Assembly (NCBI GenBank): GCA_029556545.1
Contig: JAKQEQ010000193.1
Coordinates: forward strand, 141,262-205,261
Length of the DNA stretch: 64,000 bases
Reading direction: 5' to 3'
Origin: Candidatus Hydrogenedentota bacterium
Lineage (GTDB): Bacteria > Hydrogenedentota > Hydrogenedentia > Hydrogenedentales > JAGMZX01
Shown: positions 1 to 64,000 of the stretch, one piece after another
Position numbering within the stretch: the first letter of the stretch is position 1
Layout of the letters: every line of letters starts with the position of its first letter
Program-made: the position numbers and the translations under genes
Notes under the pieces: model-generated
Told to the model about the DNA's origin: nothing
Database searches by the model: none
Seen by the model: only the letters and a program-made list of their open reading frames with translations

Positions 1-1741
1 TCCCCATCTCGGCAAGGACCTCCCGAAAGTCGCTCAGTTTTTTCGCACTATGCTTCCGCTCCGAATGCTCCAGATCATCGAGGAAGCCCTGCATGCCATC
101 GATGCAGGCATTGTATAGGGGTTCGAGGATATTCAACGCGGCGAAAAGGAACGCGCCGGATCCGCAGGTGGGATCGAGAATGGAGATTCCGGTTAGGGCC
201 TTCCAGAAGGCACGGACGAGTTCCGGCCCCTCGCTGTTGACGATGACATCCTCAGCAAACCGTTCGATATCGAGGTTCAGCGTGATGAAGTCGCCGATGT
301 CCTGGACCTCGCCATTGGCGAGTGTCGCACGTAGTTCGAGACAGCGAGTGCGGCGCTCCACGTATTCCCGCCAGGTTTCCATGGGCAGGGCCAGATTCTC
401 CCCATCCGGGCCAGGAACCGTTGCCTGGGTGAGGTTATATCGCGTGTCGAACATGCGCTTTTTCGGATCACACATTCCCTCACGCACGAACTCCGGCAAC
501 ACGGACTCGGGGATGACTTCACCCTCAGCATCAACAACACCAGATCGAACGGCAGGATAGATGTACCGATCCGGGTCATCGCAAAGCAGACGCCACACAC
601 CGCCCTTCGCTTTGAATGCCACTGCGCATTCCTTGCGGGCGGCGTCGAAAAGGTAGGGGACGACCGTGTTCCGCGTGATGTACCCGGTGATGTCCTCTTT
701 CGTGTAGTAGGCGCCCATCTGCTTCTGGTTGATGTACTTCTCGAAGATGTAGCCGAGGACATCCGGGTTGATTTCGTTGTCTGCGCGTAGGGGGCGCTCG
801 TCCAGGTGCCAGGTGTAGGCGTCGAAGAAGTCGAATATGCCCTCAAAGGCCTCATCCGGGATGTCGATTTCACCGTATTCCCGTTCTAGCTCGTGCACAT
901 CGAAAAGGCCGCCATTCAGGTAAGGCACTTTGCCTAGCAGTGGATCCAAGTCACGAGCCCGGTCTTTCGCTGGCTTTCCAAGCCCTTCATGGAACAGGCG
1001 CAGCAGGAAGTAGCGGTAGAATGAGAGGAACTTGCCCTTGCCGCGGCGTTCCCGAACCATCTGAAGGCGGTTGCGGAGGTAGTCGGGGTCACCATCCAAG
1101 AAGCCGCGCTTCTGGATGAAGTAGACAAACATCATGCGGTTCAGCATCAAGGACGCGTACCAATCGCGGTCAGTCCGCTCGTCGATGCCCTCGATGAACG
1201 CCAGGAAAGTCTGATGCTCCTTCTTGAACCGGTCGTAGAACTTCTTCGTGACCTTCTCGACATCCAGAGCCGCGCACGCACGGGCTGTCACGTCCGTGAT
1301 GGTCAGGCGCTCTTCCTCTTCGAGTTCGAACGCCAGGCTCTGCAACTTCTCGACGAGAACCTGGGCCGTCTGGCCGCGGCGGTACACGTGCTCCCGGCAC
1401 GCCGCATGGGCGCCTGCCTCGCGCTTGACCCATTGCCAGGTTTGAGCCGTCTCCTTACCGTCAACGAAGATGATCAGGTGCTCGTGGGCAGACTTGCGCA
1501 CCTGTTGTTCGATCTTGCGGCGGATGGGGTATGGCGGCGTTTCGCCGTTCTTAGCGGGGCTGCAGGTGAATACAACCATGCCGCACTTCTCGGCGGCAGC
1601 CTTCAGAACGTACTCGAATCCGTCAACCTGAACAACGAGAGGCGTTGCGGCGTAGCAGTTCCAGCCGAGTTCCTCGACCAGCAATCCTGGGAAGTCGAAC
1701 TCCTTGAGCCTGCGACGGACTCGTTCAACGTTCACGGGCAT
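1..1741 (-). CDS. Class I N6-adenine DNA methyltransferase, DISARM DrmMI / Eco57I type (3' end outside window)
   Basis: The frame is open from ATG 1741 to the left edge (580 codons). It contains the motif MGAYYTKEDITGYI at about residue 340 and the SAM-binding motif I DPTCGSGAFLF at about residue 530, the layout of long Eco57I-like methylases. The catalytic NPPY motif would lie beyond the window. The gene starts 3 nt after the stop of the SNF2 helicase fragment, so the two were co-transcribed. A drmD-type helicase followed by an adenine methylase is the order of class 1 DISARM antiphage systems, in which the methylase marks host DNA as self. A type IIG restriction enzyme is the main alternative. 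DISARM cannot be confirmed without the genes to the left. Confidence 0.82.
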   Translation of the reverse strand, partial: MPVNVERVRRRLKEFDFPGLLVEELGWNCYAATPLVVQVDGFEYVLKAAAEKCGMVVFTCSPAKNGETPPYPIRRKIEQQVRKSAHEHLIIFVDGKETAQTWQWVKREAGAHAACREHVYRRGQTAQVLVEKLQSLAFELEEEERLTITDVTARACAALDVEKVTKKFYDRFKKEHQTFLAFIEGIDERTDRDWYASLMLNRMMFVYFIQKRGFLDGDPDYLRNRLQMVRERRGKGKFLSFYRYFLLRLFHEGLGKPAKDRARDLDPLLGKVPYLNGGLFDVHELEREYGEIDIPDEAFEGIFDFFDAYTWHLDERPLRADNEINPDVLGYIFEKYINQKQMGAYYTKEDITGYITRNTVVPYLFDAARKECAVAFKAKGGVWRLLCDDPDRYIYPAVRSGVVDAEGEVIPESVLPEFVREGMCDPKKRMFDTRYNLTQATVPGPDGENLALPMETWREYVERRTRCLELRATLANGEVQDIGDFITLNLDIERFAEDVIVNSEGPELVRAFWKALTGISILDPTCGSGAFLFAALNILEPLYNACIDGMQGFLDDLEHSERKHSAKKLSDFREVLAEMG

Positions 1742-1744
1742 CGA

Positions 1745-2743
1745 CTAATCCCCCTCCTGCGCTCTGACCAACCCCATCGAGCAGATTATCCGTGGCTCTT
1801 GCACGTGGGCCTCTTCCTCGATAAGGCAAAGACGGCCTTCCTCGCGCAGGGCCAAGACAAGTTCGGCGAGCTTCTGGTCGTCAATCCCGATTCTCAATTG
1901 CCGATTCAGTGTGTCCGTGGCCACCTGGCGTAGTGGATAGCGGTAGATTTCGTCGATGGCCTTCAGAAGCTCTTCGGACTCGAAGAGCGTGTCCTTGACC
2001 TCTTCGGCGTGGCGCTTGAGGCGTTCGTAGGTGCGGAAACGGGCGCCGCTGGGCCGTCCCAATTGGCCGCCAACACGCTTCTCCTCCCTGGCAACATGCT
2101 GCACGGCCTCCTTGACCATCTCATGGTGCTTTTCGTGCCGGGGGATGGCAGGTGTGTCGGGCCTGCATTCAGCGACCTTGAGAATCTCGAACTGGGACTC
2201 GGTGATACTCTCGCCCTTCTGGTCGACATATGCGAGCGCGTCATTGTCTTCCGCCGTGTGCAGGTAGACAAGCACCCCTTCGGGGCGCTGTTCAGTGGGC
2301 TTGTGCGGACGGGAGGAATAGATCACATCCGGCAGGGCGGGAATTGACTTTGCGAGGCTGGGATCGGCTTCGGTAGCGTTTTTCCATATCTGGTAGGCAT
2401 AGGAGGCGAGGTCCACCTCCGTATCATCTTCACCGTCGAGGATTCCTGCCTTCTCGTTGTAGAGATCCACGACTGTTTGCTCGTTGTCGTCATCCTCGAA
2501 AAACGCTTCGTCCGCCCCTACCACTTCAGCATTCTCTCGAAGTCTACTCCGGACGCGGGTCCGGAGCCGGATGATGCGCTCAACACCCTCGGCAGGGAGG
2601 AATGAGCAACAGAGGATGTTCTCGGCCTTCTGCCCGATGCGGTCCACACGTCCTGCCCGCTGAATCAGCCGAATGATGGCCCAGGGCAGGTCGAAGTTGA
2701 CCACAACGGCGCAATCCTGCAGGTTCTGAGGCGCTGCCTCCAA
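1745..2743 (-). pseudogene. C-terminal fragment of a SNF2-family helicase (DrmD-like)
   Basis: The protein (332 residues from TTG 2743) begins abruptly inside helicase motif V with QNLQDCAVVVNFDLPW and continues through motif VI, LIQRAGRVDRIGQ. A long acidic and helical C-terminal part follows. The whole N-terminal ATPase lobe (Walker A, DEAH box) is missing. Just upstream the frame meets a TGA, and the DNA belongs to an unrelated gene read in another frame. I infer that recombination near 2737-2745 removed about two thirds of the gene. A full-length DrmD or RapA-like helicase would be over 900 residues. The fragment cannot hydrolyse ATP, so this DISARM-like locus is probably inactive here unless the missing part exists elsewhere. 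Confidence 0.8.
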
Positions 2744-2997
2744 TTCCAGAATTGGACAAGTTCGGCGTCAAGCCGGTCTCGGACGCGTTGGATTTCTGCT
2801 TCAGGTAAGGTGGGCTGTAGTAGGTTGTCGATTCCATGATAGTGCGATCCTGGGCCGGGCCGCGCGGCTGTGCTGTCGTGTGCCCATCCGCTCGTATGCC
2901 GGCGGGGTCGGTATTGTTCCGCGGCTACATACATCAGCGTGAAGTACAGGTCGTATTGCACAGCGTCCATTGCTTGGTTTGGCGACATCGGGCTCAT
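2665..2997 (-). CDS. Unrecognised 110-aa protein, probably 3'-truncated and fused to helicase DNA
   Basis: The ATG at 2997 lies about 34 bp downstream of the centre of an excellent archaeal-type TATA box. Residues 1 to about 85, ending near DRLDAELVQFW, look like native coding sequence. The last 25 residues are an out-of-frame reading of the helicase fragment, so the original stop has been lost at the joint near 2740. I recognise no domain. There is no SD sequence. The gene marks the left limit of the block with archaeal-type promoters. Confidence 0.5.
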   Translation of the reverse strand: MSPMSPNQAMDAVQYDLYFTLMYVAAEQYRPRRHTSGWAHDSTAARPGPGSHYHGIDNLLQPTLPEAEIQRVRDRLDAELVQFWNWRQRLRTCRIAPLWSTSTCPGPSFG

Positions 2998-3021
2998 CTC
3001 GTTTTGCTACTGGGTAGTGGG

Positions 3022-3042
3022 CACAACTATATAAAGCTTTCG
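3022..3042 (-). promoter_or_regulatory. Archaeal-type BRE/TATA box for the gene starting at 2997
   Basis: Read on the minus strand the site is GCGAAAGCTTTATATAG: a CGAAA BRE followed by TTTATATA (3028-3035). Initiation about 26 bp downstream would be near 3005, giving an 8-nt leader before ATG 2997. Confidence 0.7.
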
Positions 3043-3104
3043 CACGGTCTCCCCTTATCCCGACACCCATGGCCCCCACGAACAACCACCCCACCGTAGC
3101 GATT

Positions 3105-3137
3105 CATTTCTCCCCGATAGGGGTATCGGGAGAAATG
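3105..3137. repeat. Hairpin or operator-like inverted repeat between divergent genes
   Basis: Arms 3105-3119 (CATTTCTCCCCGATA) and 3124-3137 (TATCGGGAGAAATG) pair over 14 bp with one bulged C and a GGGG loop. It lies in the 215-bp gap between the divergent genes at 2997 and 3213, so it could be an operator or a structured leader. Confidence 0.55.
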
Positions 3138-3163
3138 AAACCACCTGGAACTGGTGGTGCAGC

Positions 3164-3178
3164 GAAAAGCTTAAGAAG
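3164..3178 (+). promoter_or_regulatory. Possible weak archaeal-type promoter for the gene at 3213
   Basis: The sequence CGAAAAGCTTAAGAA has a good BRE but a poorer TATA than the others. Initiation about 26 bp downstream (around 3200) would give a short leader holding the SD GAGGTGA. Confidence 0.4.
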
Positions 3179-3212
3179 CCGTTCTCCCAAAATAAGCATG
3201 AGGTGAATGAGA

Positions 3213-3470
3213 ATGGAAACCAACAAACCAGAGAAACATTTTAAGTACGGCGGGGTGCGTGCCTCAGTCTGGTGCGACATCCGGAAGAGCGCCGGCGGAA
3301 AGAGCTTCAAGAGCCGATCCGTCACCCTCGATCGCGCCTACAAAGACGCCGACGGCGAGTGGAAGAACACCCACTCTTTGAAGGAGGGCGACGTTCTGAA
3401 GGCGATGACGGCCCTACAACAGGCGTTCGAGTACATGACGCAGAAGTCCGACGGCGAAGACGAGGAGTAG
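3213..3470 (+). CDS. Small conserved mobile-element protein, 85 aa
   Basis: The start at 3213 is preferred because the SD GAGGTGA ends 6 nt upstream; an in-frame ATG at 3207 directly abuts the SD. The protein opens METNKPEKHFKYGGVR and contains SRSVTLDRAYKDADGEW and a C-terminal helix with ALQQAFEYM. This pattern resembles a small protein I know from plasmids and integrative elements of bacteria and archaea, often beside ssDNA-handling genes. Its biochemical role is not established. A terminator hairpin follows at once, so it is probably monocistronic. Confidence 0.75.
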   Translation: METNKPEKHFKYGGVRASVWCDIRKSAGGKSFKSRSVTLDRAYKDADGEWKNTHSLKEGDVLKAMTALQQAFEYMTQKSDGEDEE

Positions 3471-3488
3471 CTTTGCCGGATTGTTCTT

Positions 3489-3530
3489 GCCCCAGACCAA
3501 CCACCTGGGGCCTTTCTTCTTTCTTTCTTA
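3489..3530 (+). terminator. Hairpin followed by a pyrimidine tract
   Basis: GCCCCAG (3489-3495) pairs with CTGGGGC (3505-3511), and a long T/C-rich run follows. This fits either a bacterial intrinsic terminator or the U-rich tracts that end archaeal transcripts. It closes the gene ending at 3470. Confidence 0.6.
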
Positions 3531-3550
3531 CTTTCGAGTGGCAACGCGAC

Positions 3551-3566
3551 GAAAGGCTTAAATAGT
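3551..3566 (+). promoter_or_regulatory. Archaeal-type promoter, leaderless spacing to ATG 3587
   Basis: GAAAGGCTTAAATAG gives a BRE plus CTTAAATA box (3557-3564). The box centre is 26.5 bp upstream of ATG 3587, so the start codon would sit at the transcript 5' end. There is no SD. Confidence 0.7.
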
Positions 3567-3586
3567 CAAGCCGATTTCCGGAGTAC

Positions 3587-3757
3587 ATGAACGCCGAAGT
3601 TGAAATGCGGAAACTTGTAAGGGCTCGAGAGAGACACGAGCAGAAGATCAAAGAACTCGACGCCAAGATAGAGCACATCCTTTTTCGAATGGACGAAGAA
3701 AGACGCTGTTTCCTGCGCCACTGTCCGTTGGACGAGGAACACGACGAGATCCCCTGA
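3587..3757 (+). CDS. Leaderless small coiled-coil protein, 56 aa
   Basis: This reading frame is too short for usual gene callers but is placed exactly at the predicted 5' end of a TATA-type transcript. It encodes a highly charged helical peptide beginning MNAEVEMRKLVRARERHEQ, with the heptad-like stretch IKELDAKIEHILFRMDEE and a tail containing CFLRHCPLDEE. The amphipathic pattern suggests a short coiled coil that dimerises. I recognise no family. Support comes from promoter geometry and the protein-like composition. Confidence 0.6.
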   Translation: MNAEVEMRKLVRARERHEQKIKELDAKIEHILFRMDEERRCFLRHCPLDEEHDEIP

Positions 3758-3897
3758 CCCTCTGCAGGCGGGGCAATTGGCAGGGCATTCTGTGTGCCGA
3801 ACAATGTTCCCTGCTGAAACGATGCGCCTTGAAATGCCGCTGAAACATCCTGAAGGCCTGCGGAAGAAAGTGCTTCTGACCGATAGGGAAGAGATCC

Positions 3898-4335
3898 ATG
3901 GACGACGAGAGCCAAGCCAGGGCTGCCGCTCGATGGTTTGAGGAGGCAGCTACGCAGATCGCCGACGACATCTTGGCGCTATTGGAGGCAAAGTCGAAGT
4001 CCGACTGGCCGCTTCTGCCCAAGCACTTGCTGATGGCCCTACACCGTTCTGCTTTCGATAAAGCAGAGGCTGGACTTGCCAGATTGGGCGGGCCTGGCCA
4101 CTCGCCGCAGACGGATACCGGGGATACCGAGGCACGTGGTACAGCCCAACATGGAGCCTCAGCCCAGAACGAAGAGACGAGCCAGGATGTGAGCGCAAGA
4201 AAAGCAGGGAAACGAGCACGCCGCACGAAGACTGTAGCTGAAGGCCCCGCCAGACACGCCAAAGCATCCCGAAGACGCGACGCACCCGGTCAGATGGATC
4301 TGGTTGAATTCTTGACCGACCAAGAGTGCAATTAG
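3898..4335 (+). CDS. Unrecognised 145-aa basic protein
   Basis: The N-terminal 65 residues look folded and helical (RWFEEAATQIADDILALLEA, then a segment with HLLMALHRSAFDKAEAGLARL). Residues 70-130 form a polar, Lys/Arg-rich low-complexity linker, and the C-terminus ends MDLVEFLTDQECN. The SD is weak. A shorter overlapping frame (3804-3941, 45 codons) ends inside it and is not preferred. It converges with the thioredoxin-like gene, leaving 36 bp between stops. The function is unknown; the basic linker is compatible with nucleic-acid binding. Confidence 0.55.
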   Translation: MDDESQARAAARWFEEAATQIADDILALLEAKSKSDWPLLPKHLLMALHRSAFDKAEAGLARLGGPGHSPQTDTGDTEARGTAQHGASAQNEETSQDVSARKAGKRARRTKTVAEGPARHAKASRRRDAPGQMDLVEFLTDQECN

Positions 4336-4371
4336 AGGAGCCCCTTCTTCGTCCAGGCATGAGCCTCAGCA

Positions 4372-4962
4372 CTATGACGGTTGCGATCGGACGCCTTCGA
4401 TATCGAGCAGGAAGTCGCGGGGATTCCTGTAACCCGTGAATCTCCGGACTTCTTGGGCGCTGCCATTCAGAACGACAACGCTTGGGTAGGCGATACAGCC
4501 CAGGCTGCTTTCCAGCCCCTTGTTTTCGATGGCCCTTAGACAGACGAACTCTGACAGGGCCGCCTGAACGTTTTCATCGCCAAATGTGTTCTGGTCCATA
4601 AGCTTACAGGGGCCGCACCACGATGCTGTGAAGTACACAAGTACCAGCTTGTGCTCTTGCGTAGCTTTCTCCAGCGCCTGGGCCAGCCCCAATTCCCAAT
4701 GGAGCTCAGACCCCGATTGCTGTGCCCCAGTAGTCTCGCCTTGACCACATGGCGAGACCTGTTTGCATTGAAGGCCCTCGTAGTTCTCAGATTCGCCGCG
4801 CAGGGCGGCCGCGTTCGTGTTCTGCGTCGGCTCCGGAGAATCGTCGTGCCGGCCGGGCGAGTGGTGTATCTTCCCCGAAGTGACGCAAGAGGCACTGCCA
4901 AAGGCCAGGATGGATAGGAGTAGCAGCGCGACGAATGCGATTAGCAGTTCGTTTCGCTTCAT
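4372..4962 (-). CDS. Exported or membrane-anchored thioredoxin-like protein
   Basis: This 196-aa protein has an N-terminal hydrophobic segment (about residues 8-26) ending at a Cys in AFGSASC. The cleavage site is either lipoprotein-like or a plain signal peptide. A polar spacer reaches residue 90, followed by a thioredoxin fold with the redox motif ASWCGPCKLMDQ and the cis-Pro region CIAYPSVVVL. It would reduce or form disulphides outside the cytoplasm, perhaps for envelope or transfer proteins of the element. The promoter is archaeal-type with leaderless spacing to ATG 4962. The nearby in-frame ATG at 4972 would lie upstream of the predicted transcription start. Confidence 0.85.
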   Translation of the reverse strand: MKRNELLIAFVALLLLSILAFGSASCVTSGKIHHSPGRHDDSPEPTQNTNAAALRGESENYEGLQCKQVSPCGQGETTGAQQSGSELHWELGLAQALEKATQEHKLVLVYFTASWCGPCKLMDQNTFGDENVQAALSEFVCLRAIENKGLESSLGCIAYPSVVVLNGSAQEVRRFTGYRNPRDFLLDIEGVRSQPS

Positions 4963-4980
4963 AGGGGTTCATGAAACCGG

Positions 4981-5000
4981 AAGATATATAAACCTTCTTG
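4981..5000 (-). promoter_or_regulatory. Archaeal-type TATA box in the trx/parA divergent region
   Basis: On the minus strand AAGGTTTATATATCTT contains TTTATATA (4985-4992), centred 26.5 bp from ATG 4962. The box is nearly symmetrical, so it might also drive parA (ATG 5047) with a leader of about 30 nt. Confidence 0.7.
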
Positions 5001-5046
5001 TGCTTCTGGGCAGGTTAGCGGTGCAATCGAACGACCGTACGACAGA

Positions 5047-5835
5047 ATGACCAGAAGCAGAATCATCACGATGTTCAATCACAAAGGAGGCGTAGGCAAG
5101 ACCACGACCGCCGTCAATCTCGGCGCGTGCCTTGCGGGCACTCCCGGGAAGCGAGTCCTGCTGATCGATTTGGATCCACAGGCGAACGCGACCCGGGCTG
5201 TACTGAAGAAGGATCCGACTGAAGGCCAGCCAACGGTCCGAAACCTGTTCGCCTCCGGCAAGACGGAATCAAGCCTAACCAAGTTGGCTGTGGCCACCTC
5301 CGTTCGGGGCATGGACATCGTCCCGTCGGACTTGAGACTGTCGGAAGCGGAGTTCCAGATAGCTTCCCGCAGAGGACGTGAACACGTTCTCCGCGAGGCA
5401 TTGCAGACAATCACGGCCCAGTATGACTACATCATCATTGACTGCCCGCCCAGTTTGGGGCTCCTCTCGTTGAACGGGCTCGTCGCCGCCGAGTACGTTG
5501 TCATCCCTTGTGAGACGCAGTACCTGTCCATAAGGGGAATTCGGCAAGTCATTGAGATCATTCAATGCGTCCGTGAGACGTTCAATCCACAAATCCAAAT
5601 CCTCGGGGTATTTCCCACCAAATACTTCATCCTTTCGAAGGCCAATATCGAGGCCTTACAGTATCTGAGAGCAAACGCCAAGGTGCGGGTCTTCGACGCG
5701 GTGCTGCCCAGGGACGTTCGTGCCGAGGAGGCCCCGAGCCATGGTGTGCCGGTTGTTGCCTATGCCCCAGACTCCAGGGCAGCGCGGGCCTTCGGCTTGC
5801 TCACTTCGGAGGTGCTCAGACTATGCGGAGATTGA
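5047..5835 (+). CDS. parA: ParA/Soj-type partition ATPase
   Basis: The 262-aa protein has a deviant Walker A, KGGVGKTTTAVN (residues 13-24), the A' motif LLIDLDPQANAT, and Walker B IIIDCPPSLGLLS. This is the standard set for ParA ATPases without an N-terminal helix-turn-helix. With a DNA-bound partner it would move element copies to daughter cells. The next frame overlaps its end by 13 nt and encodes a ribbon-helix-helix-like protein, the usual type II partition arrangement. The ORF has no SD, and its likely promoter is in the shared region with the thioredoxin gene. A partition system indicates that the element is, or was, able to live as a replicon. Confidence 0.93.
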   Translation: MTRSRIITMFNHKGGVGKTTTAVNLGACLAGTPGKRVLLIDLDPQANATRAVLKKDPTEGQPTVRNLFASGKTESSLTKLAVATSVRGMDIVPSDLRLSEAEFQIASRRGREHVLREALQTITAQYDYIIIDCPPSLGLLSLNGLVAAEYVVIPCETQYLSIRGIRQVIEIIQCVRETFNPQIQILGVFPTKYFILSKANIEALQYLRANAKVRVFDAVLPRDVRAEEAPSHGVPVVAYAPDSRAARAFGLLTSEVLRLCGD

Positions 5836-6188
5836 ATCTCGACATATTCGAACCGGAAGAGCGTGACCTACCCACTGGGAAGTCCACCGATCAAGATGGC
5901 CACGATATGGCACCGTCCCAAGAGTTCGGGCCTGACAATTCTCCCCAGTCGCACAGACCAGCGCGAAAAACAAAAGCACCCGAGGCTACGAGTCCTCGCT
6001 TCATACCCGTCGGGTTCTTCGCCCGGCATTTGCGCTTGCTTGACGATGCGGTGATCAATCTGCGGCGTCAAGGGCACTGGAAAGCATCCAAGTCTGCGAT
6101 CATCCGTGCCTTGATCGAAAGCAATGAGGATAGGCTCCAGGATGTGTGGCTTTCATCGCACGCGGAAGCCCACCGGAAGAATGACTAG
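5823..6188 (+). CDS. ParA partner, ribbon-helix-helix-like centromere-binding protein
   Basis: The 121-aa protein overlaps parA by 13 nt. Its first 65 residues are polar and disordered. The C-terminal third, FIPVGFFARHLRLLDDAV followed by KASKSAIIRALIE, has the strand then two-helix pattern of RHH or MetJ/Arc-type DNA-binding domains that dimerise on centromere repeats. Its place behind parA supports a ParB-substitute role as in ParG or Omega. No ParB-type HTH or CTPase motif is present. A dyad immediately downstream (6197-6211) is a candidate site for it. Confidence 0.72.
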   Translation: MRRLNLDIFEPEERDLPTGKSTDQDGHDMAPSQEFGPDNSPQSHRPARKTKAPEATSPRFIPVGFFARHLRLLDDAVINLRRQGHWKASKSAIIRALIESNEDRLQDVWLSSHAEAHRKND

Positions 6189-6196
6189 CGGCGCGT

Positions 6197-6211
6197 GATT
6201 CCAGTGGAATC
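6197..6211. promoter_or_regulatory. Odd-centred palindrome resembling an origin recognition box or operator
   Basis: GATTCCAGTGGAATC is a perfect dyad around a central G, followed by GAAAGG. Its core CCAGTGGAA resembles archaeal origin recognition boxes. It abuts the BRE of the promoter for the gene at 6248 and lies 9 bp after the partition operon, so it may be a centromere, operator or Orc1 site. Confidence 0.5.
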
Positions 6212-6226
6212 GAAAGGTTTATTAAC
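6211..6226 (+). promoter_or_regulatory. Archaeal-type promoter, leaderless spacing to ATG 6248
   Basis: CGAAAGGTTTATTAAC supplies a BRE and TTTATTAA box (6218-6225), centred 26.5 bp from ATG 6248. No SD precedes that start. Confidence 0.7.
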
Positions 6227-6247
6227 CGGCCCTTTCTATGGTGTGTC

Positions 6248-6415
6248 ATGGACCATTTGCCACATTCGCTCAAGGAGAAGGTGTCCGAAATGCGCAGCAT
6301 GCATCAGGCCCGAGAGCGCCACCTGCTTCTGCTCGGTCATGAGGGACTGCATATGATTCAGCGGTGGCAAGTAACCCGTGCCCTAAAGTGGCCGGATGAA
6401 CCGAAAGACATATAA
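6248..6415 (+). CDS. Leaderless small protein, 55 aa
   Basis: The ATG is at the predicted 5' end of a TATA-type transcript. The peptide starts MDHLPHSLKEKVSEMRSMHQ and continues as an amphipathic helix (ARERHLLLLGHEGLHMIQRW), then ends KWPDEPKDI. It resembles the 56-aa protein at 3587 in length, charge and helical content, with a shared ARERH tract, so the two may be related. The stop codon TAA lies inside the TATA box of the next promoter, so the gene boundary is very tight. Confidence 0.58.
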   Translation: MDHLPHSLKEKVSEMRSMHQARERHLLLLGHEGLHMIQRWQVTRALKWPDEPKDI

Positions 6416-6416
6416 A
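6401..6416 (+). promoter_or_regulatory. Archaeal-type promoter overlapping an upstream stop codon
   Basis: CCGAAAGACATATAAAC contains a BRE-like CGAAA and the box CATATAAA (6409-6416). Initiation near 6439 would leave a leader of about 90 nt before ATG 6532. It is the only box here with a long leader. Confidence 0.5.
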
Positions 6417-6531
6417 CACCACCGCATTCTTTTCACGGGGAGGTCTGTTCCGGCCCAGAAGCGAAGCCAACACTCAAAGAGTTCGCACCTGTGGGTTCGT
6501 GAGCAGCCCTTCCCTTCTTTGTCCCGTGACG

Positions 6532-7281
6532 ATGATCGATTCAGCCTCACTCCTCCGCGGCGTGGAAGAACTCCGCCATCGGGTGGACGCCTACAAGGTT
6601 CAAGCCCGTGTATTCTATCTTGAAGTTCTTCTCAGCCAGTACGCGTGCCCACAGTGTGGCCGGGCCCTGCGCCCCAGGGGTGCGAGTGCTTGCCAGTGCA
6701 TTGGGGGACATACGTGGGATCCGACGATCGAGTTCGCGTCCAGCCCATGTTGTGGGGCCAAGGTCCGGCGGGCGCGTTGTCATTACGTGTGCACGAACTG
6801 TGGTACGGCCTTACGCTCACCCTTCCTGTTTGATGAGAGACTCCTTGATGCTCAGTATTTTTGCGAGAAGATGGCTGAGTGCCGGGAGCGCAAACGCCGC
6901 CGAAAGGAAGAGCTTCGCCTCTTCCTGGCGGCGTCGCGCTCCTCAGACCTTTGCCTGACGGAAATGCCTCACACCAAGAACGTCGAGGAACTGAGCCGTG
7001 ACCTGGATGTTTTCGTGGATAGCACCGCCGAAGCAGGCCGGTATGACCCACGGGAAGACGACGAATTCCGCCCGGAGGAATACCGGCGAGTGATCCTCGC
7101 CACTCTGGACGCATGTTCCATACGGTTCAGCGCTCTGCCGTGCATTTGCAGCGATCTTCGCCTGGACCGAGCCAGGAGATTCATGACGCTCCTTTTCATG
7201 GAGCAGGACCGCGAAGTATGGCTTGAACAGCGCGGCCAAGACATTCTGGTGGTGCCCTATGAAGTTGACGTCCAAGGATAA
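6532..7281 (+). CDS. Zinc-ribbon protein of unknown function
   Basis: The 249-aa protein starts MIDSASLLRGVEELRHRV. It has two zinc-binding knuckle sets within residues 40-100: CPQCGRALRPRG with a following CQC, and a second group with CCGAKVRRARCHYVCTNCG. A charged helical region follows (KMAECRERKRRRKEEL) and an acidic mid-part. It overlaps the next gene by 23 nt, so the two are translationally coupled with the split gene and its downstream partner at 19874. An alternative GTG start at 6499 would add 11 residues. The three-gene unit is probably a regulatory or replication module. No enzyme motif is visible. Confidence 0.7.
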   Translation: MIDSASLLRGVEELRHRVDAYKVQARVFYLEVLLSQYACPQCGRALRPRGASACQCIGGHTWDPTIEFASSPCCGAKVRRARCHYVCTNCGTALRSPFLFDERLLDAQYFCEKMAECRERKRRRKEELRLFLAASRSSDLCLTEMPHTKNVEELSRDLDVFVDSTAEAGRYDPREDDEFRPEEYRRVILATLDACSIRFSALPCICSDLRLDRARRFMTLLFMEQDREVWLEQRGQDILVVPYEVDVQG

Positions 7282-7395
7282 GGCCTTCCTGGCCCAGTTG
7301 AAGAGACTTCTTGACGAAAAGGGGTTGCGTATCGAGTTGAAAGAAGATGGCTCAAAGAGGCTTATTCTGCGTCAGAACTATGGGGACAAGATTGC
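7259..7395 (+). pseudogene. 5' half of a gene split by the RIT transposon
   Basis: This codes MKLTSKDKAFLAQLKRLLDE through to YGDKI, then runs into the transposon end at 7396. The missing half starts at 19652. Joining 7395 to 19652 restores one 120-codon frame without gain or loss of a base. The intact paralog at 11339-11701 (start 11695) is 118 residues and aligns across the joint. The family has an N-terminal helical part and a central helix-turn-helix-like stretch with RQG[IV]RWRF. The insertion must inactivate the gene unless the transposon excises. Confidence 0.85.
7388..7395. repeat. Left flanking direct repeat AAGATTGC
   Basis: The 8-bp sequence AAGATTGC recurs at 19644-19651, immediately outside the two transposon ends. 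It is either a target duplication or the recombination crossover sequence. Confidence 0.8.
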
Positions 7396-7423
7396 TTATG
7401 TTCAGGCAGTTCTTATGCTCAGT
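7396..7423 (+). repeat. RIT left terminal inverted repeat
   Basis: The repeat begins TTATGTTCAG and ends CTTATGCTCAGT. It matches the complement of 19592-19619 at 23 of 28 positions, with mismatches grouped in the middle. Confidence 0.85.
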
Positions 7424-7446
7424 TGGAGGGCAAGAATTCTGTAGAG

Positions 7447-7478
7447 ACGGGGGTCTTCGCCCCCCGGACTGAGCATAA
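7447..7478. repeat. Subterminal hairpin and third copy of the terminal motif
   Basis: GGGGG/CCCCC arms around TCTTCG form a short hairpin (about 7449-7465). ACTGAGCATAA (7468-7478) then inversely repeats the inner end of the terminal repeat (7413-7423). This lies just downstream of the third recombinase and may act as terminator and recombinase site. Confidence 0.55.
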
Positions 7479-7490
7479 TTCTGTGCCAGG

Positions 7491-8510
7491 TCATAGGCTC
7501 TTGAGCCACTCGATAAGTTGCGTGTCGGATTGCCAGCTTGTTGAGGCCGTTGCCACAACAGGCGAAACATCCTCCACTCGCGCAAGGGCTTCTCTCTTCA
7601 TCTCCAGGTTGGCCCTGGCGTAGACTTCACTCGTCCTGATGTCGGAATGCCCAAGGAAATCCCTGATGATGACTAATGGATTTCCGGCGATGAGCAGATG
7701 CATTGCCTTGGTGTGGCGCAACGTATGGGGGCTCACCACATCACCAAAGATGGCGCCGGCAGCTTCTGCCCGTCCAACGTACTTTTCCAGAATGTAGCGG
7801 ACGCCCGATCGCGACAACCTGTCTCCGAACCGATTATGGAAGAGGGGCTCCTCACTACGGTGGGGTGAATTGAGATCATGCTCTTCCATGTGACGATGAA
7901 GCAACTTTGCAGTATTGGTCATAAGCGGGACAATGCGGGGTTTCCGACCTTTCCCGGTCAACCGGACGTGAGGCGGACTCTCCAGTCGAACGTCACGTGC
8001 GCGGAGATTGACCAGTTCTTGCACCCTGGCCGCGGAATCGTAGAGGAGGCTGAGCATCGCCGCATCGCGCCTCCCTGTGGGCGTATCGAGATCGGGTTGA
8101 CCTAGTAGGGTGGCAACTTGCTGGGGCTCAAGATACCTTATGCAACGGCGCTCAAACCGGTGGAACGGGATTGTCAATATGCGCTGAACCTGGGTTAGAA
8201 CTTCCGGTACTTCCACTTGAACGTAGCGGAAGAAGCTGTGGAAAGCCGCCAGGCGTTGGTTCCGCGTCCGAGTACAACAGCCCCTTTCCTTCTCGACATA
8301 GGTCAAAAACCCACGGATGACATCTACATCTAGTTGGTCAAGCGCAATTTTCTCTGGCTTCCAGCCCAGGTTGTCTCGGCAGTACCGGAGAAACAGGATG
8401 AACACATCCCGATAAGCCTTGACTGTATTGGCACTAACACGACGTTGGCCTGGCAGGTAGTCAGTCAAGAAGGCCGTTAAGTAACGCGCAAAGAAGTGGT
8501 TTGGACTCAT
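7491..8510 (-). CDS. ritC: Tyrosine recombinase, third gene of the RIT trio
   Basis: The 339-aa protein has a SAM-like N-terminal core-binding domain (about residues 5-105) and a catalytic domain with Arg in SAARVQELVNLR, the box SPHTLRHTKAMHLL, and GHSDIRTSEVYARAN carrying the nucleophilic Tyr. Its start overlaps the stop of the preceding recombinase by 4 nt, so the trio is translated from one message. It is the gene nearest the left end of the transposon. In RIT elements the three enzymes are thought to act together; their division of labour is not established. Confidence 0.88.
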   Translation of the reverse strand: MSPNHFFARYLTAFLTDYLPGQRRVSANTVKAYRDVFILFLRYCRDNLGWKPEKIALDQLDVDVIRGFLTYVEKERGCCTRTRNQRLAAFHSFFRYVQVEVPEVLTQVQRILTIPFHRFERRCIRYLEPQQVATLLGQPDLDTPTGRRDAAMLSLLYDSAARVQELVNLRARDVRLESPPHVRLTGKGRKPRIVPLMTNTAKLLHRHMEEHDLNSPHRSEEPLFHNRFGDRLSRSGVRYILEKYVGRAEAAGAIFGDVVSPHTLRHTKAMHLLIAGNPLVIIRDFLGHSDIRTSEVYARANLEMKREALARVEDVSPVVATASTSWQSDTQLIEWLKSL

Positions 8511-9493
8511 GAGTCTGCCTCCTCAGGGATCAACATCCCGAATTTTCCGTTGAGATTCGAGGCCACATCCGCAAAGAACTCGAGCGTCAGATGCAGATAC
8601 TTCTGTGTGGAGACGATATTTCGATGCCCCATGTAGGCGGCCAAGATAGGAAGCTTTGCGTTGAGGTCCACACCTTCGCGGTACCAGATCATCATGCGGT
8701 GAACCGCAAACGTATGACGAAGATCGTGAACCCTGGGTCCCTTGCCGCGACCGTGATGGGGTATTCCACTCTCCCAGAGAAGGCGACGAAACGTGTCGTA
8801 GATGGCACGCTTGTCGTAGAAACAGTTCGTTCGTACCGGGAAAAAGGGCGCTTCACCTTTTCTTCGACCGAGTTTCTTCTGCAAGAGAGTGAGACGTTCC
8901 GTGAGTTCCGGGGCGGTCGGAACAAGCCGGTCCTTTCGGAACTTCGTATCGAGGACCGTGAGGACGCCCTCACGCAGGTTCGCATCCTTCACCCTTAGAC
9001 GAAGCGCCTCGTTGACGCGAAGTCCGCATCCGTATAACAAGCGAAAGATCTCGGGCATGATGACCGGGCGCAAGGGCGAGATATGTGCCCGGGGCAGATT
9101 GTCTGCGGCAGCTAACAGCCGCCGTATCTGCTCCTGAGTGAAGATATAGGGCGCAAATGAATGTGGTTGCCGCGCGTAAAGCCTGAGATTCGGCACAAAG
9201 GCCTCACACCCTCTCCAGGATATAAACTCCGCAAACTGCCGAAGAAGCCCGGCACGTCTTTGTTGGGCTATAACACACAGCTCTTCACTCCTCTGGAGCC
9301 ACTCGCATGCAAGGGCTTTGGGCAAGGCACGCTGCTGCAACCCTTTTTCCAGCAAGAATCGATCGAGGTTATGTAGATGCGAACGCTCCGCTGTATAGCG
9401 ATAGCCGCAAGCCAGCTTTCCGTCGAGAAAATCCTGAAGCAAAGGCGCAAGAATGCTCTTGAACTCGTTTGGGGAACTAGATTGACTACACAT
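8507..9493 (-). CDS. ritB: Tyrosine recombinase, second gene of the RIT trio
   Basis: The 328-aa protein shows the catalytic Arg in LYGCGLRVNEALRLR, Lys region LTVLDTKFRKDRLVP, the box VHDLRHTFAVHRM, and GHRNIVSTQKYLHLT with the Tyr nucleophile. It overlaps both neighbours by a few bases (8 nt with the upstream gene and 4 nt with the downstream one). The C-terminal part is similar to the second recombinase of Tn554-like and RIT systems. All catalytic residues appear present. Confidence 0.88.
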   Translation of the reverse strand: MCSQSSSPNEFKSILAPLLQDFLDGKLACGYRYTAERSHLHNLDRFLLEKGLQQRALPKALACEWLQRSEELCVIAQQRRAGLLRQFAEFISWRGCEAFVPNLRLYARQPHSFAPYIFTQEQIRRLLAAADNLPRAHISPLRPVIMPEIFRLLYGCGLRVNEALRLRVKDANLREGVLTVLDTKFRKDRLVPTAPELTERLTLLQKKLGRRKGEAPFFPVRTNCFYDKRAIYDTFRRLLWESGIPHHGRGKGPRVHDLRHTFAVHRMMIWYREGVDLNAKLPILAAYMGHRNIVSTQKYLHLTLEFFADVASNLNGKFGMLIPEEADS

Positions 9494-10766
9494 CAGACGA
9501 CTCCTTTTGCTCCGGGATGTCCGGGTTCAGCGCTGCGGTCCGAAGTCCCTTGATGTTGACTCGCGTGTAGGTATGGGTAGACTCTACGGACAGATGACCC
9601 AACACGTCGGAAATCACCTCCAAGGGAGTATCTTTCTCCAGCAGCCGGGTCGCGAGGGTGTGCCGGAGTGAGTGCAACCCACCCCCGCGGCCCTGTGCTG
9701 CGGTCACCTTCGCACGACGCTTGTAGAAGTCGAGCATGGTGTGAAAGGCACCATTGCTGGCAAAAGGGGTAAACGGCGCATTCATTCGCAAGAATACCTC
9801 TCTGTGCCGACTTTGGGGACGTACGTGGCGGAGATAGTCGATCAGGGCCTGTCCTACATCTTCCAAGAGCGGAAGCACCAATGGCGCTCCGGTCTTGGAC
9901 TGCACAATCTCAAGGCGAGATTGTTCCCACCGCAGGTTTTCCAGTTTCAACTTCCGGATGTCGGACGAACGCAATCCCAGCTTGCTGGCCAGCAGGAGAA
10001 TTGCATAGTCGCGTTTGCCTTTTGGCGAGGAACGGTCAACCGCGGCAAGTATCGCTTTCATCTCATTCTCGCTCCAGACAGTAGGAATGCTTGCCTCTTT
10101 CCATACCCGGGGTTTAGGAAGCGACGGACCGAGATCCGCCGGCAGAACGTCTGTGAGCCACAGGTATCGCAGAAACGAGCGCAGGTGGCCTGCAACGATT
10201 GCCACTCCTCTCGGCTTCCAATGCCCACGACTCCGGAAATAGGCCGACAGGTGTTCTGGACGAAGCTGCCTGAGCCCAAACCCCGTAGTGTCTGTGTAAA
10301 ACGCCAGGAATTTGGCGGCATCGCGTCGGCGTGAATGAACGCTTGACGGGCTCAGTCGGCACTCGTCGAAGCAATAGTCCCGGTATCCGTCCAATACTTG
10401 CTCGAAGTCATCAGGGAGGTCGACTCGCGGCGCGTAGCGACGGGGCGGGAGACAACCTCGTTGTGCGTATTCCTCGAGAATTCTTAGCGCTGAGAGAATG
10501 TACCGCCGTTTGGGATCAACCCCCGACCGGTCCTCAAGGGCGTTCTCGGGGAATCCGTCGCTCACCAGATACCGGAGAACGAGTTCCCGGGAGAAGACAC
10601 TGGCGTCCTCCAAAAGTGTCAGCCTTCGCCATATGCCGCGGCACTGGATCACGCGGTTGGGACTGTACCCGCAAGCCTGCATGTGCCGGAGAGCGCTATC
10701 GATGAGCGCCTCCAGTGGCCGCGCCTTTTTTCTTCGGGAGCTTGGCGCATGTGATTTCCTTTTCAT
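9486..10766 (-). CDS. ritA: Tyrosine recombinase, first gene of the RIT trio
   Basis: I place the start at 10766 because AAGGAG lies 7 nt upstream; the open frame extends further but without an SD. The 426-aa protein has the catalytic Arg in SKLGLRSSDIRKLKLE, the box LHSLRHTLATRLLE, and GHLSVESTHTYTRVN with the nucleophilic Tyr. It is the longest of the trio, with an extended basic N-terminus (MKRKSHAPSSRRKKARP). The 153 bp upstream to the next gene hold its promoter region and no other gene. Confidence 0.88.
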   Translation of the reverse strand: MKRKSHAPSSRRKKARPLEALIDSALRHMQACGYSPNRVIQCRGIWRRLTLLEDASVFSRELVLRYLVSDGFPENALEDRSGVDPKRRYILSALRILEEYAQRGCLPPRRYAPRVDLPDDFEQVLDGYRDYCFDECRLSPSSVHSRRRDAAKFLAFYTDTTGFGLRQLRPEHLSAYFRSRGHWKPRGVAIVAGHLRSFLRYLWLTDVLPADLGPSLPKPRVWKEASIPTVWSENEMKAILAAVDRSSPKGKRDYAILLLASKLGLRSSDIRKLKLENLRWEQSRLEIVQSKTGAPLVLPLLEDVGQALIDYLRHVRPQSRHREVFLRMNAPFTPFASNGAFHTMLDFYKRRAKVTAAQGRGGGLHSLRHTLATRLLEKDTPLEVISDVLGHLSVESTHTYTRVNIKGLRTAALNPDIPEQKESSDV

Positions 10767-10919
10767 GATGGATCTCCTTAGCTGAGTGTCTGTTGTGGCG
10801 TCCACACATAGACGCCGGAAATCCATCATCACGCTCTACTGAATCTAGCGGCAACTTACGCCAACGATTCTCTGACTAAGGAACAGGTTGCCCCTGGTTC
10901 CCGGGCCAGACTCCGGGGC

Positions 10920-11342
10920 CTACACATATCGAAACAGATCACGGTCTCGCTTCTCTTGTACGCCCGGTTTCTGCGTCCGTAGCTTCGGTAGGAGCTCGGA
11001 TAGTCGAATGAGAGATCGCAAAAACCTGTTTGAGAACACCCATCCTTCACGATAGCCGTGCCGCTTGTTGAACCGGGATACATGGTCAATGATGCCAAGG
11101 CGGCGCATCTTTGCTCTGACGGTTTCCATCGTACGTTGGCTGACGCTGTGTTTCTCTGCGATGAACGCTAGGCTGGGCAGAAACTGATTCTCGCTCCATT
11201 TCAGTTCGACGAAGATGGCAAGAAAAGTGCGTTGGTGAGTTCTGTTTCCCGGAAACAGAGCGACTGCCACCTCGTCAAGCGCTTCGGCTGACCTTATTCG
11301 GTTATGATTCATGTCGATTTTCGTAGTCACCAACCGGCTCAC
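10920..11342 (-). CDS. Paralog B' of the gene at 19874; winged-helix-like protein
   Basis: The 140-aa protein shares most of its sequence with the protein at 19874-20287, for example FLAIFVELKW, ETVRAKMRRLG and IDHVSRFN[KR][KR]. The middle segment AEKHSVSQRTMETVRAKMRR looks like a helix-turn-helix, and GYREGWVFSN[RK]F could be a wing strand. It overlaps the upstream gene A' by 4 nt. The same two-gene order occurs in the operon that the transposon interrupts, so the transposon carries its own copy of its target operon's last two genes. Confidence 0.72.
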   Translation of the reverse strand: MSRLVTTKIDMNHNRIRSAEALDEVAVALFPGNRTHQRTFLAIFVELKWSENQFLPSLAFIAEKHSVSQRTMETVRAKMRRLGIIDHVSRFNKRHGYREGWVFSNRFLRSLIRLSELLPKLRTQKPGVQEKRDRDLFRYV

Positions 11343-11701
11343 CTCACAACGTTCTGTTGCAGGGGGTGCATACCCCTCCGTTGGGCTTTCCTCCGCAGCT
11401 CAATCTGCTCTTTGGCTATGGCCAGAGCCTTCGGGCGGAGCTCCGTCCCAAAATGCGATTCCACGAAAAAGATGGTGACATAGGCATTCACGTAGATTTC
11501 ATTGAACAATCTTCTGAACCGCCAGCGAATGCCTTGCCGCGAGAGCCCAAAGAACGACTCGAGCCTGGCACCGTAGTTCTTCCTTAGCACCAGATTCTTA
11601 AGCGGTGATTCGCGTAGTTCAATGTATAGGTTTGTTTCTTCCATGGCGGCCGTCAATCGCTCAAGGAAGTCCTTGTCTTTTTGGGTCAATTTCATGCTCA
11701 C
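11339..11701 (-). CDS. Paralog A' of the split gene; intact copy inside the transposon
   Basis: Starting either at GTG 11701 (leaderless, 25.5 bp from the TATA centre) or at ATG 11695 (with GGTGAG upstream), this encodes MKLTQKDKDFLERLTAAMEE, a strand-rich middle, then FGLSRQGIRWRFRRLFNEIY, a helix-turn-helix-like segment, and a basic C-terminal helix. It aligns end to end with the rejoined gene at 7259 plus 19652. It may regulate, or substitute for, the disrupted gene. I recognise no named family. Confidence 0.75.
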   Translation of the reverse strand: MSMKLTQKDKDFLERLTAAMEETNLYIELRESPLKNLVLRKNYGARLESFFGLSRQGIRWRFRRLFNEIYVNAYVTIFFVESHFGTELRPKALAIAKEQIELRRKAQRRGMHPLQQNVVR

Positions 11702-11718
11702 CCCAAACGTAAATCAAG

Positions 11719-11737
11719 GCCCTATATAAATCCTTCG
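11719..11737 (-). promoter_or_regulatory. Archaeal-type promoter for the A'B' pair
   Basis: On the minus strand GAAGGATTTATATAGGG contains TTTATATA (11723-11730), centred 25.5 bp from GTG 11701. It is the only TATA box seen inside the transposon. Confidence 0.68.
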
Positions 11738-12007
11738 CCATCTTGCACCGAAATCGAGGCAATTATCAGAGTTATGGAAGAGAAGAGGGGCAAAGCGTAA
11801 CAACGATGATGAGAAGCCCTCTGTAGGCTTTGCCCCATTTCTGGCTCATTGATGAGTAACGGAAAACATGACCAGGCTCAATAGGAGCGACTTTATACTC
11901 TGCCCAGCATGAAGTGGAAAGCGACTTCGACACATTAGAAGGTGGGAAGATGACCACACTGGCCAGATGCTCAGAAGAAGTTGCGGGGGGATCCTTCGCC
12001 GCCGAAA
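11738..12007. other. Gene-poor spacer between duplicated pair and cargo
   Basis: This stretch holds no convincing gene. A 79-codon minus frame (11772-12011) overlaps the histidine kinase stop but has no protein-like features. CTTTATAC at 11891 lacks a start at a fitting distance. Confidence 0.5.
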
Positions 12008-13414
12008 TCAATGTTCAGGCAAGGGGAGAGTCACTGTGAATGTACTTCCTTCACCGAACACGCTCTTGACGACGATGTCGCCCCCGTGGGCTCTGAGGAT
12101 TGCTCTCGAGAGGCTCAGCCCGAGGCCGTTGCCGCTTTCTGCACGGCTTTTGTCTACACGGTAGAAGCGCGCAAATACTTTCTCTAGATCTTCTTCGGGA
12201 ATTCCCAAACCCGTGTCGCGTACCGAGACGCTTGCCATATCACCAAGTCGGGAGCATTCGACGGCTATCGTCCCGCCCGACTTTGTGTACTTGATGGCGT
12301 TGTCCAGGATGTGTGCGATGGCGCGCTTCAGTCTTTGCGCTTCGCAATTGACCAAGAGCTGCTCACCTCGGCTGACATCGAGGCATACTCCCTTGTCTTC
12401 TGCTGCCGACCCGAAGAGATCACAGACATCCTCGACGATGGTCGAAATGCTGTTGGGTTCTCGGGCCAAGGGTCTAGCACCCGCTTCGGTCTGCGAGATC
12501 TCAAGCATCGTATTGATGAGGTCGAGAAGTTGGTCGCATTCCTCCACGACATGTCCTGCCACCTCTTCATCGTTTCCTGGCTCGCCGACGCGGGACAACG
12601 CAGCTTCCGCTGCCGCGCGCATTCTGGTCACTGGAGTGCGCAGGTCATGTGCGATGTCGTCGGTAACCTCCTTCAATTCTCGAATGAGGCTTTGGATACG
12701 CTCAACCATCTCATTGAAGGACACGGCCAACTCGTCAATCTCGTCGTTTCGGTGGCTGACGGGCACGCGACAGTCCCATCCCCCAGAAGATATACCTTTT
12801 ACCCCCTGCGTCACTCGTCGCACACCGCTTAGCGCACGCCTCGCCATCACAATTCCGACAATCGTGGAGCAGAAGACGAAACCGATTGTTCCCAGACCGA
12901 ATACCTGCCGGAAGTGCTGAAGAGTCTGGGCATTGGAAGCCGTGGACTCTCCTAACTGCAAAACCAACTCGGGTCCAACGCGGCCATACACAATCCGAAC
13001 GGGGTATGGACGATCCTGATGGCGATAGGTTTCGAAGACACTCTTGCCTTCCGCTGCAGTGAGCAGATGGGGCCGATGCACACCCACATCACCCCAAGCG
13101 GCCATGTCTGTGGCTAGCACCTCATCTCCCGCTGTGTTGAGCACTCGGAAGAACACCCGATCGGTCCCTTCAGAAGCAGCCTCACGTGCCAACACATCTC
13201 TCAGGACTTCGATGTTCTGGGTCTTAAGAAGGGCGCCGTACTCCTCGACCTCGCTCATAAGTCCTTCGTCCAGCCTCAGCTGCAGCGTGCCTTGCAGGGC
13301 AAGATACGAGACAATCAGGACCGCCAGAAGAGAAGCCGTGCAAATAAGCGCATACATCACCGTCAGACGAAAGGCAACGCTTCTGATTCCGGTTGATCTA
13401 TTCCTCAACGACAT
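12008..13414 (-). CDS. Membrane sensor histidine kinase with HAMP domain
   Basis: The 468-aa protein has membrane helix 1 at about residues 15-40, a periplasmic sensor domain to 165, helix 2 at about 172-192, and a HAMP linker. The HisKA box DDIAHDLRTPVTRM carries His256. An HATPase domain follows with the N box HILDNAIKYTKSGG and G boxes VRDTGLGIPEEDLE and GNGLGLSLSRAI. The layout matches heavy-metal or cationic-peptide sensors of the CusS/PmrB type. It overlaps the response regulator by 17 nt. Beside an LPS-modifying operon, I infer that it senses envelope stress or an antimicrobial, and phosphorylates the regulator to switch on that operon. Confidence 0.93.
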   Translation of the reverse strand: MSLRNRSTGIRSVAFRLTVMYALICTASLLAVLIVSYLALQGTLQLRLDEGLMSEVEEYGALLKTQNIEVLRDVLAREAASEGTDRVFFRVLNTAGDEVLATDMAAWGDVGVHRPHLLTAAEGKSVFETYRHQDRPYPVRIVYGRVGPELVLQLGESTASNAQTLQHFRQVFGLGTIGFVFCSTIVGIVMARRALSGVRRVTQGVKGISSGGWDCRVPVSHRNDEIDELAVSFNEMVERIQSLIRELKEVTDDIAHDLRTPVTRMRAAAEAALSRVGEPGNDEEVAGHVVEECDQLLDLINTMLEISQTEAGARPLAREPNSISTIVEDVCDLFGSAAEDKGVCLDVSRGEQLLVNCEAQRLKRAIAHILDNAIKYTKSGGTIAVECSRLGDMASVSVRDTGLGIPEEDLEKVFARFYRVDKSRAESGNGLGLSLSRAILRAHGGDIVVKSVFGEGSTFTVTLPLPEH

Positions 13415-14069
13415 ATCCCGCCCCCCGTACCGTTCGTATCAGCTGCGAGGGAAAGCCTCGATCTACCTTGTCCCGAAGACGGCTGATTCTGGACTCGACC
13501 ACATTCGTCTGTGGGTCAAAGTCGTACCCCCAAACGTGCTCCATTATCGTGGTCTTGGAGACAAGGCGGCCCTTATTCCGGACCAAGTATTCGAGTAGTG
13601 CGAACTCCTTTGGCTGCAGCTCAATCTCTTGCCCCCCTCGCGACGCTCTGCGGCGTGTCAAGTCCAGTGTCAAGTCTGCGACGCTCAGCGTCGTTGGCGC
13701 CGCGACTGCGGTTGCCCTCCGAATAAGTGCTTGGATTCGAGCAATGAGCTCCGAGAAAGCAAAGGGTTTCGTCAGGTAGTCGTCTCCGCCAGACTGAAGT
13801 CCCTTTACCCGGTCATCCACGGCATCTCGAGCACTCAGGATTAGCACAGGTGTCAAATCGCCTTGCTCTCGAAGTCCCTGGATCAGATCCAGCCCGGAAA
13901 GCTGGGGAAGCATTATGTCAACGATGGCCGCATCGTACGATTCCGAGGAAGCGAGATGGAATCCGTCCACGCCGTTGTCAGCCACATCGACGGCGTACCC
14001 CTCCTGCTTGAGCCCATTCGAAATGAACCCGGCTATTTTTCTGTCGTCTTCGACCACTAGAACTCGCAT
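13398..14069 (-). CDS. OmpR/PhoB-family response regulator
   Basis: The 223-aa protein has a receiver domain with acidic pocket VVEDDRK, phospho-acceptor Asp51 in AAIVDIMLPQLSGLD, switch residues LILSARDAVDD, and Lys in YLTKPFAFSEL. A winged-helix DNA-binding domain follows (ELQPKEFALLEYLVRNKGRLVSK cut at residues 155-177; ESRISRLRDKVD recognition helix). It is transcribed away from the envelope operon across a 230-bp gap without TATA boxes, which is the likely place for its binding sites. Confidence 0.94.
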   Translation of the reverse strand: MRVLVVEDDRKIAGFISNGLKQEGYAVDVADNGVDGFHLASSESYDAAIVDIMLPQLSGLDLIQGLREQGDLTPVLILSARDAVDDRVKGLQSGGDDYLTKPFAFSELIARIQALIRRATAVAAPTTLSVADLTLDLTRRRASRGGQEIELQPKEFALLEYLVRNKGRLVSKTTIMEHVWGYDFDPQTNVVESRISRLRDKVDRGFPSQLIRTVRGAGYVVEE

Positions 14070-14299
14070 GCCAAATCACTCATTCACCCATTTTCAGCAT
14101 GGCCGCCGACTCAGAACCACGCAGCCGAACCGACACCCCCCAAATGCTAACACATTTGGGGCCCGTGAAACCTTGTCAAATGGCAATGTTCATGCAAGCT
14201 TCTCGCAACCCTGCCCACAGTAGACTCTCTGATGACAGGACGCGTAGAGCCATCTTCTTGGCATCGCAAGAATCCAATGCTTAACACCCAAGGAACGTA

Positions 14300-14881
14300 A
14301 TGCAGATGAAAGAACCCTACAGAGCCATCTACAAAATAAGAGGGATCCTGATGGTTCCTCCATTCCTGTTTCTCCTGTTCGTCTTCTTCCGTGAGACGGA
14401 ACAAGACAACATCATCTGGCCGGCGGGGCTTGCCATTTTTGGCATTGGAGTACTGCTCCGCGTGTGGGCACAGACACATCTTCACTATCGACTGAAGGTG
14501 CGGAAGACACTCACGACGACAGGACCTTACGCGTGTATTCGGAACCCCATCTACGTCGGGAATACCGTGATGATGCTGGGACTGACTGTCCTCTCTGAGT
14601 TGCTGTGGTTCTTGCCCGTGATGTTCTTTTGGTGCGTAATCGTCTACAGCCTGGTCGTTCGCCGTGAGGAAGCTCATCTTCTAGGCAAGTACGGGGAACC
14701 CTATGCAGAATACCTGAGGAAAGTTCCGCGGTGGATGCCAGGTGTAATGACAGACAGGAACCGCGCTGGCAGGAGCCGGCAGGGACGGAGTTTTCTATGG
14801 CCAAGTATCGTGGCCGAACTGCATTGTTTCTTGTGGCTGATTCCTCTTGTCGCCAAAGAGGTTTTCCCAGTATGGCACTGA
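14300..14881 (+). CDS. Isoprenylcysteine carboxyl methyltransferase-like membrane enzyme
   Basis: The 193-aa protein has four to five membrane helices and the ICMT/PEMT signature TTTGPYACIRNPIYVGNT, followed by EEAHLLGKYGEPYAEYLRKVPRWMPG, which in this family forms the SAM site. Bacterial members methylate lipid or protein substrates that are mostly undefined. It opens a six-gene operon for envelope lipid modification; the next start lies 38 bp downstream. I infer that the substrate is a lipid or sugar-lipid intermediate, but nothing in the sequence shows which. Confidence 0.85.
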   Translation: MQMKEPYRAIYKIRGILMVPPFLFLLFVFFRETEQDNIIWPAGLAIFGIGVLLRVWAQTHLHYRLKVRKTLTTTGPYACIRNPIYVGNTVMMLGLTVLSELLWFLPVMFFWCVIVYSLVVRREEAHLLGKYGEPYAEYLRKVPRWMPGVMTDRNRAGRSRQGRSFLWPSIVAELHCFLWLIPLVAKEVFPVWH

Positions 14882-14919
14882 TTGCGCGCTCCCGGGAAAC
14901 ACCAAAACAGGGAGAAGAG

Positions 14920-15669
14920 ATGCCAGATAGGAAAGCTAACGACGCAGAAGCCCGGCAACCACAGGTCTCTGTTGTCATTCCATGCTACAACGAAGCAGAG
15001 AACATTCCGTTGTTGGCAGACAAGGTGGTGAAGGCGTTTGCCGGCCTCCCTGAATGGTCCTATGAATGCATCTTCGTCGATGACGGAAGCACCGACGGTA
15101 CCCGGGGGCAGTTGAACCAGCTACAGGCTGTAGATCCTTGCATGCGGGGTCTCCACCTCACACGGAACATGGGGCAGTCAGCGGCACTGGTTGCGGGCAT
15201 GCGCGAGGCCCAGGGCGAATACATCCTTACGCTTGACGGGGATCTTCAAAACGACCCTGCGGACTTCCCGCGCTTCCTTGAGCTCTTGCAGGAGTACGAC
15301 TGCGTCTGCGGCTACCGAGCCGCACGGAAGGACACTTGGGTGCGCAGAGGCTCCAGCAAGATTGCGAACGTCGTTCGGGAATGGGTACTGCACGACGGTA
15401 TTCGCGATTCGGGGTGTGGATCGAAGGGATTCAGAAAGTGTTGTGTGCAGTACATCGTACCCTTCAATGGTGTCCATCGGTTCTTTGCCGTTCTGATCAG
15501 AAATGCCGGGCTTAGCATCGTGGAGTGTCCCGTAGCGCATCATCCACGTCGTCACGGAGTCTCCAAATACGGCATAAGCAATCGCCTGTGGCGGGGGCTG
15601 TTTGATTTGGTTGGCGTCCTATGGCTGAGGAAACGGTACGTGCATCCCATGATCGAAGGGAAGAGCTAG
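14920..15669 (+). CDS. GT2 glycosyltransferase, dolichyl/undecaprenyl-phosphate sugar synthase type
   Basis: I place the start at 14920 after GGGAGAAG; the open frame runs further upstream into the previous gene. The 249-aa protein has QVSVVIPCYNEAENIPLLAD, VDDGSTDGTRG and the metal-binding LTLDGDLQNDPAD (DxD). It lacks the two C-terminal membrane helices of ArnC, like soluble DPM1-type enzymes. It would transfer a sugar from a nucleotide donor to a polyprenyl phosphate, making the donor for the ArnT-like transferase downstream. The next gene starts 2 nt after its stop. Confidence 0.9.
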   Translation: MPDRKANDAEARQPQVSVVIPCYNEAENIPLLADKVVKAFAGLPEWSYECIFVDDGSTDGTRGQLNQLQAVDPCMRGLHLTRNMGQSAALVAGMREAQGEYILTLDGDLQNDPADFPRFLELLQEYDCVCGYRAARKDTWVRRGSSKIANVVREWVLHDGIRDSGCGSKGFRKCCVQYIVPFNGVHRFFAVLIRNAGLSIVECPVAHHPRRHGVSKYGISNRLWRGLFDLVGVLWLRKRYVHPMIEGKS

Positions 15670-15670
15670 C

Positions 15671-16363
15671 ATGTCGGTAGACACCCCGTCTGAGTTGCTT
15701 GCGCCGTTCTGGACCGCCGTTGGGATAACGGGCGGCCTAATCTTCTATAGCCGGTTCTATGTCCAATGGTTCGTCTCCGAGCGGCGTGGGCAGAGCGTGG
15801 TGCCAATTGCATTCTGGTACATGAGCGGGGCCGGAACCCTGATGTTGCTGCCCTACGCGATCATTACCCAATCCCCTGTAGGTGCGTTGAGTCAATGCTT
15901 CAACATAGTCGTGTACACGAGGAACCTGGTCCACATCTGGCGAAAGAGGGGAAAGCTTACGAAACGCACGAACACCATGATCCATGCCTTCGCCGGAATT
16001 ATCGCCGTTGTGGCTATCCTTTCAACCCTTTCCGTGTGGCTGCGGGAGTTTGAAGCTACTCGCTCGGTTTCGATGGCCTCCCCAAAGCAGACATGGATAT
16101 GGCTGGGAGTAGGGCTTGTTGGACAGGCCCTTTTTGCCGGTCGGTTTGCGTTGCAGTGGGCCGTTACGGAGAAGAGGCGCGAGAGTACTGTGCCACCCGC
16201 TTTCTGGTACCTGAGTGTGTTGGCTGCGACTCTCCAGACTGCGTGCTTCACCCAGCGCCAGGAGTGGGTATTCGCGATTGGCATGGCCGCCACGATCCTC
16301 ATCTACCTGAGGAACATTATGCTCCTTCGTCTCCGCGAGCCCCGGGGAGAGCCCGCACAATGA
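15671..16363 (+). CDS. Membrane protein with two lipid-A-biosynthesis N-terminal (LAB_N) domains
   Basis: The 230-aa protein has two tandem copies of the same module: FYSRFYVQWFVSERRGQSVV with IAFWYMSGAG, and FAGRFALQWAVTEKRRESTV with PAFWYLSVLA. Each is a bundle of about three helices. This module sits at the N-terminus of some lipid-A-disaccharide synthases and beside ArnC-like transferases, and is thought to help handle lipid-linked sugars. It overlaps the next start by 4 nt (ATGA). Confidence 0.9.
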   Translation: MSVDTPSELLAPFWTAVGITGGLIFYSRFYVQWFVSERRGQSVVPIAFWYMSGAGTLMLLPYAIITQSPVGALSQCFNIVVYTRNLVHIWRKRGKLTKRTNTMIHAFAGIIAVVAILSTLSVWLREFEATRSVSMASPKQTWIWLGVGLVGQALFAGRFALQWAVTEKRRESTVPPAFWYLSVLAATLQTACFTQRQEWVFAIGMAATILIYLRNIMLLRLREPRGEPAQ

Positions 16364-18222
16364 ATACGAAGGCTCATCTAATCCTGCTCATTGCCTTGGC
16401 GGCGACCTTATTCCTCGTGAACCTTGGCGGATACGACTTGTGGCCTCCTGATGAGCCGCGATTTGCACAAGTAGCCCGCGAGATGGTGCAGACAGGCGAC
16501 TACCTGGTTCCCCGCGTCAACGGCCTTCCTTACAAGGAGAAGCCCCCGTTGCTATTCTGGGCACAGGCGATGCTCGCCGCTCCTTTCGGCGATGTGACGG
16601 AAGTGCCGGCCAGGCTTCCTTCCGCGCTGGCAGGAATCGTCACGGTCCTGTTGACCTACGTTCTGGTCAGCAAGCTTTACGACAAGCGAACCGCGTTTTG
16701 GTCCGCCTTAATCCTTGCGACAACTCAGAGATTCTGGTGGCAGGCGCGTTTCGGTCAGATAGACATGCTGCTGACCGCATGCCTTACGGCGGCGTTTCTG
16801 TTCTTCTGGCTTTGGCACATGGATCGACGGGACCGTTATCTCGTAGGGTTCTATCTTTCGATTGCCGCCGGCGTCTACGCCAAAGGCCCCCCTGCACTCA
16901 TCTTCCCTATCCTCATGGCTCTGACGTTCTTGTGGAAGCGGAAGGAAGACCGCAAGCAACTGCACTTGGTCCTCGGACTTTCCGTAGTGGTACTTCTGAT
17001 CGCTGCATGGCTCGTCCCGGCTCGAATGGCCGTGTCCGTGGAGACTGCAAGCGAAACCAGCGGCAGTATCGCCTCGAATCTGTTTCGACAGACCATTGGG
17101 CGCTTCTTTCTGGGTGTCAGTCACGCAAACCCGCCTTGGTACTACATTCTCAATCTTCCTGTCGATCTGCTCCCGTGGTCCCTGTTCTTACCTTGGGTTG
17201 TGCCGTGGGTATGGAAGAGAAGAAAGAGCAGCCAGGAAATGCGATTCCTACTGAGCTGGATCCTACCGGCCTTCGTCTTTTTTTCCGCGTGCATAGGCAA
17301 GCGAGCACTCTACCTGCTTCCTCTCTACCCGGCCTTTGCCGCTGTGCTGGCCCGCAGTGTCCTGAATTTGGTGGACGGGGACCGGGAACGTTGGCGCCGG
17401 TGGACGGGCGTGGCCTGGGGATGTGTCCTGATTCTGCTCGGCGTCGCACCGTGGACGCTCCTCCTCACGGAGTATGCGGACTCTTGGAGCAACTCTCTTA
17501 TCGCGTTGAGTTTGTTCGCGCTTCTGTCTGGGGGCTACTCACTTTGGACAATGCGTCGAGGCGACTCTCGGGCTCTCGCGTGGCAGATTGCGGTGCAGTC
17601 TTCGGCTCTACTCCTTTGCGTGGCGGTTGTTGGGTTCCCATTACTGAATTCGCACAAGTCCGCTAGGGCCTTCTGCGAACCACTTCGCAGACTCTCGCGA
17701 GCTGAAGTGAGGTACGACCTCTACTCCGTCGGCTTCTCCCGTGAGGAGTACATCTACTACGCCGAACACTTTCACGAGACAGTTCCCAATGGGCCTCTCC
17801 AGGTTGAAGGAATGCAACATCTTGATGCTTTTGAGCAGGCAGCCTTTCAATCCAAGGTCCTGCGCACTATCCAGAAGGCCGTGGAGGACGTGGCCCTCAA
17901 ATCCATTTCCTCTGTGAGTGATGAGGATATTCAACGCTTGCAGGCAGTCCTTGAAGGAAGCATGCCGGCAGATCCGGAAGGCGAGAAGACTATCAGGAAT
18001 TTCGAAACCGCTATAACCGCTCTTCTAGACGATCTGCTGCGGGCAATGGATGGTGACACACCCACGTTCATTATCACTCAAGAGCGGGACTGGCGGTGGG
18101 TCCTGGCGCTGTGTCCCAGCGCGCGAGACCTCCCCGTAGTGAAGGACGAGAATGTGGGGAGTAGGCACGTCCTTCTCATTGCAGACCCAACTGCACGAAG
18201 ACTAATGAGTGAGAGCAGCTGA
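16360..18222 (+). CDS. ArnT-like lipid-linked glycosyltransferase (GT83/PMT fold)
   Basis: The 620-aa protein has about twelve membrane helices. Its first loop carries YDLWPPDEPRFAQVAREM, the conserved D/E pair of ArnT-type transferases, followed by PYKEKPPLLFWAQAM, which binds the lipid-linked donor. A soluble C-terminal domain of about 150 residues ends the protein. In bacteria such enzymes add aminoarabinose or other sugars to lipid A at the periplasmic face, lowering its negative charge and giving resistance to cationic peptides. Start 16360 overlaps the LAB_N gene by 4 nt. The exact sugar and acceptor are unknown. Confidence 0.9.
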   Translation: MNTKAHLILLIALAATLFLVNLGGYDLWPPDEPRFAQVAREMVQTGDYLVPRVNGLPYKEKPPLLFWAQAMLAAPFGDVTEVPARLPSALAGIVTVLLTYVLVSKLYDKRTAFWSALILATTQRFWWQARFGQIDMLLTACLTAAFLFFWLWHMDRRDRYLVGFYLSIAAGVYAKGPPALIFPILMALTFLWKRKEDRKQLHLVLGLSVVVLLIAAWLVPARMAVSVETASETSGSIASNLFRQTIGRFFLGVSHANPPWYYILNLPVDLLPWSLFLPWVVPWVWKRRKSSQEMRFLLSWILPAFVFFSACIGKRALYLLPLYPAFAAVLARSVLNLVDGDRERWRRWTGVAWGCVLILLGVAPWTLLLTEYADSWSNSLIALSLFALLSGGYSLWTMRRGDSRALAWQIAVQSSALLLCVAVVGFPLLNSHKSARAFCEPLRRLSRAEVRYDLYSVGFSREEYIYYAEHFHETVPNGPLQVEGMQHLDAFEQAAFQSKVLRTIQKAVEDVALKSISSVSDEDIQRLQAVLEGSMPADPEGEKTIRNFETAITALLDDLLRAMDGDTPTFIITQERDWRWVLALCPSARDLPVVKDENVGSRHVLLIADPTARRLMSESS

Positions 18223-18270
18223 GGAGTATCGACTGGAATGGGCTTCGTGTCAGGCCGGAGGATCCGGACG

Positions 18271-18414
18271 ATGAAACGGTGGGTGCTAGTCGCGACTCTC
18301 ATAGCAGCCGTGGCCTTGATTCCCCTGGCGATATGGATGGATGACATCCTGGCACTTTCTCTTGCAGGTCTAATTCCTCTCTATGTCGATTGGAGGAACG
18401 GGGATCTGGACTGA
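18271..18414 (+). CDS. Small membrane protein of the envelope operon, 47 aa
   Basis: ATG 18271 follows GGAGGA with 8-nt spacing; an in-frame ATG at 18238 would add 11 residues. The peptide MKRWVLVATLIAAVALIPL continues as two short membrane helices and ends YVDWRNGDLD. Its stop is 3 nt before lptB, so it belongs to the operon. It may be a small subunit or adaptor. No family is recognised. Confidence 0.6.
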   Translation: MKRWVLVATLIAAVALIPLAIWMDDILALSLAGLIPLYVDWRNGDLD

Positions 18415-18417
18415 GAT

Positions 18418-19272
18418 ATGTTTCAACCCTTACGCGAAAGGGCGGCTCGTCTTGCACGCAAGCCAAAATGTGTGCCACAGAATGGACCTCTTCTTCACAC
18501 GGATTCTCTTGTGAAGCGGTTCAAGAAGCGCTTCGTCGTTCGAGGAGTAACTATTGAGCTTCATCCTGGCGAGGTGGTCGGACTCCTGGGGCCCAACGGG
18601 GCCGGGAAGACAACCACGTTCAAAATGGTGGTAGGCCTTCTGAAACCCACCAGCGGCGCCGTATGGTTTGATGGCCGTGATGTCACAAGGCTGCCGATGT
18701 ATAGACGCGCGCGTCTCGGCATATCCTACTTACCTCAAGAGCCTTCAGTGTTCCGCCATCTTACAGTCCGAAAGAACTTGCTGGCTATCCTTGAGCATCG
18801 CGACGGCGTGAGCAAGCAAAGGCGTGACGACGTCGTCGAGGAGCTGCTCGAGGACTTCGGGATTGTCCACCTCGGCGACAACCTTGCTCAGACGCTCTCC
18901 GGCGGAGAACGTCGCCGGTGCGAGATCGCACGGGCGCTCGTTACCAATCCCAAAATTCTTCTCTTGGACGAACCCTTCGCGGGAATCGATCCCATAGCTG
19001 TTGCCGACCTCCAAGAGACCGTGCTTAAACTGAAGGACCGTGGAATTGGAGTTCTTATCACCGACCATAACGTACGCGAAACACTGCAGACCGTCGACCG
19101 AGCCTACATCTTAAACGAAGGTGCCCTCTTGGTGTCCGGGACACCTCAAGAGATCGTCACCAGCCCGGTGGCGAGAAAGGTGTACCTTGGCGACCGCTTT
19201 AAGACGAGCCTACAGCCGTCAGACGTTTCGCCAGCTTCCCGCGCACGTGAGGCTGCGGAGGGCAATCTATGA
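18418..19272 (+). CDS. lptB: LptB-type ABC transporter ATP-binding protein
   Basis: The 284-aa protein carries Walker A GPNGAGKTTTFKM, Q-loop region YLPQEPSVFRHLTV, signature LSGGERRRCEIARAL and Walker B ILLLDEPFAGIDPIA, then VLITDHNVRETL. This is the pattern specific to LptB, which powers LPS extraction from the inner membrane with LptFG. It has an N-terminal extension of about 35 residues compared with common LptB. No lptF, lptG or lptC lies in this cargo, so it must pair with chromosomal partners or be an extra copy tuned to modified LPS. Its presence shows that the cargo is meant for a Gram-negative bacterium. Confidence 0.93.
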   Translation: MFQPLRERAARLARKPKCVPQNGPLLHTDSLVKRFKKRFVVRGVTIELHPGEVVGLLGPNGAGKTTTFKMVVGLLKPTSGAVWFDGRDVTRLPMYRRARLGISYLPQEPSVFRHLTVRKNLLAILEHRDGVSKQRRDDVVEELLEDFGIVHLGDNLAQTLSGGERRRCEIARALVTNPKILLLDEPFAGIDPIAVADLQETVLKLKDRGIGVLITDHNVRETLQTVDRAYILNEGALLVSGTPQEIVTSPVARKVYLGDRFKTSLQPSDVSPASRAREAAEGNL

Positions 19273-19400
19273 CCGTACTGGGCCCAGGCAACTCGAGAAG
19301 CGGCGTCTCAAAGAGAGCAAGGCAAACATTTGAGGGGCTTCTTGTTGCCCTCTGGATTCTTCTTTGCTGCGCAGTCCTGTATTTGACGGCCCACTTCTGA
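19269..19400 (+). CDS. Small single-helix membrane protein ending the operon, 43 aa
   Basis: The ATG overlaps the lptB stop as ATGA, the classic coupling signal. The peptide starts MTVLGPGNSRSGVSKRAR and has one membrane helix (GLLVALWILLCCAVLYL) before the end TAHF. The cytoplasmic basic N-terminus and single anchor are typical of small regulatory membrane proteins. No homolog is recognised. Confidence 0.55.
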   Translation: MTVLGPGNSRSGVSKRARQTFEGLLVALWILLCCAVLYLTAHF

Positions 19401-19591
19401 GTTCAAGGACAGAGTCGAGGACAGGCGGCCTTCTTGGCACTAGGCGTTGTTTCCTGAATCGGCGTAATCTTCCGATAATGTACATTCCCGTTTCGAACCC
19501 CGGAGACGAAGAATGAGAAGATAGGCCAAGGCGGGATTATGTTTAGAAAACCAATCTCCGCGTCGCCCCCCCACGAGCTCATGCCCTGATC

Positions 19592-19619
19592 ACTGAGCAT
19601 AAGCGCGGTCTAAACATAA
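19592..19619 (-). repeat. RIT right terminal inverted repeat
   Basis: The sequence begins ACTGAGCATAAG and ends TAAACATAA. Its complement matches 7396-7423. Twenty-four further bases separate it from the right copy of AAGATTGC. Confidence 0.85.
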
Positions 19620-19643
19620 TCGATGTTATGTTCCGCGAAGCAT

Positions 19644-19651
19644 AAGATTGC
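19644..19651. repeat. Right flanking direct repeat AAGATTGC
   Basis: This is an exact copy of 7388-7395 at the right edge of the transposon. In the rejoined gene only one copy is needed to keep the frame. Confidence 0.8.
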
Positions 19652-19877
19652 CCGCGCGTTCGGCGTAACGCGTCAGGGCGTCCGCTGGCGATTCGACAGA
19701 CTCTTCAATCACGTCTATGTTGAGGCGTACGAGCGCGTGTGGTGGATAGAGGCGAACTTCGGAACTGAGCTCAGGCGCCATGCAATGGCCATCGCCAAGC
19801 AACGGATAGCGATTAGGAAACGCGTGGCGGAGCTCAACCAGGCGTTCCGTAACTTATCGGGAGGCGGGAAACCTTGA
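19652..19877 (+). pseudogene. 3' half of the gene split by the RIT transposon
   Basis: Read in frame with 7259-7395 this gives ARAFGVTRQGVRWRFDRLF, a helix-turn-helix-like stretch, then WWIEANFGTELRRHAMAIAK and a basic helix to the stop at 19877. It matches the C-terminal half of the intact paralog A' (FGLSRQGIRWRFRRLF, ESHFGTELRPKALAIAK). The half gene has no SD or TATA of its own. The stop overlaps the following TTG start by 4 nt, as in the A'B' pair. Confidence 0.85.
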
Positions 19878-20287
19878 CGAGTACCAAGATCGACCTAAAC
19901 TGCAGCCACATCATGAGGCTCGAAGACCTGGATGAACTCGCCGCTGTGCTGTTCCCGAACAACAAAAATCATCAGCGTGCGTTTCTAGCCATCTTTGTCG
20001 AACTCAAATGGGCCGACGGCCAGTTTCTCCCCGCTCTGGAACCTGTTGCCGACAAGAACGGTCTCAGCCACCGAACCCTTGAGACCGTCCGCGCCAAGAT
20101 GCGCCGCCTGGGCCTTATCGACCACGTGAGCCGGTTTAACCGGAAGTATGGCTACCGGGAAGGGTGGGTGTTCTCCAACAAGTTCGCCCATGCGATTGAA
20201 AAGTTGGCCGACATGACTGCCAGGCTTCGGGAGTGCCGGAACGCAACTCAGGAGCGGAAAGACAGGGATTTGTTCTCCTACCTGTAA
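19874..20287 (+). CDS. Winged-helix-like protein B, operon partner of the split gene
   Basis: Start TTG 19874 overlaps the preceding stop. The 137-aa protein contains HQRAFLAIFVELKWADGQF, a helix-turn-helix-like stretch DKNGLSHRTLETVRAKMRR and GYREGWVFSNKF. It is clearly paralogous to 10920-11342. With the zinc-ribbon gene at 6532 and the split gene it formed a three-gene operon before the transposon arrived. It is now cut off from that promoter by 12 kb, so its expression is doubtful. Confidence 0.7.
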   Translation: MTSTKIDLNCSHIMRLEDLDELAAVLFPNNKNHQRAFLAIFVELKWADGQFLPALEPVADKNGLSHRTLETVRAKMRRLGLIDHVSRFNRKYGYREGWVFSNKFAHAIEKLADMTARLRECRNATQERKDRDLFSYL

Positions 20288-20335
20288 GGTGTGGCGCCAA
20301 CTTGGGTTTTCGGCGGCGATCCGTCGCCCCACGGA

Positions 20336-20500
20336 TCAGCTTTTCTTCGATGTCTTGACCCCGAACGACCTCAACTGCTGGCGAGCCTTCCGACTGCCGC
20401 ATTTTGGGCATTTGACCCGCTTTCTGTCGTGATCTGCTATGGTCATCTGGAGCGAGAAGGTCTTCCGGCAGGCTTCGCACCGGTATGAATAGGTCGGCAT
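20336..20500 (-). CDS. FmdB-family zinc-ribbon protein, 54 aa
   Basis: ATG 20500 is preceded by GGAGGAACTG. The peptide MPTYSYRCEACRKTFSLQM, followed by CPKCGSRKARQQLRSFGVKT, has the two CxxC knuckles of the FmdB/CxxC_CxxC_SSSS zinc-ribbon family. Members are small putative regulators found in many bacteria and archaea. The gene is too short for most callers. It stands alone between the B gene, with which it converges, and a 559-bp gene-poor region. Confidence 0.85.
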   Translation of the reverse strand: MPTYSYRCEACRKTFSLQMTIADHDRKRVKCPKCGSRKARQQLRSFGVKTSKKS

Positions 20501-21059
20501 GGTCAGTTCCTCCTGCGAACGTGCTCAGCACCCAGAGCCGCCCCGACAGCCCATATAGTGGCACAATGCGATTGTTTCCGCCACTTCTTGCCACATAGAG
20601 AACCAGCCTGGAAACACTGGCAAACCTGGTGATGAGGTCGCTTTCCGTCGGGGATGCGGCCTGAAATGCTCCGATCCGCCGCCCCCAACATTGTAAAGAT
20701 TTCCACCCTCCCAATCAGTCGGCCAGTGTCTGCCTGAAAACACGATAGAATGCCTACTGACCGGACGCTTCCCCCACAAAGGTACCTGGCTGGGCACGAA
20801 ACTCATGGATTCGCACGGTTTTCGGTAGAAGGTCGGTTGGCGTCTGGGAGGGTTCTCCGTGCCCGCGAACCCTTAACAAGGGCTTGATCACATGACCCAT
20901 CGAGAATGGCTGGATTTGACACAAAGAGACCGGCCTTCAGTTGAACAAGGACACCAAGCACAGAAGTGGACCTGAGCCACCATAGACGCGCCCGCATGGA
21001 AGGGCACCCAGTGACGCGATCAAACCGAGATATTTGCCTACGGTCGTATGGCCATACGG
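20501..21059. other. Gene-poor region downstream of orc1
   Basis: I see no supported gene. An 86-codon minus frame (20803-21063) overlaps the orc1 stop as ATGA but has no protein-like pattern. CGTATGGCCATACG (21045-21058) is a perfect 14-bp palindrome just after orc1 and could be an operator or initiator site. Confidence 0.5.
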
Positions 21060-22325
21060 TCATGTGTCTTGAGACACAAGCATGCTCTTGACGAGCTTTT
21101 GCGGCAAAGAACTGGAAATCTCCCGTGTCTTACCGTATCGCCCTTTAGACGCGACCCGGGCGTTGAGAAGCCCATAGAGGTCCATGAAGCTGACCATGTC
21201 TGAAAAGCGACGCTGGGTGAGCGCTTGCGCGCCCTCGTCTTCGCAAACGCGCCGGTACCATTCGTAGGCTGCGCCAGTAGAAAGCTTGCCTTTCTGGTGC
21301 CGCAATCCCGTGTAGCACGCTTGAAGCGCCAGGCGCTGTTGAACAGCCAAAGAGGCGATTAGTTCTTCCGTCTTGTCTACCTCGAGGCTGTGTTCGGCGG
21401 AATCGACTTCGGCTTCCGACAGCAGTCCGGTGGTTTCCTCCGCAACTTTGACCGCTTTGGCCAGGAGCTCAACCGCCTTTCGGGCGTCACCGGTCTCGCG
21501 GGACGCATAGGCCGCGATTTTGCGTATTGCCGTTTCCTCGACTTTCTTCACATCAAGGGCCTTCTCCACCCGAAGCCGCAAGATCTCGATCAGATCCATG
21601 GCGTCATAGGGTTCGAAGATCATGTCTTGCTTCTTCAAAACGGACAGGATTCGCGGATCAAGGTTCTTCTCCCACTCGATCCGGTTGGTAAGGAAGACAT
21701 AGAAGATCCGAACCGGCACCCTCTTGGGCAGTGTTTTTGCCAGGAATGTGAGGAATATATCCGAATCTGTGGTGATATTGTCCGCTTCATCAATCAGGAT
21801 GCAGCAGAATCCCTCGATGGCTCCCAGTGCGGCAATGATCTTCTCCTGCATGTGCTCCAAGGCGATGCCTTTCCGATACCGGCGTGTGGAACCGTCTAGC
21901 GCAATGGCGAGTTCGTTGAACGCTCCGAAGCAGGTCCGGGGCGTTGTCAAGTCGACATAGAAATAGCGAAGAGGGACGTCTTTGGTGGAGCACATCGTTT
22001 TGAGTGTTTCGAGAAAGTGAAGGCAGGTGACGGACTTTCCGGTCCCGCTCGCCCCATAGATGAGCAGGTTGGCGGGCAGGGTGCCGCCGACAACAGGGGC
22101 AAGAAGGCCGGCAAGGCGCTGAATCTGCTTGAGGCGGATGTTCCGATGGAATACCTCCTTGAGAACCGAAACTCGTTCGGCTTCCGGAAGCTTCTCGTCA
22201 TCGAGAAAGGATGGATTCAGCATGATCTTGCGAGTGCTGCACGATTTTAGTGCCTGCTGAATCAGGGATTCCGTTCCTTGAGACAAGCCACCTGTCTGCT
22301 CTCCAGTGGAAATCTTCTGCGGCAT
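21060..22325 (-). CDS. Orc1/Cdc6-family replication initiator (archaeal type)
   Basis: The 421-aa protein has an AAA+ core with Walker A GASGTGKS (91-98), Walker B LIDEADNI (DEAD at 179-182), sensor 1 YVFLTN, and the initiator segment LDPRILSVLKKQDMIFEPYD, typical of Orc1/Cdc6. Sensor 2 is GDARKAVELLAKA. The C-terminal 100 residues (YEWYRRVCEDEGAQALTQRRF onwards) fit the winged-helix domain that binds origin boxes. This family loads the replicative helicase in archaea and their plasmids and is not normally a bacterial initiator. A leaderless archaeal-type promoter drives it. The adjoining AT-rich upstream region is the obvious origin. No bacterial RepA, DnaA or helicase loader is seen in the element. 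Confidence 0.88.
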   Translation of the reverse strand: MPQKISTGEQTGGLSQGTESLIQQALKSCSTRKIMLNPSFLDDEKLPEAERVSVLKEVFHRNIRLKQIQRLAGLLAPVVGGTLPANLLIYGASGTGKSVTCLHFLETLKTMCSTKDVPLRYFYVDLTTPRTCFGAFNELAIALDGSTRRYRKGIALEHMQEKIIAALGAIEGFCCILIDEADNITTDSDIFLTFLAKTLPKRVPVRIFYVFLTNRIEWEKNLDPRILSVLKKQDMIFEPYDAMDLIEILRLRVEKALDVKKVEETAIRKIAAYASRETGDARKAVELLAKAVKVAEETTGLLSEAEVDSAEHSLEVDKTEELIASLAVQQRLALQACYTGLRHQKGKLSTGAAYEWYRRVCEDEGAQALTQRRFSDMVSFMDLYGLLNARVASKGRYGKTREISSSLPQKLVKSMLVSQDT

Positions 22326-22600
22326 GTTGGATAAGAAGGACAGGTTCTATATGAACTTTGCCGAGTACTCCCGAGTAGCTGCGCCCGGAACTGTGTGGAA
22401 ATTTCCGATGGAACCCACCTCTTCTTTCTTCTTCTTTCTATTGAGATATAGATATATATATAAGGGTACTAGGGTTTATAAGTGTTGTCCCGGCGAGGTC
22501 GTAGCAGCTTTCCGATGTTCTGCGGTTCACACTCCTTGTTTTTTCTTTCCACAGGAAAGTTTCTCACAGATCGCCGTTGCTGCGTTCCCCACCGTGAAAT
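22326..22600. other. Candidate replication origin: AT-rich stretch with CCA/TGG dyads
   Basis: The region abuts the initiator gene. It has an AT run at 22441-22464 (ATATAGATATATATATAAGG) as a candidate unwinding element, a dyad CTTTCC-ACA-GGAAAG (22545-22559), and GTGGAAATTTCC near 22396. A further CTCCAGTGGAAATC (22301-22314) lies inside orc1. These resemble the TTCCAGTGGAAA core of archaeal origin recognition boxes. The copies differ from one another, so the assignment rests on context. Confidence 0.5.
22343..22362 (-). promoter_or_regulatory. Archaeal-type promoter for orc1, leaderless
   Basis: On the minus strand GCAAAGTTCATATAGAACC holds the box TTCATATA (22348-22355), centred 26.5 bp from ATG 22325. 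No SD precedes the start. Confidence 0.7.
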
Positions 22601-22617
22601 CGAAAAGCTTATATAGA
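22599..22617 (+). promoter_or_regulatory. Archaeal-type promoter pointing away from orc1
   Basis: ATCGAAAAGCTTATATAG is one of the best BRE/TATA matches in the window (box CTTATATA 22608-22615). Its centre is 24.5 bp from GTG 22636. Confidence 0.72.
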
Positions 22618-22635
22618 AACGGTCACTACCCTGCC

Positions 22636-22782
22636 GTGATAACTGATTTCAATGATTTGAAGCATGAGCAAAGCTGTGCCTTTGCGCACATGTTCATGGT
22701 TCATCACATCCGGCTATCGCAGCCACATGGCATTTCTGAAAGCGCATGCTGCGCATCAGGAACAGACCGGCTGACGCCATAA
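22636..22782 (+). CDS. Possible leaderless microprotein rich in His and Cys, 48 aa
   Basis: GTG 22636 falls at the predicted 5' end of the transcript from the box at 22608. The peptide begins VITDFNDLKHEQSCAFAHMF and ends SACCASGTDRLTP. Its Cys and His (CAFAHMFMVHH, ACC) could bind metal. An alternative ATG at 22664 in another frame gives a 36-residue peptide without an SD. The transcript could instead be noncoding, for example an antisense-like RNA of the origin. Coding status is uncertain. Confidence 0.4.
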   Translation: MITDFNDLKHEQSCAFAHMFMVHHIRLSQPHGISESACCASGTDRLTP

Positions 22783-23098
22783 ATGAAGGTCCACACCCGG
22801 TTCTTGGGAAGTCAGGACCTATGAAGGAAGTAAGTGCCTCAACCCACTTGTAGCGCTGACGGAATGTGACCGTTGACGGAAGCTGATCTTGGAAGCGATA
22901 GCTCCTGTGAATTCTGAAGTGTCTGAACCGTAAAAGGAGGACGAAATCACCGGTTGACCAATCAATAGTACGCTCATCTCAACATACGACCATTCGTTCG
23001 TATGCTCATTCTGCCCCGTCCCATCGTATCGCGAGAGCCCGACAGGTGAACTGTGCCCTGTCGGGCTCTTTGCATAACAAGAAAAGGAGGTGAAACGA
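22783..23098. other. Leader region before ardC with hairpins
   Basis: No gene is seen. CATACGA (22983-22989) and TCGTATG (22998-23004) form an inverted repeat. AGAGCCCGACAGG (23034-23046) pairs perfectly with 23057-23069 around the loop TGAACTGTGC, followed by CTTTGCATAAC and the SD of ardC. The second hairpin closely resembles the one at 26883-26920. Confidence 0.65.
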
Positions 23099-23956
23099 AT
23101 GAAGCTCTACGGGAGACGTACGAAGGAGGTTGCTGAACGCATCATCGAAGCGTTCGAGCAGCCGCAGCGCTTGCCGAAAGCGTTAGCGCCGATCTTCATC
23201 CACAGGAAGGATGACGTGCCCTGCCGGAAATGGAGCTGGCACAACCAGCTCATTGTGGCCTTGAGCGCCACGGTGGATGCCCGGGGCATCAAGCAGTGGA
23301 ACAAGGCTGGACGGAAGGTAAAGAAAGGTTGCCACGCAATCTGGATTCTGGCGCCGTGCATCAAGAAGGTGAAGGAAGAGGATGACAAGGACCGTGAACG
23401 TCAGATTGTCTACGGTTTCCGGTCCGTGCCGGTCTTTGCGGCGGAGGATACGGAAGGCGATCCGTTGCCCGAAGGGGATGATCGATATGACTCCTGGGTC
23501 AAGGAACTTCCTTTGACGGAAGTGGCCGAAGCCTGGGACATCAACGTCGGCACGTTCAGTCATCAGGGCGCCAATCCGCTTGGCTACTACCGTTATGCTT
23601 CGACCGGCAACCAGGCAGTCATGCTTGGCGTGGAGAATCTCGCCACATGGGCACATGAGTTGGTTCATGCGGCAGATCACCGGCTCACAAACCTGAAGGG
23701 TGAGAAGTGGCACAAAGAGATCGTAGCCGAACTCGGCGGCGCGATACTCCTCGAATGCCTGGGAATGTCTCATGACGCGGACCTGGGCGGCGCCTTCAGT
23801 TACATCGAGCAATATGCCCGGGATGCGAAGGTAGACACGGTGCGCGCCTGTATCCAGGTGCTCGACCGCGTCTGTAACTGCGTCAAGCTGATCCTGGACA
23901 CGGCTGAATCTACGGCCACAGCCGCCGAACCCTCCGAATTGTCCGCTACTGCATAG
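23099..23956 (+). CDS. ArdC-like antirestriction protein / zincin metallopeptidase
   Basis: ATG 23099 follows AAAAGGAGGTGA. The 285-aa protein has an N-terminal ssDNA-binding-like domain (WSWHNQLIVALSATVDARG, residues 45-63) and the HExxH metal motif in LATWAHELVHAADHR, followed by EIVAELGGAILLECLG, which supplies the third ligand. This is the two-domain layout of ArdC (DUF1738/DUF1281-type). Plasmid ArdC shields entering single-stranded DNA from restriction. It starts a 9-kb run of genes all read to the right, each with a strong SD and most preceded by a hairpin. Confidence 0.88.
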   Translation: MKLYGRRTKEVAERIIEAFEQPQRLPKALAPIFIHRKDDVPCRKWSWHNQLIVALSATVDARGIKQWNKAGRKVKKGCHAIWILAPCIKKVKEEDDKDRERQIVYGFRSVPVFAAEDTEGDPLPEGDDRYDSWVKELPLTEVAEAWDINVGTFSHQGANPLGYYRYASTGNQAVMLGVENLATWAHELVHAADHRLTNLKGEKWHKEIVAELGGAILLECLGMSHDADLGGAFSYIEQYARDAKVDTVRACIQVLDRVCNCVKLILDTAESTATAAEPSELSATA

Positions 23957-24053
23957 TGCCTAACCCCTCCGCCTGACTCTCCTCTCTCAAGAACAACCAG
24001 CCCCACCAAGGTCGACGTATGCCTATTGGGGCCATACCAAGGAGGTGATTTGA

Positions 24054-24419
24054 ATGAATCTACGTCCGCTGACTCATGAAGAAGTAGATATTCGGCTCGA
24101 AGCGGAGCCGGAGTTTGTGCCGGTTGAAGGCAACGCTTGTGCCTCAGGTGATGACGCCTTCGACCGTGAGGTTGAGCGCAACATCATTTGCCGGATACAG
24201 GAGGGCGATGTCTGGGCCTGGGCCGCGGTCACCGTGACCGTCTCATGGGGAGCGTTTTCGGCTTCGGACCATCTTGGCTGCTGCTCGTACGCGGATGAAG
24301 AAGACTTTAGCCACCCCGGCGGCTACTTCGACGACATGGTCGATGAGGCGCTGGAGGAACTCAACAGGATCGTCCTCGATGCCTATCGGCAGCTGAAGAC
24401 TCGGGAGCGGGCGGCATAG
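24054..24419 (+). CDS. Small acidic mobile-element protein, 121 aa
   Basis: The SD AAGGAGGTGA lies 5 nt before ATG 24054. The protein contains VWAWAAVTVTVSWGAFSASDHLG, then CCSYADEEDF and a helical end DDMVDEALEELNRIVLDAYRQL. Proteins of this pattern are common on plasmids next to ArdC and DUF-type small genes; none has a known role. No membrane segment is predicted, because the hydrophobic stretch is strand-like. Confidence 0.75.
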   Translation: MNLRPLTHEEVDIRLEAEPEFVPVEGNACASGDDAFDREVERNIICRIQEGDVWAWAAVTVTVSWGAFSASDHLGCCSYADEEDFSHPGGYFDDMVDEALEELNRIVLDAYRQLKTRERAA

Positions 24420-24442
24420 CCCTTCACTATGCGATGAAGACC

Positions 24443-24474
24443 GGCCCGGCGGGACACCAGTGGCCCGCCGGGCC
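24443..24474 (+). terminator. Strong intergenic hairpin before the gene at 24499
   Basis: GGCCCGGCGGG (24443-24453) pairs perfectly with CCCGCCGGGCC (24464-24474). The SD of the next gene follows 11 nt later. The U-tract is weak, so it may be a leader structure as much as a terminator. Confidence 0.6.
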
Positions 24475-24498
24475 TCAACCATCTATGGAGGTATCAAG

Positions 24499-24801
24499 AT
24501 GAGCACGAAAGAACGAGTGAGATTTGACCTCGGCCAGATTGTGGCCACGCCTGGAGCTTTAGAAGTGCTCCAACGGAACAATTCAACCGGCCTGGAATAC
24601 CTTCGACGGCATGCCTCGGGCGACTGGGGAATTGTCTGCGAAGAAGACAAACAGGCCAACGACGATGCTCTGCCCACGGGTGCGCGTCTGTTAAGCGCGT
24701 ACTTCCTTCCGGACGAAACCAAGCTCTGGATCATCACGGATGCGGAGGATGACAAAGGCAAGCGGCAGGCGACTACCTTTCTCTTGCCTGAGGAGTACTG
24801 A
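24499..24801 (+). CDS. Conserved plasmid-related protein, 100 aa
   Basis: The protein starts MSTKERVRFDLGQIVATPGA and contains LEYLRRHASGDWG, then NDDALPTGARLLSAY and KLWIITDAED before the end FLLPEEY. This is a widespread small family on bacterial plasmids and integrative elements, recognisable by the QIVATPGAL, GDWG and LLPEEY motifs. Its function is unknown. The SD is ATGGAGGT. It has a hairpin on either side. Confidence 0.85.
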   Translation: MSTKERVRFDLGQIVATPGALEVLQRNNSTGLEYLRRHASGDWGIVCEEDKQANDDALPTGARLLSAYFLPDETKLWIITDAEDDKGKRQATTFLLPEEY

Positions 24802-24810
24802 TCACCCCGG

Positions 24811-24848
24811 CGACCGTATGTGCATACCAATATCTGCACGTACGGTCG
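24811..24848 (+). terminator. Intergenic hairpin
   Basis: CGACCGTATGTGCA (24811-24824) pairs with TGCACGTACGGTCG (24835-24848) with one G-T pair. It follows the stop at 24801 and precedes the SD AGGAGGAA of the gene at 24918. Confidence 0.6.
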
Positions 24849-24917
24849 TTCGTCCATTCCCAATTCAATCGGCCTTTTCCGGCAACCAGCCAGGGAACGC
24901 AATCAGGAGGAATACCG

Positions 24918-25409
24918 ATGACTGAAACTACAACTCATGAGTTCATGCTTCAGTTTGCGGCCGAAGCGATTGGACTCCGAGCCCAAAAGGACGGCTATGA
25001 GCCTTCGGTCTACGACGCGAAACACGACCCCGAAGGCTACATCACATCACTGCTCAACGCCTTGCACCAATGGTCTCACGCCAACGGCATCGACTGGGAA
25101 GGCGAGCTTGCCCGCGCGCAAGGCTTCTTCGAGCAGGACATATCGGATTGCGAAGGGGCTGACTCGGAACCCCTGGCCAAACCGGATATCTCGGAACTGC
25201 GCTGTCCAAACTGCGGACACGAACAGAGCTTCGTGATTGAGGTGAGCGAGTGTCTGCTCATGTTTGCGGACGGCGTCGTGCTGCATGGCGATTCCGGCGA
25301 GGAATGGGGAGACTGGTCCTCGTGCCGCTGCCATGAATGCTGTCATCGCGGAACGGTCTACCAGTTCCGCAAGCCCAAACAAGAAAAGGAGGTGATAACT
25401 CATGGGTGA
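24918..25409 (+). CDS. Zinc-ribbon-containing mobile-element protein, 163 aa
   Basis: The SD is AGGAGGAA. Residues 1-75 are helical (EFMLQFAAEAIGLRAQKDGY, LLNALHQWSHANG). Residues 90-155 hold a split zinc ribbon: LRCPNCGHEQSF and CRCHECCHRGTVYQF. The pattern fits small plasmid proteins that sit beside ArdC. The stop overlaps the next start by 8 nt. DNA or RNA binding is possible. Confidence 0.75.
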   Translation: MTETTTHEFMLQFAAEAIGLRAQKDGYEPSVYDAKHDPEGYITSLLNALHQWSHANGIDWEGELARAQGFFEQDISDCEGADSEPLAKPDISELRCPNCGHEQSFVIEVSECLLMFADGVVLHGDSGEEWGDWSSCRCHECCHRGTVYQFRKPKQEKEVITHG

Positions 25410-25695
25410 CATCTGTGATATGAACGATCTTGAGCGCTTCATGCGCTCGCAGGAGGGCCAGGCGCATCTGGACGAGATCCGGAAGATGCTCAAAGGCCGG
25501 ACCATTGTGGACATCAGTTTCTCCAACGAGGTCCACTTCATCGCCACCACCCTTCATCTGGATGATGGGGAGACATTCGTTGTCTTTCAGCCGTCTCTGG
25601 AAGTGGAGGCGATCCGAGAACAGTTCGAGGAGGTCCTTGAGCGTGAGTATTTCGTTGATTTCCCAGATCGCAAACCCAAGGAGGGCGCGCCATGA
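25402..25695 (+). CDS. Small mobile-element protein, 97 aa
   Basis: ATG 25402 follows AAAAGGAGGTGATAACTC and overlaps the previous gene. The protein (MGDICDMNDLERFMRSQEGQ, GRTIVDISFSNEVHFIATTL, LDDGETFVVFQPSLEVEAI) has an alpha then antiparallel-strand pattern. I recall similar short proteins from plasmid clusters but no function. The stop overlaps the next ATG by 4 nt. Confidence 0.7.
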   Translation: MGDICDMNDLERFMRSQEGQAHLDEIRKMLKGRTIVDISFSNEVHFIATTLHLDDGETFVVFQPSLEVEAIREQFEEVLEREYFVDFPDRKPKEGAP

Positions 25696-26120
25696 GCTCT
25701 GCACGATCTGATGGCTGTCCCGCGTGCGGCGGCAAGGGCTGGCTTGTCATGTTCAACACCGACACGCGCGCGCTCGAACTCCAACGCTGCGACGCCTGCT
25801 GCCTGTTTCAGTCCGATGAGGCGGCACGGGAACACGTCGCACGCAGTCCAGCACTTCAGGCAGAAGTGGAGAAGGCTTTCGGTCCTTCGGCTACGCGCGG
25901 CCAGAGTGAGAATGAGACTGGCGGGCACAACATGACGAAGACGTACCTTGTAGGAGTCCGCGAGGTGCACTTCCGCTACTACAAGATAACCGCAGAGAAC
26001 GAAGAGCAGGCAAAGGACCTTGTCCATAAACGCGGGCCTGAAGTGGAAGACATCGAATTCAGCGAATTCTCCCATGAATGCGACCGCGAAACTTGGTCTG
26101 TTGAGGAGAGCAACGCCTAG
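25692..26120 (+). CDS. Small protein with CxxCxGxG-like zinc motif, 142 aa
   Basis: The N-terminal part has CPACGGKGWLVMFNT and LQRCDACCLFQSDEAA, a DnaJ-type CxxCxG zinc knuckle pair. A linker follows, then a C-terminal domain from MTKTYLVGVREVHFRYYKIT. An internal ATG at 25933 has no convincing SD, so I treat it as one gene, although a fusion of two plasmid genes is likely. It overlaps the upstream gene by 4 nt. Confidence 0.65.
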   Translation: MSSARSDGCPACGGKGWLVMFNTDTRALELQRCDACCLFQSDEAAREHVARSPALQAEVEKAFGPSATRGQSENETGGHNMTKTYLVGVREVHFRYYKITAENEEQAKDLVHKRGPEVEDIEFSEFSHECDRETWSVEESNA

Positions 26121-26192
26121 CTTGACCGACGCACCTTCCCTAGCGATGACTCCCAACCCACCCTGCTGAAACCCTGACCCCAAACCAAAAAC

Positions 26193-26229
26193 GGGGCGAG
26201 ATCTGCCTTCTCGGAGGTGGACTCGCCCC
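26193..26229 (+). terminator. Intergenic hairpin before the gp88-like gene
   Basis: GGGGCGAG (26193-26200) pairs with CTCGCCCC (26222-26229), then TCTTCCTTT and the SD AAAGGAGG. It has the same stem, U-rich, SD order as the hairpins at 23034 and 26883. Confidence 0.6.
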
Positions 26230-26257
26230 TCTTCCTTTGGAAAGGAGGCGAAGAACG

Positions 26258-26872
26258 ATGGAACAAGAATTCGCTGTTCCCCTGTGTCTATCGAACGCAG
26301 GCAACACCAAAGTTGGACGGGTCTGGACGTTCAGTCTGCCCAGCTTTGTAACATGCCCGGGCGCAAGCGCCTGGTGCAGACAGCATTGCTACGCAGCACG
26401 TTTCGAGCGGCTCCGCGGAAACTGCCGCCGAGCGTATATCCGGAACCTGGCGCTGAGTTTGGAACCGGACCGCTTTGTCGCTGACGTACTGAAGTCGCTG
26501 CCCGAAGATGCGCCGCTGGTGCGTGTTCACGTGGGCGGGGATTTCTACTCAGCCGAATACTGCGCGTCATGGCAGGGAATCTGTCAGGCCAGACCAGGAA
26601 CCCGGTTCTGGGCCTACACCCGTTCATGGGTCACGGCCGCGCTACGCCCTGCATTGGAGCAACTCCGCTCGCTTTCGAATGTGGAGGTGCTCGCAAGCCT
26701 CGACCCGCAGATGCCGCCACCACCGGAGAGTTGGCGAACGGCGTTCATCGAAATCGATCCACGGGCCTCAGGCATGCCCTGCCGGCATCAGCAGGGAGAG
26801 GTCGATTCCTGCCTCGAATGCGGCTATTGCTTCCGCGAGAATGCAGGCAACGTCGTGTTCAAGGTCCACTGA
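26258..26872 (+). CDS. Gp88-like Cys-rich protein
   Basis: The 204-aa protein follows AAAGGAGGCGAAGAACG. It contains CPGASAWCRQHCYAARF, RVHVGGDFYSAEYCASW, FWAYTRSW and a C-terminal group MPCRHQQGEVDSCLECGYCF. The Cys pattern CxxxxxxCxxxC matches the family named after mycobacteriophage gene product 88, found in phages and plasmids. Its relatives are suspected to be metalloproteins, possibly Fe-S proteins. It probably acts in DNA or nucleotide metabolism of the element, but this is inference. Confidence 0.7.
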   Translation: MEQEFAVPLCLSNAGNTKVGRVWTFSLPSFVTCPGASAWCRQHCYAARFERLRGNCRRAYIRNLALSLEPDRFVADVLKSLPEDAPLVRVHVGGDFYSAEYCASWQGICQARPGTRFWAYTRSWVTAALRPALEQLRSLSNVEVLASLDPQMPPPPESWRTAFIEIDPRASGMPCRHQQGEVDSCLECGYCFRENAGNVVFKVH

Positions 26873-26882
26873 AACCCCAACC

Positions 26883-26920
26883 AGACGCCCCACAGGAGAA
26901 CTTTGCCCTGTGGGGCGTCT
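26883..26920 (+). terminator. Hairpin before the VWA gene, twin of the ardC leader hairpin
   Basis: AGACGCCCCACAGG (26883-26896) pairs perfectly with 26907-26920 around the loop AGAACTTTGC. The loop and inner stem match the hairpin at 23034-23069, and both are followed by a CATAACA tract and an SD. Confidence 0.7.
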
Positions 26921-26943
26921 TCATAACAAAGGAGAGAAAGCCA

Positions 26944-28248
26944 ATGGAAATCAATCTGCAAACCGTCCGAGGCATCCTTCAAGGAACCTTCGGCCGGGAT
27001 GGCTTTGTTGCATCCTTCATCAAGAAGGTGGAAACAACCGAGAATTGCCCCACGGCCAGCATCGATGCCCAAGGCGTCATGCGGTACAACCCATCATTCG
27101 TTGAGCAGTATGTCACGAGCCCGGCGGACCTGTTCTGCCTCGTGACGCATGAGCTGATGCACCCCATGTTCGGCCACTTCGTTTATCAGAATGGCCACTT
27201 GGAAAACATCGGCGCAGACATGGTCATCAACGCGACGATCAGCCTGCTGTTTGCCCGTCACTCGGGGAGCGGCGCTCTGTTCAGGCGGTTCTACAAGCCT
27301 ATAGGGCTTGAGGGCCTGCTGCGTCCCGAAAGCGACATGCACCAGAGCCGGTACAGTCGGCTCTACCATGATTTCTACGAGAACCACTGTATCGGCCAGA
27401 AACTGAGCACGGGAGAGGTCATTCAGGCCCTGAAAGTGCTTACACCGATGGTCGAAGTATCGACCATCATCCTTCTCGGCAATCACGATGCCGGATCCTG
27501 CAAGCCTGGTGCTGAGCACTCGGGCAACATCTTCGATTCAGAAGCGCTCGCTCGAATAGCCGAGAACCTGAGACGCGTTGCCCAGCGCCCCAGCGGCCAT
27601 CCCGCAGGCTACGGGGAAGCCCTGTTTGATTTCTTCCTCGATGTGCTCAAGAGCCACATGGGCCTCAAGCGCGCTCTGCTGGACCGCTTCACGACGCGAC
27701 AAAAGGTCGACCGGTTCCGCAGAATGGTTACGCACCCGCGCATCGGGGTGTCGCCAATCCCCATCCGGCCGTCGAAGCGGGATTTCGTCCTGCTCGCAGC
27801 CGGCGTTCCTCCGTTTCACTACCACAACGTGGCTTACCGTCAGGCTGCACAGGAACGCGGTCTCGCTGTGTATCTCGATGTCTCCGGCAGTGTGAATCAG
27901 CACCTGCCAGAGATCATCGGCCTGCTTCGCAGTCTGAAGGCCGAGTTGATGAGCATCTTTCTGTTCTCCAACAAGGTCGTCGAGGTTCCATTTCGGACGC
28001 TGCTCGCCGGCCAGGTTCAGACCACCTACGGCACGGACTTTGACTGCATCGCGGAGCACGTTCTGGCCAACCGCTTCGACAAAGCCGTCATCCTCACCGA
28101 CGGCTACGCAAGCATGACGGAGGAAAACCAGGAGCAACTGAAGGCCCGCACGTTCAGGGCGTTGACCGTCCTCTTTGGCGGCCGGACCGACAGTCCTGAG
28201 TTCGAGGTTCTTGGCGACGTCGTTCAGTTGGACGAAGTCACCGTCTGA
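26944..28248 (+). CDS. Putative metallopeptidase-VWA protein (DUF2201-like)
   Basis: The 434-aa protein has an N-terminal zincin-like motif LVTHELMHPMFGH (about residue 65-77) and a C-terminal von Willebrand A domain with the metal site YLDVSGSVNQ (DxSxS) and VILTDGYAS. This architecture pairs with MoxR-type AAA ATPases, one of which is encoded 620 bp downstream. Such pairs act as ATP-dependent remodelling machines. The SD is AAAGGAG. A 172-bp decayed copy of residues about 351-408 lies in the chromosome at 55513-55684, so this gene or its close relative has been in this lineage before. Confidence 0.82.
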   Translation: MEINLQTVRGILQGTFGRDGFVASFIKKVETTENCPTASIDAQGVMRYNPSFVEQYVTSPADLFCLVTHELMHPMFGHFVYQNGHLENIGADMVINATISLLFARHSGSGALFRRFYKPIGLEGLLRPESDMHQSRYSRLYHDFYENHCIGQKLSTGEVIQALKVLTPMVEVSTIILLGNHDAGSCKPGAEHSGNIFDSEALARIAENLRRVAQRPSGHPAGYGEALFDFFLDVLKSHMGLKRALLDRFTTRQKVDRFRRMVTHPRIGVSPIPIRPSKRDFVLLAAGVPPFHYHNVAYRQAAQERGLAVYLDVSGSVNQHLPEIIGLLRSLKAELMSIFLFSNKVVEVPFRTLLAGQVQTTYGTDFDCIAEHVLANRFDKAVILTDGYASMTEENQEQLKARTFRALTVLFGGRTDSPEFEVLGDVVQLDEVTV

Positions 28249-28265
28249 GAAAGGAGGCAACACCC

Positions 28266-28439
28266 ATGGAATACAGAGTGACCTGGATCATCGACCTGGA
28301 TGCCGAGTCCTTCGAGGATGCGGCGCGCTTAGCCCGAGAGATCCAATTGGACCCCGACTCGCTTGCTACTCATTTCATTATCCGGGATCGGCACGGCGAC
28401 GACCGCGAAGTCTGGGCCGATTCCAAACACCCATGGTGA
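28266..28439 (+). CDS. Small mobile-element protein, 57 aa
   Basis: ATG 28266 follows AAAGGAGGCAACACCC, 17 nt after the VWA stop. The peptide MEYRVTWIIDLDAESFEDAA continues AARLAREIQLDPDSLATHF and ends with DDREVWADSKHPW. It has a strand-helix-strand pattern. Short proteins of this kind are frequent on plasmids, with no known function. Confidence 0.72.
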   Translation: MEYRVTWIIDLDAESFEDAARLAREIQLDPDSLATHFIIRDRHGDDREVWADSKHPW

Positions 28440-28502
28440 CGAACAAACGCAAACCGGTGTAGGTGCCAGGCGTTTGTGATGCCGAGAAATCACCAATGGG
28501 GA

Positions 28503-28535
28503 GGGAGGTGCCTCGTTCGATGGTGCCTCCCTTTT
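28503..28535 (+). terminator. Intrinsic terminator-like hairpin
   Basis: GGGAGGTGCC (28503-28512) pairs with GGTGCCTCCC (28522-28531) with two G-T pairs, then TTTT. The SD for 28576 lies further downstream. Confidence 0.65.
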
Positions 28536-28575
28536 CATCTCAACAGAGTTGAAAACGAAAACGGAGGTGAAACAC

Positions 28576-28770
28576 ATGAGAGTTTACGTCGCGATAGAGA
28601 CGTTTCAAGGCATTGTCAACGATGCCAAGGTCTTCATGACTGAGGAGTCTGCCACAGGCGCTGAGAAGATCTGGCTCCAGGAACAAGGCATTACGCATCA
28701 AGATGCTCGGAACTGCAAGGCCGACGACGGCACGAGCTTCTTCGTACGAGAGTGTGAGCTGAAGCCCTGA
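28576..28770 (+). CDS. Small mobile-element protein, 64 aa
   Basis: ATG 28576 follows ACGGAGGTGAAACAC. The protein MRVYVAIETFQGIVNDAKVF then has EKIWLQEQGITHQDARN and ends FFVRECELKP, a beta-alpha-beta pattern. No family is recognised beyond general similarity to short plasmid proteins. Hairpins isolate it on both sides. Confidence 0.7.
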   Translation: MRVYVAIETFQGIVNDAKVFMTEESATGAEKIWLQEQGITHQDARNCKADDGTSFFVRECELKP

Positions 28771-28796
28771 AAACCGAGTCCCAACGTGGCTGTTGT

Positions 28797-28828
28797 GGGA
28801 GGTGCCCCTTAGTGGGATGCCTCCCCTT
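28797..28828 (+). terminator. Terminator-like hairpin before the MoxR gene
   Basis: GGGAGGTG (28797-28804) pairs with TGCCTCCC (28818-28825), with two G-T pairs, then CTTTG. Its stem matches that of the hairpin at 28503, so the two are probably duplicated modules. Confidence 0.6.
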
Positions 28829-28869
28829 TGATCCGGAACAGAGACAGAGGACCAACAGGAGATAGAACC

Positions 28870-30360
28870 ATGATTCTGAAACAACTCGGTATCTTTGGAT
28901 GGAAGGAAGCAGACGAGAACCTTGTCCTGGCTTCCCTCCTCACCGGCGACCCGTTGCTGCTCATCGGCAGCCACGGGTGTGCCAAGACCCATGTGGCCAA
29001 CAAGGTCGCGCAGGCGCTAGGACGCAAATTCCTGGTGTATGACGCGTCGAAGGCAATGTTCGAAGACGTGCTCGGCTACCCCAATGTGGAGAAGCTCAAG
29101 CACGGCGTCGTCGAGTATGTTTCGAGTCCCGTCACCATCTGGGACAAGGAACTCGTGCTCATTGACGAACTCAACCGCGCGGTGCCGGAACTCCAGTCGA
29201 AATGGCTGGAGATCATCCGCAGCCGCAGGATCATGGGCTTCCCGACCCAGGTAAAATGGGTATGGGCGGCCATGAACCCCATCAGCTACAGCGCGACGCA
29301 AGCGCTGGACAACGCCCTCATTGGGCGGTTTGCCATCTTCCTCTATCCGCCGGATGTCCTTCAGATGGACGAAGCGGACCGCATCAAGGTGGCGAGGCAC
29401 ATCAACGGCGATGACGCGCCGAGTTTGGCCGAATGGACCAACGGCGAGACGGCAGGGACAGTTGCCCGGGCGGACGTTGAAGACGTTGGCGCCCGGCAGA
29501 GGGAGACCCTGATGAGATCCGGGGAGCACTTCCTCCGACTTCGCAATCAGATGCCCACGCTGGCCGAGTTTCTGGCCAAGTTCGCGGCACTATTGGTGCG
29601 CGAGACGGGCGGCGAAGTGGCCTTGGACGGACGCAGGCTCGGGTTCATCCACCGGAACCTGCTGGCTAATCGGGCCGTGGAACTGGCAAAGGCCGAGGTG
29701 TTCGGCGCGTCGTTGCCAGACTTCGTCGAATCCGCGCGGTACGTGGTGCAGGCCAGTATCGCGGTGGGTCTGAACGACGAAGGGCTCAAACGCGAAGAAG
29801 CGGTCCACAAGATGGAGGTCTGCTTCGACCTGCTCAGTTCGTACTTCGAGGAAGGCGCGGAACTGGGCCGGGTGAATCTGATCTATGAGTTGTTCACGAC
29901 GCCGGACCTGATGCGCCGGGCGGAGCTGCTCCTGACCGAAGACCTCGGTGAGATGGCTCTGTCCAAGGCCTGGACCGACCTCATGAACGAGGATCGTGAC
30001 ATCACGCTCCTCGCTTACACGGCCCTCCAGGTGGAAGCGAGGAGGCCCGGAACCGTGCCACAGGAGCTTCTGGCATCACTGGCCGGAAGGGTCAGTGGCG
30101 AGAAGCTGAGCACTAAGTGCATCGGCCGCCTCGAAGGTGATGCCGTCGAGTACATAGCAGAGGTCGAAGATCTCCTAGATCGGGAATCCGACCTCGACAA
30201 ACTCGTGGCGTATCAGCACGTATCCGAGCTAATCGACTCCGGCGCGGTCAACCCGGAGAGGCTGGAAAGAACCCGCCGGACGATCCAAGAGGATATCCGC
30301 AAGTTTGAGGCCCTGCTCGATGGTGCGGCAGGTGTAGCGAAAGGAGGTGTTGCAGCATGA
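28870..30360 (+). CDS. MoxR-type AAA+ ATPase
   Basis: The 496-aa protein starts MILKQLGIFGWKEADENL. It has Walker A GSHGCAKTHVANKVA, Walker B LVLIDELNRAVPELQ, sensor 1 WAAMNP and the arginine-bearing NALIGRFAIF, the marks of MoxR/RavA-like ATPases. A helical C-terminal half (residues 220-496) is longer than usual. It overlaps the next start by 4 nt. With the VWA protein upstream and the SAP-like protein downstream it probably forms a three-part remodelling or protective machine of the element. The substrate is unknown. Confidence 0.87.
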   Translation: MILKQLGIFGWKEADENLVLASLLTGDPLLLIGSHGCAKTHVANKVAQALGRKFLVYDASKAMFEDVLGYPNVEKLKHGVVEYVSSPVTIWDKELVLIDELNRAVPELQSKWLEIIRSRRIMGFPTQVKWVWAAMNPISYSATQALDNALIGRFAIFLYPPDVLQMDEADRIKVARHINGDDAPSLAEWTNGETAGTVARADVEDVGARQRETLMRSGEHFLRLRNQMPTLAEFLAKFAALLVRETGGEVALDGRRLGFIHRNLLANRAVELAKAEVFGASLPDFVESARYVVQASIAVGLNDEGLKREEAVHKMEVCFDLLSSYFEEGAELGRVNLIYELFTTPDLMRRAELLLTEDLGEMALSKAWTDLMNEDRDITLLAYTALQVEARRPGTVPQELLASLAGRVSGEKLSTKCIGRLEGDAVEYIAEVEDLLDRESDLDKLVAYQHVSELIDSGAVNPERLERTRRTIQEDIRKFEALLDGAAGVAKGGVAA

Positions 30361-31748
30361 GTACACTGAAGACCTTCCGATTCTGGCTTGAGCCAGACCA
30401 GCAGTTCCCCCAATTCAAACGGTTGGCGTGGGAACAAGTGGAGGTGCCTATCCGCGACGTATTGATGGGCGGCGTTCACCCCTGGACCACAAACCAGGAT
30501 GGAACAGACGTCCACCCGTCGCTCATAGACGCCTTCCTTCAAAGGCTTAACGATGAGAGCGTCAAGGTGGCGGAACTCGATTCGTTTGGGTACGGTCATG
30601 ACGTTTCCGCGCAGCAGGGCTACTACTACGAGAAGAAGACCCGGTTTGAGCGGACGCTGGAGTACATCCAGAAGAACATGCACTTCGTGGATGACCTCTC
30701 CTACCTGCAGCTCCTGGATATTGCCAAACGGCGCCTTCGGGAGTCGTGGAACCATCGTGTAGCGCGGACTCTGGCGGAACGGGCATGTCCGGGATTTCAG
30801 GAACTACGCCGGTTTCTCAAAGCCAAGGACAAGAGCATCAAGCTGTCCGGGTACGAGGATGTCGGCCAATATGACCTCGGCCAGGTGCTCTCCCTTGACG
30901 ACTTTGAGGGTAGGGACAGCCTTCTTATTTCGGAGGCGATTCCCTCTCTCAATTTCAGGAAGACCTCCTTCCTGAGCGGGGCGACAGACACCCAAAGACG
31001 GCTGCGGCTTGTTCCAGACATAGACAAGGTGACGCTGACCATGATTCCCGAAGGATCGGACTACGTCCACCTCGTCTGGCACGTGGAACGCGATGGCGAG
31101 ACGTGCCGGTTCAGGCCTGAGGTCGGCAAGAGCGAGTCGAAACGCCGCAAAGCGCGCGAATTCGCCGAGTTGTGGCGGACGGACGAGGGCCGGCTGTGTT
31201 TCAGAACAAGCATGGACCGCCTGTCCGAGATGGTCGAACAGCGTATAGCGGTGCCGTCCTTCCCGACGCTCAACTACACCTTCGACCACCACGGACCGAC
31301 CGCGACCGCCGAGGTCCCGGATGATCGCGTGCCTGCCTTCTTCATCGGCGGGTTCTACGACCGGAAAAGCAATGGAGACGTACTCAAGGACATCCTCCGT
31401 GAGTACGGCGTATCCATGACCGGTAACAAGTCGAAGCTGCTCCAAAAGCTCGCCAAACTGGCGGCCAAGGAGTACGTGCACCGGCGACCGGAGATGGATG
31501 CGTTCTTCTCCGACCGACGTTTCGTCCGCATCAGCGCTACACCGCCGAGGTCGGAACGCCTGCCCCTCATCGAGGATGCGCCACTTCTCCGCAATCTGCT
31601 CCTGACCATGTACGCGATGAGGCACCTCCGCGGTAATGCCATCCTCGACGTTGCCCACGACAACAATACCTACACCGAAGAACAACTCGCCCACGCCCTC
31701 CTCACGGGCAAGGTCGGCTTCTCCGGCGCCTTCCTCCGCGTCGCCTGA
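30357..31748 (+). CDS. Unrecognised partner of the MoxR ATPase with a SAP-like segment
   Basis: The 463-aa protein follows AAAGGAGGTGTTGCAGC and overlaps the AAA gene by 4 nt. Most of it has no recognisable fold. Near residues 340-372, VLKDILREYGVSMTGNKSKL followed by LQKLAKLAAKEY matches the two-helix SAP pattern that binds AT-rich DNA. A conserved-looking N-terminus (FRFWLEPDQQFPQFKRLAWE) precedes long charged helices. Tight coupling suggests that it guides the ATPase to DNA; that is inference. Confidence 0.65.
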   Translation: MSTLKTFRFWLEPDQQFPQFKRLAWEQVEVPIRDVLMGGVHPWTTNQDGTDVHPSLIDAFLQRLNDESVKVAELDSFGYGHDVSAQQGYYYEKKTRFERTLEYIQKNMHFVDDLSYLQLLDIAKRRLRESWNHRVARTLAERACPGFQELRRFLKAKDKSIKLSGYEDVGQYDLGQVLSLDDFEGRDSLLISEAIPSLNFRKTSFLSGATDTQRRLRLVPDIDKVTLTMIPEGSDYVHLVWHVERDGETCRFRPEVGKSESKRRKAREFAELWRTDEGRLCFRTSMDRLSEMVEQRIAVPSFPTLNYTFDHHGPTATAEVPDDRVPAFFIGGFYDRKSNGDVLKDILREYGVSMTGNKSKLLQKLAKLAAKEYVHRRPEMDAFFSDRRFVRISATPPRSERLPLIEDAPLLRNLLLTMYAMRHLRGNAILDVAHDNNTYTEEQLAHALLTGKVGFSGAFLRVA

Positions 31749-31755
31749 CGCACGA

Positions 31756-31797
31756 AAGGGGACGATCCCGCTCTGGGAATGAGTCCCCTTTTTTTGT
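31756..31797 (+). terminator. Intrinsic terminator ending the ardC-MoxR block
   Basis: AAGGGGAC (31756-31763) pairs with GTCCCCTT (31783-31790), with an inner TCCC/GGGA stem, followed by a run of T. It is the clearest terminator of the element. Confidence 0.85.
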
Positions 31798-31875
31798 GCT
31801 CAAGTATGTCGGGGTTATCCCGACATGGCGACTGTAACTTACGGGTCGCTGCGACTATCACTAGCAGGTGGTGCC

Positions 31876-31890
31876 ATACCTTTATATAGA
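31876..31890 (+). promoter_or_regulatory. Archaeal-type promoter for the gene at 31914
   Basis: ATACCTTTATATAGA contains TTTATATA (31881-31888), centred 29.5 bp upstream of ATG 31914. The predicted start is within 3 nt of the codon, and no SD is present. Confidence 0.68.
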
Positions 31891-31913
31891 TAGCGACATT
31901 CCCATCCTGAAAG

Positions 31914-33029
31914 ATGGAATTCCTGATCCGAATTTGGCATTCATACCCTGTGCTACTGGATTTCTTGCTGTACTTTTTGGTCTTCACAGCTGCGGCGAGG
32001 GTAGGCTTCGCCAAGTCGTTTCCCAGTCATGAAGGAAAGATTCTTGCGGTAGCAGTGGGCCTCTTCCTTGCCGCCTGCCTGGCAATTGCGCAACGCAAGC
32101 TCGGTTTCTCACTCGAGAGAATGGGGCCCGTGGCCGCCTTTCTGTTGTGTGGCGTGATCTTCATTGCCGCATATCGATTCATGAAACATGCGGATGTGCC
32201 CTTGCCGCTCACCGTCCTACTGTCCGGTCTGATGGCCTTGGCCCTCGCAAGAGCTGTGATGCCCGAGGCAACGGGCCGATTCGTCCGCGAGAACCCACTC
32301 ATCGTCCTATTGATCTTTCTAGGCGTCGCTTATTGGGCATGGAATAGATCGCAAGGGTATCTGGACAAGGTCGTGAACAGAAGGCCAGGTCAGCTGCTCG
32401 GAAAACACCATGCCGTACCAGATGAAGCCTTCCTGAAGAGGGAAGCCCGATTCGCGAAGAAGCAACTAAGGAGTACCACACGCCAGGGAATGAAAGAGGA
32501 GAAGGAAATCGGCGCCGACCTTGATAGGGCGACTAAGGTCGCCAACAAGGGCACGGATAGCGCCGACGATCGAGCGCGCCTTGAACGGCTCCTCGATAGT
32601 GCACTATCTAAATCTGATCATGCTCACAAATACTGCAAAAAATTGCTTCAGGTCGACGGAGCCCTCCGCCGCGTGGATGCAGGCTGGCTCAAGCGAGCGC
32701 ACGCGTTCAATCTGAATGACCTCACGCCGGAGCAACAGGCGCTACTAAAGGAGTCAATCCTGGAAGAGCGTCGACGGCTCAAGACGGAGAACGTTCTTGA
32801 AAAACTCCAAGCTGAGGTTGACAAACACCTCCAAGCAGTGACGGAGTTCGTGCGTAGAGCGAAGACCAGTCTGGATCATGGCGCGGCGGTGGGCACCGCC
32901 GGCTGGCTTGCCCGAGCTCAAGCCGAGCACGACAAGGCCGTCGAGCTCGAAAAGAAAATCTCGGACTGGGAAAGACGGCTGATAAGGCTGGTGAAAAGAC
33001 AACTTCATGAAGTGCGCGAAGCGGCCTGA
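31914..33029 (+). CDS. Polytopic membrane protein with a long cytoplasmic coiled coil
   Basis: The 371-aa protein has about five membrane helices in residues 10-150. It then has a charged, helical region to the end with coiled-coil character (KKQLRSTTRQGMKEEKEIGA, ILEERRRLKTENVLEKLQAE). Its first 100 residues share the pattern ARV.F...H.G...A.GL.A.L...A....G.....GP.AAF of the two small proteins at 33560 and 36280. It is therefore a fusion of that membrane domain to a coiled coil. A structural or anchoring role in transfer or segregation is possible. Its 3' end overlaps the convergent HTH gene by 25 bp. Confidence 0.72.
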   Translation: MEFLIRIWHSYPVLLDFLLYFLVFTAAARVGFAKSFPSHEGKILAVAVGLFLAACLAIAQRKLGFSLERMGPVAAFLLCGVIFIAAYRFMKHADVPLPLTVLLSGLMALALARAVMPEATGRFVRENPLIVLLIFLGVAYWAWNRSQGYLDKVVNRRPGQLLGKHHAVPDEAFLKREARFAKKQLRSTTRQGMKEEKEIGADLDRATKVANKGTDSADDRARLERLLDSALSKSDHAHKYCKKLLQVDGALRRVDAGWLKRAHAFNLNDLTPEQQALLKESILEERRRLKTENVLEKLQAEVDKHLQAVTEFVRRAKTSLDHGAAVGTAGWLARAQAEHDKAVELEKKISDWERRLIRLVKRQLHEVREAA

Positions 33030-33418
33030 TCATTCCTGGCCCATCTCCGCAGAAAGAGGTACAGCAGTTCATAATCCTCCGGGGCTTCAGGCCTGTTGCC
33101 CCGAAAATGGATATTCCTCATGACCTCAATGTCGTCATCGGTGATGCCGAGTTGTTTTCCTTTTGTTCGCAGAAGTTCCGCAAGCCCGGGCGGCAGCCAG
33201 TCATCGCTACTTCTGGGGGAATCCAGGTCCGTGAACTCCGACACACCCACGCCGAGCGCCTTGGCGAGACGCTCCAAGATATCGAGACTTGGCCGGTCTT
33301 TGCCGCCCGTCTCGAGTTGCCACAGGTAGGCTCTGGACACGCCCGATTCCTTGGCCAATCGCCCTGGACTCCACCCCACTGCCGTCCTTAGCCTTCTAAT
33401 TCGTTCTCCCAGCGGCAT
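33005..33418 (-). CDS. XRE-family helix-turn-helix regulator
   Basis: The 137-aa protein opens MPLGERIRRLRTAVGWSPGR, with a helix-turn-helix RLAKESGVSRAYLWQLETGG and LERLAKALGVGVSEF, the standard Cro/CI-type layout. The C-terminal 60 residues (LAELLRTKGKQLGITDDDIE) are the kind of tail seen in plasmid repressors with an immunity-like role. It is the only minus-strand gene between 23 and 47 kb, so it may control the divergent membrane-protein genes from 33560 onward. Confidence 0.88.
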   Translation of the reverse strand: MPLGERIRRLRTAVGWSPGRLAKESGVSRAYLWQLETGGKDRPSLDILERLAKALGVGVSEFTDLDSPRSSDDWLPPGLAELLRTKGKQLGITDDDIEVMRNIHFRGNRPEAPEDYELLYLFLRRWARNDQAASRTS

Positions 33419-33485
33419 GCGTGTTGAACCTCTTGCCCCTGAATGTTGACATCAAGGTTTGTTTATTAAAGGATACAGGTTTTTC

Positions 33486-33515
33486 TTGCAGAATACAAAT
33501 GCCCTGATGTATACT
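33486..33515 (+). promoter_or_regulatory. Bacterial sigma70-like promoter
   Basis: TTGCAG (33486-33491) and TATACT (33510-33515) are spaced 18 bp and lead to the SD AGGAGG of the gene at 33560. This contrasts with the TATA-type promoters further left. Confidence 0.5.
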
Positions 33516-33559
33516 GTAGAACACAGGTGCATGTTACGAAATACGAAAGGAGGAGGACC

Positions 33560-33859
33560 ATGGATATCACCTTCATCGAGACCTTCTACGCAGATCACCA
33601 GGGATTGTGCAATGTGCTGGTACTCTTGCTCGTTTTCGGGGGCATGGCTCGCGTTGCCTTCTGGCGCGAGCATGACGGTTTGCGGGTAGGCGGACCGCTC
33701 GCCATTGGTCTGGCTGCTCTGCTCACAGTAGCCGCGCTGACTTGGGCTCGCCAAGAGGGGAAAAGCGTTGCAGACCTAGGCCCTTGGGCGGCCTTCATTC
33801 TTGTCGAAGCCATATTGATAATGGGGTGGGCTGCATTAAGAAAGAGCTCGAAGGTATGA
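33560..33859 (+). CDS. Small three-helix membrane protein, family copy 2
   Basis: The 99-aa protein follows AGGAGGAGGACC. It contains MARVAFWREHDGLRVGGPLA, LAALLTVAALTWARQEGKS and LGPWAAFILVEAILIMGWAA, three membrane helices in all. It is a clear paralog of the protein at 36280 (VARIAFRREHDGLWVGG region, LGPWAAFVVVEAIL) and of the N-terminal domain at 31914. These resemble small holin-like or conjugation-type membrane proteins in size only; the function is unknown. Confidence 0.7.
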   Translation: MDITFIETFYADHQGLCNVLVLLLVFGGMARVAFWREHDGLRVGGPLAIGLAALLTVAALTWARQEGKSVADLGPWAAFILVEAILIMGWAALRKSSKV

Positions 33860-34212
33860 CCCAGCCTTAGGCGCGGGCTTGCCCGTCTGGCAAGTGCCCA
33901 TAGACTCTGCGTGCTGCGAGGACAATGCCTTTGCCATGAGGGACCCAAGTGGTCAGATCTCCGGCTCCGGCCCTGCATTCCATGCCTAGCAGCTTCTACT
34001 TGTAGGGTGATTTCTCAGACAGCTGTGGGTGCCTTCAGAGGACTTCCCGTAGCAGGCTCTTTCCCAGCAAGTACACCATAGGGTAAACTCTCGGGTAGCA
34101 TGACGCGCATAGCGGCTTCGTGAGAACAGCAATTGTCTCGGACGAGGAAGGCTAGAATCTCGCCAAGTGTGAGTCTTTCTCATGCAACCCAGAAGTTGCC
34201 AGGAGGGTTTAC
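33860..34212. other. Gap without a supported gene
   Basis: I see no gene, hairpin or promoter with confidence here. Minus-strand frames (33595-33978 and 33986-34225) look like shadows with poor composition. The SD AGGAGG at 34201-34206 belongs to the next gene. Confidence 0.5.
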
Positions 34213-34824
34213 GTGCGGATAGCAATGCTGCTGAGGAAGCTTGATAGGCGAACCGTTGCGAGTGTGGTGGAGGTCCCCATCAATGACGCACAGGAGCGAT
34301 TTCTCCGGGGCATGCCGGGGACCGTCAGTGGTCGAGGCAGATTCAAAGACATCGTGATCGAATACTACTCCTACCTTTTCTCCTGGTTCTGCACAGCAAA
34401 TCCACCCGGGGGGGCACCGCCCGACTACATGGTCTATTCATACGCGGAGGACTTGCTGAAGAAGGCTTACCCTCCGCCGCGCGAAGGTGCAGAGTCCGCG
34501 TGCGCGGATGCACTTGTAGGCACGAACGGTGGTTTGCCCGGGGTCATCGAGGCCATCACTCGAGAATTCCGAGACTTGCAGGTACAGGCGTATGTCCGGC
34601 GGGCCTTCACCGAATACCTCGACGACTACTGCCATTTGCATGATTGCAGCCGCTACGATGCCAGGTGTCAACTAATGAGGGATTTCTTTGTTTACTGTGC
34701 TGACGAGCTTCCTCAAACCGTGCGAACAGACCAACCGGACCGCTATGCAACGCGCTGTGAAACGATAATCCAGGCCTACGCGGAAGGGCGTTCTGCTGCG
34801 TTGTCACGTTTGCTCGCTGGATAA
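34213..34824 (+). CDS. NGG-family protein, copy 1 (203 aa)
   Basis: GTG 34213 follows AGGAGG. This is the first of seven related proteins in the element. Shared features: an N-terminal helix with [DE]xxTVxSV or similar, a segment FKDIVIEYYSYLFSWF, the central ADALVGTNGGLPGVIEAIT, then AYVRRAFTEYLDDYCH and a final helix DRYATRCETIIQAYAEG. The invariant NGG or similar turn follows an ALxGT or CxDG stretch. I recognise no published domain. The fold appears all-alpha. Confidence 0.75.
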   Translation: MRIAMLLRKLDRRTVASVVEVPINDAQERFLRGMPGTVSGRGRFKDIVIEYYSYLFSWFCTANPPGGAPPDYMVYSYAEDLLKKAYPPPREGAESACADALVGTNGGLPGVIEAITREFRDLQVQAYVRRAFTEYLDDYCHLHDCSRYDARCQLMRDFFVYCADELPQTVRTDQPDRYATRCETIIQAYAEGRSAALSRLLAG

Positions 34825-34850
34825 CGGGGGAGATTGAGATCAATGAAAGC

Positions 34851-35447
34851 GTGGAATACATGGGCTCCTTGCAGCGACTACTGACAGACTTGGATGAAGA
34901 GACAATCGCACGACGCGTGACCCGTCTGCACGACACGGTTCGACGCAAGTACGCACTCTTCTCGACGACCGTCCGGGACTATTCGGAGTACGAGGATATC
35001 CTAAGTGACTACTATCAGTTTCACTTCGAGAACACGTTCTCGCCAACCGCTTCCTTCAGCCGCGCCGATTCGTTGGGATTAGCGAAACAGCTCATCGAAC
35101 AGGAGTACGGTCGGCGAGGTCTTGGCCGGAATGCCGCGTTCAGCGATGCTCTGTATGGCACGAACGGCGGGATGGGTCACATTCTAAACACTCTGGCCGA
35201 GGCGCTGAAAGCTGAGGCCATACGTCATTACGTGACAGATAAGTTTGATCACCATGTCTCGCCCTGCTCTTGGGAGGAGAAGGTTCACATTGTCCGGCAG
35301 TTCCTCAAACGCTTCGAGGGGACACTTCCGGCTTCTATCAGGCTAGATGAGCCAGAGAGATACGCCCGAGACTACCGTGAATTGGTGCAGCTGTATTCCG
35401 ATGCCCTGCGCAATCCGAAGACATATGTGCGGGACCTCTCGCTCTGA
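34851..35447 (+). CDS. NGG-family protein, copy 2 (198 aa)
   Basis: Start GTG 34851 is used; ATG 34860 is equally possible. The protein has RRVTRLHDTVRRKYALFSTT, VRDYSEYEDILSDYYQFHFE, the signature SDALYGTNGGMGHILNTLAE, and KFDHHVSPCSWEEKVHIVRQ, then YARDYRELVQLYSDALR. It is closest to copy 3. It lies 26 nt after copy 1, so the genes form an operon. Confidence 0.75.
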   Translation: MEYMGSLQRLLTDLDEETIARRVTRLHDTVRRKYALFSTTVRDYSEYEDILSDYYQFHFENTFSPTASFSRADSLGLAKQLIEQEYGRRGLGRNAAFSDALYGTNGGMGHILNTLAEALKAEAIRHYVTDKFDHHVSPCSWEEKVHIVRQFLKRFEGTLPASIRLDEPERYARDYRELVQLYSDALRNPKTYVRDLSL

Positions 35448-35478
35448 CACGGCCTCGCTAAGAACCGGCCTCATTGCC

Positions 35479-36084
35479 ATGAATGGAGGAGGAAACTTGG
35501 GAGACAGGCGCCCTGCCATTGACGACCTCCTAGATGAGATTAGCCCAGAACTCGTTGCTCAACGTGTGGGAAGCGCACATGATACGGCGCGGTTGTCATA
35601 CTCATGCCCAGTCCGAGGCATTGCCACCCTTTCGGATTTCGAGACCGCTATAACGGACTACTACCAGCACCATTTCACCTCATGCATAGGCCGTGGCGGA
35701 AGAATTTCCCAAGTCAACGCTCGTGGACGCGCGAGAGAGATAGTCGATGCAAGTTACCGATCGAGAGGAGGTAATTTCCTCAGTGCGTTTCGAGAATGCA
35801 GAGATGGCATTGGCCACGGCCTGCGCGGCATCCTTGACATAATCTGCGACGAACTGAAGGCGGAAGGCGAAGAGAGATATATCCGAGACGCATTCGACCG
35901 TCACGTTTGCCCTAGCTCATGGCGGGATAGAGTGGACATAATGCGTCAGTTCCTGGAGCGGTACGGGACCTACATTCCTTGTGAAGGCCGACGGACACCC
36001 GAAGAATATGCAAACGACTACGAAGACCTCATACTAGCCTACGTTCATGCACTGCGAAAAGTGCGGTCCGCGCTACATCGATGA
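35479..36084 (+). CDS. NGG-family protein, copy 3 (201 aa)
   Basis: ATG 35479 is used, but TTG 35497 sits 4 nt after GGAGGAGG and may be the true start. The protein has AQRVGSAHDTARLSYSCPVR, FETAITDYYQHHF, the signature FRECRDGIGHGLRGILDIIC and FDRHVCPSSWRDRVDIMRQF, then YANDYEDLILAYVHALR. The NGG turn is GHG here. The match to copy 2 runs the whole length. Confidence 0.75.
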   Translation: MNGGGNLGDRRPAIDDLLDEISPELVAQRVGSAHDTARLSYSCPVRGIATLSDFETAITDYYQHHFTSCIGRGGRISQVNARGRAREIVDASYRSRGGNFLSAFRECRDGIGHGLRGILDIICDELKAEGEERYIRDAFDRHVCPSSWRDRVDIMRQFLERYGTYIPCEGRRTPEEYANDYEDLILAYVHALRKVRSALHR

Positions 36085-36279
36085 ACCGCTTCATGAGGTG
36101 ATTGAGTAAGGGTTTGGGACTGGCCCCAACCGAACGTTGTGTGACCACTCTGCGGTGAAGGTTTTGGCTTCGTGTCAGAGTCGTAGTGGTCATCTCGCAC
36201 CGCCTTTGAAGCTCTTCGAGGGCCATGCTCTAGCGGAAAGTAGCCACCAAGCACCGAGATTCAATAACAGAATTGCCCC

Positions 36280-36543
36280 ATGAGCTTGAATTGGCGTGCA
36301 CCATTCCAGTTCGCAATCCAAACGGTGATGGCCCGCATCGCCTTCCGGCGAGAGCACGACGGTCTATGGGTAGGGGGATCACCTGCGGTCGGCTTCGCCG
36401 GCCTTCTGACCGTAGCGTTGCTGAAGTGGTCGCGGACAGAGGGGCGTACCATCGTGGAATTGGGTCCCTGGGCGGCGTTCGTGGTGGTTGAAGCCATTCT
36501 CATCGTGGGTTGGGTAGCCTTCAGAAAGAGCACGAAGTCATAA
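36280..36543 (+). CDS. Small membrane protein, family copy 3 (87 aa)
   Basis: The protein MSLNWRAPFQFAIQTVMARI has AFRREHDGLWVGGSPAVGF and LGPWAAFVVVEAILIVGWVA and ends AFRKSTKS. It is the close paralog of 33560-33859, with a shorter first helix. There is no clear SD. A duplicated block of one membrane protein plus NGG-family genes (33560-35447 and 35479-36543) is suggested by the alternating order. Confidence 0.65.
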   Translation: MSLNWRAPFQFAIQTVMARIAFRREHDGLWVGGSPAVGFAGLLTVALLKWSRTEGRTIVELGPWAAFVVVEAILIVGWVAFRKSTKS

Positions 36544-36871
36544 GTCGTAGAGGTCGGTAGCCGTGACCGTCTCCTCATGGTTTCCTGTAGACATCCCAGC
36601 AGTTGATTGGGCTACATCATCTTCACGGCCGTAAGGTTCGTCTCACCAGCTCCATCGCGCAGTCTCACCTATTCGAATCCCTGACTGCCAACCGGGACAT
36701 GGCATGAAGCCAGGTGCTCGTGCTAAAGTAGATGAAGCGACTTCTGAGTGGTTGTATGGGCTTGTCAGACAGGCCTTTACGCAATTGAGTTGCGCAGGTT
36801 CTGCCGTGCCCATCGAGTAACGACGTTGTACTTGGCGCGCGGCCTCTCGGTTAGCATGGGAAAGTGTCAAC
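36544..36871. other. Gap without a supported gene
   Basis: The stretch includes TTCGAATCCC near 36674, reminiscent of a tRNA T-loop, but no tRNA can be folded around it. No promoter is recognised. A remnant of an integrated tRNA-type site is possible but unproven. Confidence 0.45.
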
Positions 36872-38092
36872 TTGGCGAGTGACGAGAGACAGACTTCGGG
36901 TTGCGGGAAGAACAGGACCCGAGAAAGGGAGATACGACCCTACTCAGGTCGGACGTTGGCCGAACTCTGCCAACTGATAGCAGATTCCAACTTTCATGCC
37001 TTGGACGAGCTCATGACACATCGTAGTCCGTTCGAGACTGCCAACGGAAAACGTATCGGGTTTGTGGCTTTCTGGGAGGTGCTTCGGAATCACAAACTCG
37101 AGCATCAAGGGTACTCTAACACTGTACCCGTACTAGAGCGTGCTCTTGACCTGCTGATGGACCGCTTCACCCACAGGCCGAAAGAGAAACAGGACCTTAA
37201 GAAGGGTCAGAAGCGCAATCCACCAAAAGAGGAGGTACCGAATGCGCAATCTCTTTCCTCGGACAAGGACAAGGACAGCGAGTCCAAACGTATAGACTGT
37301 CGAAACTACTATCGTGAATACGTTGAAGAAGTGACGTCTAGCTTTAGGAAGAAACCGCCTGCAAACGAAACAGAACGCGAATTGCGTGAAGCGGAGTTAA
37401 TGCGGCATTTCGTTCGTCGGCAACTTAGATACTGCCTGAAAGAAGCGCGACGAGAAGCCAATCCTCTCTCAAGCCGTTACAGATGGAAAACGGACGAGTG
37501 GGACATTACCGTGTCCTTTCCGACGGCTTTCGCCGGCGACGCTAGGCGTAAGTGGCTTCAAGAACACGTTGGGCGCCCGGACATGTCAAAACCCTGGGAG
37601 AAGGAACGCATTCAGGCGCTGATCGACGAGGAATTTGGGCGTCCTAACCTTGTTCCAATGACCCCGTCATCGGAGAAGCGCGCTGCAAAGAAACAGTCTT
37701 CACCATCGGCCAGCATCGAGAAGACTGAACTAAAGGGCATGCGCCGGTTCGTTGCAGACGAAAAAGCAGCACGGATCAAAGACCAGCCGCCGAAAATACG
37801 TGAGTTAGGCAAGAGAAAGCTGCGCAGGTTAGTCCTCGCCGTGCTTGAGAATTGGGAGTCTGAGGAGAAGTCCGACGCCGATTTGGCCCTTGAGTTTGGC
37901 CTGAGCACAGCCACCTATAGCCGATTCGCAGGTAAGAAGAGGAGAGGGAAGAAGGCGATTCTGGTCGTCAACATTGCCCGCATCATGAAGGCGAATCCCG
38001 TTTTCCTGGAAGCGGCGCGCCACGCGGGTTTTCTCAGACGGATAGCCAAAGCTGCGGAAGATGGCAGCGAAGGAGGTTCCCATGGCACATGA
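36872..38092 (+). CDS. Unrecognised 406-aa basic protein with a helix-turn-helix-like C-terminus
   Basis: TTG 36872 opens the frame; the true start could be downstream, since the SD is weak. Residues 28-105 are helical (GRTLAELCQLIADSNFHALD, VLERALDLLMDRF). The middle, about 110-300, is very rich in Lys, Glu and Arg. The C-terminal segment SDADLALEFGLSTATYSRFA resembles a helix-turn-helix, followed by a basic KKRRGKKA stretch. It overlaps the next start by 11 nt. It may be a DNA-binding or accessory replication protein. I find no known family. Confidence 0.6.
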   Translation: MASDERQTSGCGKNRTREREIRPYSGRTLAELCQLIADSNFHALDELMTHRSPFETANGKRIGFVAFWEVLRNHKLEHQGYSNTVPVLERALDLLMDRFTHRPKEKQDLKKGQKRNPPKEEVPNAQSLSSDKDKDSESKRIDCRNYYREYVEEVTSSFRKKPPANETERELREAELMRHFVRRQLRYCLKEARREANPLSSRYRWKTDEWDITVSFPTAFAGDARRKWLQEHVGRPDMSKPWEKERIQALIDEEFGRPNLVPMTPSSEKRAAKKQSSPSASIEKTELKGMRRFVADEKAARIKDQPPKIRELGKRKLRRLVLAVLENWESEEKSDADLALEFGLSTATYSRFAGKKRRGKKAILVVNIARIMKANPVFLEAARHAGFLRRIAKAAEDGSEGGSHGT

Positions 38093-38744
38093 GATGTACT
38101 TCATCCCTATCCTCCTCGATGCGTTTGACGCGCCAGACGTCCGGCAAGCCCTAGATCTTGCGTTCGATGAAATCCAGAGGCTGGGCTGCCAGCCTGGGTA
38201 TGAGTCAGGATTTAATCACTTCCAGGAGTTCTTGGAACTCGTGGCGCAGGTTCAAGGGGTTGAAGCACCTGAAGATCTGGAAGCCGCTGCTCTAGAGGCG
38301 CTAGTGGCTGAATTGGAGCAGCCCGCCCAGCGCGGAACCTTGGCTGAGCTTCTTGAAGCATATCCGGAAATGCGTCGACGCTACGAACGACTTGCGGATG
38401 CACTGGATCAGGACTCCGAGTCGCAATCGCTCGAACTAGTTGTGCAGCATGGAGAGGATGTCCTGGGTTCGTTCGACGTGCTGCGCGGGGGCGTCTTGGG
38501 AAGGTTTGGCGGAGTCCATCCAGGATATTATCGGATATCTCTTTCTTCGGGCCGAGTCTTATGGGACGGGGAGATTGCGGAATCAGACGTTATTATCGCG
38601 GGAAGGCCATTAGAGCTGGCGGCAGACACGGGGGAACCGGCGGCGGAAGCTTCACGGGATATTTCCCTGATGAATGGCGAGATCATGATGTGTGTCTATC
38701 CGGGCATTGAAAGCGGGACTGTCGTAATCGAGCGAATGAGGTGA
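38082..38744 (+). CDS. Unrecognised 220-aa acidic protein
   Basis: ATG 38082 follows GAAGGAGGTTCC, so the upstream in-frame ATG at 38061 is not preferred. The first 110 residues are helical and acidic (FDAPDVRQALDLAFDEIQRL, LEAAALEALVAELEQ). The last 90 are strand-rich (GRFGGVHPGYYRISLSSGRV, LWDGEIAESDVIIAG). It lies 4 nt before the Lon-like fusion gene, so the two are probably made together. No function is assigned. Confidence 0.65.
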   Translation: MAHEMYFIPILLDAFDAPDVRQALDLAFDEIQRLGCQPGYESGFNHFQEFLELVAQVQGVEAPEDLEAAALEALVAELEQPAQRGTLAELLEAYPEMRRRYERLADALDQDSESQSLELVVQHGEDVLGSFDVLRGGVLGRFGGVHPGYYRISLSSGRVLWDGEIAESDVIIAGRPLELAADTGEPAAEASRDISLMNGEIMMCVYPGIESGTVVIERMR

Positions 38745-38748
38745 GACC

Positions 38749-40437
38749 ATGGAGACCAAGGGTGTAGTCAAAGAGATCGGACGCACCCGTATTGCGCTAG
38801 TTGACCGGCCTTCGGCGATGTCTTTCATCTGCAGTCTGAACGTCTCACCTCGGGAGGACAGCAGTCGAAAGGTTATCCGTTTCTCTGAGGAAGCCATGGC
38901 CTCTCATGACACAATCGACCATGTGGACACGGTCGTTGTTCCACTTCTCAGGGGCGTTCTGAAGCCTCTCGGCATGGCCGCGGGCAAGTGGAACGTGACG
39001 CTGGAGCCTCTCGAAGCGGCGGCTGCTCATGAATTACCTGTGTCCATGTCCGGCTACTCTGCCGATTTGCCCCTATTCCTCGCTCTTCTCTCCGCGAGCC
39101 TGCGGCTGCCGTTGCGGGGGGATGTTGTTGCTACGGGCCGATTTGCCTCCTCAATGGGTGAGGTGGGTTTGGTGAAGCATATTGCAGAGAAGCTCACTGC
39201 AGCGCAAAAACATCCACAGATTCATCAATTCGTTTGCCCAAGTTTTGGTGCGGACGGTTCTTTGGATGCCCTGTCGCCGGTCGAGCATGAAAGACTTAGC
39301 GAAGCCTTGGCCAGGGCGCGCGGTCGCTTGAGGGTGTCATTGGTTCGGGGCGTTGACAACCTTCTTAGCGAGGTCTTTGACGAAGAGGATCTATGCCTGT
39401 CCAGCTTGCACACGGGGCATTTCGGTCGGCCGACTGGCGTCACTGAAATGGAAACGCCGGCAGCCCGCGCGGCACATCACCTCGGCAACGAAAACGAGAA
39501 GCGATTCTGGCGCAGTCTCGGCCGGGCGTTTGAGGTTCAGGACCGAGAGTTGGGAGCGAGGCTATTGACCGCCTTCCTTGAATATTCCGACGCCCGTGGC
39601 GCCTATCCTTCGGGAGTCGGGGCGAGAGTGCTTCACCTGTTGCGCGCACTTCCCCCTGTCTTGCGCAAAGCAATGCGCGGGCCGCTTGTGCCCTCAAGTC
39701 TCTGCTTCAGTGTGCTCCGCCACGCTCAGGAGAACGATGCAGAAGATGCAGAACTGCTCTTGCGCGCGAACCGTGGTCAGGCGTGGCACGTCAAAGGAGA
39801 CTTGATAGACGACTCGCCTCCTCGGATGTCCGGGCCCACAGATGATGATGAGGTCTATGATCGGGTATGGGATGCCATCATTCGCCAGTTGAGTGAAGAC
39901 CATATTGCAGAGACGATCGACCTAGCCATTGACGAGGCATGCCTCTCCTTTAACCTCAGCTCTGGGGTTGTGGACTCGGAGGAGGAATTCGTCGAAATAA
40001 TCACATCCTACTATCTGCATTTACAGGCCAAAACGGGGGTGGTGTATACTCCCGAGGCCTGCGGTTTCGCTTATCGTGACGCCGTAAGACTTGTCGAGGA
40101 GGCCTTCCACAATGAAGGAGGCCTGAAAGTGGCGAAGCTCCAAGGCCGTCAAGGCACGAACGGTGGCTTGCGCACCGTGATTGGAAAGATGACCGATACA
40201 TTCAAGATGCAGGCGCATCGAGACCATTTCCTTTTGGTGCTCGGGACCGCGTTGGAAGGAAAGGACGAGCATGCAAAGGTGAAACTGGTGAAGGTCTTCC
40301 AGCGACGATTCGCGGACCTGCTTCCAAAGGATGTCGTGGAAGCAGACCCCCAGTACATTGCCGACCACTGGAGTACGATCATCAGAGCTTGCGCGCACTA
40401 TCTGGATGGGCTTAAGAGTATGATCAGGAAACTGTAG
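38749..40437 (+). CDS. Lon-protease-like domain fused to an NGG-family domain (562 aa)
   Basis: Residues 90-155 match the Lon (S16) proteolytic fold: VSMSGYSADLPLFLALLSAS, with Ser104 in the place of the GPSAG nucleophile, then DVVATGRFASSMGEVGLVKH with lysines at 143 and 148. Which lysine would complete the Ser-Lys dyad is not certain. There is no ATPase domain. A helical linker (residues 240-360) joins it to an NGG-family domain at about 370-562, with EFVEIITSYYLHLQAK, the signature RQGTNGGLRTVIGKMTDTFK and VKLVKVFQRRFADLLPKDV. The fusion gives the only enzymatic hint for that family. Confidence 0.72.
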   Translation: METKGVVKEIGRTRIALVDRPSAMSFICSLNVSPREDSSRKVIRFSEEAMASHDTIDHVDTVVVPLLRGVLKPLGMAAGKWNVTLEPLEAAAAHELPVSMSGYSADLPLFLALLSASLRLPLRGDVVATGRFASSMGEVGLVKHIAEKLTAAQKHPQIHQFVCPSFGADGSLDALSPVEHERLSEALARARGRLRVSLVRGVDNLLSEVFDEEDLCLSSLHTGHFGRPTGVTEMETPAARAAHHLGNENEKRFWRSLGRAFEVQDRELGARLLTAFLEYSDARGAYPSGVGARVLHLLRALPPVLRKAMRGPLVPSSLCFSVLRHAQENDAEDAELLLRANRGQAWHVKGDLIDDSPPRMSGPTDDDEVYDRVWDAIIRQLSEDHIAETIDLAIDEACLSFNLSSGVVDSEEEFVEIITSYYLHLQAKTGVVYTPEACGFAYRDAVRLVEEAFHNEGGLKVAKLQGRQGTNGGLRTVIGKMTDTFKMQAHRDHFLLVLGTALEGKDEHAKVKLVKVFQRRFADLLPKDVVEADPQYIADHWSTIIRACAHYLDGLKSMIRKL

Positions 40438-40456
40438 ATGAGGAGATGTTTGGGGC

Positions 40457-41035
40457 ATGAGCGCCATAGACGTACTGATAGAGGAACTGAATGAGCACGC
40501 GATTCTTCACAACGTCGCGGGAAGACATGACGATGCGCGACTGCAGTATCAGTTGTCCAAGAACACCGTTCGGGATTTTGCCGAGTTCAGCGAGATTGTT
40601 GGTTCCTACGTTCAGCATGCCTACAGCGCGTGCGTTATCCACGGGGGATGGATATCGAGTATGGATGCCGCGAGCATTGGGAAAGACCTGCTGGATAGAC
40701 ATCAGGGAGGCAGGCGTGGTGACGCCCAAAGTATCTACAGAGACTGCAAAGACGGGCTCAACGGCGGAATGCGAGTCTGCTTGGACCTCCTTTGTGAAGA
40801 ACTCAAGCGGCAGGCCGTTGATCGGTACATTCGGGATGTTTTTGACCGGCATTTGCCTAAGGACGACCCTGACTTGAGGCTGCGTATGGTAGAGGAGTTC
40901 ATTGAGCGCCATTCGGACGTGCTACCGGGCATTGACCGCGATAGACCGTGGCTGTATGTGAAGGATATTGAGACTCTTATTCGTGCTGTGGTGGGTGCAG
41001 CCGAACAGATGGCCTCTGTCTATCGAAGAATCTGA
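40457..41035 (+). CDS. NGG-family protein, copy 5 (192 aa)
   Basis: The protein MSAIDVLIEELNEHAILHNV has AGRHDDARLQYQLSKNTVRD, a FxxFSEIVGSYVQHAY stretch, the signature CKDGLNGGMRVCLDLLCEEL and VDRYIRDVFDRHLPK, then IETLIRAVVGAAEQM. It follows the Lon fusion by 19 nt with AGGAGAT upstream. Similarity to copy 3 in the CxDG[LI]xxG[ML]R region is clear. Confidence 0.75.
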   Translation: MSAIDVLIEELNEHAILHNVAGRHDDARLQYQLSKNTVRDFAEFSEIVGSYVQHAYSACVIHGGWISSMDAASIGKDLLDRHQGGRRGDAQSIYRDCKDGLNGGMRVCLDLLCEELKRQAVDRYIRDVFDRHLPKDDPDLRLRMVEEFIERHSDVLPGIDRDRPWLYVKDIETLIRAVVGAAEQMASVYRRI

Positions 41036-41191
41036 CGTGGGCTCTGCCCACAACCCAGTGGAGCGCCGCAGACCCGTCAGTTTTCACGCTTTCTAAACCC
41101 TTGCAGAAGAATCGCTTATGTCTGGCAAGTATAAAGCTTCTTGTTCTTTCTTGTTGAAGCTGGAGTCTAAGGTACTAAAGGGGATCAAGCG

Positions 41192-41755
41192 ATGATGTCC
41201 GGATTGGATTTCCTCGTTGATGACCTTACTCGCATCTACGATGAGTATTTGAGCAAGGTAGACCGTGCAGTGAATGCGTTTTCCTCTCGGTCCTTTTCCG
41301 CTCACGACTGGAGTTCATGCGAGCGACTCATGGAGAGGTTCTTCGCGGACATCAATGCGGCCGTTTTGGATCCTTCTTTTGCCGGCAATGCGTACATGGC
41401 CAGAAGCACGTTCCGCCAGGTGTTCGAGCCCAAGTATGGACCGTACCCCGAACGGCTCGTTTACGAGAGGATTATCCACGGCCATGATGGGGGCCTCAAC
41501 GGCGTGATTCAAGAGGCGGCCGCCGTCGTAGCCGATACCTTTGCCGAACGTGCCATTTCGAACCGCGTTGACCGGTACCTAGACAGACAATCCGACGGCG
41601 CTGTTCGCCTTGCAGCGTCCGATTATCTGTTTACGTTTGGTCACCTACTTCCGAAAGACGTGACAAGCAAGGGTACCGACTACTTGGTGCCAGTTTTCGG
41701 GCGGTTCCTGAAGCAGCATCCGAGGTTGGTGCGCAAGCTCCGCAACATCCGCTAA
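41192..41755 (+). CDS. NGG-family protein, copy 6, divergent (187 aa)
   Basis: The protein starts MMSGLDFLVDDLTRIYDEYL and has SSCERLMERFFADINAAVLD, the signature RIIHGHDGGLNGVIQEAAAV and NRVDRYLDRQSDGAVRLAAS, then RFLKQHPRLVRKLRNIR. The GG turn is kept, but the flanking segments differ more than in other copies. The 156 bp upstream contain AAGTATAAAGC (41127-41137), a possible TATA-type box at a poor distance. Confidence 0.65.
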   Translation: MMSGLDFLVDDLTRIYDEYLSKVDRAVNAFSSRSFSAHDWSSCERLMERFFADINAAVLDPSFAGNAYMARSTFRQVFEPKYGPYPERLVYERIIHGHDGGLNGVIQEAAAVVADTFAERAISNRVDRYLDRQSDGAVRLAASDYLFTFGHLLPKDVTSKGTDYLVPVFGRFLKQHPRLVRKLRNIR

Positions 41756-41782
41756 ACAGAAATCCCGCGGCTAGTTCCGCCG

Positions 41783-41799
41783 CCCTTCTTTTAGAAGGG
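41783..41799 (+). terminator. Short hairpin before the VirD4-like gene
   Basis: CCCTTCT (41783-41789) pairs with AGAAGGG (41793-41799) around TTT. The right arm also supplies the SD AGAAGGGAG of the gene at 41809, so folding could hide that SD. Confidence 0.5.
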
Positions 41800-41808
41800 A
41801 GCTTCCGG

Positions 41809-44274
41809 ATGCCCACAGTGCCAGTGCCGTCTCAGAATGAATCGCCGATGTTGGCGGACAAGCTCCAGCTAGTCTGTGCGCGTGAGCTGATGAAGGGATG
41901 TACCCCAACCATTCACTCTGAGCCGGTGTGCATCGAGCCGGCCCATGAGCCCATGCGCGATCCCCATGAGGTCATGCGGAAACCAGACTGGTCCATGTGC
42001 ACACCCGCGGCTGTACTGGAACCCTCGGAGTGGTCACGGTACCAAGTGTGGATACCAGTCGATTACGAATGCGATTGGCTGAGAACAGAGGCTTTTATCA
42101 AACAGCTGCAGGTGATGTCGCATCACATGGTCTATGAAATCTGCGGGGGCCACGACCGGGTTGTTGTCAGCATTCTCTGCCACGCCGACGACGCCCCCGT
42201 TCTCGATGTGGCCTTCTCGAGTCAATTTCCAGGTTGCGAGCTGTCTTCGTTGCCTGTGTCGTCGCTGATCACGATGTTTGATGAGGCCCGGGACAGCTTC
42301 GCGTTTGTTGAGACATGCATGCCTCCTCCGTACACAGAGCAACTCACGCGTCCGGCCGAATTCCAGACTCCCCCGCTGGAGGTCTTTCTACGCGCGCTAT
42401 CGGGGTTGCCTGCAGACACAGTTGGTGTGTATCAGGCCATAGTCCAGCCGTCCCATCCCGACCATCGGTGGCATCGGAATGTCGAAAAACTAATCGACAT
42501 TCAGTATCTCGCCGGGCTTTACGGTACCCAACAGATGCAATATCGGTATGCCCAACAGGCGCCCTCTGGTCAGTTGAATGCCATGGCCAACGACGTGGAG
42601 CGCAAGGCGCATCCGGATAAGCCGTTCTTTCACGTATTGGCCCGGGTGGGTGTGTGGACCAGCCACACGGAAGAGCGCATGGCACTTCTTCGAGCCCTGG
42701 CGACTTTCATGGGTTTGTTTCAACATGGCGGACAGCCGCTTCAGTTTGTGTCGTCTCAAGACTACCTTCAAGTACTCGCCCCCTCCCAGATACGCGAGAT
42801 GTTCATCTGGGGAGTAACGCATCGCCCCGGAACCTTACTCAACAGTCTGGAGTGTTGTGGCCTGTTCCATCTGCCTCCCCTTGCCTTGCTGGCGGAAAGG
42901 GACATAGAAGGGTGTGTCCTCGCCCCGGCCCCGGCGGATTCGGGAGCATACAGTGGCGGCACACTCATCGGTTACACACGGCGGCTGGGGAACCAACACG
43001 AAGTTCATGTAAGCGATGAGCTGCGCCTCGAACACACCCACATAATAGGGCGCTCTGGGAAGGGAAAATCGAAGTTGATCGCGGGCATGTGCCTTCGCGA
43101 TATTGAGCGCGGGCACGGAGTCGCGGTCATTGACCCTCATGGCGATTTGGCGAAGGACATAGCCGCGCGTTTGCCGGAGGAGGCGGTGGAGAAGTGCATA
43201 TACTTCGAGCCAGGTCACCCCACCTCAGTGCCGCTCTGGAATCCACTTCATGCCTATGGTCTTCCGGATCGGGTTGTCGACGATTTCATCCGTGCCTTTA
43301 TGAATATCACCGACGGATGGGGGCACCGAGTGGAAGGTCTGTTCAGGCAAGCCCTATATGGCCTCATCGCTTGTGGTGAGGCCACCTTGCACAACGTGGA
43401 TATTTTGCTCACACCTGACGATCCGGAGTCGAAACGCCTTCAGAAGAGGATCCTGGAAGTGGTCAGGAATCCAACGTCGCGTCACTTCTGGAAACACGAA
43501 TACAAAACCTACCGACGCGTTGACCTTGCCCCGGCGCACAACAAGTTGATGAAGCTCTTGCTCTACGACACGCCGTGCCTGATGTTCGCCCAGAAAGAGA
43601 GCCGTATAGACTGCCGGGAGATCATGGACAACAGTGGTATCCTCATTGCAGACCTTTCTTCACTAGGACCTGAGGCACAGGATGTAATCGGGTCCTTGCT
43701 GCTCTCTTCACTTTTCCACGCGGGAATATCACGCAGTAACATTGATGATGAAGGGCGCCGCGTGCCGTTTCATACCCATGTGGACGAAATGCATCGCTTC
43801 GTCAATGACGGACTTCCAAAGATGCTCGTGGAGATGCGCAAGTTCGGCTGCAGTCTGGTTCTTTCCTCGCACTACTTGGGGCAAGTTGAATCCCACAAAC
43901 GTATTGAAGCGCTGAGTGGCGTGGGGACCACGATTGCCTTCCGGGTGGGCTCTGAAAGAGTGGAGCAAGTCACACGTTTCTTGGGGGGCGAGGTTGAGAA
44001 AGACGAACTGTTGAAGCTCGAGCGGCAATATGCGGTGGCACGCCTGGAATCCGAGGTTTTTCGAATCAAGACGCCTGACCTGCCGTCTCCGAAAGATACG
44101 ACCACGGCGGCCCGTGTGAAGCGGCATTCACAAGAGCGGTACGCAATGCCGGCCGAGGAGATCTACGCCGAACTGGGAATTCCGAAACCCAAGTTTGGTG
44201 GGCAATACCGCCACACGTTCAACAAGCGTGTTTCGCAATCCGAGCACGAAGAGTACGCTTACGATGAGCTTTGA
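41809..44274 (+). CDS. VirD4/TraG-like coupling ATPase (HerA-FtsK superfamily)
   Basis: The 821-aa protein has an N-terminal region of 400 residues without clear membrane helices. Then come Walker A IIGRSGKGKSKLIAGM (residues 412-427), VAVIDPHGDLAKDIAARLP, Walker B THVDEMHRFVNDGLP, and SLVLSSHYLGQVESHKRIEA. These mark the DUF87/TraG-D type of DNA pump that delivers DNA to a transfer channel. No relaxase or channel genes are visible in the window, so transfer may depend on helper functions or use another mode. The stop overlaps the next start by 11 nt. Confidence 0.82.
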   Translation: MPTVPVPSQNESPMLADKLQLVCARELMKGCTPTIHSEPVCIEPAHEPMRDPHEVMRKPDWSMCTPAAVLEPSEWSRYQVWIPVDYECDWLRTEAFIKQLQVMSHHMVYEICGGHDRVVVSILCHADDAPVLDVAFSSQFPGCELSSLPVSSLITMFDEARDSFAFVETCMPPPYTEQLTRPAEFQTPPLEVFLRALSGLPADTVGVYQAIVQPSHPDHRWHRNVEKLIDIQYLAGLYGTQQMQYRYAQQAPSGQLNAMANDVERKAHPDKPFFHVLARVGVWTSHTEERMALLRALATFMGLFQHGGQPLQFVSSQDYLQVLAPSQIREMFIWGVTHRPGTLLNSLECCGLFHLPPLALLAERDIEGCVLAPAPADSGAYSGGTLIGYTRRLGNQHEVHVSDELRLEHTHIIGRSGKGKSKLIAGMCLRDIERGHGVAVIDPHGDLAKDIAARLPEEAVEKCIYFEPGHPTSVPLWNPLHAYGLPDRVVDDFIRAFMNITDGWGHRVEGLFRQALYGLIACGEATLHNVDILLTPDDPESKRLQKRILEVVRNPTSRHFWKHEYKTYRRVDLAPAHNKLMKLLLYDTPCLMFAQKESRIDCREIMDNSGILIADLSSLGPEAQDVIGSLLLSSLFHAGISRSNIDDEGRRVPFHTHVDEMHRFVNDGLPKMLVEMRKFGCSLVLSSHYLGQVESHKRIEALSGVGTTIAFRVGSERVEQVTRFLGGEVEKDELLKLERQYAVARLESEVFRIKTPDLPSPKDTTTAARVKRHSQERYAMPAEEIYAELGIPKPKFGGQYRHTFNKRVSQSEHEEYAYDEL

Positions 44275-44875
44275 GATCGCCGACAACCCCCGCGATTTGT
44301 TGCAGCAGATGCTGGCCGAACTGGACGAACGAGAACTGAGGCGGCAGATTGATGACCCTGTGGACGCCGCCGTCGCGGAGTATGTGGGGCAGCTAAGTAT
44401 GCCTTCCCCGCCGACACAACGAGACGTCCTGGATGCGGTATCCGGACTGCTCCGGCACGTCTACTGCAAGGGGCTGGCCTTTCGACGTGAGTTGCCGACA
44501 GGCCAAGTCCGCCGTGAAGCCGCCTTTCTCCTTGAGAACTGCTACGCTGGTACTGGTGGCCGTGGCTTTTCCGTGGCCTTGTCCGAGGCCTGCGCTGGCG
44601 GGCACGACGTTGTTGTGTCGGTCCTGATGACGTTGGGGGACGCAATGAAAGCAGTCGAGCGACGTAAGTTCTTGTGGGTTACGTTGACGGGGCGGCTGTC
44701 TTTGCTCCCCCTGGAATCGCGGTATCGGCTCGCGGAGCATGTATGGGAAGCGTGGTCACCGCACCTTAGCAAAGTGGCCGCCCTAAGCCCAAGAGAGGTC
44801 GCAGCCCGGCTCCCCGAACTCGTGCTCGAGTTCGCCGAAAGCGACAACCACATTCGCCGTCTATTCGCAAGCTAG
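44264..44875 (+). CDS. NGG-family protein, copy 7, most divergent (203 aa)
   Basis: ATG 44264 overlaps the coupling ATPase gene. The protein MSFEIADNPRDLLQQMLAEL has LRRQIDDPVDAAVAEYVGQL, GVDAV-type spacing in the next helix, the site EACAGGHDVVVSVLMTLGDA, and ESRYRLAEHVWEAWSPHLSK. Length, helix order and the GG turn fit the family, but identity is low. It may be its coupling partner because the genes are translationally linked. Confidence 0.6.
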   Translation: MSFEIADNPRDLLQQMLAELDERELRRQIDDPVDAAVAEYVGQLSMPSPPTQRDVLDAVSGLLRHVYCKGLAFRRELPTGQVRREAAFLLENCYAGTGGRGFSVALSEACAGGHDVVVSVLMTLGDAMKAVERRKFLWVTLTGRLSLLPLESRYRLAEHVWEAWSPHLSKVAALSPREVAARLPELVLEFAESDNHIRRLFAS

Positions 44876-44970
44876 GCACGCGCCATTCCCGCGTCTCGCC
44901 TTCATTTCTGAAACATGCCCTGCAATTCCGCCGCCCCTATAGCAGAAGAAGTTCAACATGGAGTAGTGCA

Positions 44971-45513
44971 ATGTTGTTTCGAAAGGACATGGAGAGAGAG
45001 AACGGTGTCTGGGTCGACCGCGGCATTGACGGACGTGTTGATGCTTTCTCCATTTGTGGGTCCTGCCGTGAAGACCTGCATGCCAATGACCCGGAAGGCC
45101 AGGATTGGCATGAAGGTCAGGAACTGTGTCCCTCATGCAGGACGGATTTCCAGGCCCATGCGCTGGCGGTCGATCTGCTCGGGCTGTCTCGCCCGTTCAA
45201 TGGCATGCTTGAAGATCGGGTCCTGACGAACGACGAAGTGGACGCGGAGCCGGCTCGGGCGGTACCGGGCGCGATCGAGTACTTCTCCCCGCCTGAGGAG
45301 AGCCTTCCCAAGCATGGTGCTGGGGACCCTCGCTTGTTTGGAGAAGGCGACGCTCTTTCCCCGGATTCAGTTGGCCCGTTGCAGGTTGGGATGGAAGACC
45401 CTTTTCGTCTCGACCCCAACTACCGGCCGTTTCCGGGCTTGGCCAATCCCTTGCTTCCGCAGCCTAATGACTACTTCTTGCCCGGTATGGAGGGCTACTT
45501 CCTGCCGGAATAG
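44971..45513 (+). CDS. Zinc-finger-bearing 180-aa protein
   Basis: The protein MLFRKDMERENGVWVDRGID has one zinc ribbon near residues 29-55 (CGSCREDLHANDPEG, LCPSCRTDFQ). Beyond residue 90 it is Pro/Gly-rich and acidic with repeated DPxFRLDPNYRPFPG-like turns. No enzymatic motif is present. It is followed 19 nt later by the primase-like gene. It may be an accessory protein of DNA processing. Confidence 0.6.
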   Translation: MLFRKDMERENGVWVDRGIDGRVDAFSICGSCREDLHANDPEGQDWHEGQELCPSCRTDFQAHALAVDLLGLSRPFNGMLEDRVLTNDEVDAEPARAVPGAIEYFSPPEESLPKHGAGDPRLFGEGDALSPDSVGPLQVGMEDPFRLDPNYRPFPGLANPLLPQPNDYFLPGMEGYFLPE

Positions 45514-45532
45514 TTGGAGCGAGCATTTCGAG

Positions 45533-46570
45533 ATGTTGGAAAGAGACCCCAGGAGTACAGCCGAGAAGACAGACCTGTTTAGGGCGGCTTTCCCAGGCCT
45601 CGACCACGTCTACGGCACCTACGATCTCGGCAGTGGCCGTTCGTGGCAGGTGAAGCAACCGGTGACCGATGAAGTCATCGTCAACCACATTATGGGGAGG
45701 AAACCCCTTGGGAGGTACCTTCTGACTGGTACACACACGCGTGCCGTTGTCGTCGACTACGACGACGATGTTCCGGACCTGCCCATAGAGTTCTTGAATC
45801 AGGCCGCACACTACGAAGTTCCGAGCTATATCGAGGTCAGCAAGGCCAAGGGCTTTCATGTTTGGCTCTTTTTCGAGGACGACGGAGTGCCCGCTGTCAA
45901 GGCCCGAGCCGTGGTGAAGCACATCCTGGATGAAGTCGAGCACAACGTCGAGGTGTTTCCGAAGCAGGACGTCATCGACCTAAGCCGCGGTGAATATGGC
46001 AATTTCATCAATTTGCCGCTCTTTGGAAGGCTTGTTCTGGAGGGACGCACTGTGTTCGTTGACCCGGCAAACGGCTTGCGCCCTGTGCCCAACCAGTGGA
46101 GACTGATGGAGGTCTTCCATCGCGTCAGTGAATCCGTTCTCGACGAGATTATCGAGATCAATGAAATCGAGGTGGATTGCCCGAGGGATTCTGCTGTCAG
46201 TCTCGTCTTGGGCACCGTCGAGCAGGGATGGGGGCTTCCGCCATGTGCGAGGCGCATGTTGGCGGAAGGCGTGACGCATGACCAGCGCGTTGCCTGTTTC
46301 CGCTTGTCCGTTCACTTCAAGCGGCAGGGGGTCCCGTTCGACATAGCTGTGGCGGCTCTTCGCGAATGGTCGAAGAAAAACCGTCCGTCGGGCGGCAAGC
46401 GGACCATCACCGCGACGGAGATAAAGGCTCAAGCAGCCAGTGCGTTCGACAAGGACTACCGCGGGTGCGCTTGCGACGACCCGGCCATTGCTCCTTTCTG
46501 TGTGCCTACGTGTCCGATCGCAATCAAGACCGCCCAAGGTCCCGCCGCCTCGAGTTGTCAAGACGGGTAG
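45533..46570 (+). CDS. Archaeo-eukaryotic primase-like protein (AEP)
   Basis: The 345-aa protein contains the catalytic acidic motif AVVVDYDDDVPDLP, the motif KAKGFHVWLFFEDDG (sxH type), and SRGEYGNFINLPLFGR, a combination seen in the AEP superfamily of TOTE-type and plasmid primases. The C-terminus has a Cys cluster CACDDPAIAPFCVPTCPI, perhaps for zinc or Fe-S. It would start DNA chains for the element. Together with Orc1/Cdc6 it points to archaeal-type replication. Start ATG 45533 has a weak upstream SD. Confidence 0.8.
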   Translation: MLERDPRSTAEKTDLFRAAFPGLDHVYGTYDLGSGRSWQVKQPVTDEVIVNHIMGRKPLGRYLLTGTHTRAVVVDYDDDVPDLPIEFLNQAAHYEVPSYIEVSKAKGFHVWLFFEDDGVPAVKARAVVKHILDEVEHNVEVFPKQDVIDLSRGEYGNFINLPLFGRLVLEGRTVFVDPANGLRPVPNQWRLMEVFHRVSESVLDEIIEINEIEVDCPRDSAVSLVLGTVEQGWGLPPCARRMLAEGVTHDQRVACFRLSVHFKRQGVPFDIAVAALREWSKKNRPSGGKRTITATEIKAQAASAFDKDYRGCACDDPAIAPFCVPTCPIAIKTAQGPAASSCQDG

Positions 46571-46682
46571 CCCGGAATCTGGATGATGGATCTGAACGTC
46601 CACTGAAATCACGTTCCTGTTTCCTCCGCTTATCGGATTGGCGGGAACAGCGCCAATTTGACTTGGAAAGGAGGTGAGAAAC

Positions 46683-47048
46683 ATGAGCGAACTGAAGATG
46701 ACTGTGGAACGGGGTGACCCCCTTCCCGTCGGGAAACACGCGGCGAAAGTCATTGACGTGGATGAGATGGAAGGGCCCCATGGTCCCATGGTCCGCTTGC
46801 GCTTCAGGGTCAATCACGAGGAGTGCGTTCACGAGGTGACCGCTCTCGCCAGTAAGAAACTGAGCCAGCGCACCAAGCTTGGTCGGTGGGCCTCGGCCAT
46901 CCTGGGTCGGGAGATCGAAGTTGGCGAGCAGATTGCCGTGTCGGATCTGCTCGACAAGCCGTGCATGGTGAAGGTAGAGCACAAGACCACCGACGACGGC
47001 TACGTCTTCGCCAATGTCGTCGACATCGAAAACGAAGTGCCGTTCTAG
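46683..47048 (+). CDS. Putative OB-fold ssDNA-binding-like protein
   Basis: The SD AAAGGAGGTGAGAAAC precedes ATG 46683. The 121-aa protein MSELKMTVERGDPLPVGKHA has RLRFRVNHEECVHEVTALAS, a RTKLGRWASAILGREIEVGE segment, and strand-rich ends (ANVVDIENEVPF). This pattern is common among small phage and plasmid proteins predicted to bind ssDNA, placed next to primases. The role is inferred from context and pattern only. Confidence 0.7.
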   Translation: MSELKMTVERGDPLPVGKHAAKVIDVDEMEGPHGPMVRLRFRVNHEECVHEVTALASKKLSQRTKLGRWASAILGREIEVGEQIAVSDLLDKPCMVKVEHKTTDDGYVFANVVDIENEVPF

Positions 47049-47127
47049 TGATAGGCCCACTTCCCACAGAACGGAAACAAGGTCCACAGGCAACAAGGCT
47101 CTTGGCCTCGGAAAGGAGTACGAAAGG

Positions 47128-47373
47128 ATGAGCCGGAGGAAGGACAGCTCGGTTGGCCGGAAGGGACTCGCCAAAGCCAACCCTACTCCCTACCTGTCGC
47201 CCAAGGACCTAGCGGAGCGGTGGCGGTGTTCGCGGCCGACGGTCACGCGGATAGCTGAGCGGGCAGGGCTCCGCCGCTTCTGCCTGGGCGAGGGCCGCAA
47301 CGGCATCGTCCGGTATCTCAGGGAGGAGGTGGAGGCCTACGAAGCCTCCCGATGCGTCGGAAGCAACCCCTAA
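47128..47373 (+). CDS. Excisionase-like helix-turn-helix protein
   Basis: ATG 47128 follows AAAGGAGTACGAAAGG. The 81-aa basic protein has YLSPKDLAERWRCSRPTVTR, a MerR/Xis-type helix-turn-helix, then IVRYLREEVEAYEAS. Small proteins of this sort beside a phage-type integrase act as excisionases or recombination directionality factors. A terminator separates it from the converging integrase. Confidence 0.75.
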   Translation: MSRRKDSSVGRKGLAKANPTPYLSPKDLAERWRCSRPTVTRIAERAGLRRFCLGEGRNGIVRYLREEVEAYEASRCVGSNP

Positions 47374-47404
47374 TCGTTGACCCGGCGAACACGCCGCCCG
47401 CGCT

Positions 47405-47439
47405 GCCCCGGTCGGACCAATGGGAGGTCCGACCGGGGC
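47405..47439. terminator. Bidirectional hairpin between excisionase-like gene and integrase
   Basis: GCCCCGGTCGGACC (47405-47418) pairs perfectly with GGTCCGACCGGGGC (47426-47439) around AATGGGA. The genes converge here. Confidence 0.8.
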
Positions 47440-47462
47440 GGCACCGTTTGGACCTATCTTGA

Positions 47463-48635
47463 TCACCCCCTGATGATTCGAAGATCGGGTTTGCCCAGGT
47501 CGTCGAACTCCACTGAGTCCGCCAATGCTTCCGGCTGAAGCGCCGCATAGTGGCGCCGGCAGATTTCCGGCGAATTGCCCATCAACGCGGAGATCTTGTA
47601 CAGGCTCTCGCCCTTCATCGCCAGCTGGCTGCCGAAGGTATGACGGTAGTCGAGGCAGGACCAAGAAAGGCACGCCTTCTTGTTGGCGTCACGAAGCACA
47701 TGGGAGAAATTGTCTCCGTCCCACCGGAGCCCCTTCGGCGTGGGGAAGAGCCATCGTCCGGGGACCACGCGGCACGCGTAGGCGTCCAGATAGGCCCGCA
47801 GCGCTCGACTGACAGGCACGGCGCGATTCCGTTTTGTCTTGGGTTCCCAGAATTCGCCATCCACCGTCTTTGCGTGCACCCGGATGACGCCGTGCACGCC
47901 AGCAGTCAAATCCAGGTCGTTGAGTTGCAGCCACAGCGCCTCTTCACGGCGAAGCCCGGCGTAGATGTAGACGGCGACCATCGTCTGAAGCACGGGATGG
48001 TCGGCAAGCGCCTCGAGTTGCTGCGCGATCTGCCTCTTCGTCAGGAACCGGATCTCGGGCGCGGACTCCCGCTGGCGCTCGACCTTGGCCGCGGGGTTCT
48101 GGCCACCGGGCATGCGTACTCCCCGCTGGGTCATGGCCCACGAGAACAGGCGGCTCAGGATCTCCCGGTAGCGGTTTCCCGTCTTCGGGGCGATGCCCTC
48201 CTCACGAATGCGCCTGGCAATGACTTCGGATATCTCGCCGACGGTGACCTGTTCGATGTATTGGGACTGAATGCGGAATCGCTCCGGTTTCCGTCTGGAC
48301 CGGCGTACGCCCTTCCGCCCTTGGCTCGCCACTCCTGTCTTCGAAAGGTCGTCGCATATTGGGCCGAAGAGATCGCTCAAGTACCACAGGTCGGACCGGA
48401 CGCTGTGCGCCGTTTTGGTCATGCGGATGTGGTCGACGTAGGCCGCCAGGATCTCGGCTGTCGGTGTCTTCGTGGGGCCCCCTACGTCTTCGCCCCGATA
48501 CAGGCGGGACTCCAGTTTCCGGAGTTTCTCCTTGGCGACCTGCAGGGAGGGTGTGTGGAGGCATTGTCGGACCTGCCTGTCGCCGTCGTAGTACTGGGCG
48601 TAGTAGGTCTTGCCGCGTTTCTTGAGACTTGCCAT
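47463..48635 (-). CDS. int: Tyrosine integrase of the tRNA-fMet-borne element
   Basis: I place the start at 48635, 7-8 nt after AAAGGAG; an upstream open stretch adds 41 unlikely residues. The 390-aa protein has an N-terminal arm domain (KKRGKTYYAQYYDGDRQVRQ), a core-binding domain and a catalytic domain with AGLRREEALWLQ, DYRHTFGSQLAMKG and NSPEICRRHYAAL, which carries the Tyr. Position 3 of the pentad is Asn where His is usual (GHS replaced by GNS). It lies 148 bp from the tRNA 3' end, the ordinary site of such integrases. This integrase is bacterial in style, with a good SD. Confidence 0.9.
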   Translation of the reverse strand: MASLKKRGKTYYAQYYDGDRQVRQCLHTPSLQVAKEKLRKLESRLYRGEDVGGPTKTPTAEILAAYVDHIRMTKTAHSVRSDLWYLSDLFGPICDDLSKTGVASQGRKGVRRSRRKPERFRIQSQYIEQVTVGEISEVIARRIREEGIAPKTGNRYREILSRLFSWAMTQRGVRMPGGQNPAAKVERQRESAPEIRFLTKRQIAQQLEALADHPVLQTMVAVYIYAGLRREEALWLQLNDLDLTAGVHGVIRVHAKTVDGEFWEPKTKRNRAVPVSRALRAYLDAYACRVVPGRWLFPTPKGLRWDGDNFSHVLRDANKKACLSWSCLDYRHTFGSQLAMKGESLYKISALMGNSPEICRRHYAALQPEALADSVEFDDLGKPDLRIIRG

Positions 48636-48782
48636 ACGGAGCTCCTTTCGTGGCCGCCTACCGTATAAGCGGCAGCCAAGTTGGGCTCGTGGCAAGTCCT
48701 CCGAATCTACTAGGGTACAATTTAGGGTACACAGCCCCAAAAAAAGAAGGACTTGCATCGCTGCAAGTCCTTTGATACCAAT

Positions 48783-48859
<77 letters not shown>

Positions 48860-49228
48860 TCGGCTCTTTGTTCATGTATACCAGATTAAGCCCAGCAATT
48901 GCAAGGGCCGCATTGGCCGAATTGCGCCGGGAGCGTGGCACAGCAGGCGCCATGCGGGACAGTAACGCGACGAAAAGGACGAGGCGGACGAACGGAAGCC
49001 CCCCCGAACCGGGTCTTTGACACCCTCACCTCGGCCTGCTCTTTCGCGAAGCGAGGCAAAACCTGCCGAGGCGCTGCGTGGTCTAAGGCTTCACCCGCCG
49101 AGGCTTTGACGGCCGGCGCGCCTTTTGGGTAGTGTACGTGTTTCATTGCGGAAAAGCGCCGCGGGCCGACGCCGCGGCGGAGCAGTTTGTGGAGTATTGC
49201 GTTAAGGAACAGAGGAGGAACGGCGATC
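48860..49228. other. Chromosomal gap downstream of the tRNA gene
   Basis: I see no gene. The sequence is GC-rich without promoter-like boxes. Presumably it holds the tRNA promoter on the minus strand and the leader of the gene at 49229, whose SD GGAGGA lies at 49214. Confidence 0.5.
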
Positions 49229-50125
49229 ATGAAACGGGTAACGTGTGTTGTGGCGATAACAGTCGCGATGGCAGTGGTTGGGGCGGGTGCAGCGTCCGCG
49301 CAGTGTTGCGGTATTTGCCTCGACGCCAAGACGAAGGCGTTGGTGGGTAAGGCGCTGGTGCTCGACCTGTCGGAACAACTGGGGTTGGCCAGCGACGAGG
49401 TGGCGGTGCTGCTGGATGAGTTCGGCAAGTACCAGGAGCAGGTCGCGTCGCTGAAAAGCCAGCGGGCCGAGGTGAAGGGCAAGCTGACCGCCGCCATCGA
49501 AAGCAGCGCTGCGGGCGCGGAAGTCAGCGGCCTGCTCGACAAATTGCAGGGCCTTGACGAACAACTCTTCCAACTGAAGAACGACGCGCTCGATGCGTAC
49601 GTCATGGACCTTACGACGGAGCAACTGGCGCAATGCTACCTGTTCCTCGCCGATTATGACGAGATTGTGTGCTCGGCCATCCGGGCCATGCGTGGTGCGG
49701 GCGCGCCCGGCTCGGCCCCATGCCCGGCCGCCGCGGCGGCAGCCGCGCCGGCGGAGGCCGCGCCCGCGGAGGCGACGACGGCGAAGCCCGGCGACAAAGC
49801 CGTAGCCGCGGCGAAGGCTTGGGGTGACGCGCTTGCCGCGCAGGACCTGGAAAAGATTATGGCGTGCTTCGCGGACGATTTCGAGCACTATGAATATGGC
49901 GACAAAGCGGGTATCCGTGACTTCATCGGCCAGGCCATGGACATGGGCTACCTCGAGGATCTCGAGGTCAGTGTCGATGACGCCGAAGCCGAAGTCGACG
50001 GCGATGAAGTCATCGTGTATCCGGTCGAACTCATGGGCGCTTTCGGATCGATCACGTTCGAACTCGTGTTCGAGGAGCGCAACGGCGAAATGAAGATTAC
50101 GGGCATGGACGCCTCCGGCCTGTAA
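49229..50125 (+). CDS. Secreted protein with CpxP-like helical part and SnoaL/NTF2-like domain
   Basis: ATG 49229 follows GGAGGAACGGCGATC. The 298-aa protein has a signal peptide (MKRVTCVVAITVAMAVVGAG, cleavage near ASAQ) and a long helical segment (residues 40-150) like LTXXQ-family periplasmic proteins. An Ala/Pro-rich linker leads to a cone-like domain from about residue 175 (VAAAKAWGDALAAQDLEKIM, ACFADDFEHYEYGDK) typical of SnoaL-like folds. Both parts bind small ligands or sense envelope state in relatives. The gene marks the start of clearly bacterial sequence. Confidence 0.75.
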   Translation: MKRVTCVVAITVAMAVVGAGAASAQCCGICLDAKTKALVGKALVLDLSEQLGLASDEVAVLLDEFGKYQEQVASLKSQRAEVKGKLTAAIESSAAGAEVSGLLDKLQGLDEQLFQLKNDALDAYVMDLTTEQLAQCYLFLADYDEIVCSAIRAMRGAGAPGSAPCPAAAAAAAPAEAAPAEATTAKPGDKAVAAAKAWGDALAAQDLEKIMACFADDFEHYEYGDKAGIRDFIGQAMDMGYLEDLEVSVDDAEAEVDGDEVIVYPVELMGAFGSITFELVFEERNGEMKITGMDASGL

Positions 50126-50236
50126 TACGGAAATATCGAACATTCGCAAGCAGCAACCGGCAATCGGGCGCGGCGACGCGCCTGGTTGCCGCGTTGTTGT
50201 TCCGCGCGGCGATACGGTCGGCGTGGGCTCGCGATT

Positions 50237-51298
50237 TCAGAGCAGGTGCAGGAATTTGTGATTTGCCTTCGGGAACGCTAGCTCCGCGAAGGCGGCGGGC
50301 GCCGCCCAGCGCAGTTCCGTGTGGCGGTTGGGCGTGGGCTCGCCGGCGACGAGCGCGCAGCGGTATACGTTCAGCGTTACGCGAAAGTGGGTGTACGCAT
50401 GCCGCACGCAGGCGACCAATCCGCCGACCGCCACCTCGACGCCCAGTTCTTCCCGGCATTCGCGCGCGAGCGCCTGCGCATGGGTCTCGCCCGGCTCGAC
50501 CTTGCCGCCGGGGAATTCCCACAACCCACCGAGCAGTCCTTCCGGCGGACGTTTGCCGAGCAGATAGCGCCCGCGCTTGCGGATCGCGGCCACGACAATC
50601 TCGTGATGGGGCGTCTGCCTGGCCGCGCGGCGCACGGGTCGCAGCGTCACCGTGTCCGCCGCGCGAGCGCGGCAGCATGGCGCCACAGGGCAGAATTCGC
50701 AGTCGGGTCGTTTCGGCGTGCAGACGCGCGCGCCCAATTCCATCATGGCTTGGTTGAAATCGCCCGGCGCCGCGCGGGGCACAAGCCCCCGCGCCAACGC
50801 CCAAAGCCGCGCCTCCGCGGCCGCGCCTTCGATCGCTTCGGCGAGGTCGTAGAGCCGCGCGAGCACCCGCTTCACATTGCCATCGACCACCGGGACGCGC
50901 TGTCCGAAGGCGATGCTTGCCACGGCGCAGGCCGTATACCGCCCGATGCCGGGCAATAGTTGCAGGAGTTCCGCCGTTTGCGGCAGACGGCCCCCGTGGC
51001 TTTCGACGACGGCCCGCGCGGCGCGGTGGAGGTTGCGCGCGCGCGTGTAGTAACCGAGTCCTTCCCAGAGCTTCAGCACGCGGTCCGGAGGCGCGGCGGC
51101 CAGGTCGTGAACGGTGGGTAGCGCGGCGAGAATGCGCTCGTAATACGGGAGCGCCTGATCGACGCGCGTCTGTTGCAGTATTACCTCGGAAAGCCAGACG
51201 CGATAGGGGTCCCGGGTGCGACGCCAGGGCAGGTCCCGCGCCTCGCGGCGGAACCATTCCAGCAGCGCACGCCGGAAATGACGAGCGTCCTTCAGCAC
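50237..51298 (-). CDS. mutY: A/G-specific adenine DNA glycosylase
   Basis: GTG 51298 follows AAGGAG. The 353-aa protein has a helix-hairpin-helix LLPGIGRYTACAVASIA, the catalytic Asp in VPVVDGNVKRVLARL, a [4Fe-4S] cluster C-x6-C-x2-C-x5-C (CTPKRPDCEFCPVAPCC) and a C-terminal NUDIX-like domain (GGLWEFPGGKVEPGE) that reads 8-oxoguanine. It removes adenine mispaired with 8-oxoG. The organisation is wholly standard for bacteria. Confidence 0.95.
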   Translation of the reverse strand: MLKDARHFRRALLEWFRREARDLPWRRTRDPYRVWLSEVILQQTRVDQALPYYERILAALPTVHDLAAAPPDRVLKLWEGLGYYTRARNLHRAARAVVESHGGRLPQTAELLQLLPGIGRYTACAVASIAFGQRVPVVDGNVKRVLARLYDLAEAIEGAAAEARLWALARGLVPRAAPGDFNQAMMELGARVCTPKRPDCEFCPVAPCCRARAADTVTLRPVRRAARQTPHHEIVVAAIRKRGRYLLGKRPPEGLLGGLWEFPGGKVEPGETHAQALARECREELGVEVAVGGLVACVRHAYTHFRVTLNVYRCALVAGEPTPNRHTELRWAAPAAFAELAFPKANHKFLHLL

Positions 51299-51447
51299 AC
51301 ACGCACTCCTTCAGAAACTTCCGTGACGCGCCACTATATCGCAAGTCGCGGCCGCAACGCCGACCGGGGCTCTTGTGTTACTTGCAGGCTTCCTCTACAC
51401 TCGGCGAGAGTATCCCCGAAACGCAACCTCATTTCGGAAGCAGTGCA

Positions 51448-54339
<2,892 letters not shown>

Positions 54340-54364
54340 GACGACGCCAGAACCAGACTTCAGT

Positions 54365-54560
54365 TCTGGCCGGTCTCCTGCTTGCCACGCCGAAGCGTCC
54401 CGCGAAGGCCGGGACCGAGCCAGTCCCGCGACCGTAAGGTCTCCCACTCGCAGTAACATGCGTTCGGATTGGAGACCTTCGGTCGGCCCGGTAGCGCGGT
54501 CGGGAGACCGGCCACAACGGTGGAGACCTCCGGTCGGCCCGCTGGCGCGGTCCCGGCCTT
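54365..54560. repeat. Dispersed GC-rich repeat module, copy 1
   Basis: A block including CGCCGAAGCGTCCCGCGAAG, GGTCTCCCACTCGCAGTAAC and GGAGACCTTCGGTCGGCCCG recurs with changes at 55718-55880 and 57260-57480. The 51-bp sub-unit is present about 1.5 times here. In reverse it encodes the oligopeptide CGRSPDRATGPTEGL. Confidence 0.75.
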
Positions 54561-54827
54561 CGCTGAAGCTACGGTGGGCACGCCGGAGACCGTCCGCAAC
54601 GAACGACGGGTTCGTGCCGGGCGCGTCCGCAAAGAGATCGGGGACAGTCCCGTCTCCCACGCGAAGCGCGTGGTCGCTTCGTACAGTCCCCGGTTGTGTC
54701 ATCGTCCGGCCCCCGCCGTCCGCCGCCGACACCAACAATGCGCCGAAGGCACATAAACTCGTTCGCTCCATTATACCCGGACGTCGTCCAGGGCTCATGC
54801 GGAAATGGGTGGCTGTCTTCTATTTCA

Positions 54828-55235
54828 CTATTTCAACACATCGACATTGACTTCGCGGCATTGCTTGAGAGCGGCATCCCCCGTAAGGACAACGTCCGCC
54901 TTTTTCTCAATGGCAGTCGCCAAATGGATCGCGTCGGGTGTCCGGAATCGATACTTGGCGCGCAACTGCGTCGCCGTTTCAATGATATGCGCGTCAATAT
55001 CGGCGAGAACAAGGGGTTCCGCGGAGAAGAATGCATTATACGTGGCCAGCAACGCGGTGTCGTTGTCTCTGACAGGGCGGACCCGGCATTCAAGCACGGA
55101 GAGCCGCGAGGTCACAACGGGCGATTCCGTCCCCGGTCTGAACTTCTTCAATGCGGCGACAACCTGTCCGTGGAACGGTTCGGCGCCCTCGACGAGGTAG
55201 ACAATGCTACACGCATCTAGATAGAGCCCCGCCAT
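54828..55235 (-). CDS. VapC-like PIN-domain toxin
   Basis: The 135-aa protein has the four acidic sites of PIN nucleases: LDACSIVYLVE, SVLECRVRPV, RTPDAIHLATA and DVVLTGDAALKQC. It begins directly at the stop of the gene at 55235, so the two form a toxin-antitoxin pair. It would cleave RNA when free. All catalytic residues appear intact. Confidence 0.88.
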   Translation of the reverse strand: MAGLYLDACSIVYLVEGAEPFHGQVVAALKKFRPGTESPVVTSRLSVLECRVRPVRDNDTALLATYNAFFSAEPLVLADIDAHIIETATQLRAKYRFRTPDAIHLATAIEKKADVVLTGDAALKQCREVNVDVLK

Positions 55236-55465
55236 CAGGGCTCACCCCAGGACGCCCGCTCTTCCTTGATCTGCCGATCAATGTCTTCCTTCGTTCGCGT
55301 ACCCGCGGGTAACGCCGAAACCAAATCCAAAAACTCCTTGGAAACAGGCCGCGCAGCACCCACGTCCCGGACCGCCAACTCGATCTTTACCACGGCCCCA
55401 TCCGGCAGCGCCACCGGCTCATCCAGCACAATCGCCCCCTTCTCAACATGGCCCATGTACGTCAT
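55235..55465 (-). CDS. Antitoxin-like protein of the PIN pair
   Basis: The 76-aa protein (MGHVEKGAIVLDEPVALPDG, then VKIELAVRD) is of the AF2212/DUF104-like antitoxin type, with a C-terminal helix KEDIDRQIKEERASW that would clamp its toxin. The stop and the toxin start share a base. Related to the protein at 62702 in the first 40 residues. Confidence 0.8.
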   Translation of the reverse strand: MTYMGHVEKGAIVLDEPVALPDGAVVKIELAVRDVGAARPVSKEFLDLVSALPAGTRTKEDIDRQIKEERASWGEP

Positions 55466-55512
55466 CCTACGAACTCTCCGATTTCACGCCTTCATTATAG
55501 CACGAGCCCTTC

Positions 55513-55684
55513 CGGACGCTCCACGCCGGCCAGGTCCAGACCACGTGCGGCACGGACTTCGACTGTATCGCCGAACACGTCCTGGCCAACTGTCTCGACA
55601 AAGCTGTCGTCCCCACCAACGGCTACGCAAGCATGACGGCGGAGAACCAGGAGCAACTGAGAGCCCATGCGTTTAAGGCGCTTG
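55513..55684 (+). pseudogene. Decayed fragment of the mobile element's VWA gene
   Basis: This stretch aligns base for base, without gaps, to 27994-28165 (constant offset 27519), with shared runs such as GCCGGCCAGG, CGGCACGGACTT and CAGGAGCAACTGA. In frame it reads GQVQTTCGTDFDCIAEHVLA, against GQVQTTYGTDFDCIAEHVLA in the element. The MIDAS motif itself is missing. It lies outside the integrated element, between the antitoxin and a dispersed repeat. Confidence 0.85.
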
Positions 55685-55717
55685 TCGCAGCGGACCGTGC
55701 CGTAAGGCTCGAATTCC

Positions 55718-55880
55718 CCGGTCTGGCGGGTCTCCCGCTTGACTCGCCGAAGCGCTTCGCGAAGGCCGGGACCGAGCCAGTCCCGCGACCGGAAGGTCTC
55801 CCGCTCACAATAGCATGCGTTCGGATTGGAGACCTCCGGTCGGGCCGGTGGCGCGGTCAGGAGACCGGCCACAACAAGGT
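55718..55880. repeat. Dispersed GC-rich repeat module, copy 2
   Basis: The block contains CGCCGAAGCGCTTCGCGAAG and GGAGACCTCCGGTCGGGCCG and matches copies 1 and 3. It directly follows the VWA remnant, so repeat insertion may have broken that sequence. Confidence 0.75.
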
Positions 55881-55931
55881 CCTCGTCGACGGCCCCGCGC
55901 CACACCTCGATATCCTCGACAAGTTCCACCA

Positions 55932-56453
55932 TTACACCCATGTATCCGTACCCCGTTCGCTTCGCAGAGTGAAGCTATCAGCGAAATAGGTGTCCCTGTG
56001 TTTCACTTTCCTGCTCGCGCTTGGCCAAGCACGCTCCATTATGAGAAGGACCGACTTAACCCCTGGCGAATACACCAGGGTTACTTGGTCCTCATGTGTA
56101 GCTGCCGGATAAGCCGTAGAAGCCCGCCGATAAGTCCGTTCGAGCGGAAATGAACAGTACAGCTTCCAGCCTTCCGCGAGAGCGGTCATGTGCACTAAAT
56201 CGAAATACTCTTGCGGCCCAGCGGATGTCGAGTGAAAGCGAAAAGCATAATAGCCGGTATCGACATCATGCGTGATTCCTTCGAATCCTTCCCTTCCCTG
56301 GAGAAAAGGGTCAAGATCGGGGTAGCGCACAAGATCGCTTTCGCGCGGCGTGACGCGATCACATCCGTGTACAGACTGTAAGAATAAGAATGATATAGTT
56401 ATTAATAATAAGATATATATATATCCTTCAGTCCTATTAAGCATGAATATCAT
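55932..56453 (-). CDS. Unrecognised exported protein, 173 aa
   Basis: The N-terminus has a hydrophobic stretch YIYILLLITISFLFLQS ending at a Cys (VHGC), so it may be a lipoprotein. The rest (GYYAFRFHSTSAGPQEYFDL, LYCSFPLERTYR) looks like a small secreted fold. The coding region upstream of 56420 is unusually AT-rich (AATAATAAGATATATATATA) for this chromosome, so it may be recently acquired. Confidence 0.55.
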   Translation of the reverse strand: MIFMLNRTEGYIYILLLITISFLFLQSVHGCDRVTPRESDLVRYPDLDPFLQGREGFEGITHDVDTGYYAFRFHSTSAGPQEYFDLVHMTALAEGWKLYCSFPLERTYRRASTAYPAATHEDQVTLVYSPGVKSVLLIMERAWPSASRKVKHRDTYFADSFTLRSERGTDTWV

Positions 56454-56529
56454 TGGTCATACCCTGAAAACCACACTGCCTCCCAGGCTCTGCGGCATGC
56501 TGTCAGTCTGAGTTCCCACGTTATAGCGC

Positions 56530-57585
56530 TTAATATTCGGCTGGGAGCCCTGCTGGACGATATTTTCGACAGCGGTCCCCGCAATCCATGTCGTCGGGGC
56601 ACTCTGAGCCCCAGCTATTGGCCTCCATATCAGCTAACATGTCGTAAACAGGGTCTCCCTTCCACCATCTTCCGTAAATCTCGCGCAGCCAGCTGATCAC
56701 TGCCGCCATTCCTGCACCTGCGTCTCCGCACTTTGCTGCTTCGCAGTTGCCCTTGCAATGAAAGTACTTGTCGGCACCTATCCAATTTGCCCTCTTCATC
56801 TCACGGTAGGCCTGCCACAACTTCTGTATGGCACAACCGATCTGAGTGCTGGGGTCTCCATTTGGATTTATCAGCCAGGCACCAAGCGGGTCTGCTGCGT
56901 TGGCCGGATTCCCCCCCACATACGCATACACATTCGGCCCATCGACCATGCCGAGGGGGTCGCGGGTGAGCCAGCGGGCGGTCGGGGGGGAGTAGTAGCG
57001 GTAGGGGAAGTAGTAGAGGCCGGTTTCGAGGTCGAGCATCTTGCCGGTGAAGAGTTGGCCGGGGACGTCCGCCGGACCGGCCCCGCCGCGGAACATGCCG
57101 TAGGGCTCGTATTCGGCGACGGCCATCCACGCCTTATTGCCGGCGAAGAGGGCGCGCAGGCTGCCCAGGTGGTCCTGCGCGTAGTAGCGATACGTCCCCG
57201 TGGACGGGTTCGTGCCGGCCACGTCCGCCAGCGCGAGCATGCCCTCGAGCGGCACGTTCTGGCCGGTCTCCCGACCGAGCCAGTCCTGCGACCGCAAGGT
57301 CTCCCACTCGCAGTAAGATGCGTTCGGATTGGAGACCTCCGGTCGGGCCGGTGGCGCGGTCAGGAGACCGGCCACAACGGAGGAGACCTTCGGTCGGGCC
57401 GGTGGCGCGGTCAGGAGACCGGCCACAACGGAGGAGACCTTCGGTCGGCCCGGTGGCGCGGTCAGGAGACCGGCCACAACATGAAACGTCGTATCCACCC
57501 CGTTCTCCGTCATTTTCGTCAATGCGCCAGAGGCGCATAAACCCGTTCGCCGTATTATACACGAAAGTCGCCGTGATCGGATCAT
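56530..57585 (-). CDS. RHS repeat-associated core fragment with variable C-terminus
   Basis: The frame reads YYAQDHLGSLRALF, EYEPYGMFRGG, then MLDLETGLYYFPYRYYSPPT and DPLGMVDGPNVYAYVGGNPA, the RHS core signature. A variable C-terminus follows (YFHCKGNCEAAKCGDAG, DDMDCGDRCRKYRP), as in polymorphic toxins. The first 100 codons are the 51-bp repeats read in frame, so the real RHS gene was cut by repeat expansion. This is a remnant, not a full secreted protein. Confidence 0.75.
   Translation of the reverse strand: MIRSRRLSCIIRRTGLCASGALTKMTENGVDTTFHVVAGLLTAPPGRPKVSSVVAGLLTAPPARPKVSSVVAGLLTAPPARPEVSNPNASYCEWETLRSQDWLGRETGQNVPLEGMLALADVAGTNPSTGTYRYYAQDHLGSLRALFAGNKAWMAVAEYEPYGMFRGGAGPADVPGQLFTGKMLDLETGLYYFPYRYYSPPTARWLTRDPLGMVDGPNVYAYVGGNPANAADPLGAWLINPNGDPSTQIGCAIQKLWQAYREMKRANWIGADKYFHCKGNCEAAKCGDAGAGMAAVISWLREIYGRWWKGDPVYDMLADMEANSWGSECPDDMDCGDRCRKYRPAGLPAEY
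57331..57480. repeat. Tandem 51-bp repeat, three copies
   Basis: Units start at 57331, 57382 and 57433, each beginning GGAGACC[TC][TC]CGGTCGG and ending CCGGCCACAAC. The 51-bp period keeps the RHS frame, adding 17 residues per unit. This is copy 3 of the dispersed module at 54365 and 55718. Confidence 0.88.
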
Positions 57586-57589
57586 CCGG

Positions 57590-57760
57590 AAATCGGTGGC
57601 TGTCCCCTATTTTGCTGGAAATCGGTGGCTGTCCCCTATTTTGCTCTATTTTGCTGTCCCCTATTTTGCTATTTTGTCCCCTATTTTCCCCAGAATCTAC
57701 CTTGGGGAGAAATAGGTGGCTGTCCCCTATTTTCGCTATTTTTATTCTCCCTATTTTCTT
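57590..57760. repeat. Short T-rich tandem repeat around CTGTCCCCTATTTTG
   Basis: CTGTCCCCTATTTTGC-like units occur at about 57600, 57629, 57653 and 57731 with GGAAATCGGTGG between some. They lie between the RHS remnant and ychF. The same GACAG/CTGTC core appears in the inverted repeat in the oxidoreductase at 60859. Confidence 0.7.
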
Positions 57761-57783
57761 GAGCGAATATGAATGGGGCGTCT

Positions 57784-58845
57784 TCACACGTTGAACCGGA
57801 ACAGGATGACGTCGCCGTCCTGGACGATGTAGTCCTTTCCTTCGAGGCGGACTTTCCCGTGTTCCTTGGCCTTGTGCATGGAGCCGTCGCAGGCCATGAG
57901 GTCGGCGTAGGCGACGGTCTCGGCGCGGATGAAGCCGCGCTGTATGTCGGAATGGATGACGCCGGCGGCGTCGAGCGCCTTTGTACCCTTGTGGATGGTC
58001 CAGGCATGCACTTCCGGCTCGCCGGTGGTGAGGAAACTGATGAGTCCGAGCATGTCGTAGGCCGCATGGATGAAGCGCGTGCGTGATTCCTCGCCGAGGC
58101 CGAGGTCGTCGCGGAAGGCCTGGCGCTCGGCCTCGGGCAGTTCGCTGATCTCCATCTCGATGGCGCCGCAGAACTCGACGAGGGTGAAGCCGTTGTGAGC
58201 CGCGTAGGCGCGCAATCCCGCCGGGTCGTCCTGGCCGATGCGGCTCTCGTCGTAATTGCCCACGAGCATGAGCGGCTTGATCGAGAGGAAGGTGTAGCCC
58301 TGGAGCGCTTTCAGTTCCTGCGGCGACAGGTCGAGCGCGCGGAGCGAATCGCCGCTCTCGATGTGCTTCGCGCACCGTTGCAGCAAGTCGTACTCCTTGT
58401 CGTGACGCCCCTCCTTCGCGAGACGCTCGATCTTGCGCTCGATGATGATGAGGTCGCTGAGTTGGAGTTCCTCTTCGAGATTGCGGCAGTCGCGCGTCGA
58501 GTCCACGGACCCGCGCGGATGCACGACGGTCTCGTTCTCGAAGGCGCGCACGACGTGCACGAGCGCGTCCACGTTCTTCAGCAGGGTGAGCGCATTGTTG
58601 TCGAGGGCCTTCTGCTCGCCGCCGGCCTCGTTCGGCGCAATATCGACGAACTCGATTTCCGCGTGGACGATCTTGCGCGGCTTATAGATTTCCGCGAGCC
58701 GCTCGACCCGGTCGTCCGGCACCTTGATCACGGCCACGTTCGCGTCGCGGCTGCCGAACGCGCCGACCGCCGCGTGGCCGCCGGTGAGGGCGTTCACGAT
58801 GGTGGTCTTGCCCGAGCGCGCGTATCCGATAATCCCGACTTTCAT
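57784..58845 (-). CDS. ychF: YchF-family GTP/ATP-binding protein with TGS domain
   Basis: ATG 58845 begins MKVGIIGYARSGKTTIVNAL, where the P-loop is GYARSGKTT and not the usual GLPNVGKST. The Obg-like G2-G4 region includes EIEFVDIAPNEAGG, and KPLMLVGNYD. The C-terminal TGS-like domain reads FLTTGEPEVHAWTIHKGTKA, AAGVIHSDIQRGFIRAE, as in YchF. At 353 residues it is near normal size. The altered P-loop suggests a paralog of housekeeping ychF. Confidence 0.85.
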   Translation of the reverse strand: MKVGIIGYARSGKTTIVNALTGGHAAVGAFGSRDANVAVIKVPDDRVERLAEIYKPRKIVHAEIEFVDIAPNEAGGEQKALDNNALTLLKNVDALVHVVRAFENETVVHPRGSVDSTRDCRNLEEELQLSDLIIIERKIERLAKEGRHDKEYDLLQRCAKHIESGDSLRALDLSPQELKALQGYTFLSIKPLMLVGNYDESRIGQDDPAGLRAYAAHNGFTLVEFCGAIEMEISELPEAERQAFRDDLGLGEESRTRFIHAAYDMLGLISFLTTGEPEVHAWTIHKGTKALDAAGVIHSDIQRGFIRAETVAYADLMACDGSMHKAKEHGKVRLEGKDYIVQDGDVILFRFNV

Positions 58846-59031
58846 GGCGTGTCCCCGCTTCGAGGGTGGTTTCAAGCCCCTATCCTATCAACGACTTGGC
58901 GGTGGGGACAAACCCCGACGGCGCGCGAATGGAACCGTGCGCTCGGTCGGCGCTATATTCTTGTCGTCTGGTGGGAAGCGCGGGGTCCGGGCGGGCTTCG
59001 CGGGAGAGACATTGACAGGAAGGATCAAGTC

Positions 59032-59676
59032 ATGAAGAAGATGCGTAGAGACATGAGCGTGGTGAGTCTTGTTCTCGGGCTGGCGCTGGCGGGCGCCGTT
59101 GGCGTCACGGGCTTCGCAGCCGAGAAAGCCGACGAGGCGGGGTGGACGCCCCTGTTCAACGGCGAGGACCTGTCAGGCTGGACGCAGGAAGGCGGCGCGG
59201 TATGGAAGGTCAAGAAGGGGCGTCTCGTGGGTACGCAGGGAGCGAACGGCGAGGCGGGCGACTTGTTCACGGAGAAGGAGTACGGCGACTTCGAGGTGCG
59301 CGTGACGTATAAGATTCACTGGCCGGCGAACAGCGGCGTCTGGTTCCGGTATCAATCGCCGGACAAGGCGTATCAGGCGGACATCCTCGAGTACAAGAAC
59401 CCCGAGTGCTATTCGGGCACGCTCTACTGCCCAGGGAAGATGTTCCTGTCGATGAACGAAGACCCGGCGCTCGTCAAGCGCGATGACTGGAACACGATGG
59501 TGATTCGCGCGGAGGGCGACCACCTTGTCATCACCCTCAACGGCGTGGTCGTGGGCGACGTGCGGGACGACTCGTATGCCACGGGCCGGATCGGGTTCCA
59601 GATTCACGCGGGCGATGAGTTCAAGGACATGAAGATCACCGTGCGCGAAATGGCCGTTCGGGAATTGAAGTCGTAG
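59032..59676 (+). CDS. Secreted DUF1080 / 3-keto-disaccharide hydrolase-like protein
   Basis: ATG 59032 follows AGGAAGGATCAAGTC. The 214-aa protein has a signal peptide (VVSLVLGLALAGAVGVTGFA) and the family pattern GWTPLFNGEDLSGWTQEGGA, TYKIHWPANSGVWFRYQSPD, IGFQIHAGDEFKDMKITVRE. It is a concanavalin-like fold acting on sugars and is very common in Planctomycetes, Verrucomicrobia and Hydrogenedentes. It lies just before two Gfo/Idh enzymes, a frequent pairing for breaking modified glycosides. Confidence 0.9.
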   Translation: MKKMRRDMSVVSLVLGLALAGAVGVTGFAAEKADEAGWTPLFNGEDLSGWTQEGGAVWKVKKGRLVGTQGANGEAGDLFTEKEYGDFEVRVTYKIHWPANSGVWFRYQSPDKAYQADILEYKNPECYSGTLYCPGKMFLSMNEDPALVKRDDWNTMVIRAEGDHLVITLNGVVVGDVRDDSYATGRIGFQIHAGDEFKDMKITVREMAVRELKS

Positions 59677-59765
59677 CGCGCGGAATACCTGTCCATAACG
59701 TCCATAACGTCCATGGCATGTGTTGCCGCTGAGCGGCAGCGCCGCCATCACTGGAGAACGGAACC

Positions 59766-61154
59766 ATGCGTGAATTAAGCAGGCGGGCGTTTCTCGGGCA
59801 AGCGGCGGGCGTCGCCGCCGCGGGCGCGGCGTTCCAGATCGTCCCCCGCCACGCGATCGGCGGCGCGCGGGAAAAAGCCCCGAGCGAAAAACTGAACATC
59901 GCGGGCATCGGCGTCGGCGGGATGGGCGCGGCCAACCTGCGGGCGCTGCAAAGCGAGAACATCGTCGCGCTGTGCGACGTGGACCACGCCTATGCGGCGA
60001 AGACTTTCGCGGAGTACCCGAACGCCGCTCGCTACACCGACTACCGCGTCCTGCTCGAAAACGAGCGGGACCTCGACGCGGTGGTCATCGCGACGCCGGA
60101 CCACACGCACGCGGTCATCGCCATGGCCGCGATGCGGGCGGGGAAGCACGTCTACTGTCAGAAGCCGCTGACGCATACGGTGTACGAAGCGCGCACACTC
60201 GCCGAGGCCGCGAAAGCGACGGGCGTCCGCACGCAGATGGGCATCCAGGGTCATTCGAGCAAGGAAGCCCGGCAGATTTGCGAATGGATACAGGCGGGCG
60301 TCATCGGCGCGGTGCGCGAGGTCGTCGCGTGGTGCAGCCTGACCTACTATCCGTGGGGACATGCCGGGTGGAGTTCACCGCTCGCCGCGCGGCCCACCGA
60401 GACGCCGGCCGTGCCCGAGTCGCTCGATTGGGACCTGTGGATCGGCCCCGCGCTGTTCCGGCCCTACCATCCGACGTATCATCCGCTCACGTGGCGCAGT
60501 TGGTGGGATTTCGGCTGCGGCATGATGGGCGATCGCGGCGCGCACACGCTCGACCCGGTGTTCTGGGCGCTCGACCTCGGCGCGCCCTCGAGCGTCGAGG
60601 CGAGCAACACGGACCTCAATCCCGAGACGTATCCGATCGCTTCCGTCGTGCGTTACGAGTTCCCCGCACGTGGCGCTTTGCCGCCGGTGACGGTCACGTG
60701 GTACGACGGCTTGCAGCCGCCCGCGCCCGCCGGACTGGGCGATGCGCGCCTGCTCGGCGACGGCGAGGGCGGCGTGCTCTTCATCGGCGAACGCGGTTAC
60801 TTGACCGCGGGTGTCTACGGGAACAGCCCGCGGCTTGTGCCGGAGGAACGGGGGGATCGGGGACAGGCACGTCTCGAAGACTCGCTTGTGCCAGTCCCCA
60901 TGGTGGCGGAGACGATCCCGCGCGTGAAAGGCTCGCACGAGATGGACTGGGCGCTGGCCTGCAAGGAAGGGCGGCCCGCGTGCGCGGATTTCGGCTACTC
61001 GGGGCCGCTCACGGAAATGGCGCTGCTCGGGAACATCGCGAAGCGGCTGCCGGGCAAGACGCTGCATTGGGACAGCGCCTCGATGACCTTCTCGAATTCG
61101 GAGGAGGCGACTGCGTTCGTGAATCCGCCGTACAGAGACGGCTGGCGGCTTTGA
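59766..61154 (+). CDS. Tat-exported Gfo/Idh/MocA-type oxidoreductase
   Basis: The 462-aa protein starts MRELSRRAFLGQAAGVAAAG, a twin-arginine signal. It has a NAD-binding GVGGMGAANLRAL, VVIATPDHTHAVIA, QKPLTHTVYEAR (catalytic Lys) and the usual C-terminal alpha/beta domain. An inverted repeat inserted at 60859-60899 adds the run GQARLEDSLVPVP in frame, lengthening a surface loop. It would oxidise a sugar derivative in the periplasm. Confidence 0.9.
   Translation: MRELSRRAFLGQAAGVAAAGAAFQIVPRHAIGGAREKAPSEKLNIAGIGVGGMGAANLRALQSENIVALCDVDHAYAAKTFAEYPNAARYTDYRVLLENERDLDAVVIATPDHTHAVIAMAAMRAGKHVYCQKPLTHTVYEARTLAEAAKATGVRTQMGIQGHSSKEARQICEWIQAGVIGAVREVVAWCSLTYYPWGHAGWSSPLAARPTETPAVPESLDWDLWIGPALFRPYHPTYHPLTWRSWWDFGCGMMGDRGAHTLDPVFWALDLGAPSSVEASNTDLNPETYPIASVVRYEFPARGALPPVTVTWYDGLQPPAPAGLGDARLLGDGEGGVLFIGERGYLTAGVYGNSPRLVPEERGDRGQARLEDSLVPVPMVAETIPRVKGSHEMDWALACKEGRPACADFGYSGPLTEMALLGNIAKRLPGKTLHWDSASMTFSNSEEATAFVNPPYRDGWRL
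60859..60899. repeat. REP-like inverted repeat inside a coding sequence
   Basis: GGGGACAGGCAC (60859-60870) and GTGCCAGTCCCC (60888-60899) pair at 11 of 12 positions. The insert keeps the reading frame of the oxidoreductase. A related GGGGACAGTCCC occurs at about 54642. Confidence 0.75.
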
Positions 61155-61213
61155 CGCCGCACGATGGACGGCATCGGCGGCAGGAAGCGCAACCGGCGCA
61201 CAAGGAGCAGTTC

Positions 61214-62509
61214 ATGGCCAGTGGAATGAATCGACGAGGGTTTCTGCGAACCGCCGCGGCGGCGCTTGCGGGACCGACCATCCTCACGCGTTGCGCCACG
61301 ACCGGCGCGCCGCGCCCCGCGCCGAGCGAGCGGGTGACGCTCGGGGCCATCGGCCTGGGATGGCAGGGGCCGGACAACCTGGGCCAGTTCCTCCAGCGGA
61401 AGGACGTGCAGGTCGTGGCCGTGTGCGACGTGGACCGGAACCACCTCCAGCGCGTGAAGGAGATGGTGGACCGCACGTATGACAACGCGGATTGCGCGGT
61501 GTACGCCCATTTCGAGGAACTGCTGGCGCGCGGCGACCTCGACGCCGTGAGCATCGCGCTGCCGGACCACTGGCATGCGATTCCCGCGATTATGGCCGCG
61601 GACGCCGGGCTGGACGTCTACGGCGAGAAGCCGCTCGCGCATACGCTAATCGAGGGCCGCGCCATCTGCAACGCCATCAAGCGCAACGACCGCGTCTGGC
61701 AAACGGGGAGCTGGCAGCGCAGCGTCGAGAACTTCCACCGCGCGGCGGAACTCGTCCGCAACGGCCGGATCGGCAAGGTCAGCCGGGTCGAGGTCGGCCT
61801 CGGCCAGGGCTACGACGATTACGCGGGCACGAAGGACCAGACGGCGGAACAGCCGCCGCCGCCCGAACTGGACTACGACAAGTGGCTCGGGCCCGCGCCC
61901 GTGTCGCCCTACGTGCCGGCGCGCATTCACAAGAACTGGCGGTGGGTCATGGATTACGGCGGCGGGCGCATCATGGACTGGGTCGGGCACCATCTCGATA
62001 TCGCGCATTGGGGCCTCGGGCTCGACCATACCGGCCCCGTCCTGGTCGAGGGTACGGGCGTGATCCCGCGGGGCGGCGTGTGGGACGCGCCGACGGATTA
62101 CGACTGCGCCTGCACGTATGCGGGCGGGCTGACCATCGAGATAAGCAGCCGGTTCCCGATGGGTACGAAATGGTTCGGCGAAGACGGCTGGCTATTCGTC
62201 ACGCGCGGGCAATTGACCGCGGAACCCGCGTCCGTGCTCGACGAATTCATCGGTGACGACGAAATCCGGCTCTACAAGAGCAGGAACCACATCGGGAATT
62301 TCATCGAGTGCGTCAAATCGCGCGAGACGACCATTACCCCCGCCGAGACGGCCCACCGGTCCGCGTCGGTCGGCCACCTGTGCGACATCGCCATCTACAC
62401 GGGCCGCAGAATACGCTGGAACCCGGAGACGGAGGAAATCCTCGACGACCCCGGCGCAAGCGAAATGCTCGCGCCAAGATACCGCGCGCCCTGGGTGCTC
62501 AAGACGTAA
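61214..62509 (+). CDS. Tat-exported Gfo/Idh/MocA-type oxidoreductase, second copy
   Basis: The 431-aa protein starts MASGMNRRGFLRTAAAALAG, a twin-arginine signal with a possible lipobox (ILTRC). It has IGLGWQGPDNLGQFLQR, SIALPDHWHAIPAI, EKPLAHTLIEGRAI (catalytic Lys) and GGRIMDWVGHHLDIAHWGL, the variant of the family common in the PVC group. It lies 59 bp after the first enzyme. ATG 61214 follows AAGGAGCAGTTC. Confidence 0.92.
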   Translation: MASGMNRRGFLRTAAAALAGPTILTRCATTGAPRPAPSERVTLGAIGLGWQGPDNLGQFLQRKDVQVVAVCDVDRNHLQRVKEMVDRTYDNADCAVYAHFEELLARGDLDAVSIALPDHWHAIPAIMAADAGLDVYGEKPLAHTLIEGRAICNAIKRNDRVWQTGSWQRSVENFHRAAELVRNGRIGKVSRVEVGLGQGYDDYAGTKDQTAEQPPPPELDYDKWLGPAPVSPYVPARIHKNWRWVMDYGGGRIMDWVGHHLDIAHWGLGLDHTGPVLVEGTGVIPRGGVWDAPTDYDCACTYAGGLTIEISSRFPMGTKWFGEDGWLFVTRGQLTAEPASVLDEFIGDDEIRLYKSRNHIGNFIECVKSRETTITPAETAHRSASVGHLCDIAIYTGRRIRWNPETEEILDDPGASEMLAPRYRAPWVLKT

Positions 62510-62701
62510 TACGCCAGCCTTGCCTCTCCCCGCGCGCGGCGCAAGCGCCTGCGTTGCGCGTCGGGACGGTGGCGCGGTTCCGGCCTTCGTCACGCGCGGC
62601 GCGTGACTTCGGCGTGGCAAGCAAGAGACCTGCCACAATGGAGCAACGGAAGGGCACAACGAACGAGTTGTTTTTCTCGTGTATTGTGCTATTCTGTGCG
62701 C

Positions 62702-62923
62702 ATGGGAATCATCGAAGCGAAGTTCGAGAACGGGGTATTGCGCCCCTTGCGTCGGCTCTCGTTGCGCGCCGGCGAGCAAGTGGGCATTTTCGTGGTGCGG
62801 CATCCTGACCCGGCGCGCTGGGTTATCGCCCGCCTGTCCAAGCGAAGCACGGAAGACGAAGACCTCGCGAAGGGTGGTATAGACGAGTGGGCCGCCGCGC
62901 TCGATCTCGAGGACCGGCGGTGA
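62702..62923 (+). CDS. AF2212/DUF104-like antitoxin
   Basis: The 73-aa protein MGIIEAKFENGVLRPLRRLS has RAGEQVGIFVVR and a C-terminal helix DEWAAALDLEDRR. It shares its N-terminal pattern with the protein at 55235. It sits directly before a mazF-type reading frame (overlap of 4 nt), so the pair would be a toxin-antitoxin unit. Confidence 0.8.
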   Translation: MGIIEAKFENGVLRPLRRLSLRAGEQVGIFVVRHPDPARWVIARLSKRSTEDEDLAKGGIDEWAAALDLEDRR

Positions 62924-63270
62924 GGCGCGGCGACATTTGACGGGCCGAACTGGGCCCCTACCGTCCCCGGGAGCAAACAGGTCGCCGGCCTGTTGTCGTC
63001 TGGCAAAGTGATACGTTGATCCGCGCGCTCCAGTCCGTGCTTGTGGTTCCGCTCACCACAAATCTCGACCGCGCCCGCCTTGCCGGCACGGCGATGATTG
63101 AAGCCAGCGTTGCGGGGCCGCCGGAACCTTCCGTCGCGTTGGCGTTTCAGATGCGCGCGGTGCCGAAGGCATGTCTTCGTTCTCGTATTCGGCGTCTCAG
63201 CGAGGCCGAACTCGGCGAACTGGAGTTGGCGACGGATGAGGCGCTCGGCCGTGTCGAACCGAGAGACTGA
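62920..63270 (+). pseudogene. MazF-like toxin with an early TGA stop
   Basis: Reading from GTG 62920 gives VRRGDI, then TGA at 62938, then RAELGPYRPREQTGRRPVV and a full MazF-like body (LVVPLTTNLDRARLAGTAMI, VALAFQMRAVPKACL). In MazF proteins the position is Trp (GDIW), so TGG mutated to TGA. Neighbouring genes end in TGA, which argues against recoding. A later start at 63016 (TTG) would leave a protein without its N-terminal strand. The toxin is probably inactive. Confidence 0.8.
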
Positions 63271-63549
63271 GTCGGCGGGCGGTCACCAGCGCGCAATATG
63301 AAGACCGTCACCCCCGCCGAGGGGCGCACGCATTGTTTCGCCCCTTCTGGGCTTGGTGTCCTTGTGTAACCCCGTCCCCGGGGCGTTGTCCTGGGCTGAT
63401 ATGTGTTTGCCGCTTCGGGGCGACGGCCCACCCCGCTTGTGAAACAATCGACGGGCCCAACGGCCAGAATTCAAGACGCGCAAGACAGAAGCCTTTACCG
63501 AGCGCGAATGGCTTGGTCCGCGTCACGCGGAGGGTCGTCGAGTAGGCGA
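63271..63549. other. Gap holding a dispersed-repeat-like sequence
   Basis: No gene is supported. The stretch contains a run that in reverse reads SPGQRPGDGVTQGHQAQKG, resembling an interspersed motif I know from PVC-type genomes. It separates the mazF remnant from the glutamate synthase-like gene. Confidence 0.5.
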
Positions 63550-64000
63550 TTATCCGAGAATGGCGTCCACCTCTTCGCGGTCCACGTCCATGATGTAGCG
63601 GATGTTGGAGATTTCCGCCGCTTCTCGGGTCAGCGCGGCGATGTCGTCGCGGGACAGGTACCCCAGGGAGAACTTGCGGCTTCCCGCCATGAGCTGACGC
63701 AGCCCCTGGGCAAGGCGCTCGTAGTAGGTGTACAGGCCCAGCGCGCCCGTCGGCAGCTTCTCGAAGGTGTCGTCATCCAGTCTCTTGCGCAACTCGACGG
63801 CGGTCACGAAGATGTCTTCTTTGGTGTTGCCGAAGCGCGCGACGTAAACGGGGACCTGCCGTGCGTCGATGCTGCGGCCGATGGTCTTGCCGACCATGGC
63901 GGCGGCGACCGGCGCGCGGGCCATGCCGATGAGCTTCACGAACGGCGCGCCGAGGGCGAGTCCCTTGAAAATGTGGTCTTCGAAGGAGAACCCGCCGGCG
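63550..64000 (-). CDS. FMN-binding glutamate synthase-type protein (C-terminal part; start outside window)
   Basis: The minus-strand frame is open from the right edge. Its first residues, AGGFSFEDHIFKGLALGAPF, VKLIGMARAPVAAAMVGKTI, match the FMN-domain end of GltB-like glutamate synthases (DHxFKxLALGAP, then K in the active-site loop region). The C-terminus is helical (LPTGALGLYTYYERLAQGLR, REEVDAILG). Only the last 150 residues are here, so the domain order upstream is unknown. Confidence 0.75.
   Translation of the reverse strand, partial: AGGFSFEDHIFKGLALGAPFVKLIGMARAPVAAAMVGKTIGRSIDARQVPVYVARFGNTKEDIFVTAVELRKRLDDDTFEKLPTGALGLYTYYERLAQGLRQLMAGSRKFSLGYLSRDDIAALTREAAEISNIRYIMDVDREEVDAILG

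Follow-up and report, generated by a model that had tools for sequence, protein, structure and literature searches.

Effector-associated domains (EADs) of NTP-dependent conflict systems are small, mostly helical, non-enzymatic domains that occur in several copies (Kaur et al. 2020, PMC7159879). In these systems, one copy is terminally fused to a protease, and the others are found in neighbouring genes. TOTE conflict systems are composed of TPR, OB, TBP, and an effector (PMC12458937). Here, we describe a gene module of an integrative element that shares features with both types of system. Other components of the module resemble Lon (S16) proteases and HerA/TrwB-VirD4 pumps, and its carrier resembles tRNA-targeting integrative elements. 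The module is built around a family of ~190-aa domains, named the F family.

The window is a 64,000-nucleotide stretch of DNA from a Candidatus Hydrogenedentota bacterium, in which seven homologous F domains (p1-p7) surround a DNA-pump gene (Table 1). An earlier note on this DNA proposed these seven as one family, and all of them are real open frames or domains. Exactly seven F copies, those of the window, were found when the genome assembly of the host was searched. The copies occupy ~39% of 34213-44875 (4161 of 10663 bases), not about a quarter of the block as the note had estimated. Pairwise phmmer values for p1-p5 range from 1e-7 to 1e-39, far beyond chance, in a seven-sequence database, a size at which significance is overstated. 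In the same database p6 and p7 are marginal, with best values of 0.0015 and 2e-5, respectively. Their membership becomes firm when orthologues are added to the profiles. In profile-profile comparisons of orthologue-only subfamilies, all six pairings of p5, p6, p7, and the F domain of the Lon-type protein (Lon-C) reach probabilities of 98.0-99.8%. The values against p5 are 98.3% for p6, 98.5% for p7, and 99.8% for Lon-C, and those of the remaining pairs are 98.0% (p6-p7), 99.4% (p7-Lon-C), and 98.4% (p6-Lon-C). Furthermore, the HMM of the p6 subfamily matches the p5 type at 4e-10, and that of the p7 subfamily matches the Lon-C type at 4e-19. The common ancestry that had been claimed for all seven copies thus extends to p6 and p7.

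Table 1. Features of the F module and the adjoining element genes, in window positions
Feature	Position	Strand	Remarks
p1, extra F-domain protein	34213..34824	+	203 aa, GTG start; long branch
p2, extra F5-type protein	34851..35447	+	198 aa, GTG start
p3, extra F5-type protein	35479..36084	+	201 aa; listed ORF from 35347, likely start 35479
Module gene 1, HTH-like protein (label SIG)	36872..38092	+	406 aa; weak C-terminal HTH-like signal; conserved in module
Module gene 2, beta protein	38082..38744	+	~220 aa; likely start 38082 within listed ORF 38061-38744
Module gene 3, p4	38749..40437	+	Lon-type (S16) protease ~1-210, helical middle ~212-341, C-terminal F domain
F domain of p4	39847-40437	+	C-terminal ~197 aa of the 38749-40437 protein
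Module gene 4, p5, F5 class	40457..41035	+	192 aa; stand-alone F domain
Module gene 5, p6, F6 class	41192..41755	+	187 aa
Module gene 6, HerA/TrwB-superfamily DNA-pump ATPase	41809..44274	+	821 aa
Module gene 7, p7, F7 class	44264..44875	+	203 aa; 11-base overlap with pump gene
Small conserved protein between F7 and primase	44971..45513	+	Hydrogenedentota elements only
Module gene 8, archaeo-eukaryotic primase	45314..46570	+	AEP-TOTE, E 6e-28; true start probably after 45513
Conserved small element protein	46674..47048	+
HTH_17 excisionase-like protein	47014..47373	+
Tyrosine integrase	47463..48758	-	at the primase end of the module
tRNA-Met (CAT)	48783..48859	-	presumed integration site

The motifs that had been read as common to the family are present in some copies, but they are degenerate. 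GTNGG is exact in p1, p2, and p4 only; the variants are GLNGG in p5, GIGHG in p3, and GHDGG in p6, and p7 has none. FDxH is present in p2, p3, and p5 only. Alignments of 31 and 49 members contain no invariant column, and therefore no catalytic residue is shared. The AlphaFold2 model of p5 (pLDDT 93.1, pTM 0.85) is all-alpha with eight helices. In this model the central motif is a turn that links helix 90-99 to helix 104-132, with no visible active site, and it looks structural. The C-terminal domain in the full-length model of p4 (pLDDT 80) has the same helix order with similar lengths, as compared at the level of secondary structure. F proteins are mostly neutral to acidic and contain no transmembrane segment. 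Since they are also non-catalytic, they are most naturally read as binding or scaffold proteins.

The F domain has no credible match in Pfam (31 members scanned), PADLOC, PHROGs, or NCBIfam, and a 31-row profile found no match among PDB sequences. A Foldseek search of the F model against the PDB and predicted viral proteins gave a best E of 1.6, with TM-scores of at most 0.30 among the hits shown. Judged by the model and against these two sets of structures, F is provisionally a new fold. The suggestion of an undescribed family is in line with these results, since neither profile nor structure searches, with p5 and full-length p4 modelled, place F in a known family. No paper describing such a module was found in the open-licence literature.

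In 10 proteins, a Lon-type protease carries the F domain at its C-terminus. The N-terminal domain of p4 matches the M. jannaschii Lon domain by profile (2e-9), and its fold matches solved Lon proteases across the whole domain, with a target-normalised TM-score of up to 0.80. It shares the fold, the Ser-Lys dyad, and similar surroundings with archaeal LonB/LonC (PDB 1xhk, 1z0e, 7eux). Ser104 and Lys148 of p4 align with what we take to be the dyad position in archaeal Lon, and both are invariant in all 10 Lon-F proteins, which come from three phyla. Loss of the catalytic lysine, suggested by a by-eye reading, was ruled out by this alignment and by the invariance of Lys148. Because the fold is kept and the dyad is invariant, the Lon-type domain of p4 is likely to be catalytically active. 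In contrast to archaeal Lon, p4 has no AAA+ or ATPase match within its chain, and the protease is followed by a helical region and then by the F domain. The serine context also differs, being mostly G-[YFH]-S in the p4 type and D-G-[PD]-S in Lon. As a speculation, mechanical work for the protease may be supplied by a neighbouring ATPase.

The pump was described in the earlier note as VirD4-like. This is true of the ATPase core, which matches TrwB at 2e-6 and HerA at 7e-5, and whose motifs are kept across eight orthologues. However, hydropathy indicates no transmembrane segment or membrane anchor (maximum 19-residue value 1.46), and Pfam scans of the element genes, the left end of the element being undefined, recognised no relaxase or T4SS gene. 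The N-terminal ~380 aa of the pump also have no Pfam match, which, together with the missing anchor, separates it from the HerA/TrwB-VirD4 pumps. Relatives of the pump at 25-38% identity are found in many phyla, including Patescibacteria. These relatives were tried as guides to F elements, but none of 75 loci outside Hydrogenedentota has F genes nearby. The linkage of such a pump to F proteins is found only in the elements described here.

The core order of the module is HTH-like protein, beta protein, Lon-F, F5, F6, HerA/TrwB-type pump, F7, and AEP primase, followed by a tyrosine integrase. Assignment of gene 1 as a sigma factor was dropped, since nine orthologues gave only weak and scattered HTH matches in Pfam. 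The gene 2 product has a conserved C-terminal domain, beta-rich as judged by eye, and has no library match. The primase shares with TOTE systems the AEP domain (AEP-TOTE Pfam model), whereas the TPR, OB, and TBP components are not seen in the module.

The module is present in integrative elements of at least three bacterial phyla, namely Hydrogenedentota and two more. In a search of 68 Hydrogenedentota genomes, the same eight genes were found in G000, G004, G007, G048, and G062, where contigs are long enough, and fragments of the module lie at contig ends in G002 and G003. A sample of 386 genomes revealed the F family in two further phyla, and phylum-wide searches found it in 4 of 132 and 3 of 14 genomes. 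The gene set is present in G347 and G525, in G363 and G467, and partly in G468 and G386. Examples of the profile E-values are 2e-154 (Lon-F) and 5e-294 (pump). In G525 the set is complete with an altered order over two contigs (F5-F6-SIG-BETA-LonF-pump-F7-AEP). G363 carries a partial second LonF-F5 copy. The modules of G347, G467, and G525 are split over contigs; the genomes of all relatives are drafts, and in many of them contigs are broken. In 195 genomes of one more phylum, nothing beyond a 22-bit fragment was found.

Nine elements have a tyrosine integrase after the primase (G000, G048, G007, G347, G525, G363, G467, G468, and a fragment in G386). The neighbouring targets are tRNA-Met (G000, G048), tmRNA (G007), tRNA-Arg (G347, G386), and tRNA-Pro (G525). 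The window holds no direct-repeat copy of the tRNA end, and a candidate copy with 2 mismatches lies at G000:C134:105006. In the sister species G001, compared in the search for an empty site, synteny is broken. Tyrosine integrase beside tRNA or tmRNA, an excisionase-like HTH protein, an ArdC antirestriction gene, and variable cargo are shared with tRNA-targeting integrative (conjugative/mobilizable) elements. The F-module elements differ from these in having no recognised relaxase or T4SS and in carrying an Orc1/Cdc6 initiator, an AEP primase, and the F-Lon-pump core. The carrier is thus of a known kind, but the core is not.

Copy number in related elements, a check that the earlier note had called for, separates the seven copies of the window into four conserved ones (p4-p7) and three extra ones (p1-p3). 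In G007, G048, G004, and G062, four F copies stand at fixed places: one fused to Lon, two before the pump, and one after it. Each of the four classes forms one clade in a 32-row tree of Hydrogenedentota sequences. When the other phyla are added (49 rows), the tree requires four changes of class label, against a minimum of three and an average of 27 in shuffles; the exceptions to class grouping are diverged copies of G525 and the long branch of p1. Judged by these sequences, p4, p5, p6, and p7 are ancient F classes and not a recent radiation. The family expansion that had been proposed is thus not simply sevenfold: the core is four old classes, and the other three copies are extras. Among the roles that had been considered, that of subunits is supported by these data, since the four classes are kept together across elements and phyla.

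We tentatively favour, at somewhat less than even confidence, the reading that F domains are non-catalytic subunits of a complex with the Lon-type protease and the DNA pump, serving the mobility of the element. The four classes (Lon-C, F5, F6, and F7, together F4-F7) would be obligate, soluble, all-helical subunits of the element core. Binding between F domains is most likely because paralogous subunits usually bind each other, and the retention of four orthologous classes together suggests a hetero-oligomer. Since one class is fused to the protease, this oligomer may position the Lon-type protease, placing it beside the pump, with which it would be in contact. The protease would remodel or release a partner by proteolysis. 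The constancy of their neighbourhood suggests the pump and primase as clients, and the pump may act on the DNA of the element together with the primase. The module would then help the element to process or transfer its own DNA, with p1-p3 as F5-related spare or alternative subunits.

A bolder proposal is that F, the Lon-type protease, the HerA-type pump, and the primase constitute a new DNA-mobilising (or DNA-packaging) machine, present in several phyla, unrelated to conjugation or known viruses, and scaffolded by the F fold. We regard this as rather unlikely as a whole. Even so, a family with a confident fold and no relative in the searched libraries, always tied to the same protease, pump, and primase across distant phyla, points to a machine for which no description was found. 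For the spread of elements in which neither conjugation nor capsid genes can be recognised, the eight-gene set is a testable candidate. The transfer route is left unexplained by the scaffold reading: relaxase, membrane channel, and capsid genes are all unrecognised.

A doubtful but substantial alternative is that the module serves conflict or defence in the manner of EADs, with F domains as homotypic adaptors, the Lon-type protease as an effector, the HTH-like and beta proteins as sensing or regulatory components, and the pump and primase acting against invading DNA. Similar to EADs, F is a small, non-catalytic, helical domain (all-alpha model, no invariant residue), although with ~190 aa and eight helices it is larger than most EADs. 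One copy is fused terminally to an effector enzyme, the Lon-type protease, and the others are separate, as in the EAD systems (PMC7159879). A weak similarity of the pump to Mad8 and the match of the primase to the AEP-TOTE model also fit a conflict role. In five related elements, a kinase, a beta-propeller-like protein, coiled coils, and a HerA-like ATPase are encoded directly upstream of the module, and G004 also has ThiF and JAB there; kinase, ThiF, and JAB were assigned by Pfam in G004 or G347, and the other conflict-type genes partly by eye. It is because of these five elements that we do not rate this alternative lower. However, conflict-type genes are absent from the window element, and different genes occupy the position in G467. 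The module always lies beside an integrase and with a primase, which argues for backbone and not cargo. Furthermore, the other F copies are stand-alone ORFs, none fused to a core component (VMAP, iSTAND, Ubl, GAP1), and their host is an integrative element. F copies are closest to their own class in other elements and phyla and not to their operon neighbours, whereas EAD copies are locally similar. The 31 F members scanned gave no Pfam EAD match, an argument that holds if Pfam includes EADs. The upstream kinase, ThiF, JAB, and HerA-like genes of the related elements, which also suit a defence or conflict role, weigh against the mobility reading.

The extra copies p1-p3 lie between two related genes for small membrane proteins (33527-33859 and 36280-36543, 69% identical over 210 bases). 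This slot is variable, being filled by ~12 kb of other genes in G048 and ~18 kb in G004. In the 32-row tree, p1-p3 fall inside the F5 class but outside the pair of p5 and its G048 counterpart; the placement of p1 is unsure in the other tree. Recent tandem duplication as the source of p2 and p3 is rejected by the trees, and for p1 it is uncertain because of the long branch. We consider it improbable that F5-type copies are exclusion or immunity factors, with p1-p3 as orphan copies protecting against related elements. The deep branching of p2 and p3 in the F5 class, away from p5, is as expected of genes from other elements, and their place in a variable slot agrees with this idea. On the other hand, F5 is the most conserved F class (36% mean identity; F6 has 28% and F7 22%), and spare copies occur in no other sampled element except as a local LonF-F5 duplication in G363. 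The diversified immunity specificities that the earlier note had entertained therefore receive little support, the multiplied class being the most conserved one rather than a hypervariable one.

It is very improbable that F proteins make up the structure of a particle containing DNA, with the HerA-type ATPase packaging DNA and the Lon-type protease maturing the shell. In favour of this reading, a packaging-superfamily ATPase, a primase, and an integrase are present, no conjugation channel was found, and of the four small paralogues one is fused to the protease. Against it, F matches no viral protein family or fold, and no lysis, tail, portal, or known capsid gene was recognised in the element. 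A viral origin of the module was likewise rejected, since in viral contigs the profiles matched distant relatives of the pump only, and these lacked F genes; plasmid and phage records contained no F-family match.

Because related elements share history, correlations of identity between module genes across elements are weak hints of association; they are r 0.89 for gene 1 and Lon-F, 0.78 for F5 and Lon-F, and 0.81 for F6 and AEP.

The integrative element in the window encodes an Orc1/Cdc6-type initiator, with orthologues in the elements of two other Hydrogenedentota genomes, G048 (8e-174) and G004 (8e-195). Both elements also share the conserved block of GP88-like to SAP-like genes, which did not accompany the module as seen in the other phyla. 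The three tyrosine-recombinase genes have the same layout as a recombinase-in-trio element. The duplicated small membrane-protein genes are also akin to part of 31914-33029.

Features of the window outside the module
Feature	Window position	Strand	Remarks
Three tyrosine-recombinase genes	7491-10832	-	adjacent, overlapping
Orc1/Cdc6-type initiator gene	21060-22325	-	AAA+ and winged-helix domains
GP88-like, VWA-metallopeptidase-like, MoxR ATPase and SAP-like protein block	26237-31748		
Duplicated small membrane-protein genes	33527-33859; 36280-36543		on either side of p1-p3, the extra family copies

In five relatives (L036:3998-14251, L032, L034, L038 and L170), genes for a kinase, a beta-propeller-like protein, a coiled-coil protein and a HerA-like ATPase lie 5' of the module, joined in G004 by ThiF (E1-like) and JAB-like genes. 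These form an apparent conflict or ubiquitin-like cluster, which is absent from the window. The G467 module has genes for Type I restriction-modification on its 5' side (L190:9625-12373), judged HsdM-like on visual inspection.

Genome G062 carries several differing partial module copies on contigs C364, C300, C133, C591, C75 and C8 (L037-L042), and therefore related module-bearing elements may share one host. Within the module of G363 (L169:3142-7613), the genes for Lon-F, the protease with a C-terminal family domain, and F5, the p5-class protein, are partly tandem-duplicated, with a pump fragment in between.

Follow-up and report, generated by a model that had tools for sequence, protein, structure and literature searches.

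A decayed 57-codon scrap of a VWA gene outside a tRNA-Met-integrated element of a Candidatus Hydrogenedentota bacterium, probably derived from a sister element

The chromosome of a Candidatus Hydrogenedentota bacterium carries, some distance from an element integrated at a tRNA-Met gene, a 57-codon scrap of a VWA-domain gene of that element's family (55513-55684, + strand; hereafter the fossil). We consider it probable, at about 0.8, that the fossil is a dead piece of a VWA gene carried by a sister of the resident element. Positions refer to the window, the stretch of 64,000 nucleotides that we analyzed (G000:C134:141262-205261, G000 being the bacterium's own genome of 6,116,581 bases), unless a contig is named.

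An earlier note on this DNA had aligned the fossil without a gap to 27994-28165 (+ strand), a segment of the VWA gene in the resident element. This alignment holds: 143 of the 172 bases are identical (83.1%), on the same strand and with no indel, and the match between the chromosomal and the element part of the window scores 169 bits against at most 38.1 bits in 200 first-order Markov shuffles. The core reported by blastn, 55507-55660 against 27988-28141, reaches 86.4% identity (E 4.9e-42). Beyond the edges of the fossil, identity is at chance level (2-5 of 10 bases per block on the left, 0-3 of 10 on the right). The point changes and lost ends that the note described are likewise real, with 29 mismatches in 172 bases and a cut at either end, and its distance of about 6.6 kb from the element corresponds to 6,654 bases from the end of the tRNA gene at 48859. 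The fossil is in frame with the VWA gene and has no internal stop. Its 171 aligned coding bases differ from the resident gene at 28 sites (6, 7, and 15 at codon positions 1, 2, and 3, respectively), and by tblastn it matches residues 343-411 of the 436-residue protein, edges included. Within the bacterium's own genome, the fossil and the resident gene are the only two matches, both by DNA (E <=0.001) and by protein (E <=0.01).

The resident element has the features of a tRNA-integrated element, with a tyrosine integrase gene (47463-48758, - strand; Pfam Phage_integrase, 9e-13) adjoining tRNA-Met (CAT) (48783-48859, - strand; ARAGORN) and a repeat of the 3' part of the tRNA at its far end. We found this repeat by self-comparison of C134:81001-225261, less 261 bases. 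The right att copy lies at 48738-48828 (C134:189999-190089) and the left copy outside the window at G000:C134:104961-105050; the two are 90% identical over 91 columns, share a 57-base match, and consist of the tRNA 3' part and the terminator. Because the direct repeats lie that far apart, we estimate the resident element at ∼85 kb. The att copies differ by paired T-stem changes in their tRNA part, so the left copy seems, judging from this pattern, to derive from another tRNA-Met allele. The tRNA-Met of G040, the sole congener compared, has a T-stem identical to that of the right copy; it lies near a contig end, and within C134:81001-225261 its 8.8-kb contig has matches to nothing but the tRNA region and the att copies. 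At G000:C139:52182-52223 (L084, L097), we also observed the terminator stretch of tRNA-Met, reaching to the CCA end, after which the sequence is unrelated; this is a possible scar of another attachment site. In G052, a genome from another family than the host, a tRNA-Met 3' half at G052:C14:39077-39169 (L100) stops near the anticodon, like the left att copy of the resident, and is probably an att scar.

The core of the element comprises an Orc1/Cdc6-type initiator, an ArdC-N protein, a TOTE-type primase, the intact VWA gene (26938-28248, + strand; 436 amino acids), and a MoxR-type AAA ATPase gene (28828-30360, + strand; Pfam AAA_5/AAA_3). The initiator (21060-22325, - strand; TIGR02928, 251.9 bits against a cut-off of 181.3) is of a type unexpected in a bacterium and has relatives in G052 (64%) and G046 (70%). 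A TraD/DUF87-like coupling ATPase was seen weakly, below cut-offs. G052 carries the same core, which there occupies a single contig together with a related integrase (54.5%) at a tRNA-Met, and parts of the core are also present in G046 (two places), G049, L006, L008, L010, and L016. Titles and abstract openings in the literature yielded no description of this element family. Pairing of MoxR and VWA genes is a general theme, and both here and in several relatives the first large gene to follow the VWA gene is of the MoxR type. As in the MoxR-VWA pairs of Pfam bpMoxR and DUF2201, the resident gene encodes a VWA-like domain and has a MoxR-type AAA gene a short way downstream; the resident pair differs, however, in that both scores are under the Pfam cut-offs. 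The 559-codon frame holding the VWA gene scores 22.1 bits against DUF2201 (PF09967), below the gathering cut-off of 26.4 for membership, and the neighbor scores 23.1 against bpMoxR, for which the cut-off is 27. Neither gene has a match in NCBIfam or PADLOC.

VWA matches at E 1e-10 were found in 17 of 68 genomes of the phylum. Full-length copies, at 50-100%, are present in eight genomes including the bacterium's own, at nine loci; two further genomes (G065 and G067) have VWA pieces only, and seven have distant VWA genes. At eight of ten foreign loci examined (L005, L006, L008, L009, L010, L016, and two in G046), element-type VWA genes adjoin other element genes; the remaining two, L007 and L017, lie on stretches of just 3.4 and 3.2 kb. 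Named relatives of the VWA protein come from Candidatus Hydrogenedentes/Hydrogenedentota at five of six loci, the sixth being labelled Eisenbacteria, and we found none in plasmids, phages, or viral contigs. The fossil shares gapless homology in the VWA domain with the genes of Hydrogenedentota tRNA-Met elements (G052, G046, G049, G043, and G051), its nearest relatives by DNA being the resident gene and the G052 copy. Whereas these genes are full length and keep the invariant residues, the fossil has 57 codons and is broken.

Over its 57 codons, the fossil and the resident gene are 84% identical, as are the resident and G052 genes, and the fossil and the G052 copy are 74% identical; the other eight homologues reach 52-66% over this segment. 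Third-position divergence in the stretch is 26% between fossil and resident and 30% between resident and G052, compared with 33% for host genes (YchF and GMD) within the genus and 38-51% between families. A parsimony count across the 171 bases assigned 21 unique changes to the fossil, 20 to G052, and 4 to the resident; at 3 sites all three differ. The fossil, the resident gene, and the G052 copy thus appear to form a three-way split: p-AU was 0.745 for the best topology, which joins fossil and resident, 0.393 for resident and G052, and 0.184 for fossil and G052, and no topology was rejected. Because its divergence from the resident gene is close to that between the resident and G052 genes, both in identity and at third positions, the fossil is an old, separate lineage of the VWA gene, dating back about as far as the split from the G052 copy, and its parent would be either a sister element or the product of a very old split. 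The earlier note had proposed that this element or a sister was in the lineage before; these identities (84/84/74%) narrow the proposal to a sister or an old split of this kind. From a scrap of just one gene, we infer a whole sister element as the source. We did not detect the fossil by DNA or protein in the congener G040, a single genome in which the two flanks, at the epimerase and YchF genes, lie on different contigs.

Alternatively, the fossil could be an old partial copy of the resident's own VWA gene, made within the genome or during an earlier stay and decayed since. As alternative topologies are not rejected, a copy from the resident's own ancestor is possible; joining fossil and resident gives the best of the three topologies, and the two lie on one contig, 27 kb apart. 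We nevertheless regard this origin as unlikely. The third-position divergence between fossil and resident is near that between resident and G052 and not far below that of host genes in the same genus, and the unique changes are unequal, 21 against 4. Furthermore, the host genes between the fossil and the tRNA argue against an attachment-site remnant of the same insertion.

The position of the fossil also speaks against its being what a former insertion at this tRNA left behind. When an element enters a tRNA gene at the 3' end, its remains stay on the 3' side. The fossil lies on the 5' side, past the host genes for GMD and an epimerase, so we rejected this origin; in addition, an att scar is absent, as the sequence between 48,861 and 64,000 repeats no more than 10 consecutive bases of the tRNA region. 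No other element gene was detected beside the fossil. The host side is common to G040 (81% identity over 51442-54327 and 84% over the YchF gene).

The fossil instead sits in an intergenic patch. To its left are a PIN-domain protein gene (54828-55235, - strand; Pfam PIN, 1.3e-13), the probable toxin of a toxin-antitoxin pair, and a 75-codon frame (55241-55465, - strand), the probable antitoxin, whose translation has no Pfam match; this toxin-antitoxin stretch has no match in G040. Directly to the right is a 31-base scrap (55686-55716, + strand), 84% identical to 57084-57114 in the frame 56530-57585, which we read as RHS-like. This frame (- strand) has a strong match to Pfam 'Serum amyloid A' (2.3e-25), an odd label for a bacterial protein, and nearby, at 57600-57760, are short repeated stretches around a CTGTCCCCTATTTT-like motif. 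A copy of a dispersed repeat follows the scrap at 55722-55875 (+ strand), and self-comparison located others at 54365-54518 and 57273-57480; its unit is 51 bases, with 44 matches in the genome over many contigs.

The fossil might be in use now, contributing to a chimeric 162-codon frame (55501-55986) or to the upstream region of the antitoxin. The frame is open across the fossil into the dispersed repeat, and the antitoxin frame begins ∼40 bases from the fossil edge. However, the first ATG, GTG, or TTG of the 162-codon frame is at 55633, inside the fossil; a promoter scan of 54300-56500 gave one site only, which lies elsewhere (55063-55035), against 0.9 expected by chance in the scan; and key residues of the fossil are broken. 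We therefore judge present use to be very improbable, and most likely the fossil has no present function.

By its sequence, we take the fossil to be a pseudogene, and the description of it as a dead VWA gene piece is upheld by both truncation and decay. Just 57 of 436 codons remain, a loss of parts expected of a pseudogene. Nine functional homologues, a set without the most divergent one (L017), share 22 invariant residues, at 4 of which the fossil carries radical changes (L>H, Y>C, L>P, and D>N); against all ten homologues, it breaks 2 of 18 (Y>C and D>N). In leave-one-out controls, eight functional rows broke none, G052 broke one (L>I), and L017 broke four, all conservatively. We also carried out the count of synonymous and nonsynonymous changes that the note had proposed: 11 of 21 changes on the fossil branch are nonsynonymous (52%), between the functional G052 branch (9 of 20, 45%) and the neutral expectation of 74% (P = 0.029 for so low a nonsynonymous count, a weak test with only 21 changes). 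This mix fits a gene that would have been mostly under selection and died later. The loss of function may be recent, as the frame is still open, with no stop or indel in 57 codons.

An origin from an unrelated chromosomal VWA family of equal similarity, which the note had raised as the finding that would speak against it, is extremely improbable and was rejected, because although distant VWA genes are present in seven other genomes of the phylum, eight loci of this kind share 27-46% of residues with the element gene, match the fossil weakly or not at all, and in all eight cases lack any other element gene in the 2.4-4.2 kb read. The fossil's identity as an element-type gene therefore stands.

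The note had also suggested looking for further fragments in the genome. Such a search, run in part, with window 18800-38600 and 38601-48780 as queries, revealed no other clear element-gene fossil. The matches that were not fossils included a C41 stretch matching an ABC-transporter gene (18418-19272), window 11023-11258 matching 19949-20184, and, on C139 as well as at the left att copy, stretches of terminator sequence. On another contig of the genome (G000:C137, L079), relatives of two element genes (60% and 43%) keep their order at 3829-4932, perhaps as a second, distant element; no VWA or MoxR gene was found within the 10 kb read. Elsewhere in the phylum, G067 has a VWA piece with a frameshift (residues 356-436) and G065 has two pieces (residues 376-400 and 124-184), with no intact copy detected in either genome. 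A G065 MoxR piece (89%) was dropped as a fossil candidate since it runs off the contig end and is possibly an intact gene. The scraps of the window, G065, and G067 all overlap at residues 376-400, ∼25 codons around DGYASM. The lowest third-position divergence of the VWA gene lies at or near these residues in three of six gene pairs, so pieces from there are easier to detect, and we consider the overlap mostly a detection effect. A bias toward capturing or retaining this stretch as DNA, for instance because it serves within the element as a site of recombination or transfer, seems a distinctly poor bet.

On the preferred reading, a sister element's VWA gene would have evolved under selection inside its own element, and a piece of it would then have entered this chromosome and been trimmed there to 57 codons. 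The intergenic patch that holds it also gathered a toxin-antitoxin pair, a second gene scrap, and dispersed repeats. Illegitimate recombination, and not an insertion at this tRNA, presumably brought the piece in; after capture it would have lost residues indispensable to the protein.

Truncated, decaying pieces of integrative-element genes outside intact elements are a known general kind. The fossil is like them in all these respects, and the phenomenon itself is ordinary: where mobile elements infect repeatedly, fragments of their genes are expected to remain in chromosomes. An example from the literature on gene remnants of integrative elements in bacterial chromosomes is PMC2718499. In contrast to such remnants, here a single 172-base piece has an intact relative of its source on the same contig, so the two can be compared.

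The note had taken the fossil as support for real residence of the element over contamination. The fossil shows past capture of element-family DNA here and says nothing of how long the resident has stayed; as a sign of past contact with the family, it argues mildly against contamination as the element's origin, but its position on the 5' side and the lack of another element gene beside it weaken the argument. Better evidence for residence comes from the direct repeat of the tRNA, with its copies 85 kb apart, from the G052 element at its tRNA-Met, and from the related cores elsewhere in the phylum. Overall, the fossil suggests that a close cousin of the resident element once left DNA in this bacterium, and as such it would independently testify to more than one visit of the tRNA-Met element family to this lineage.
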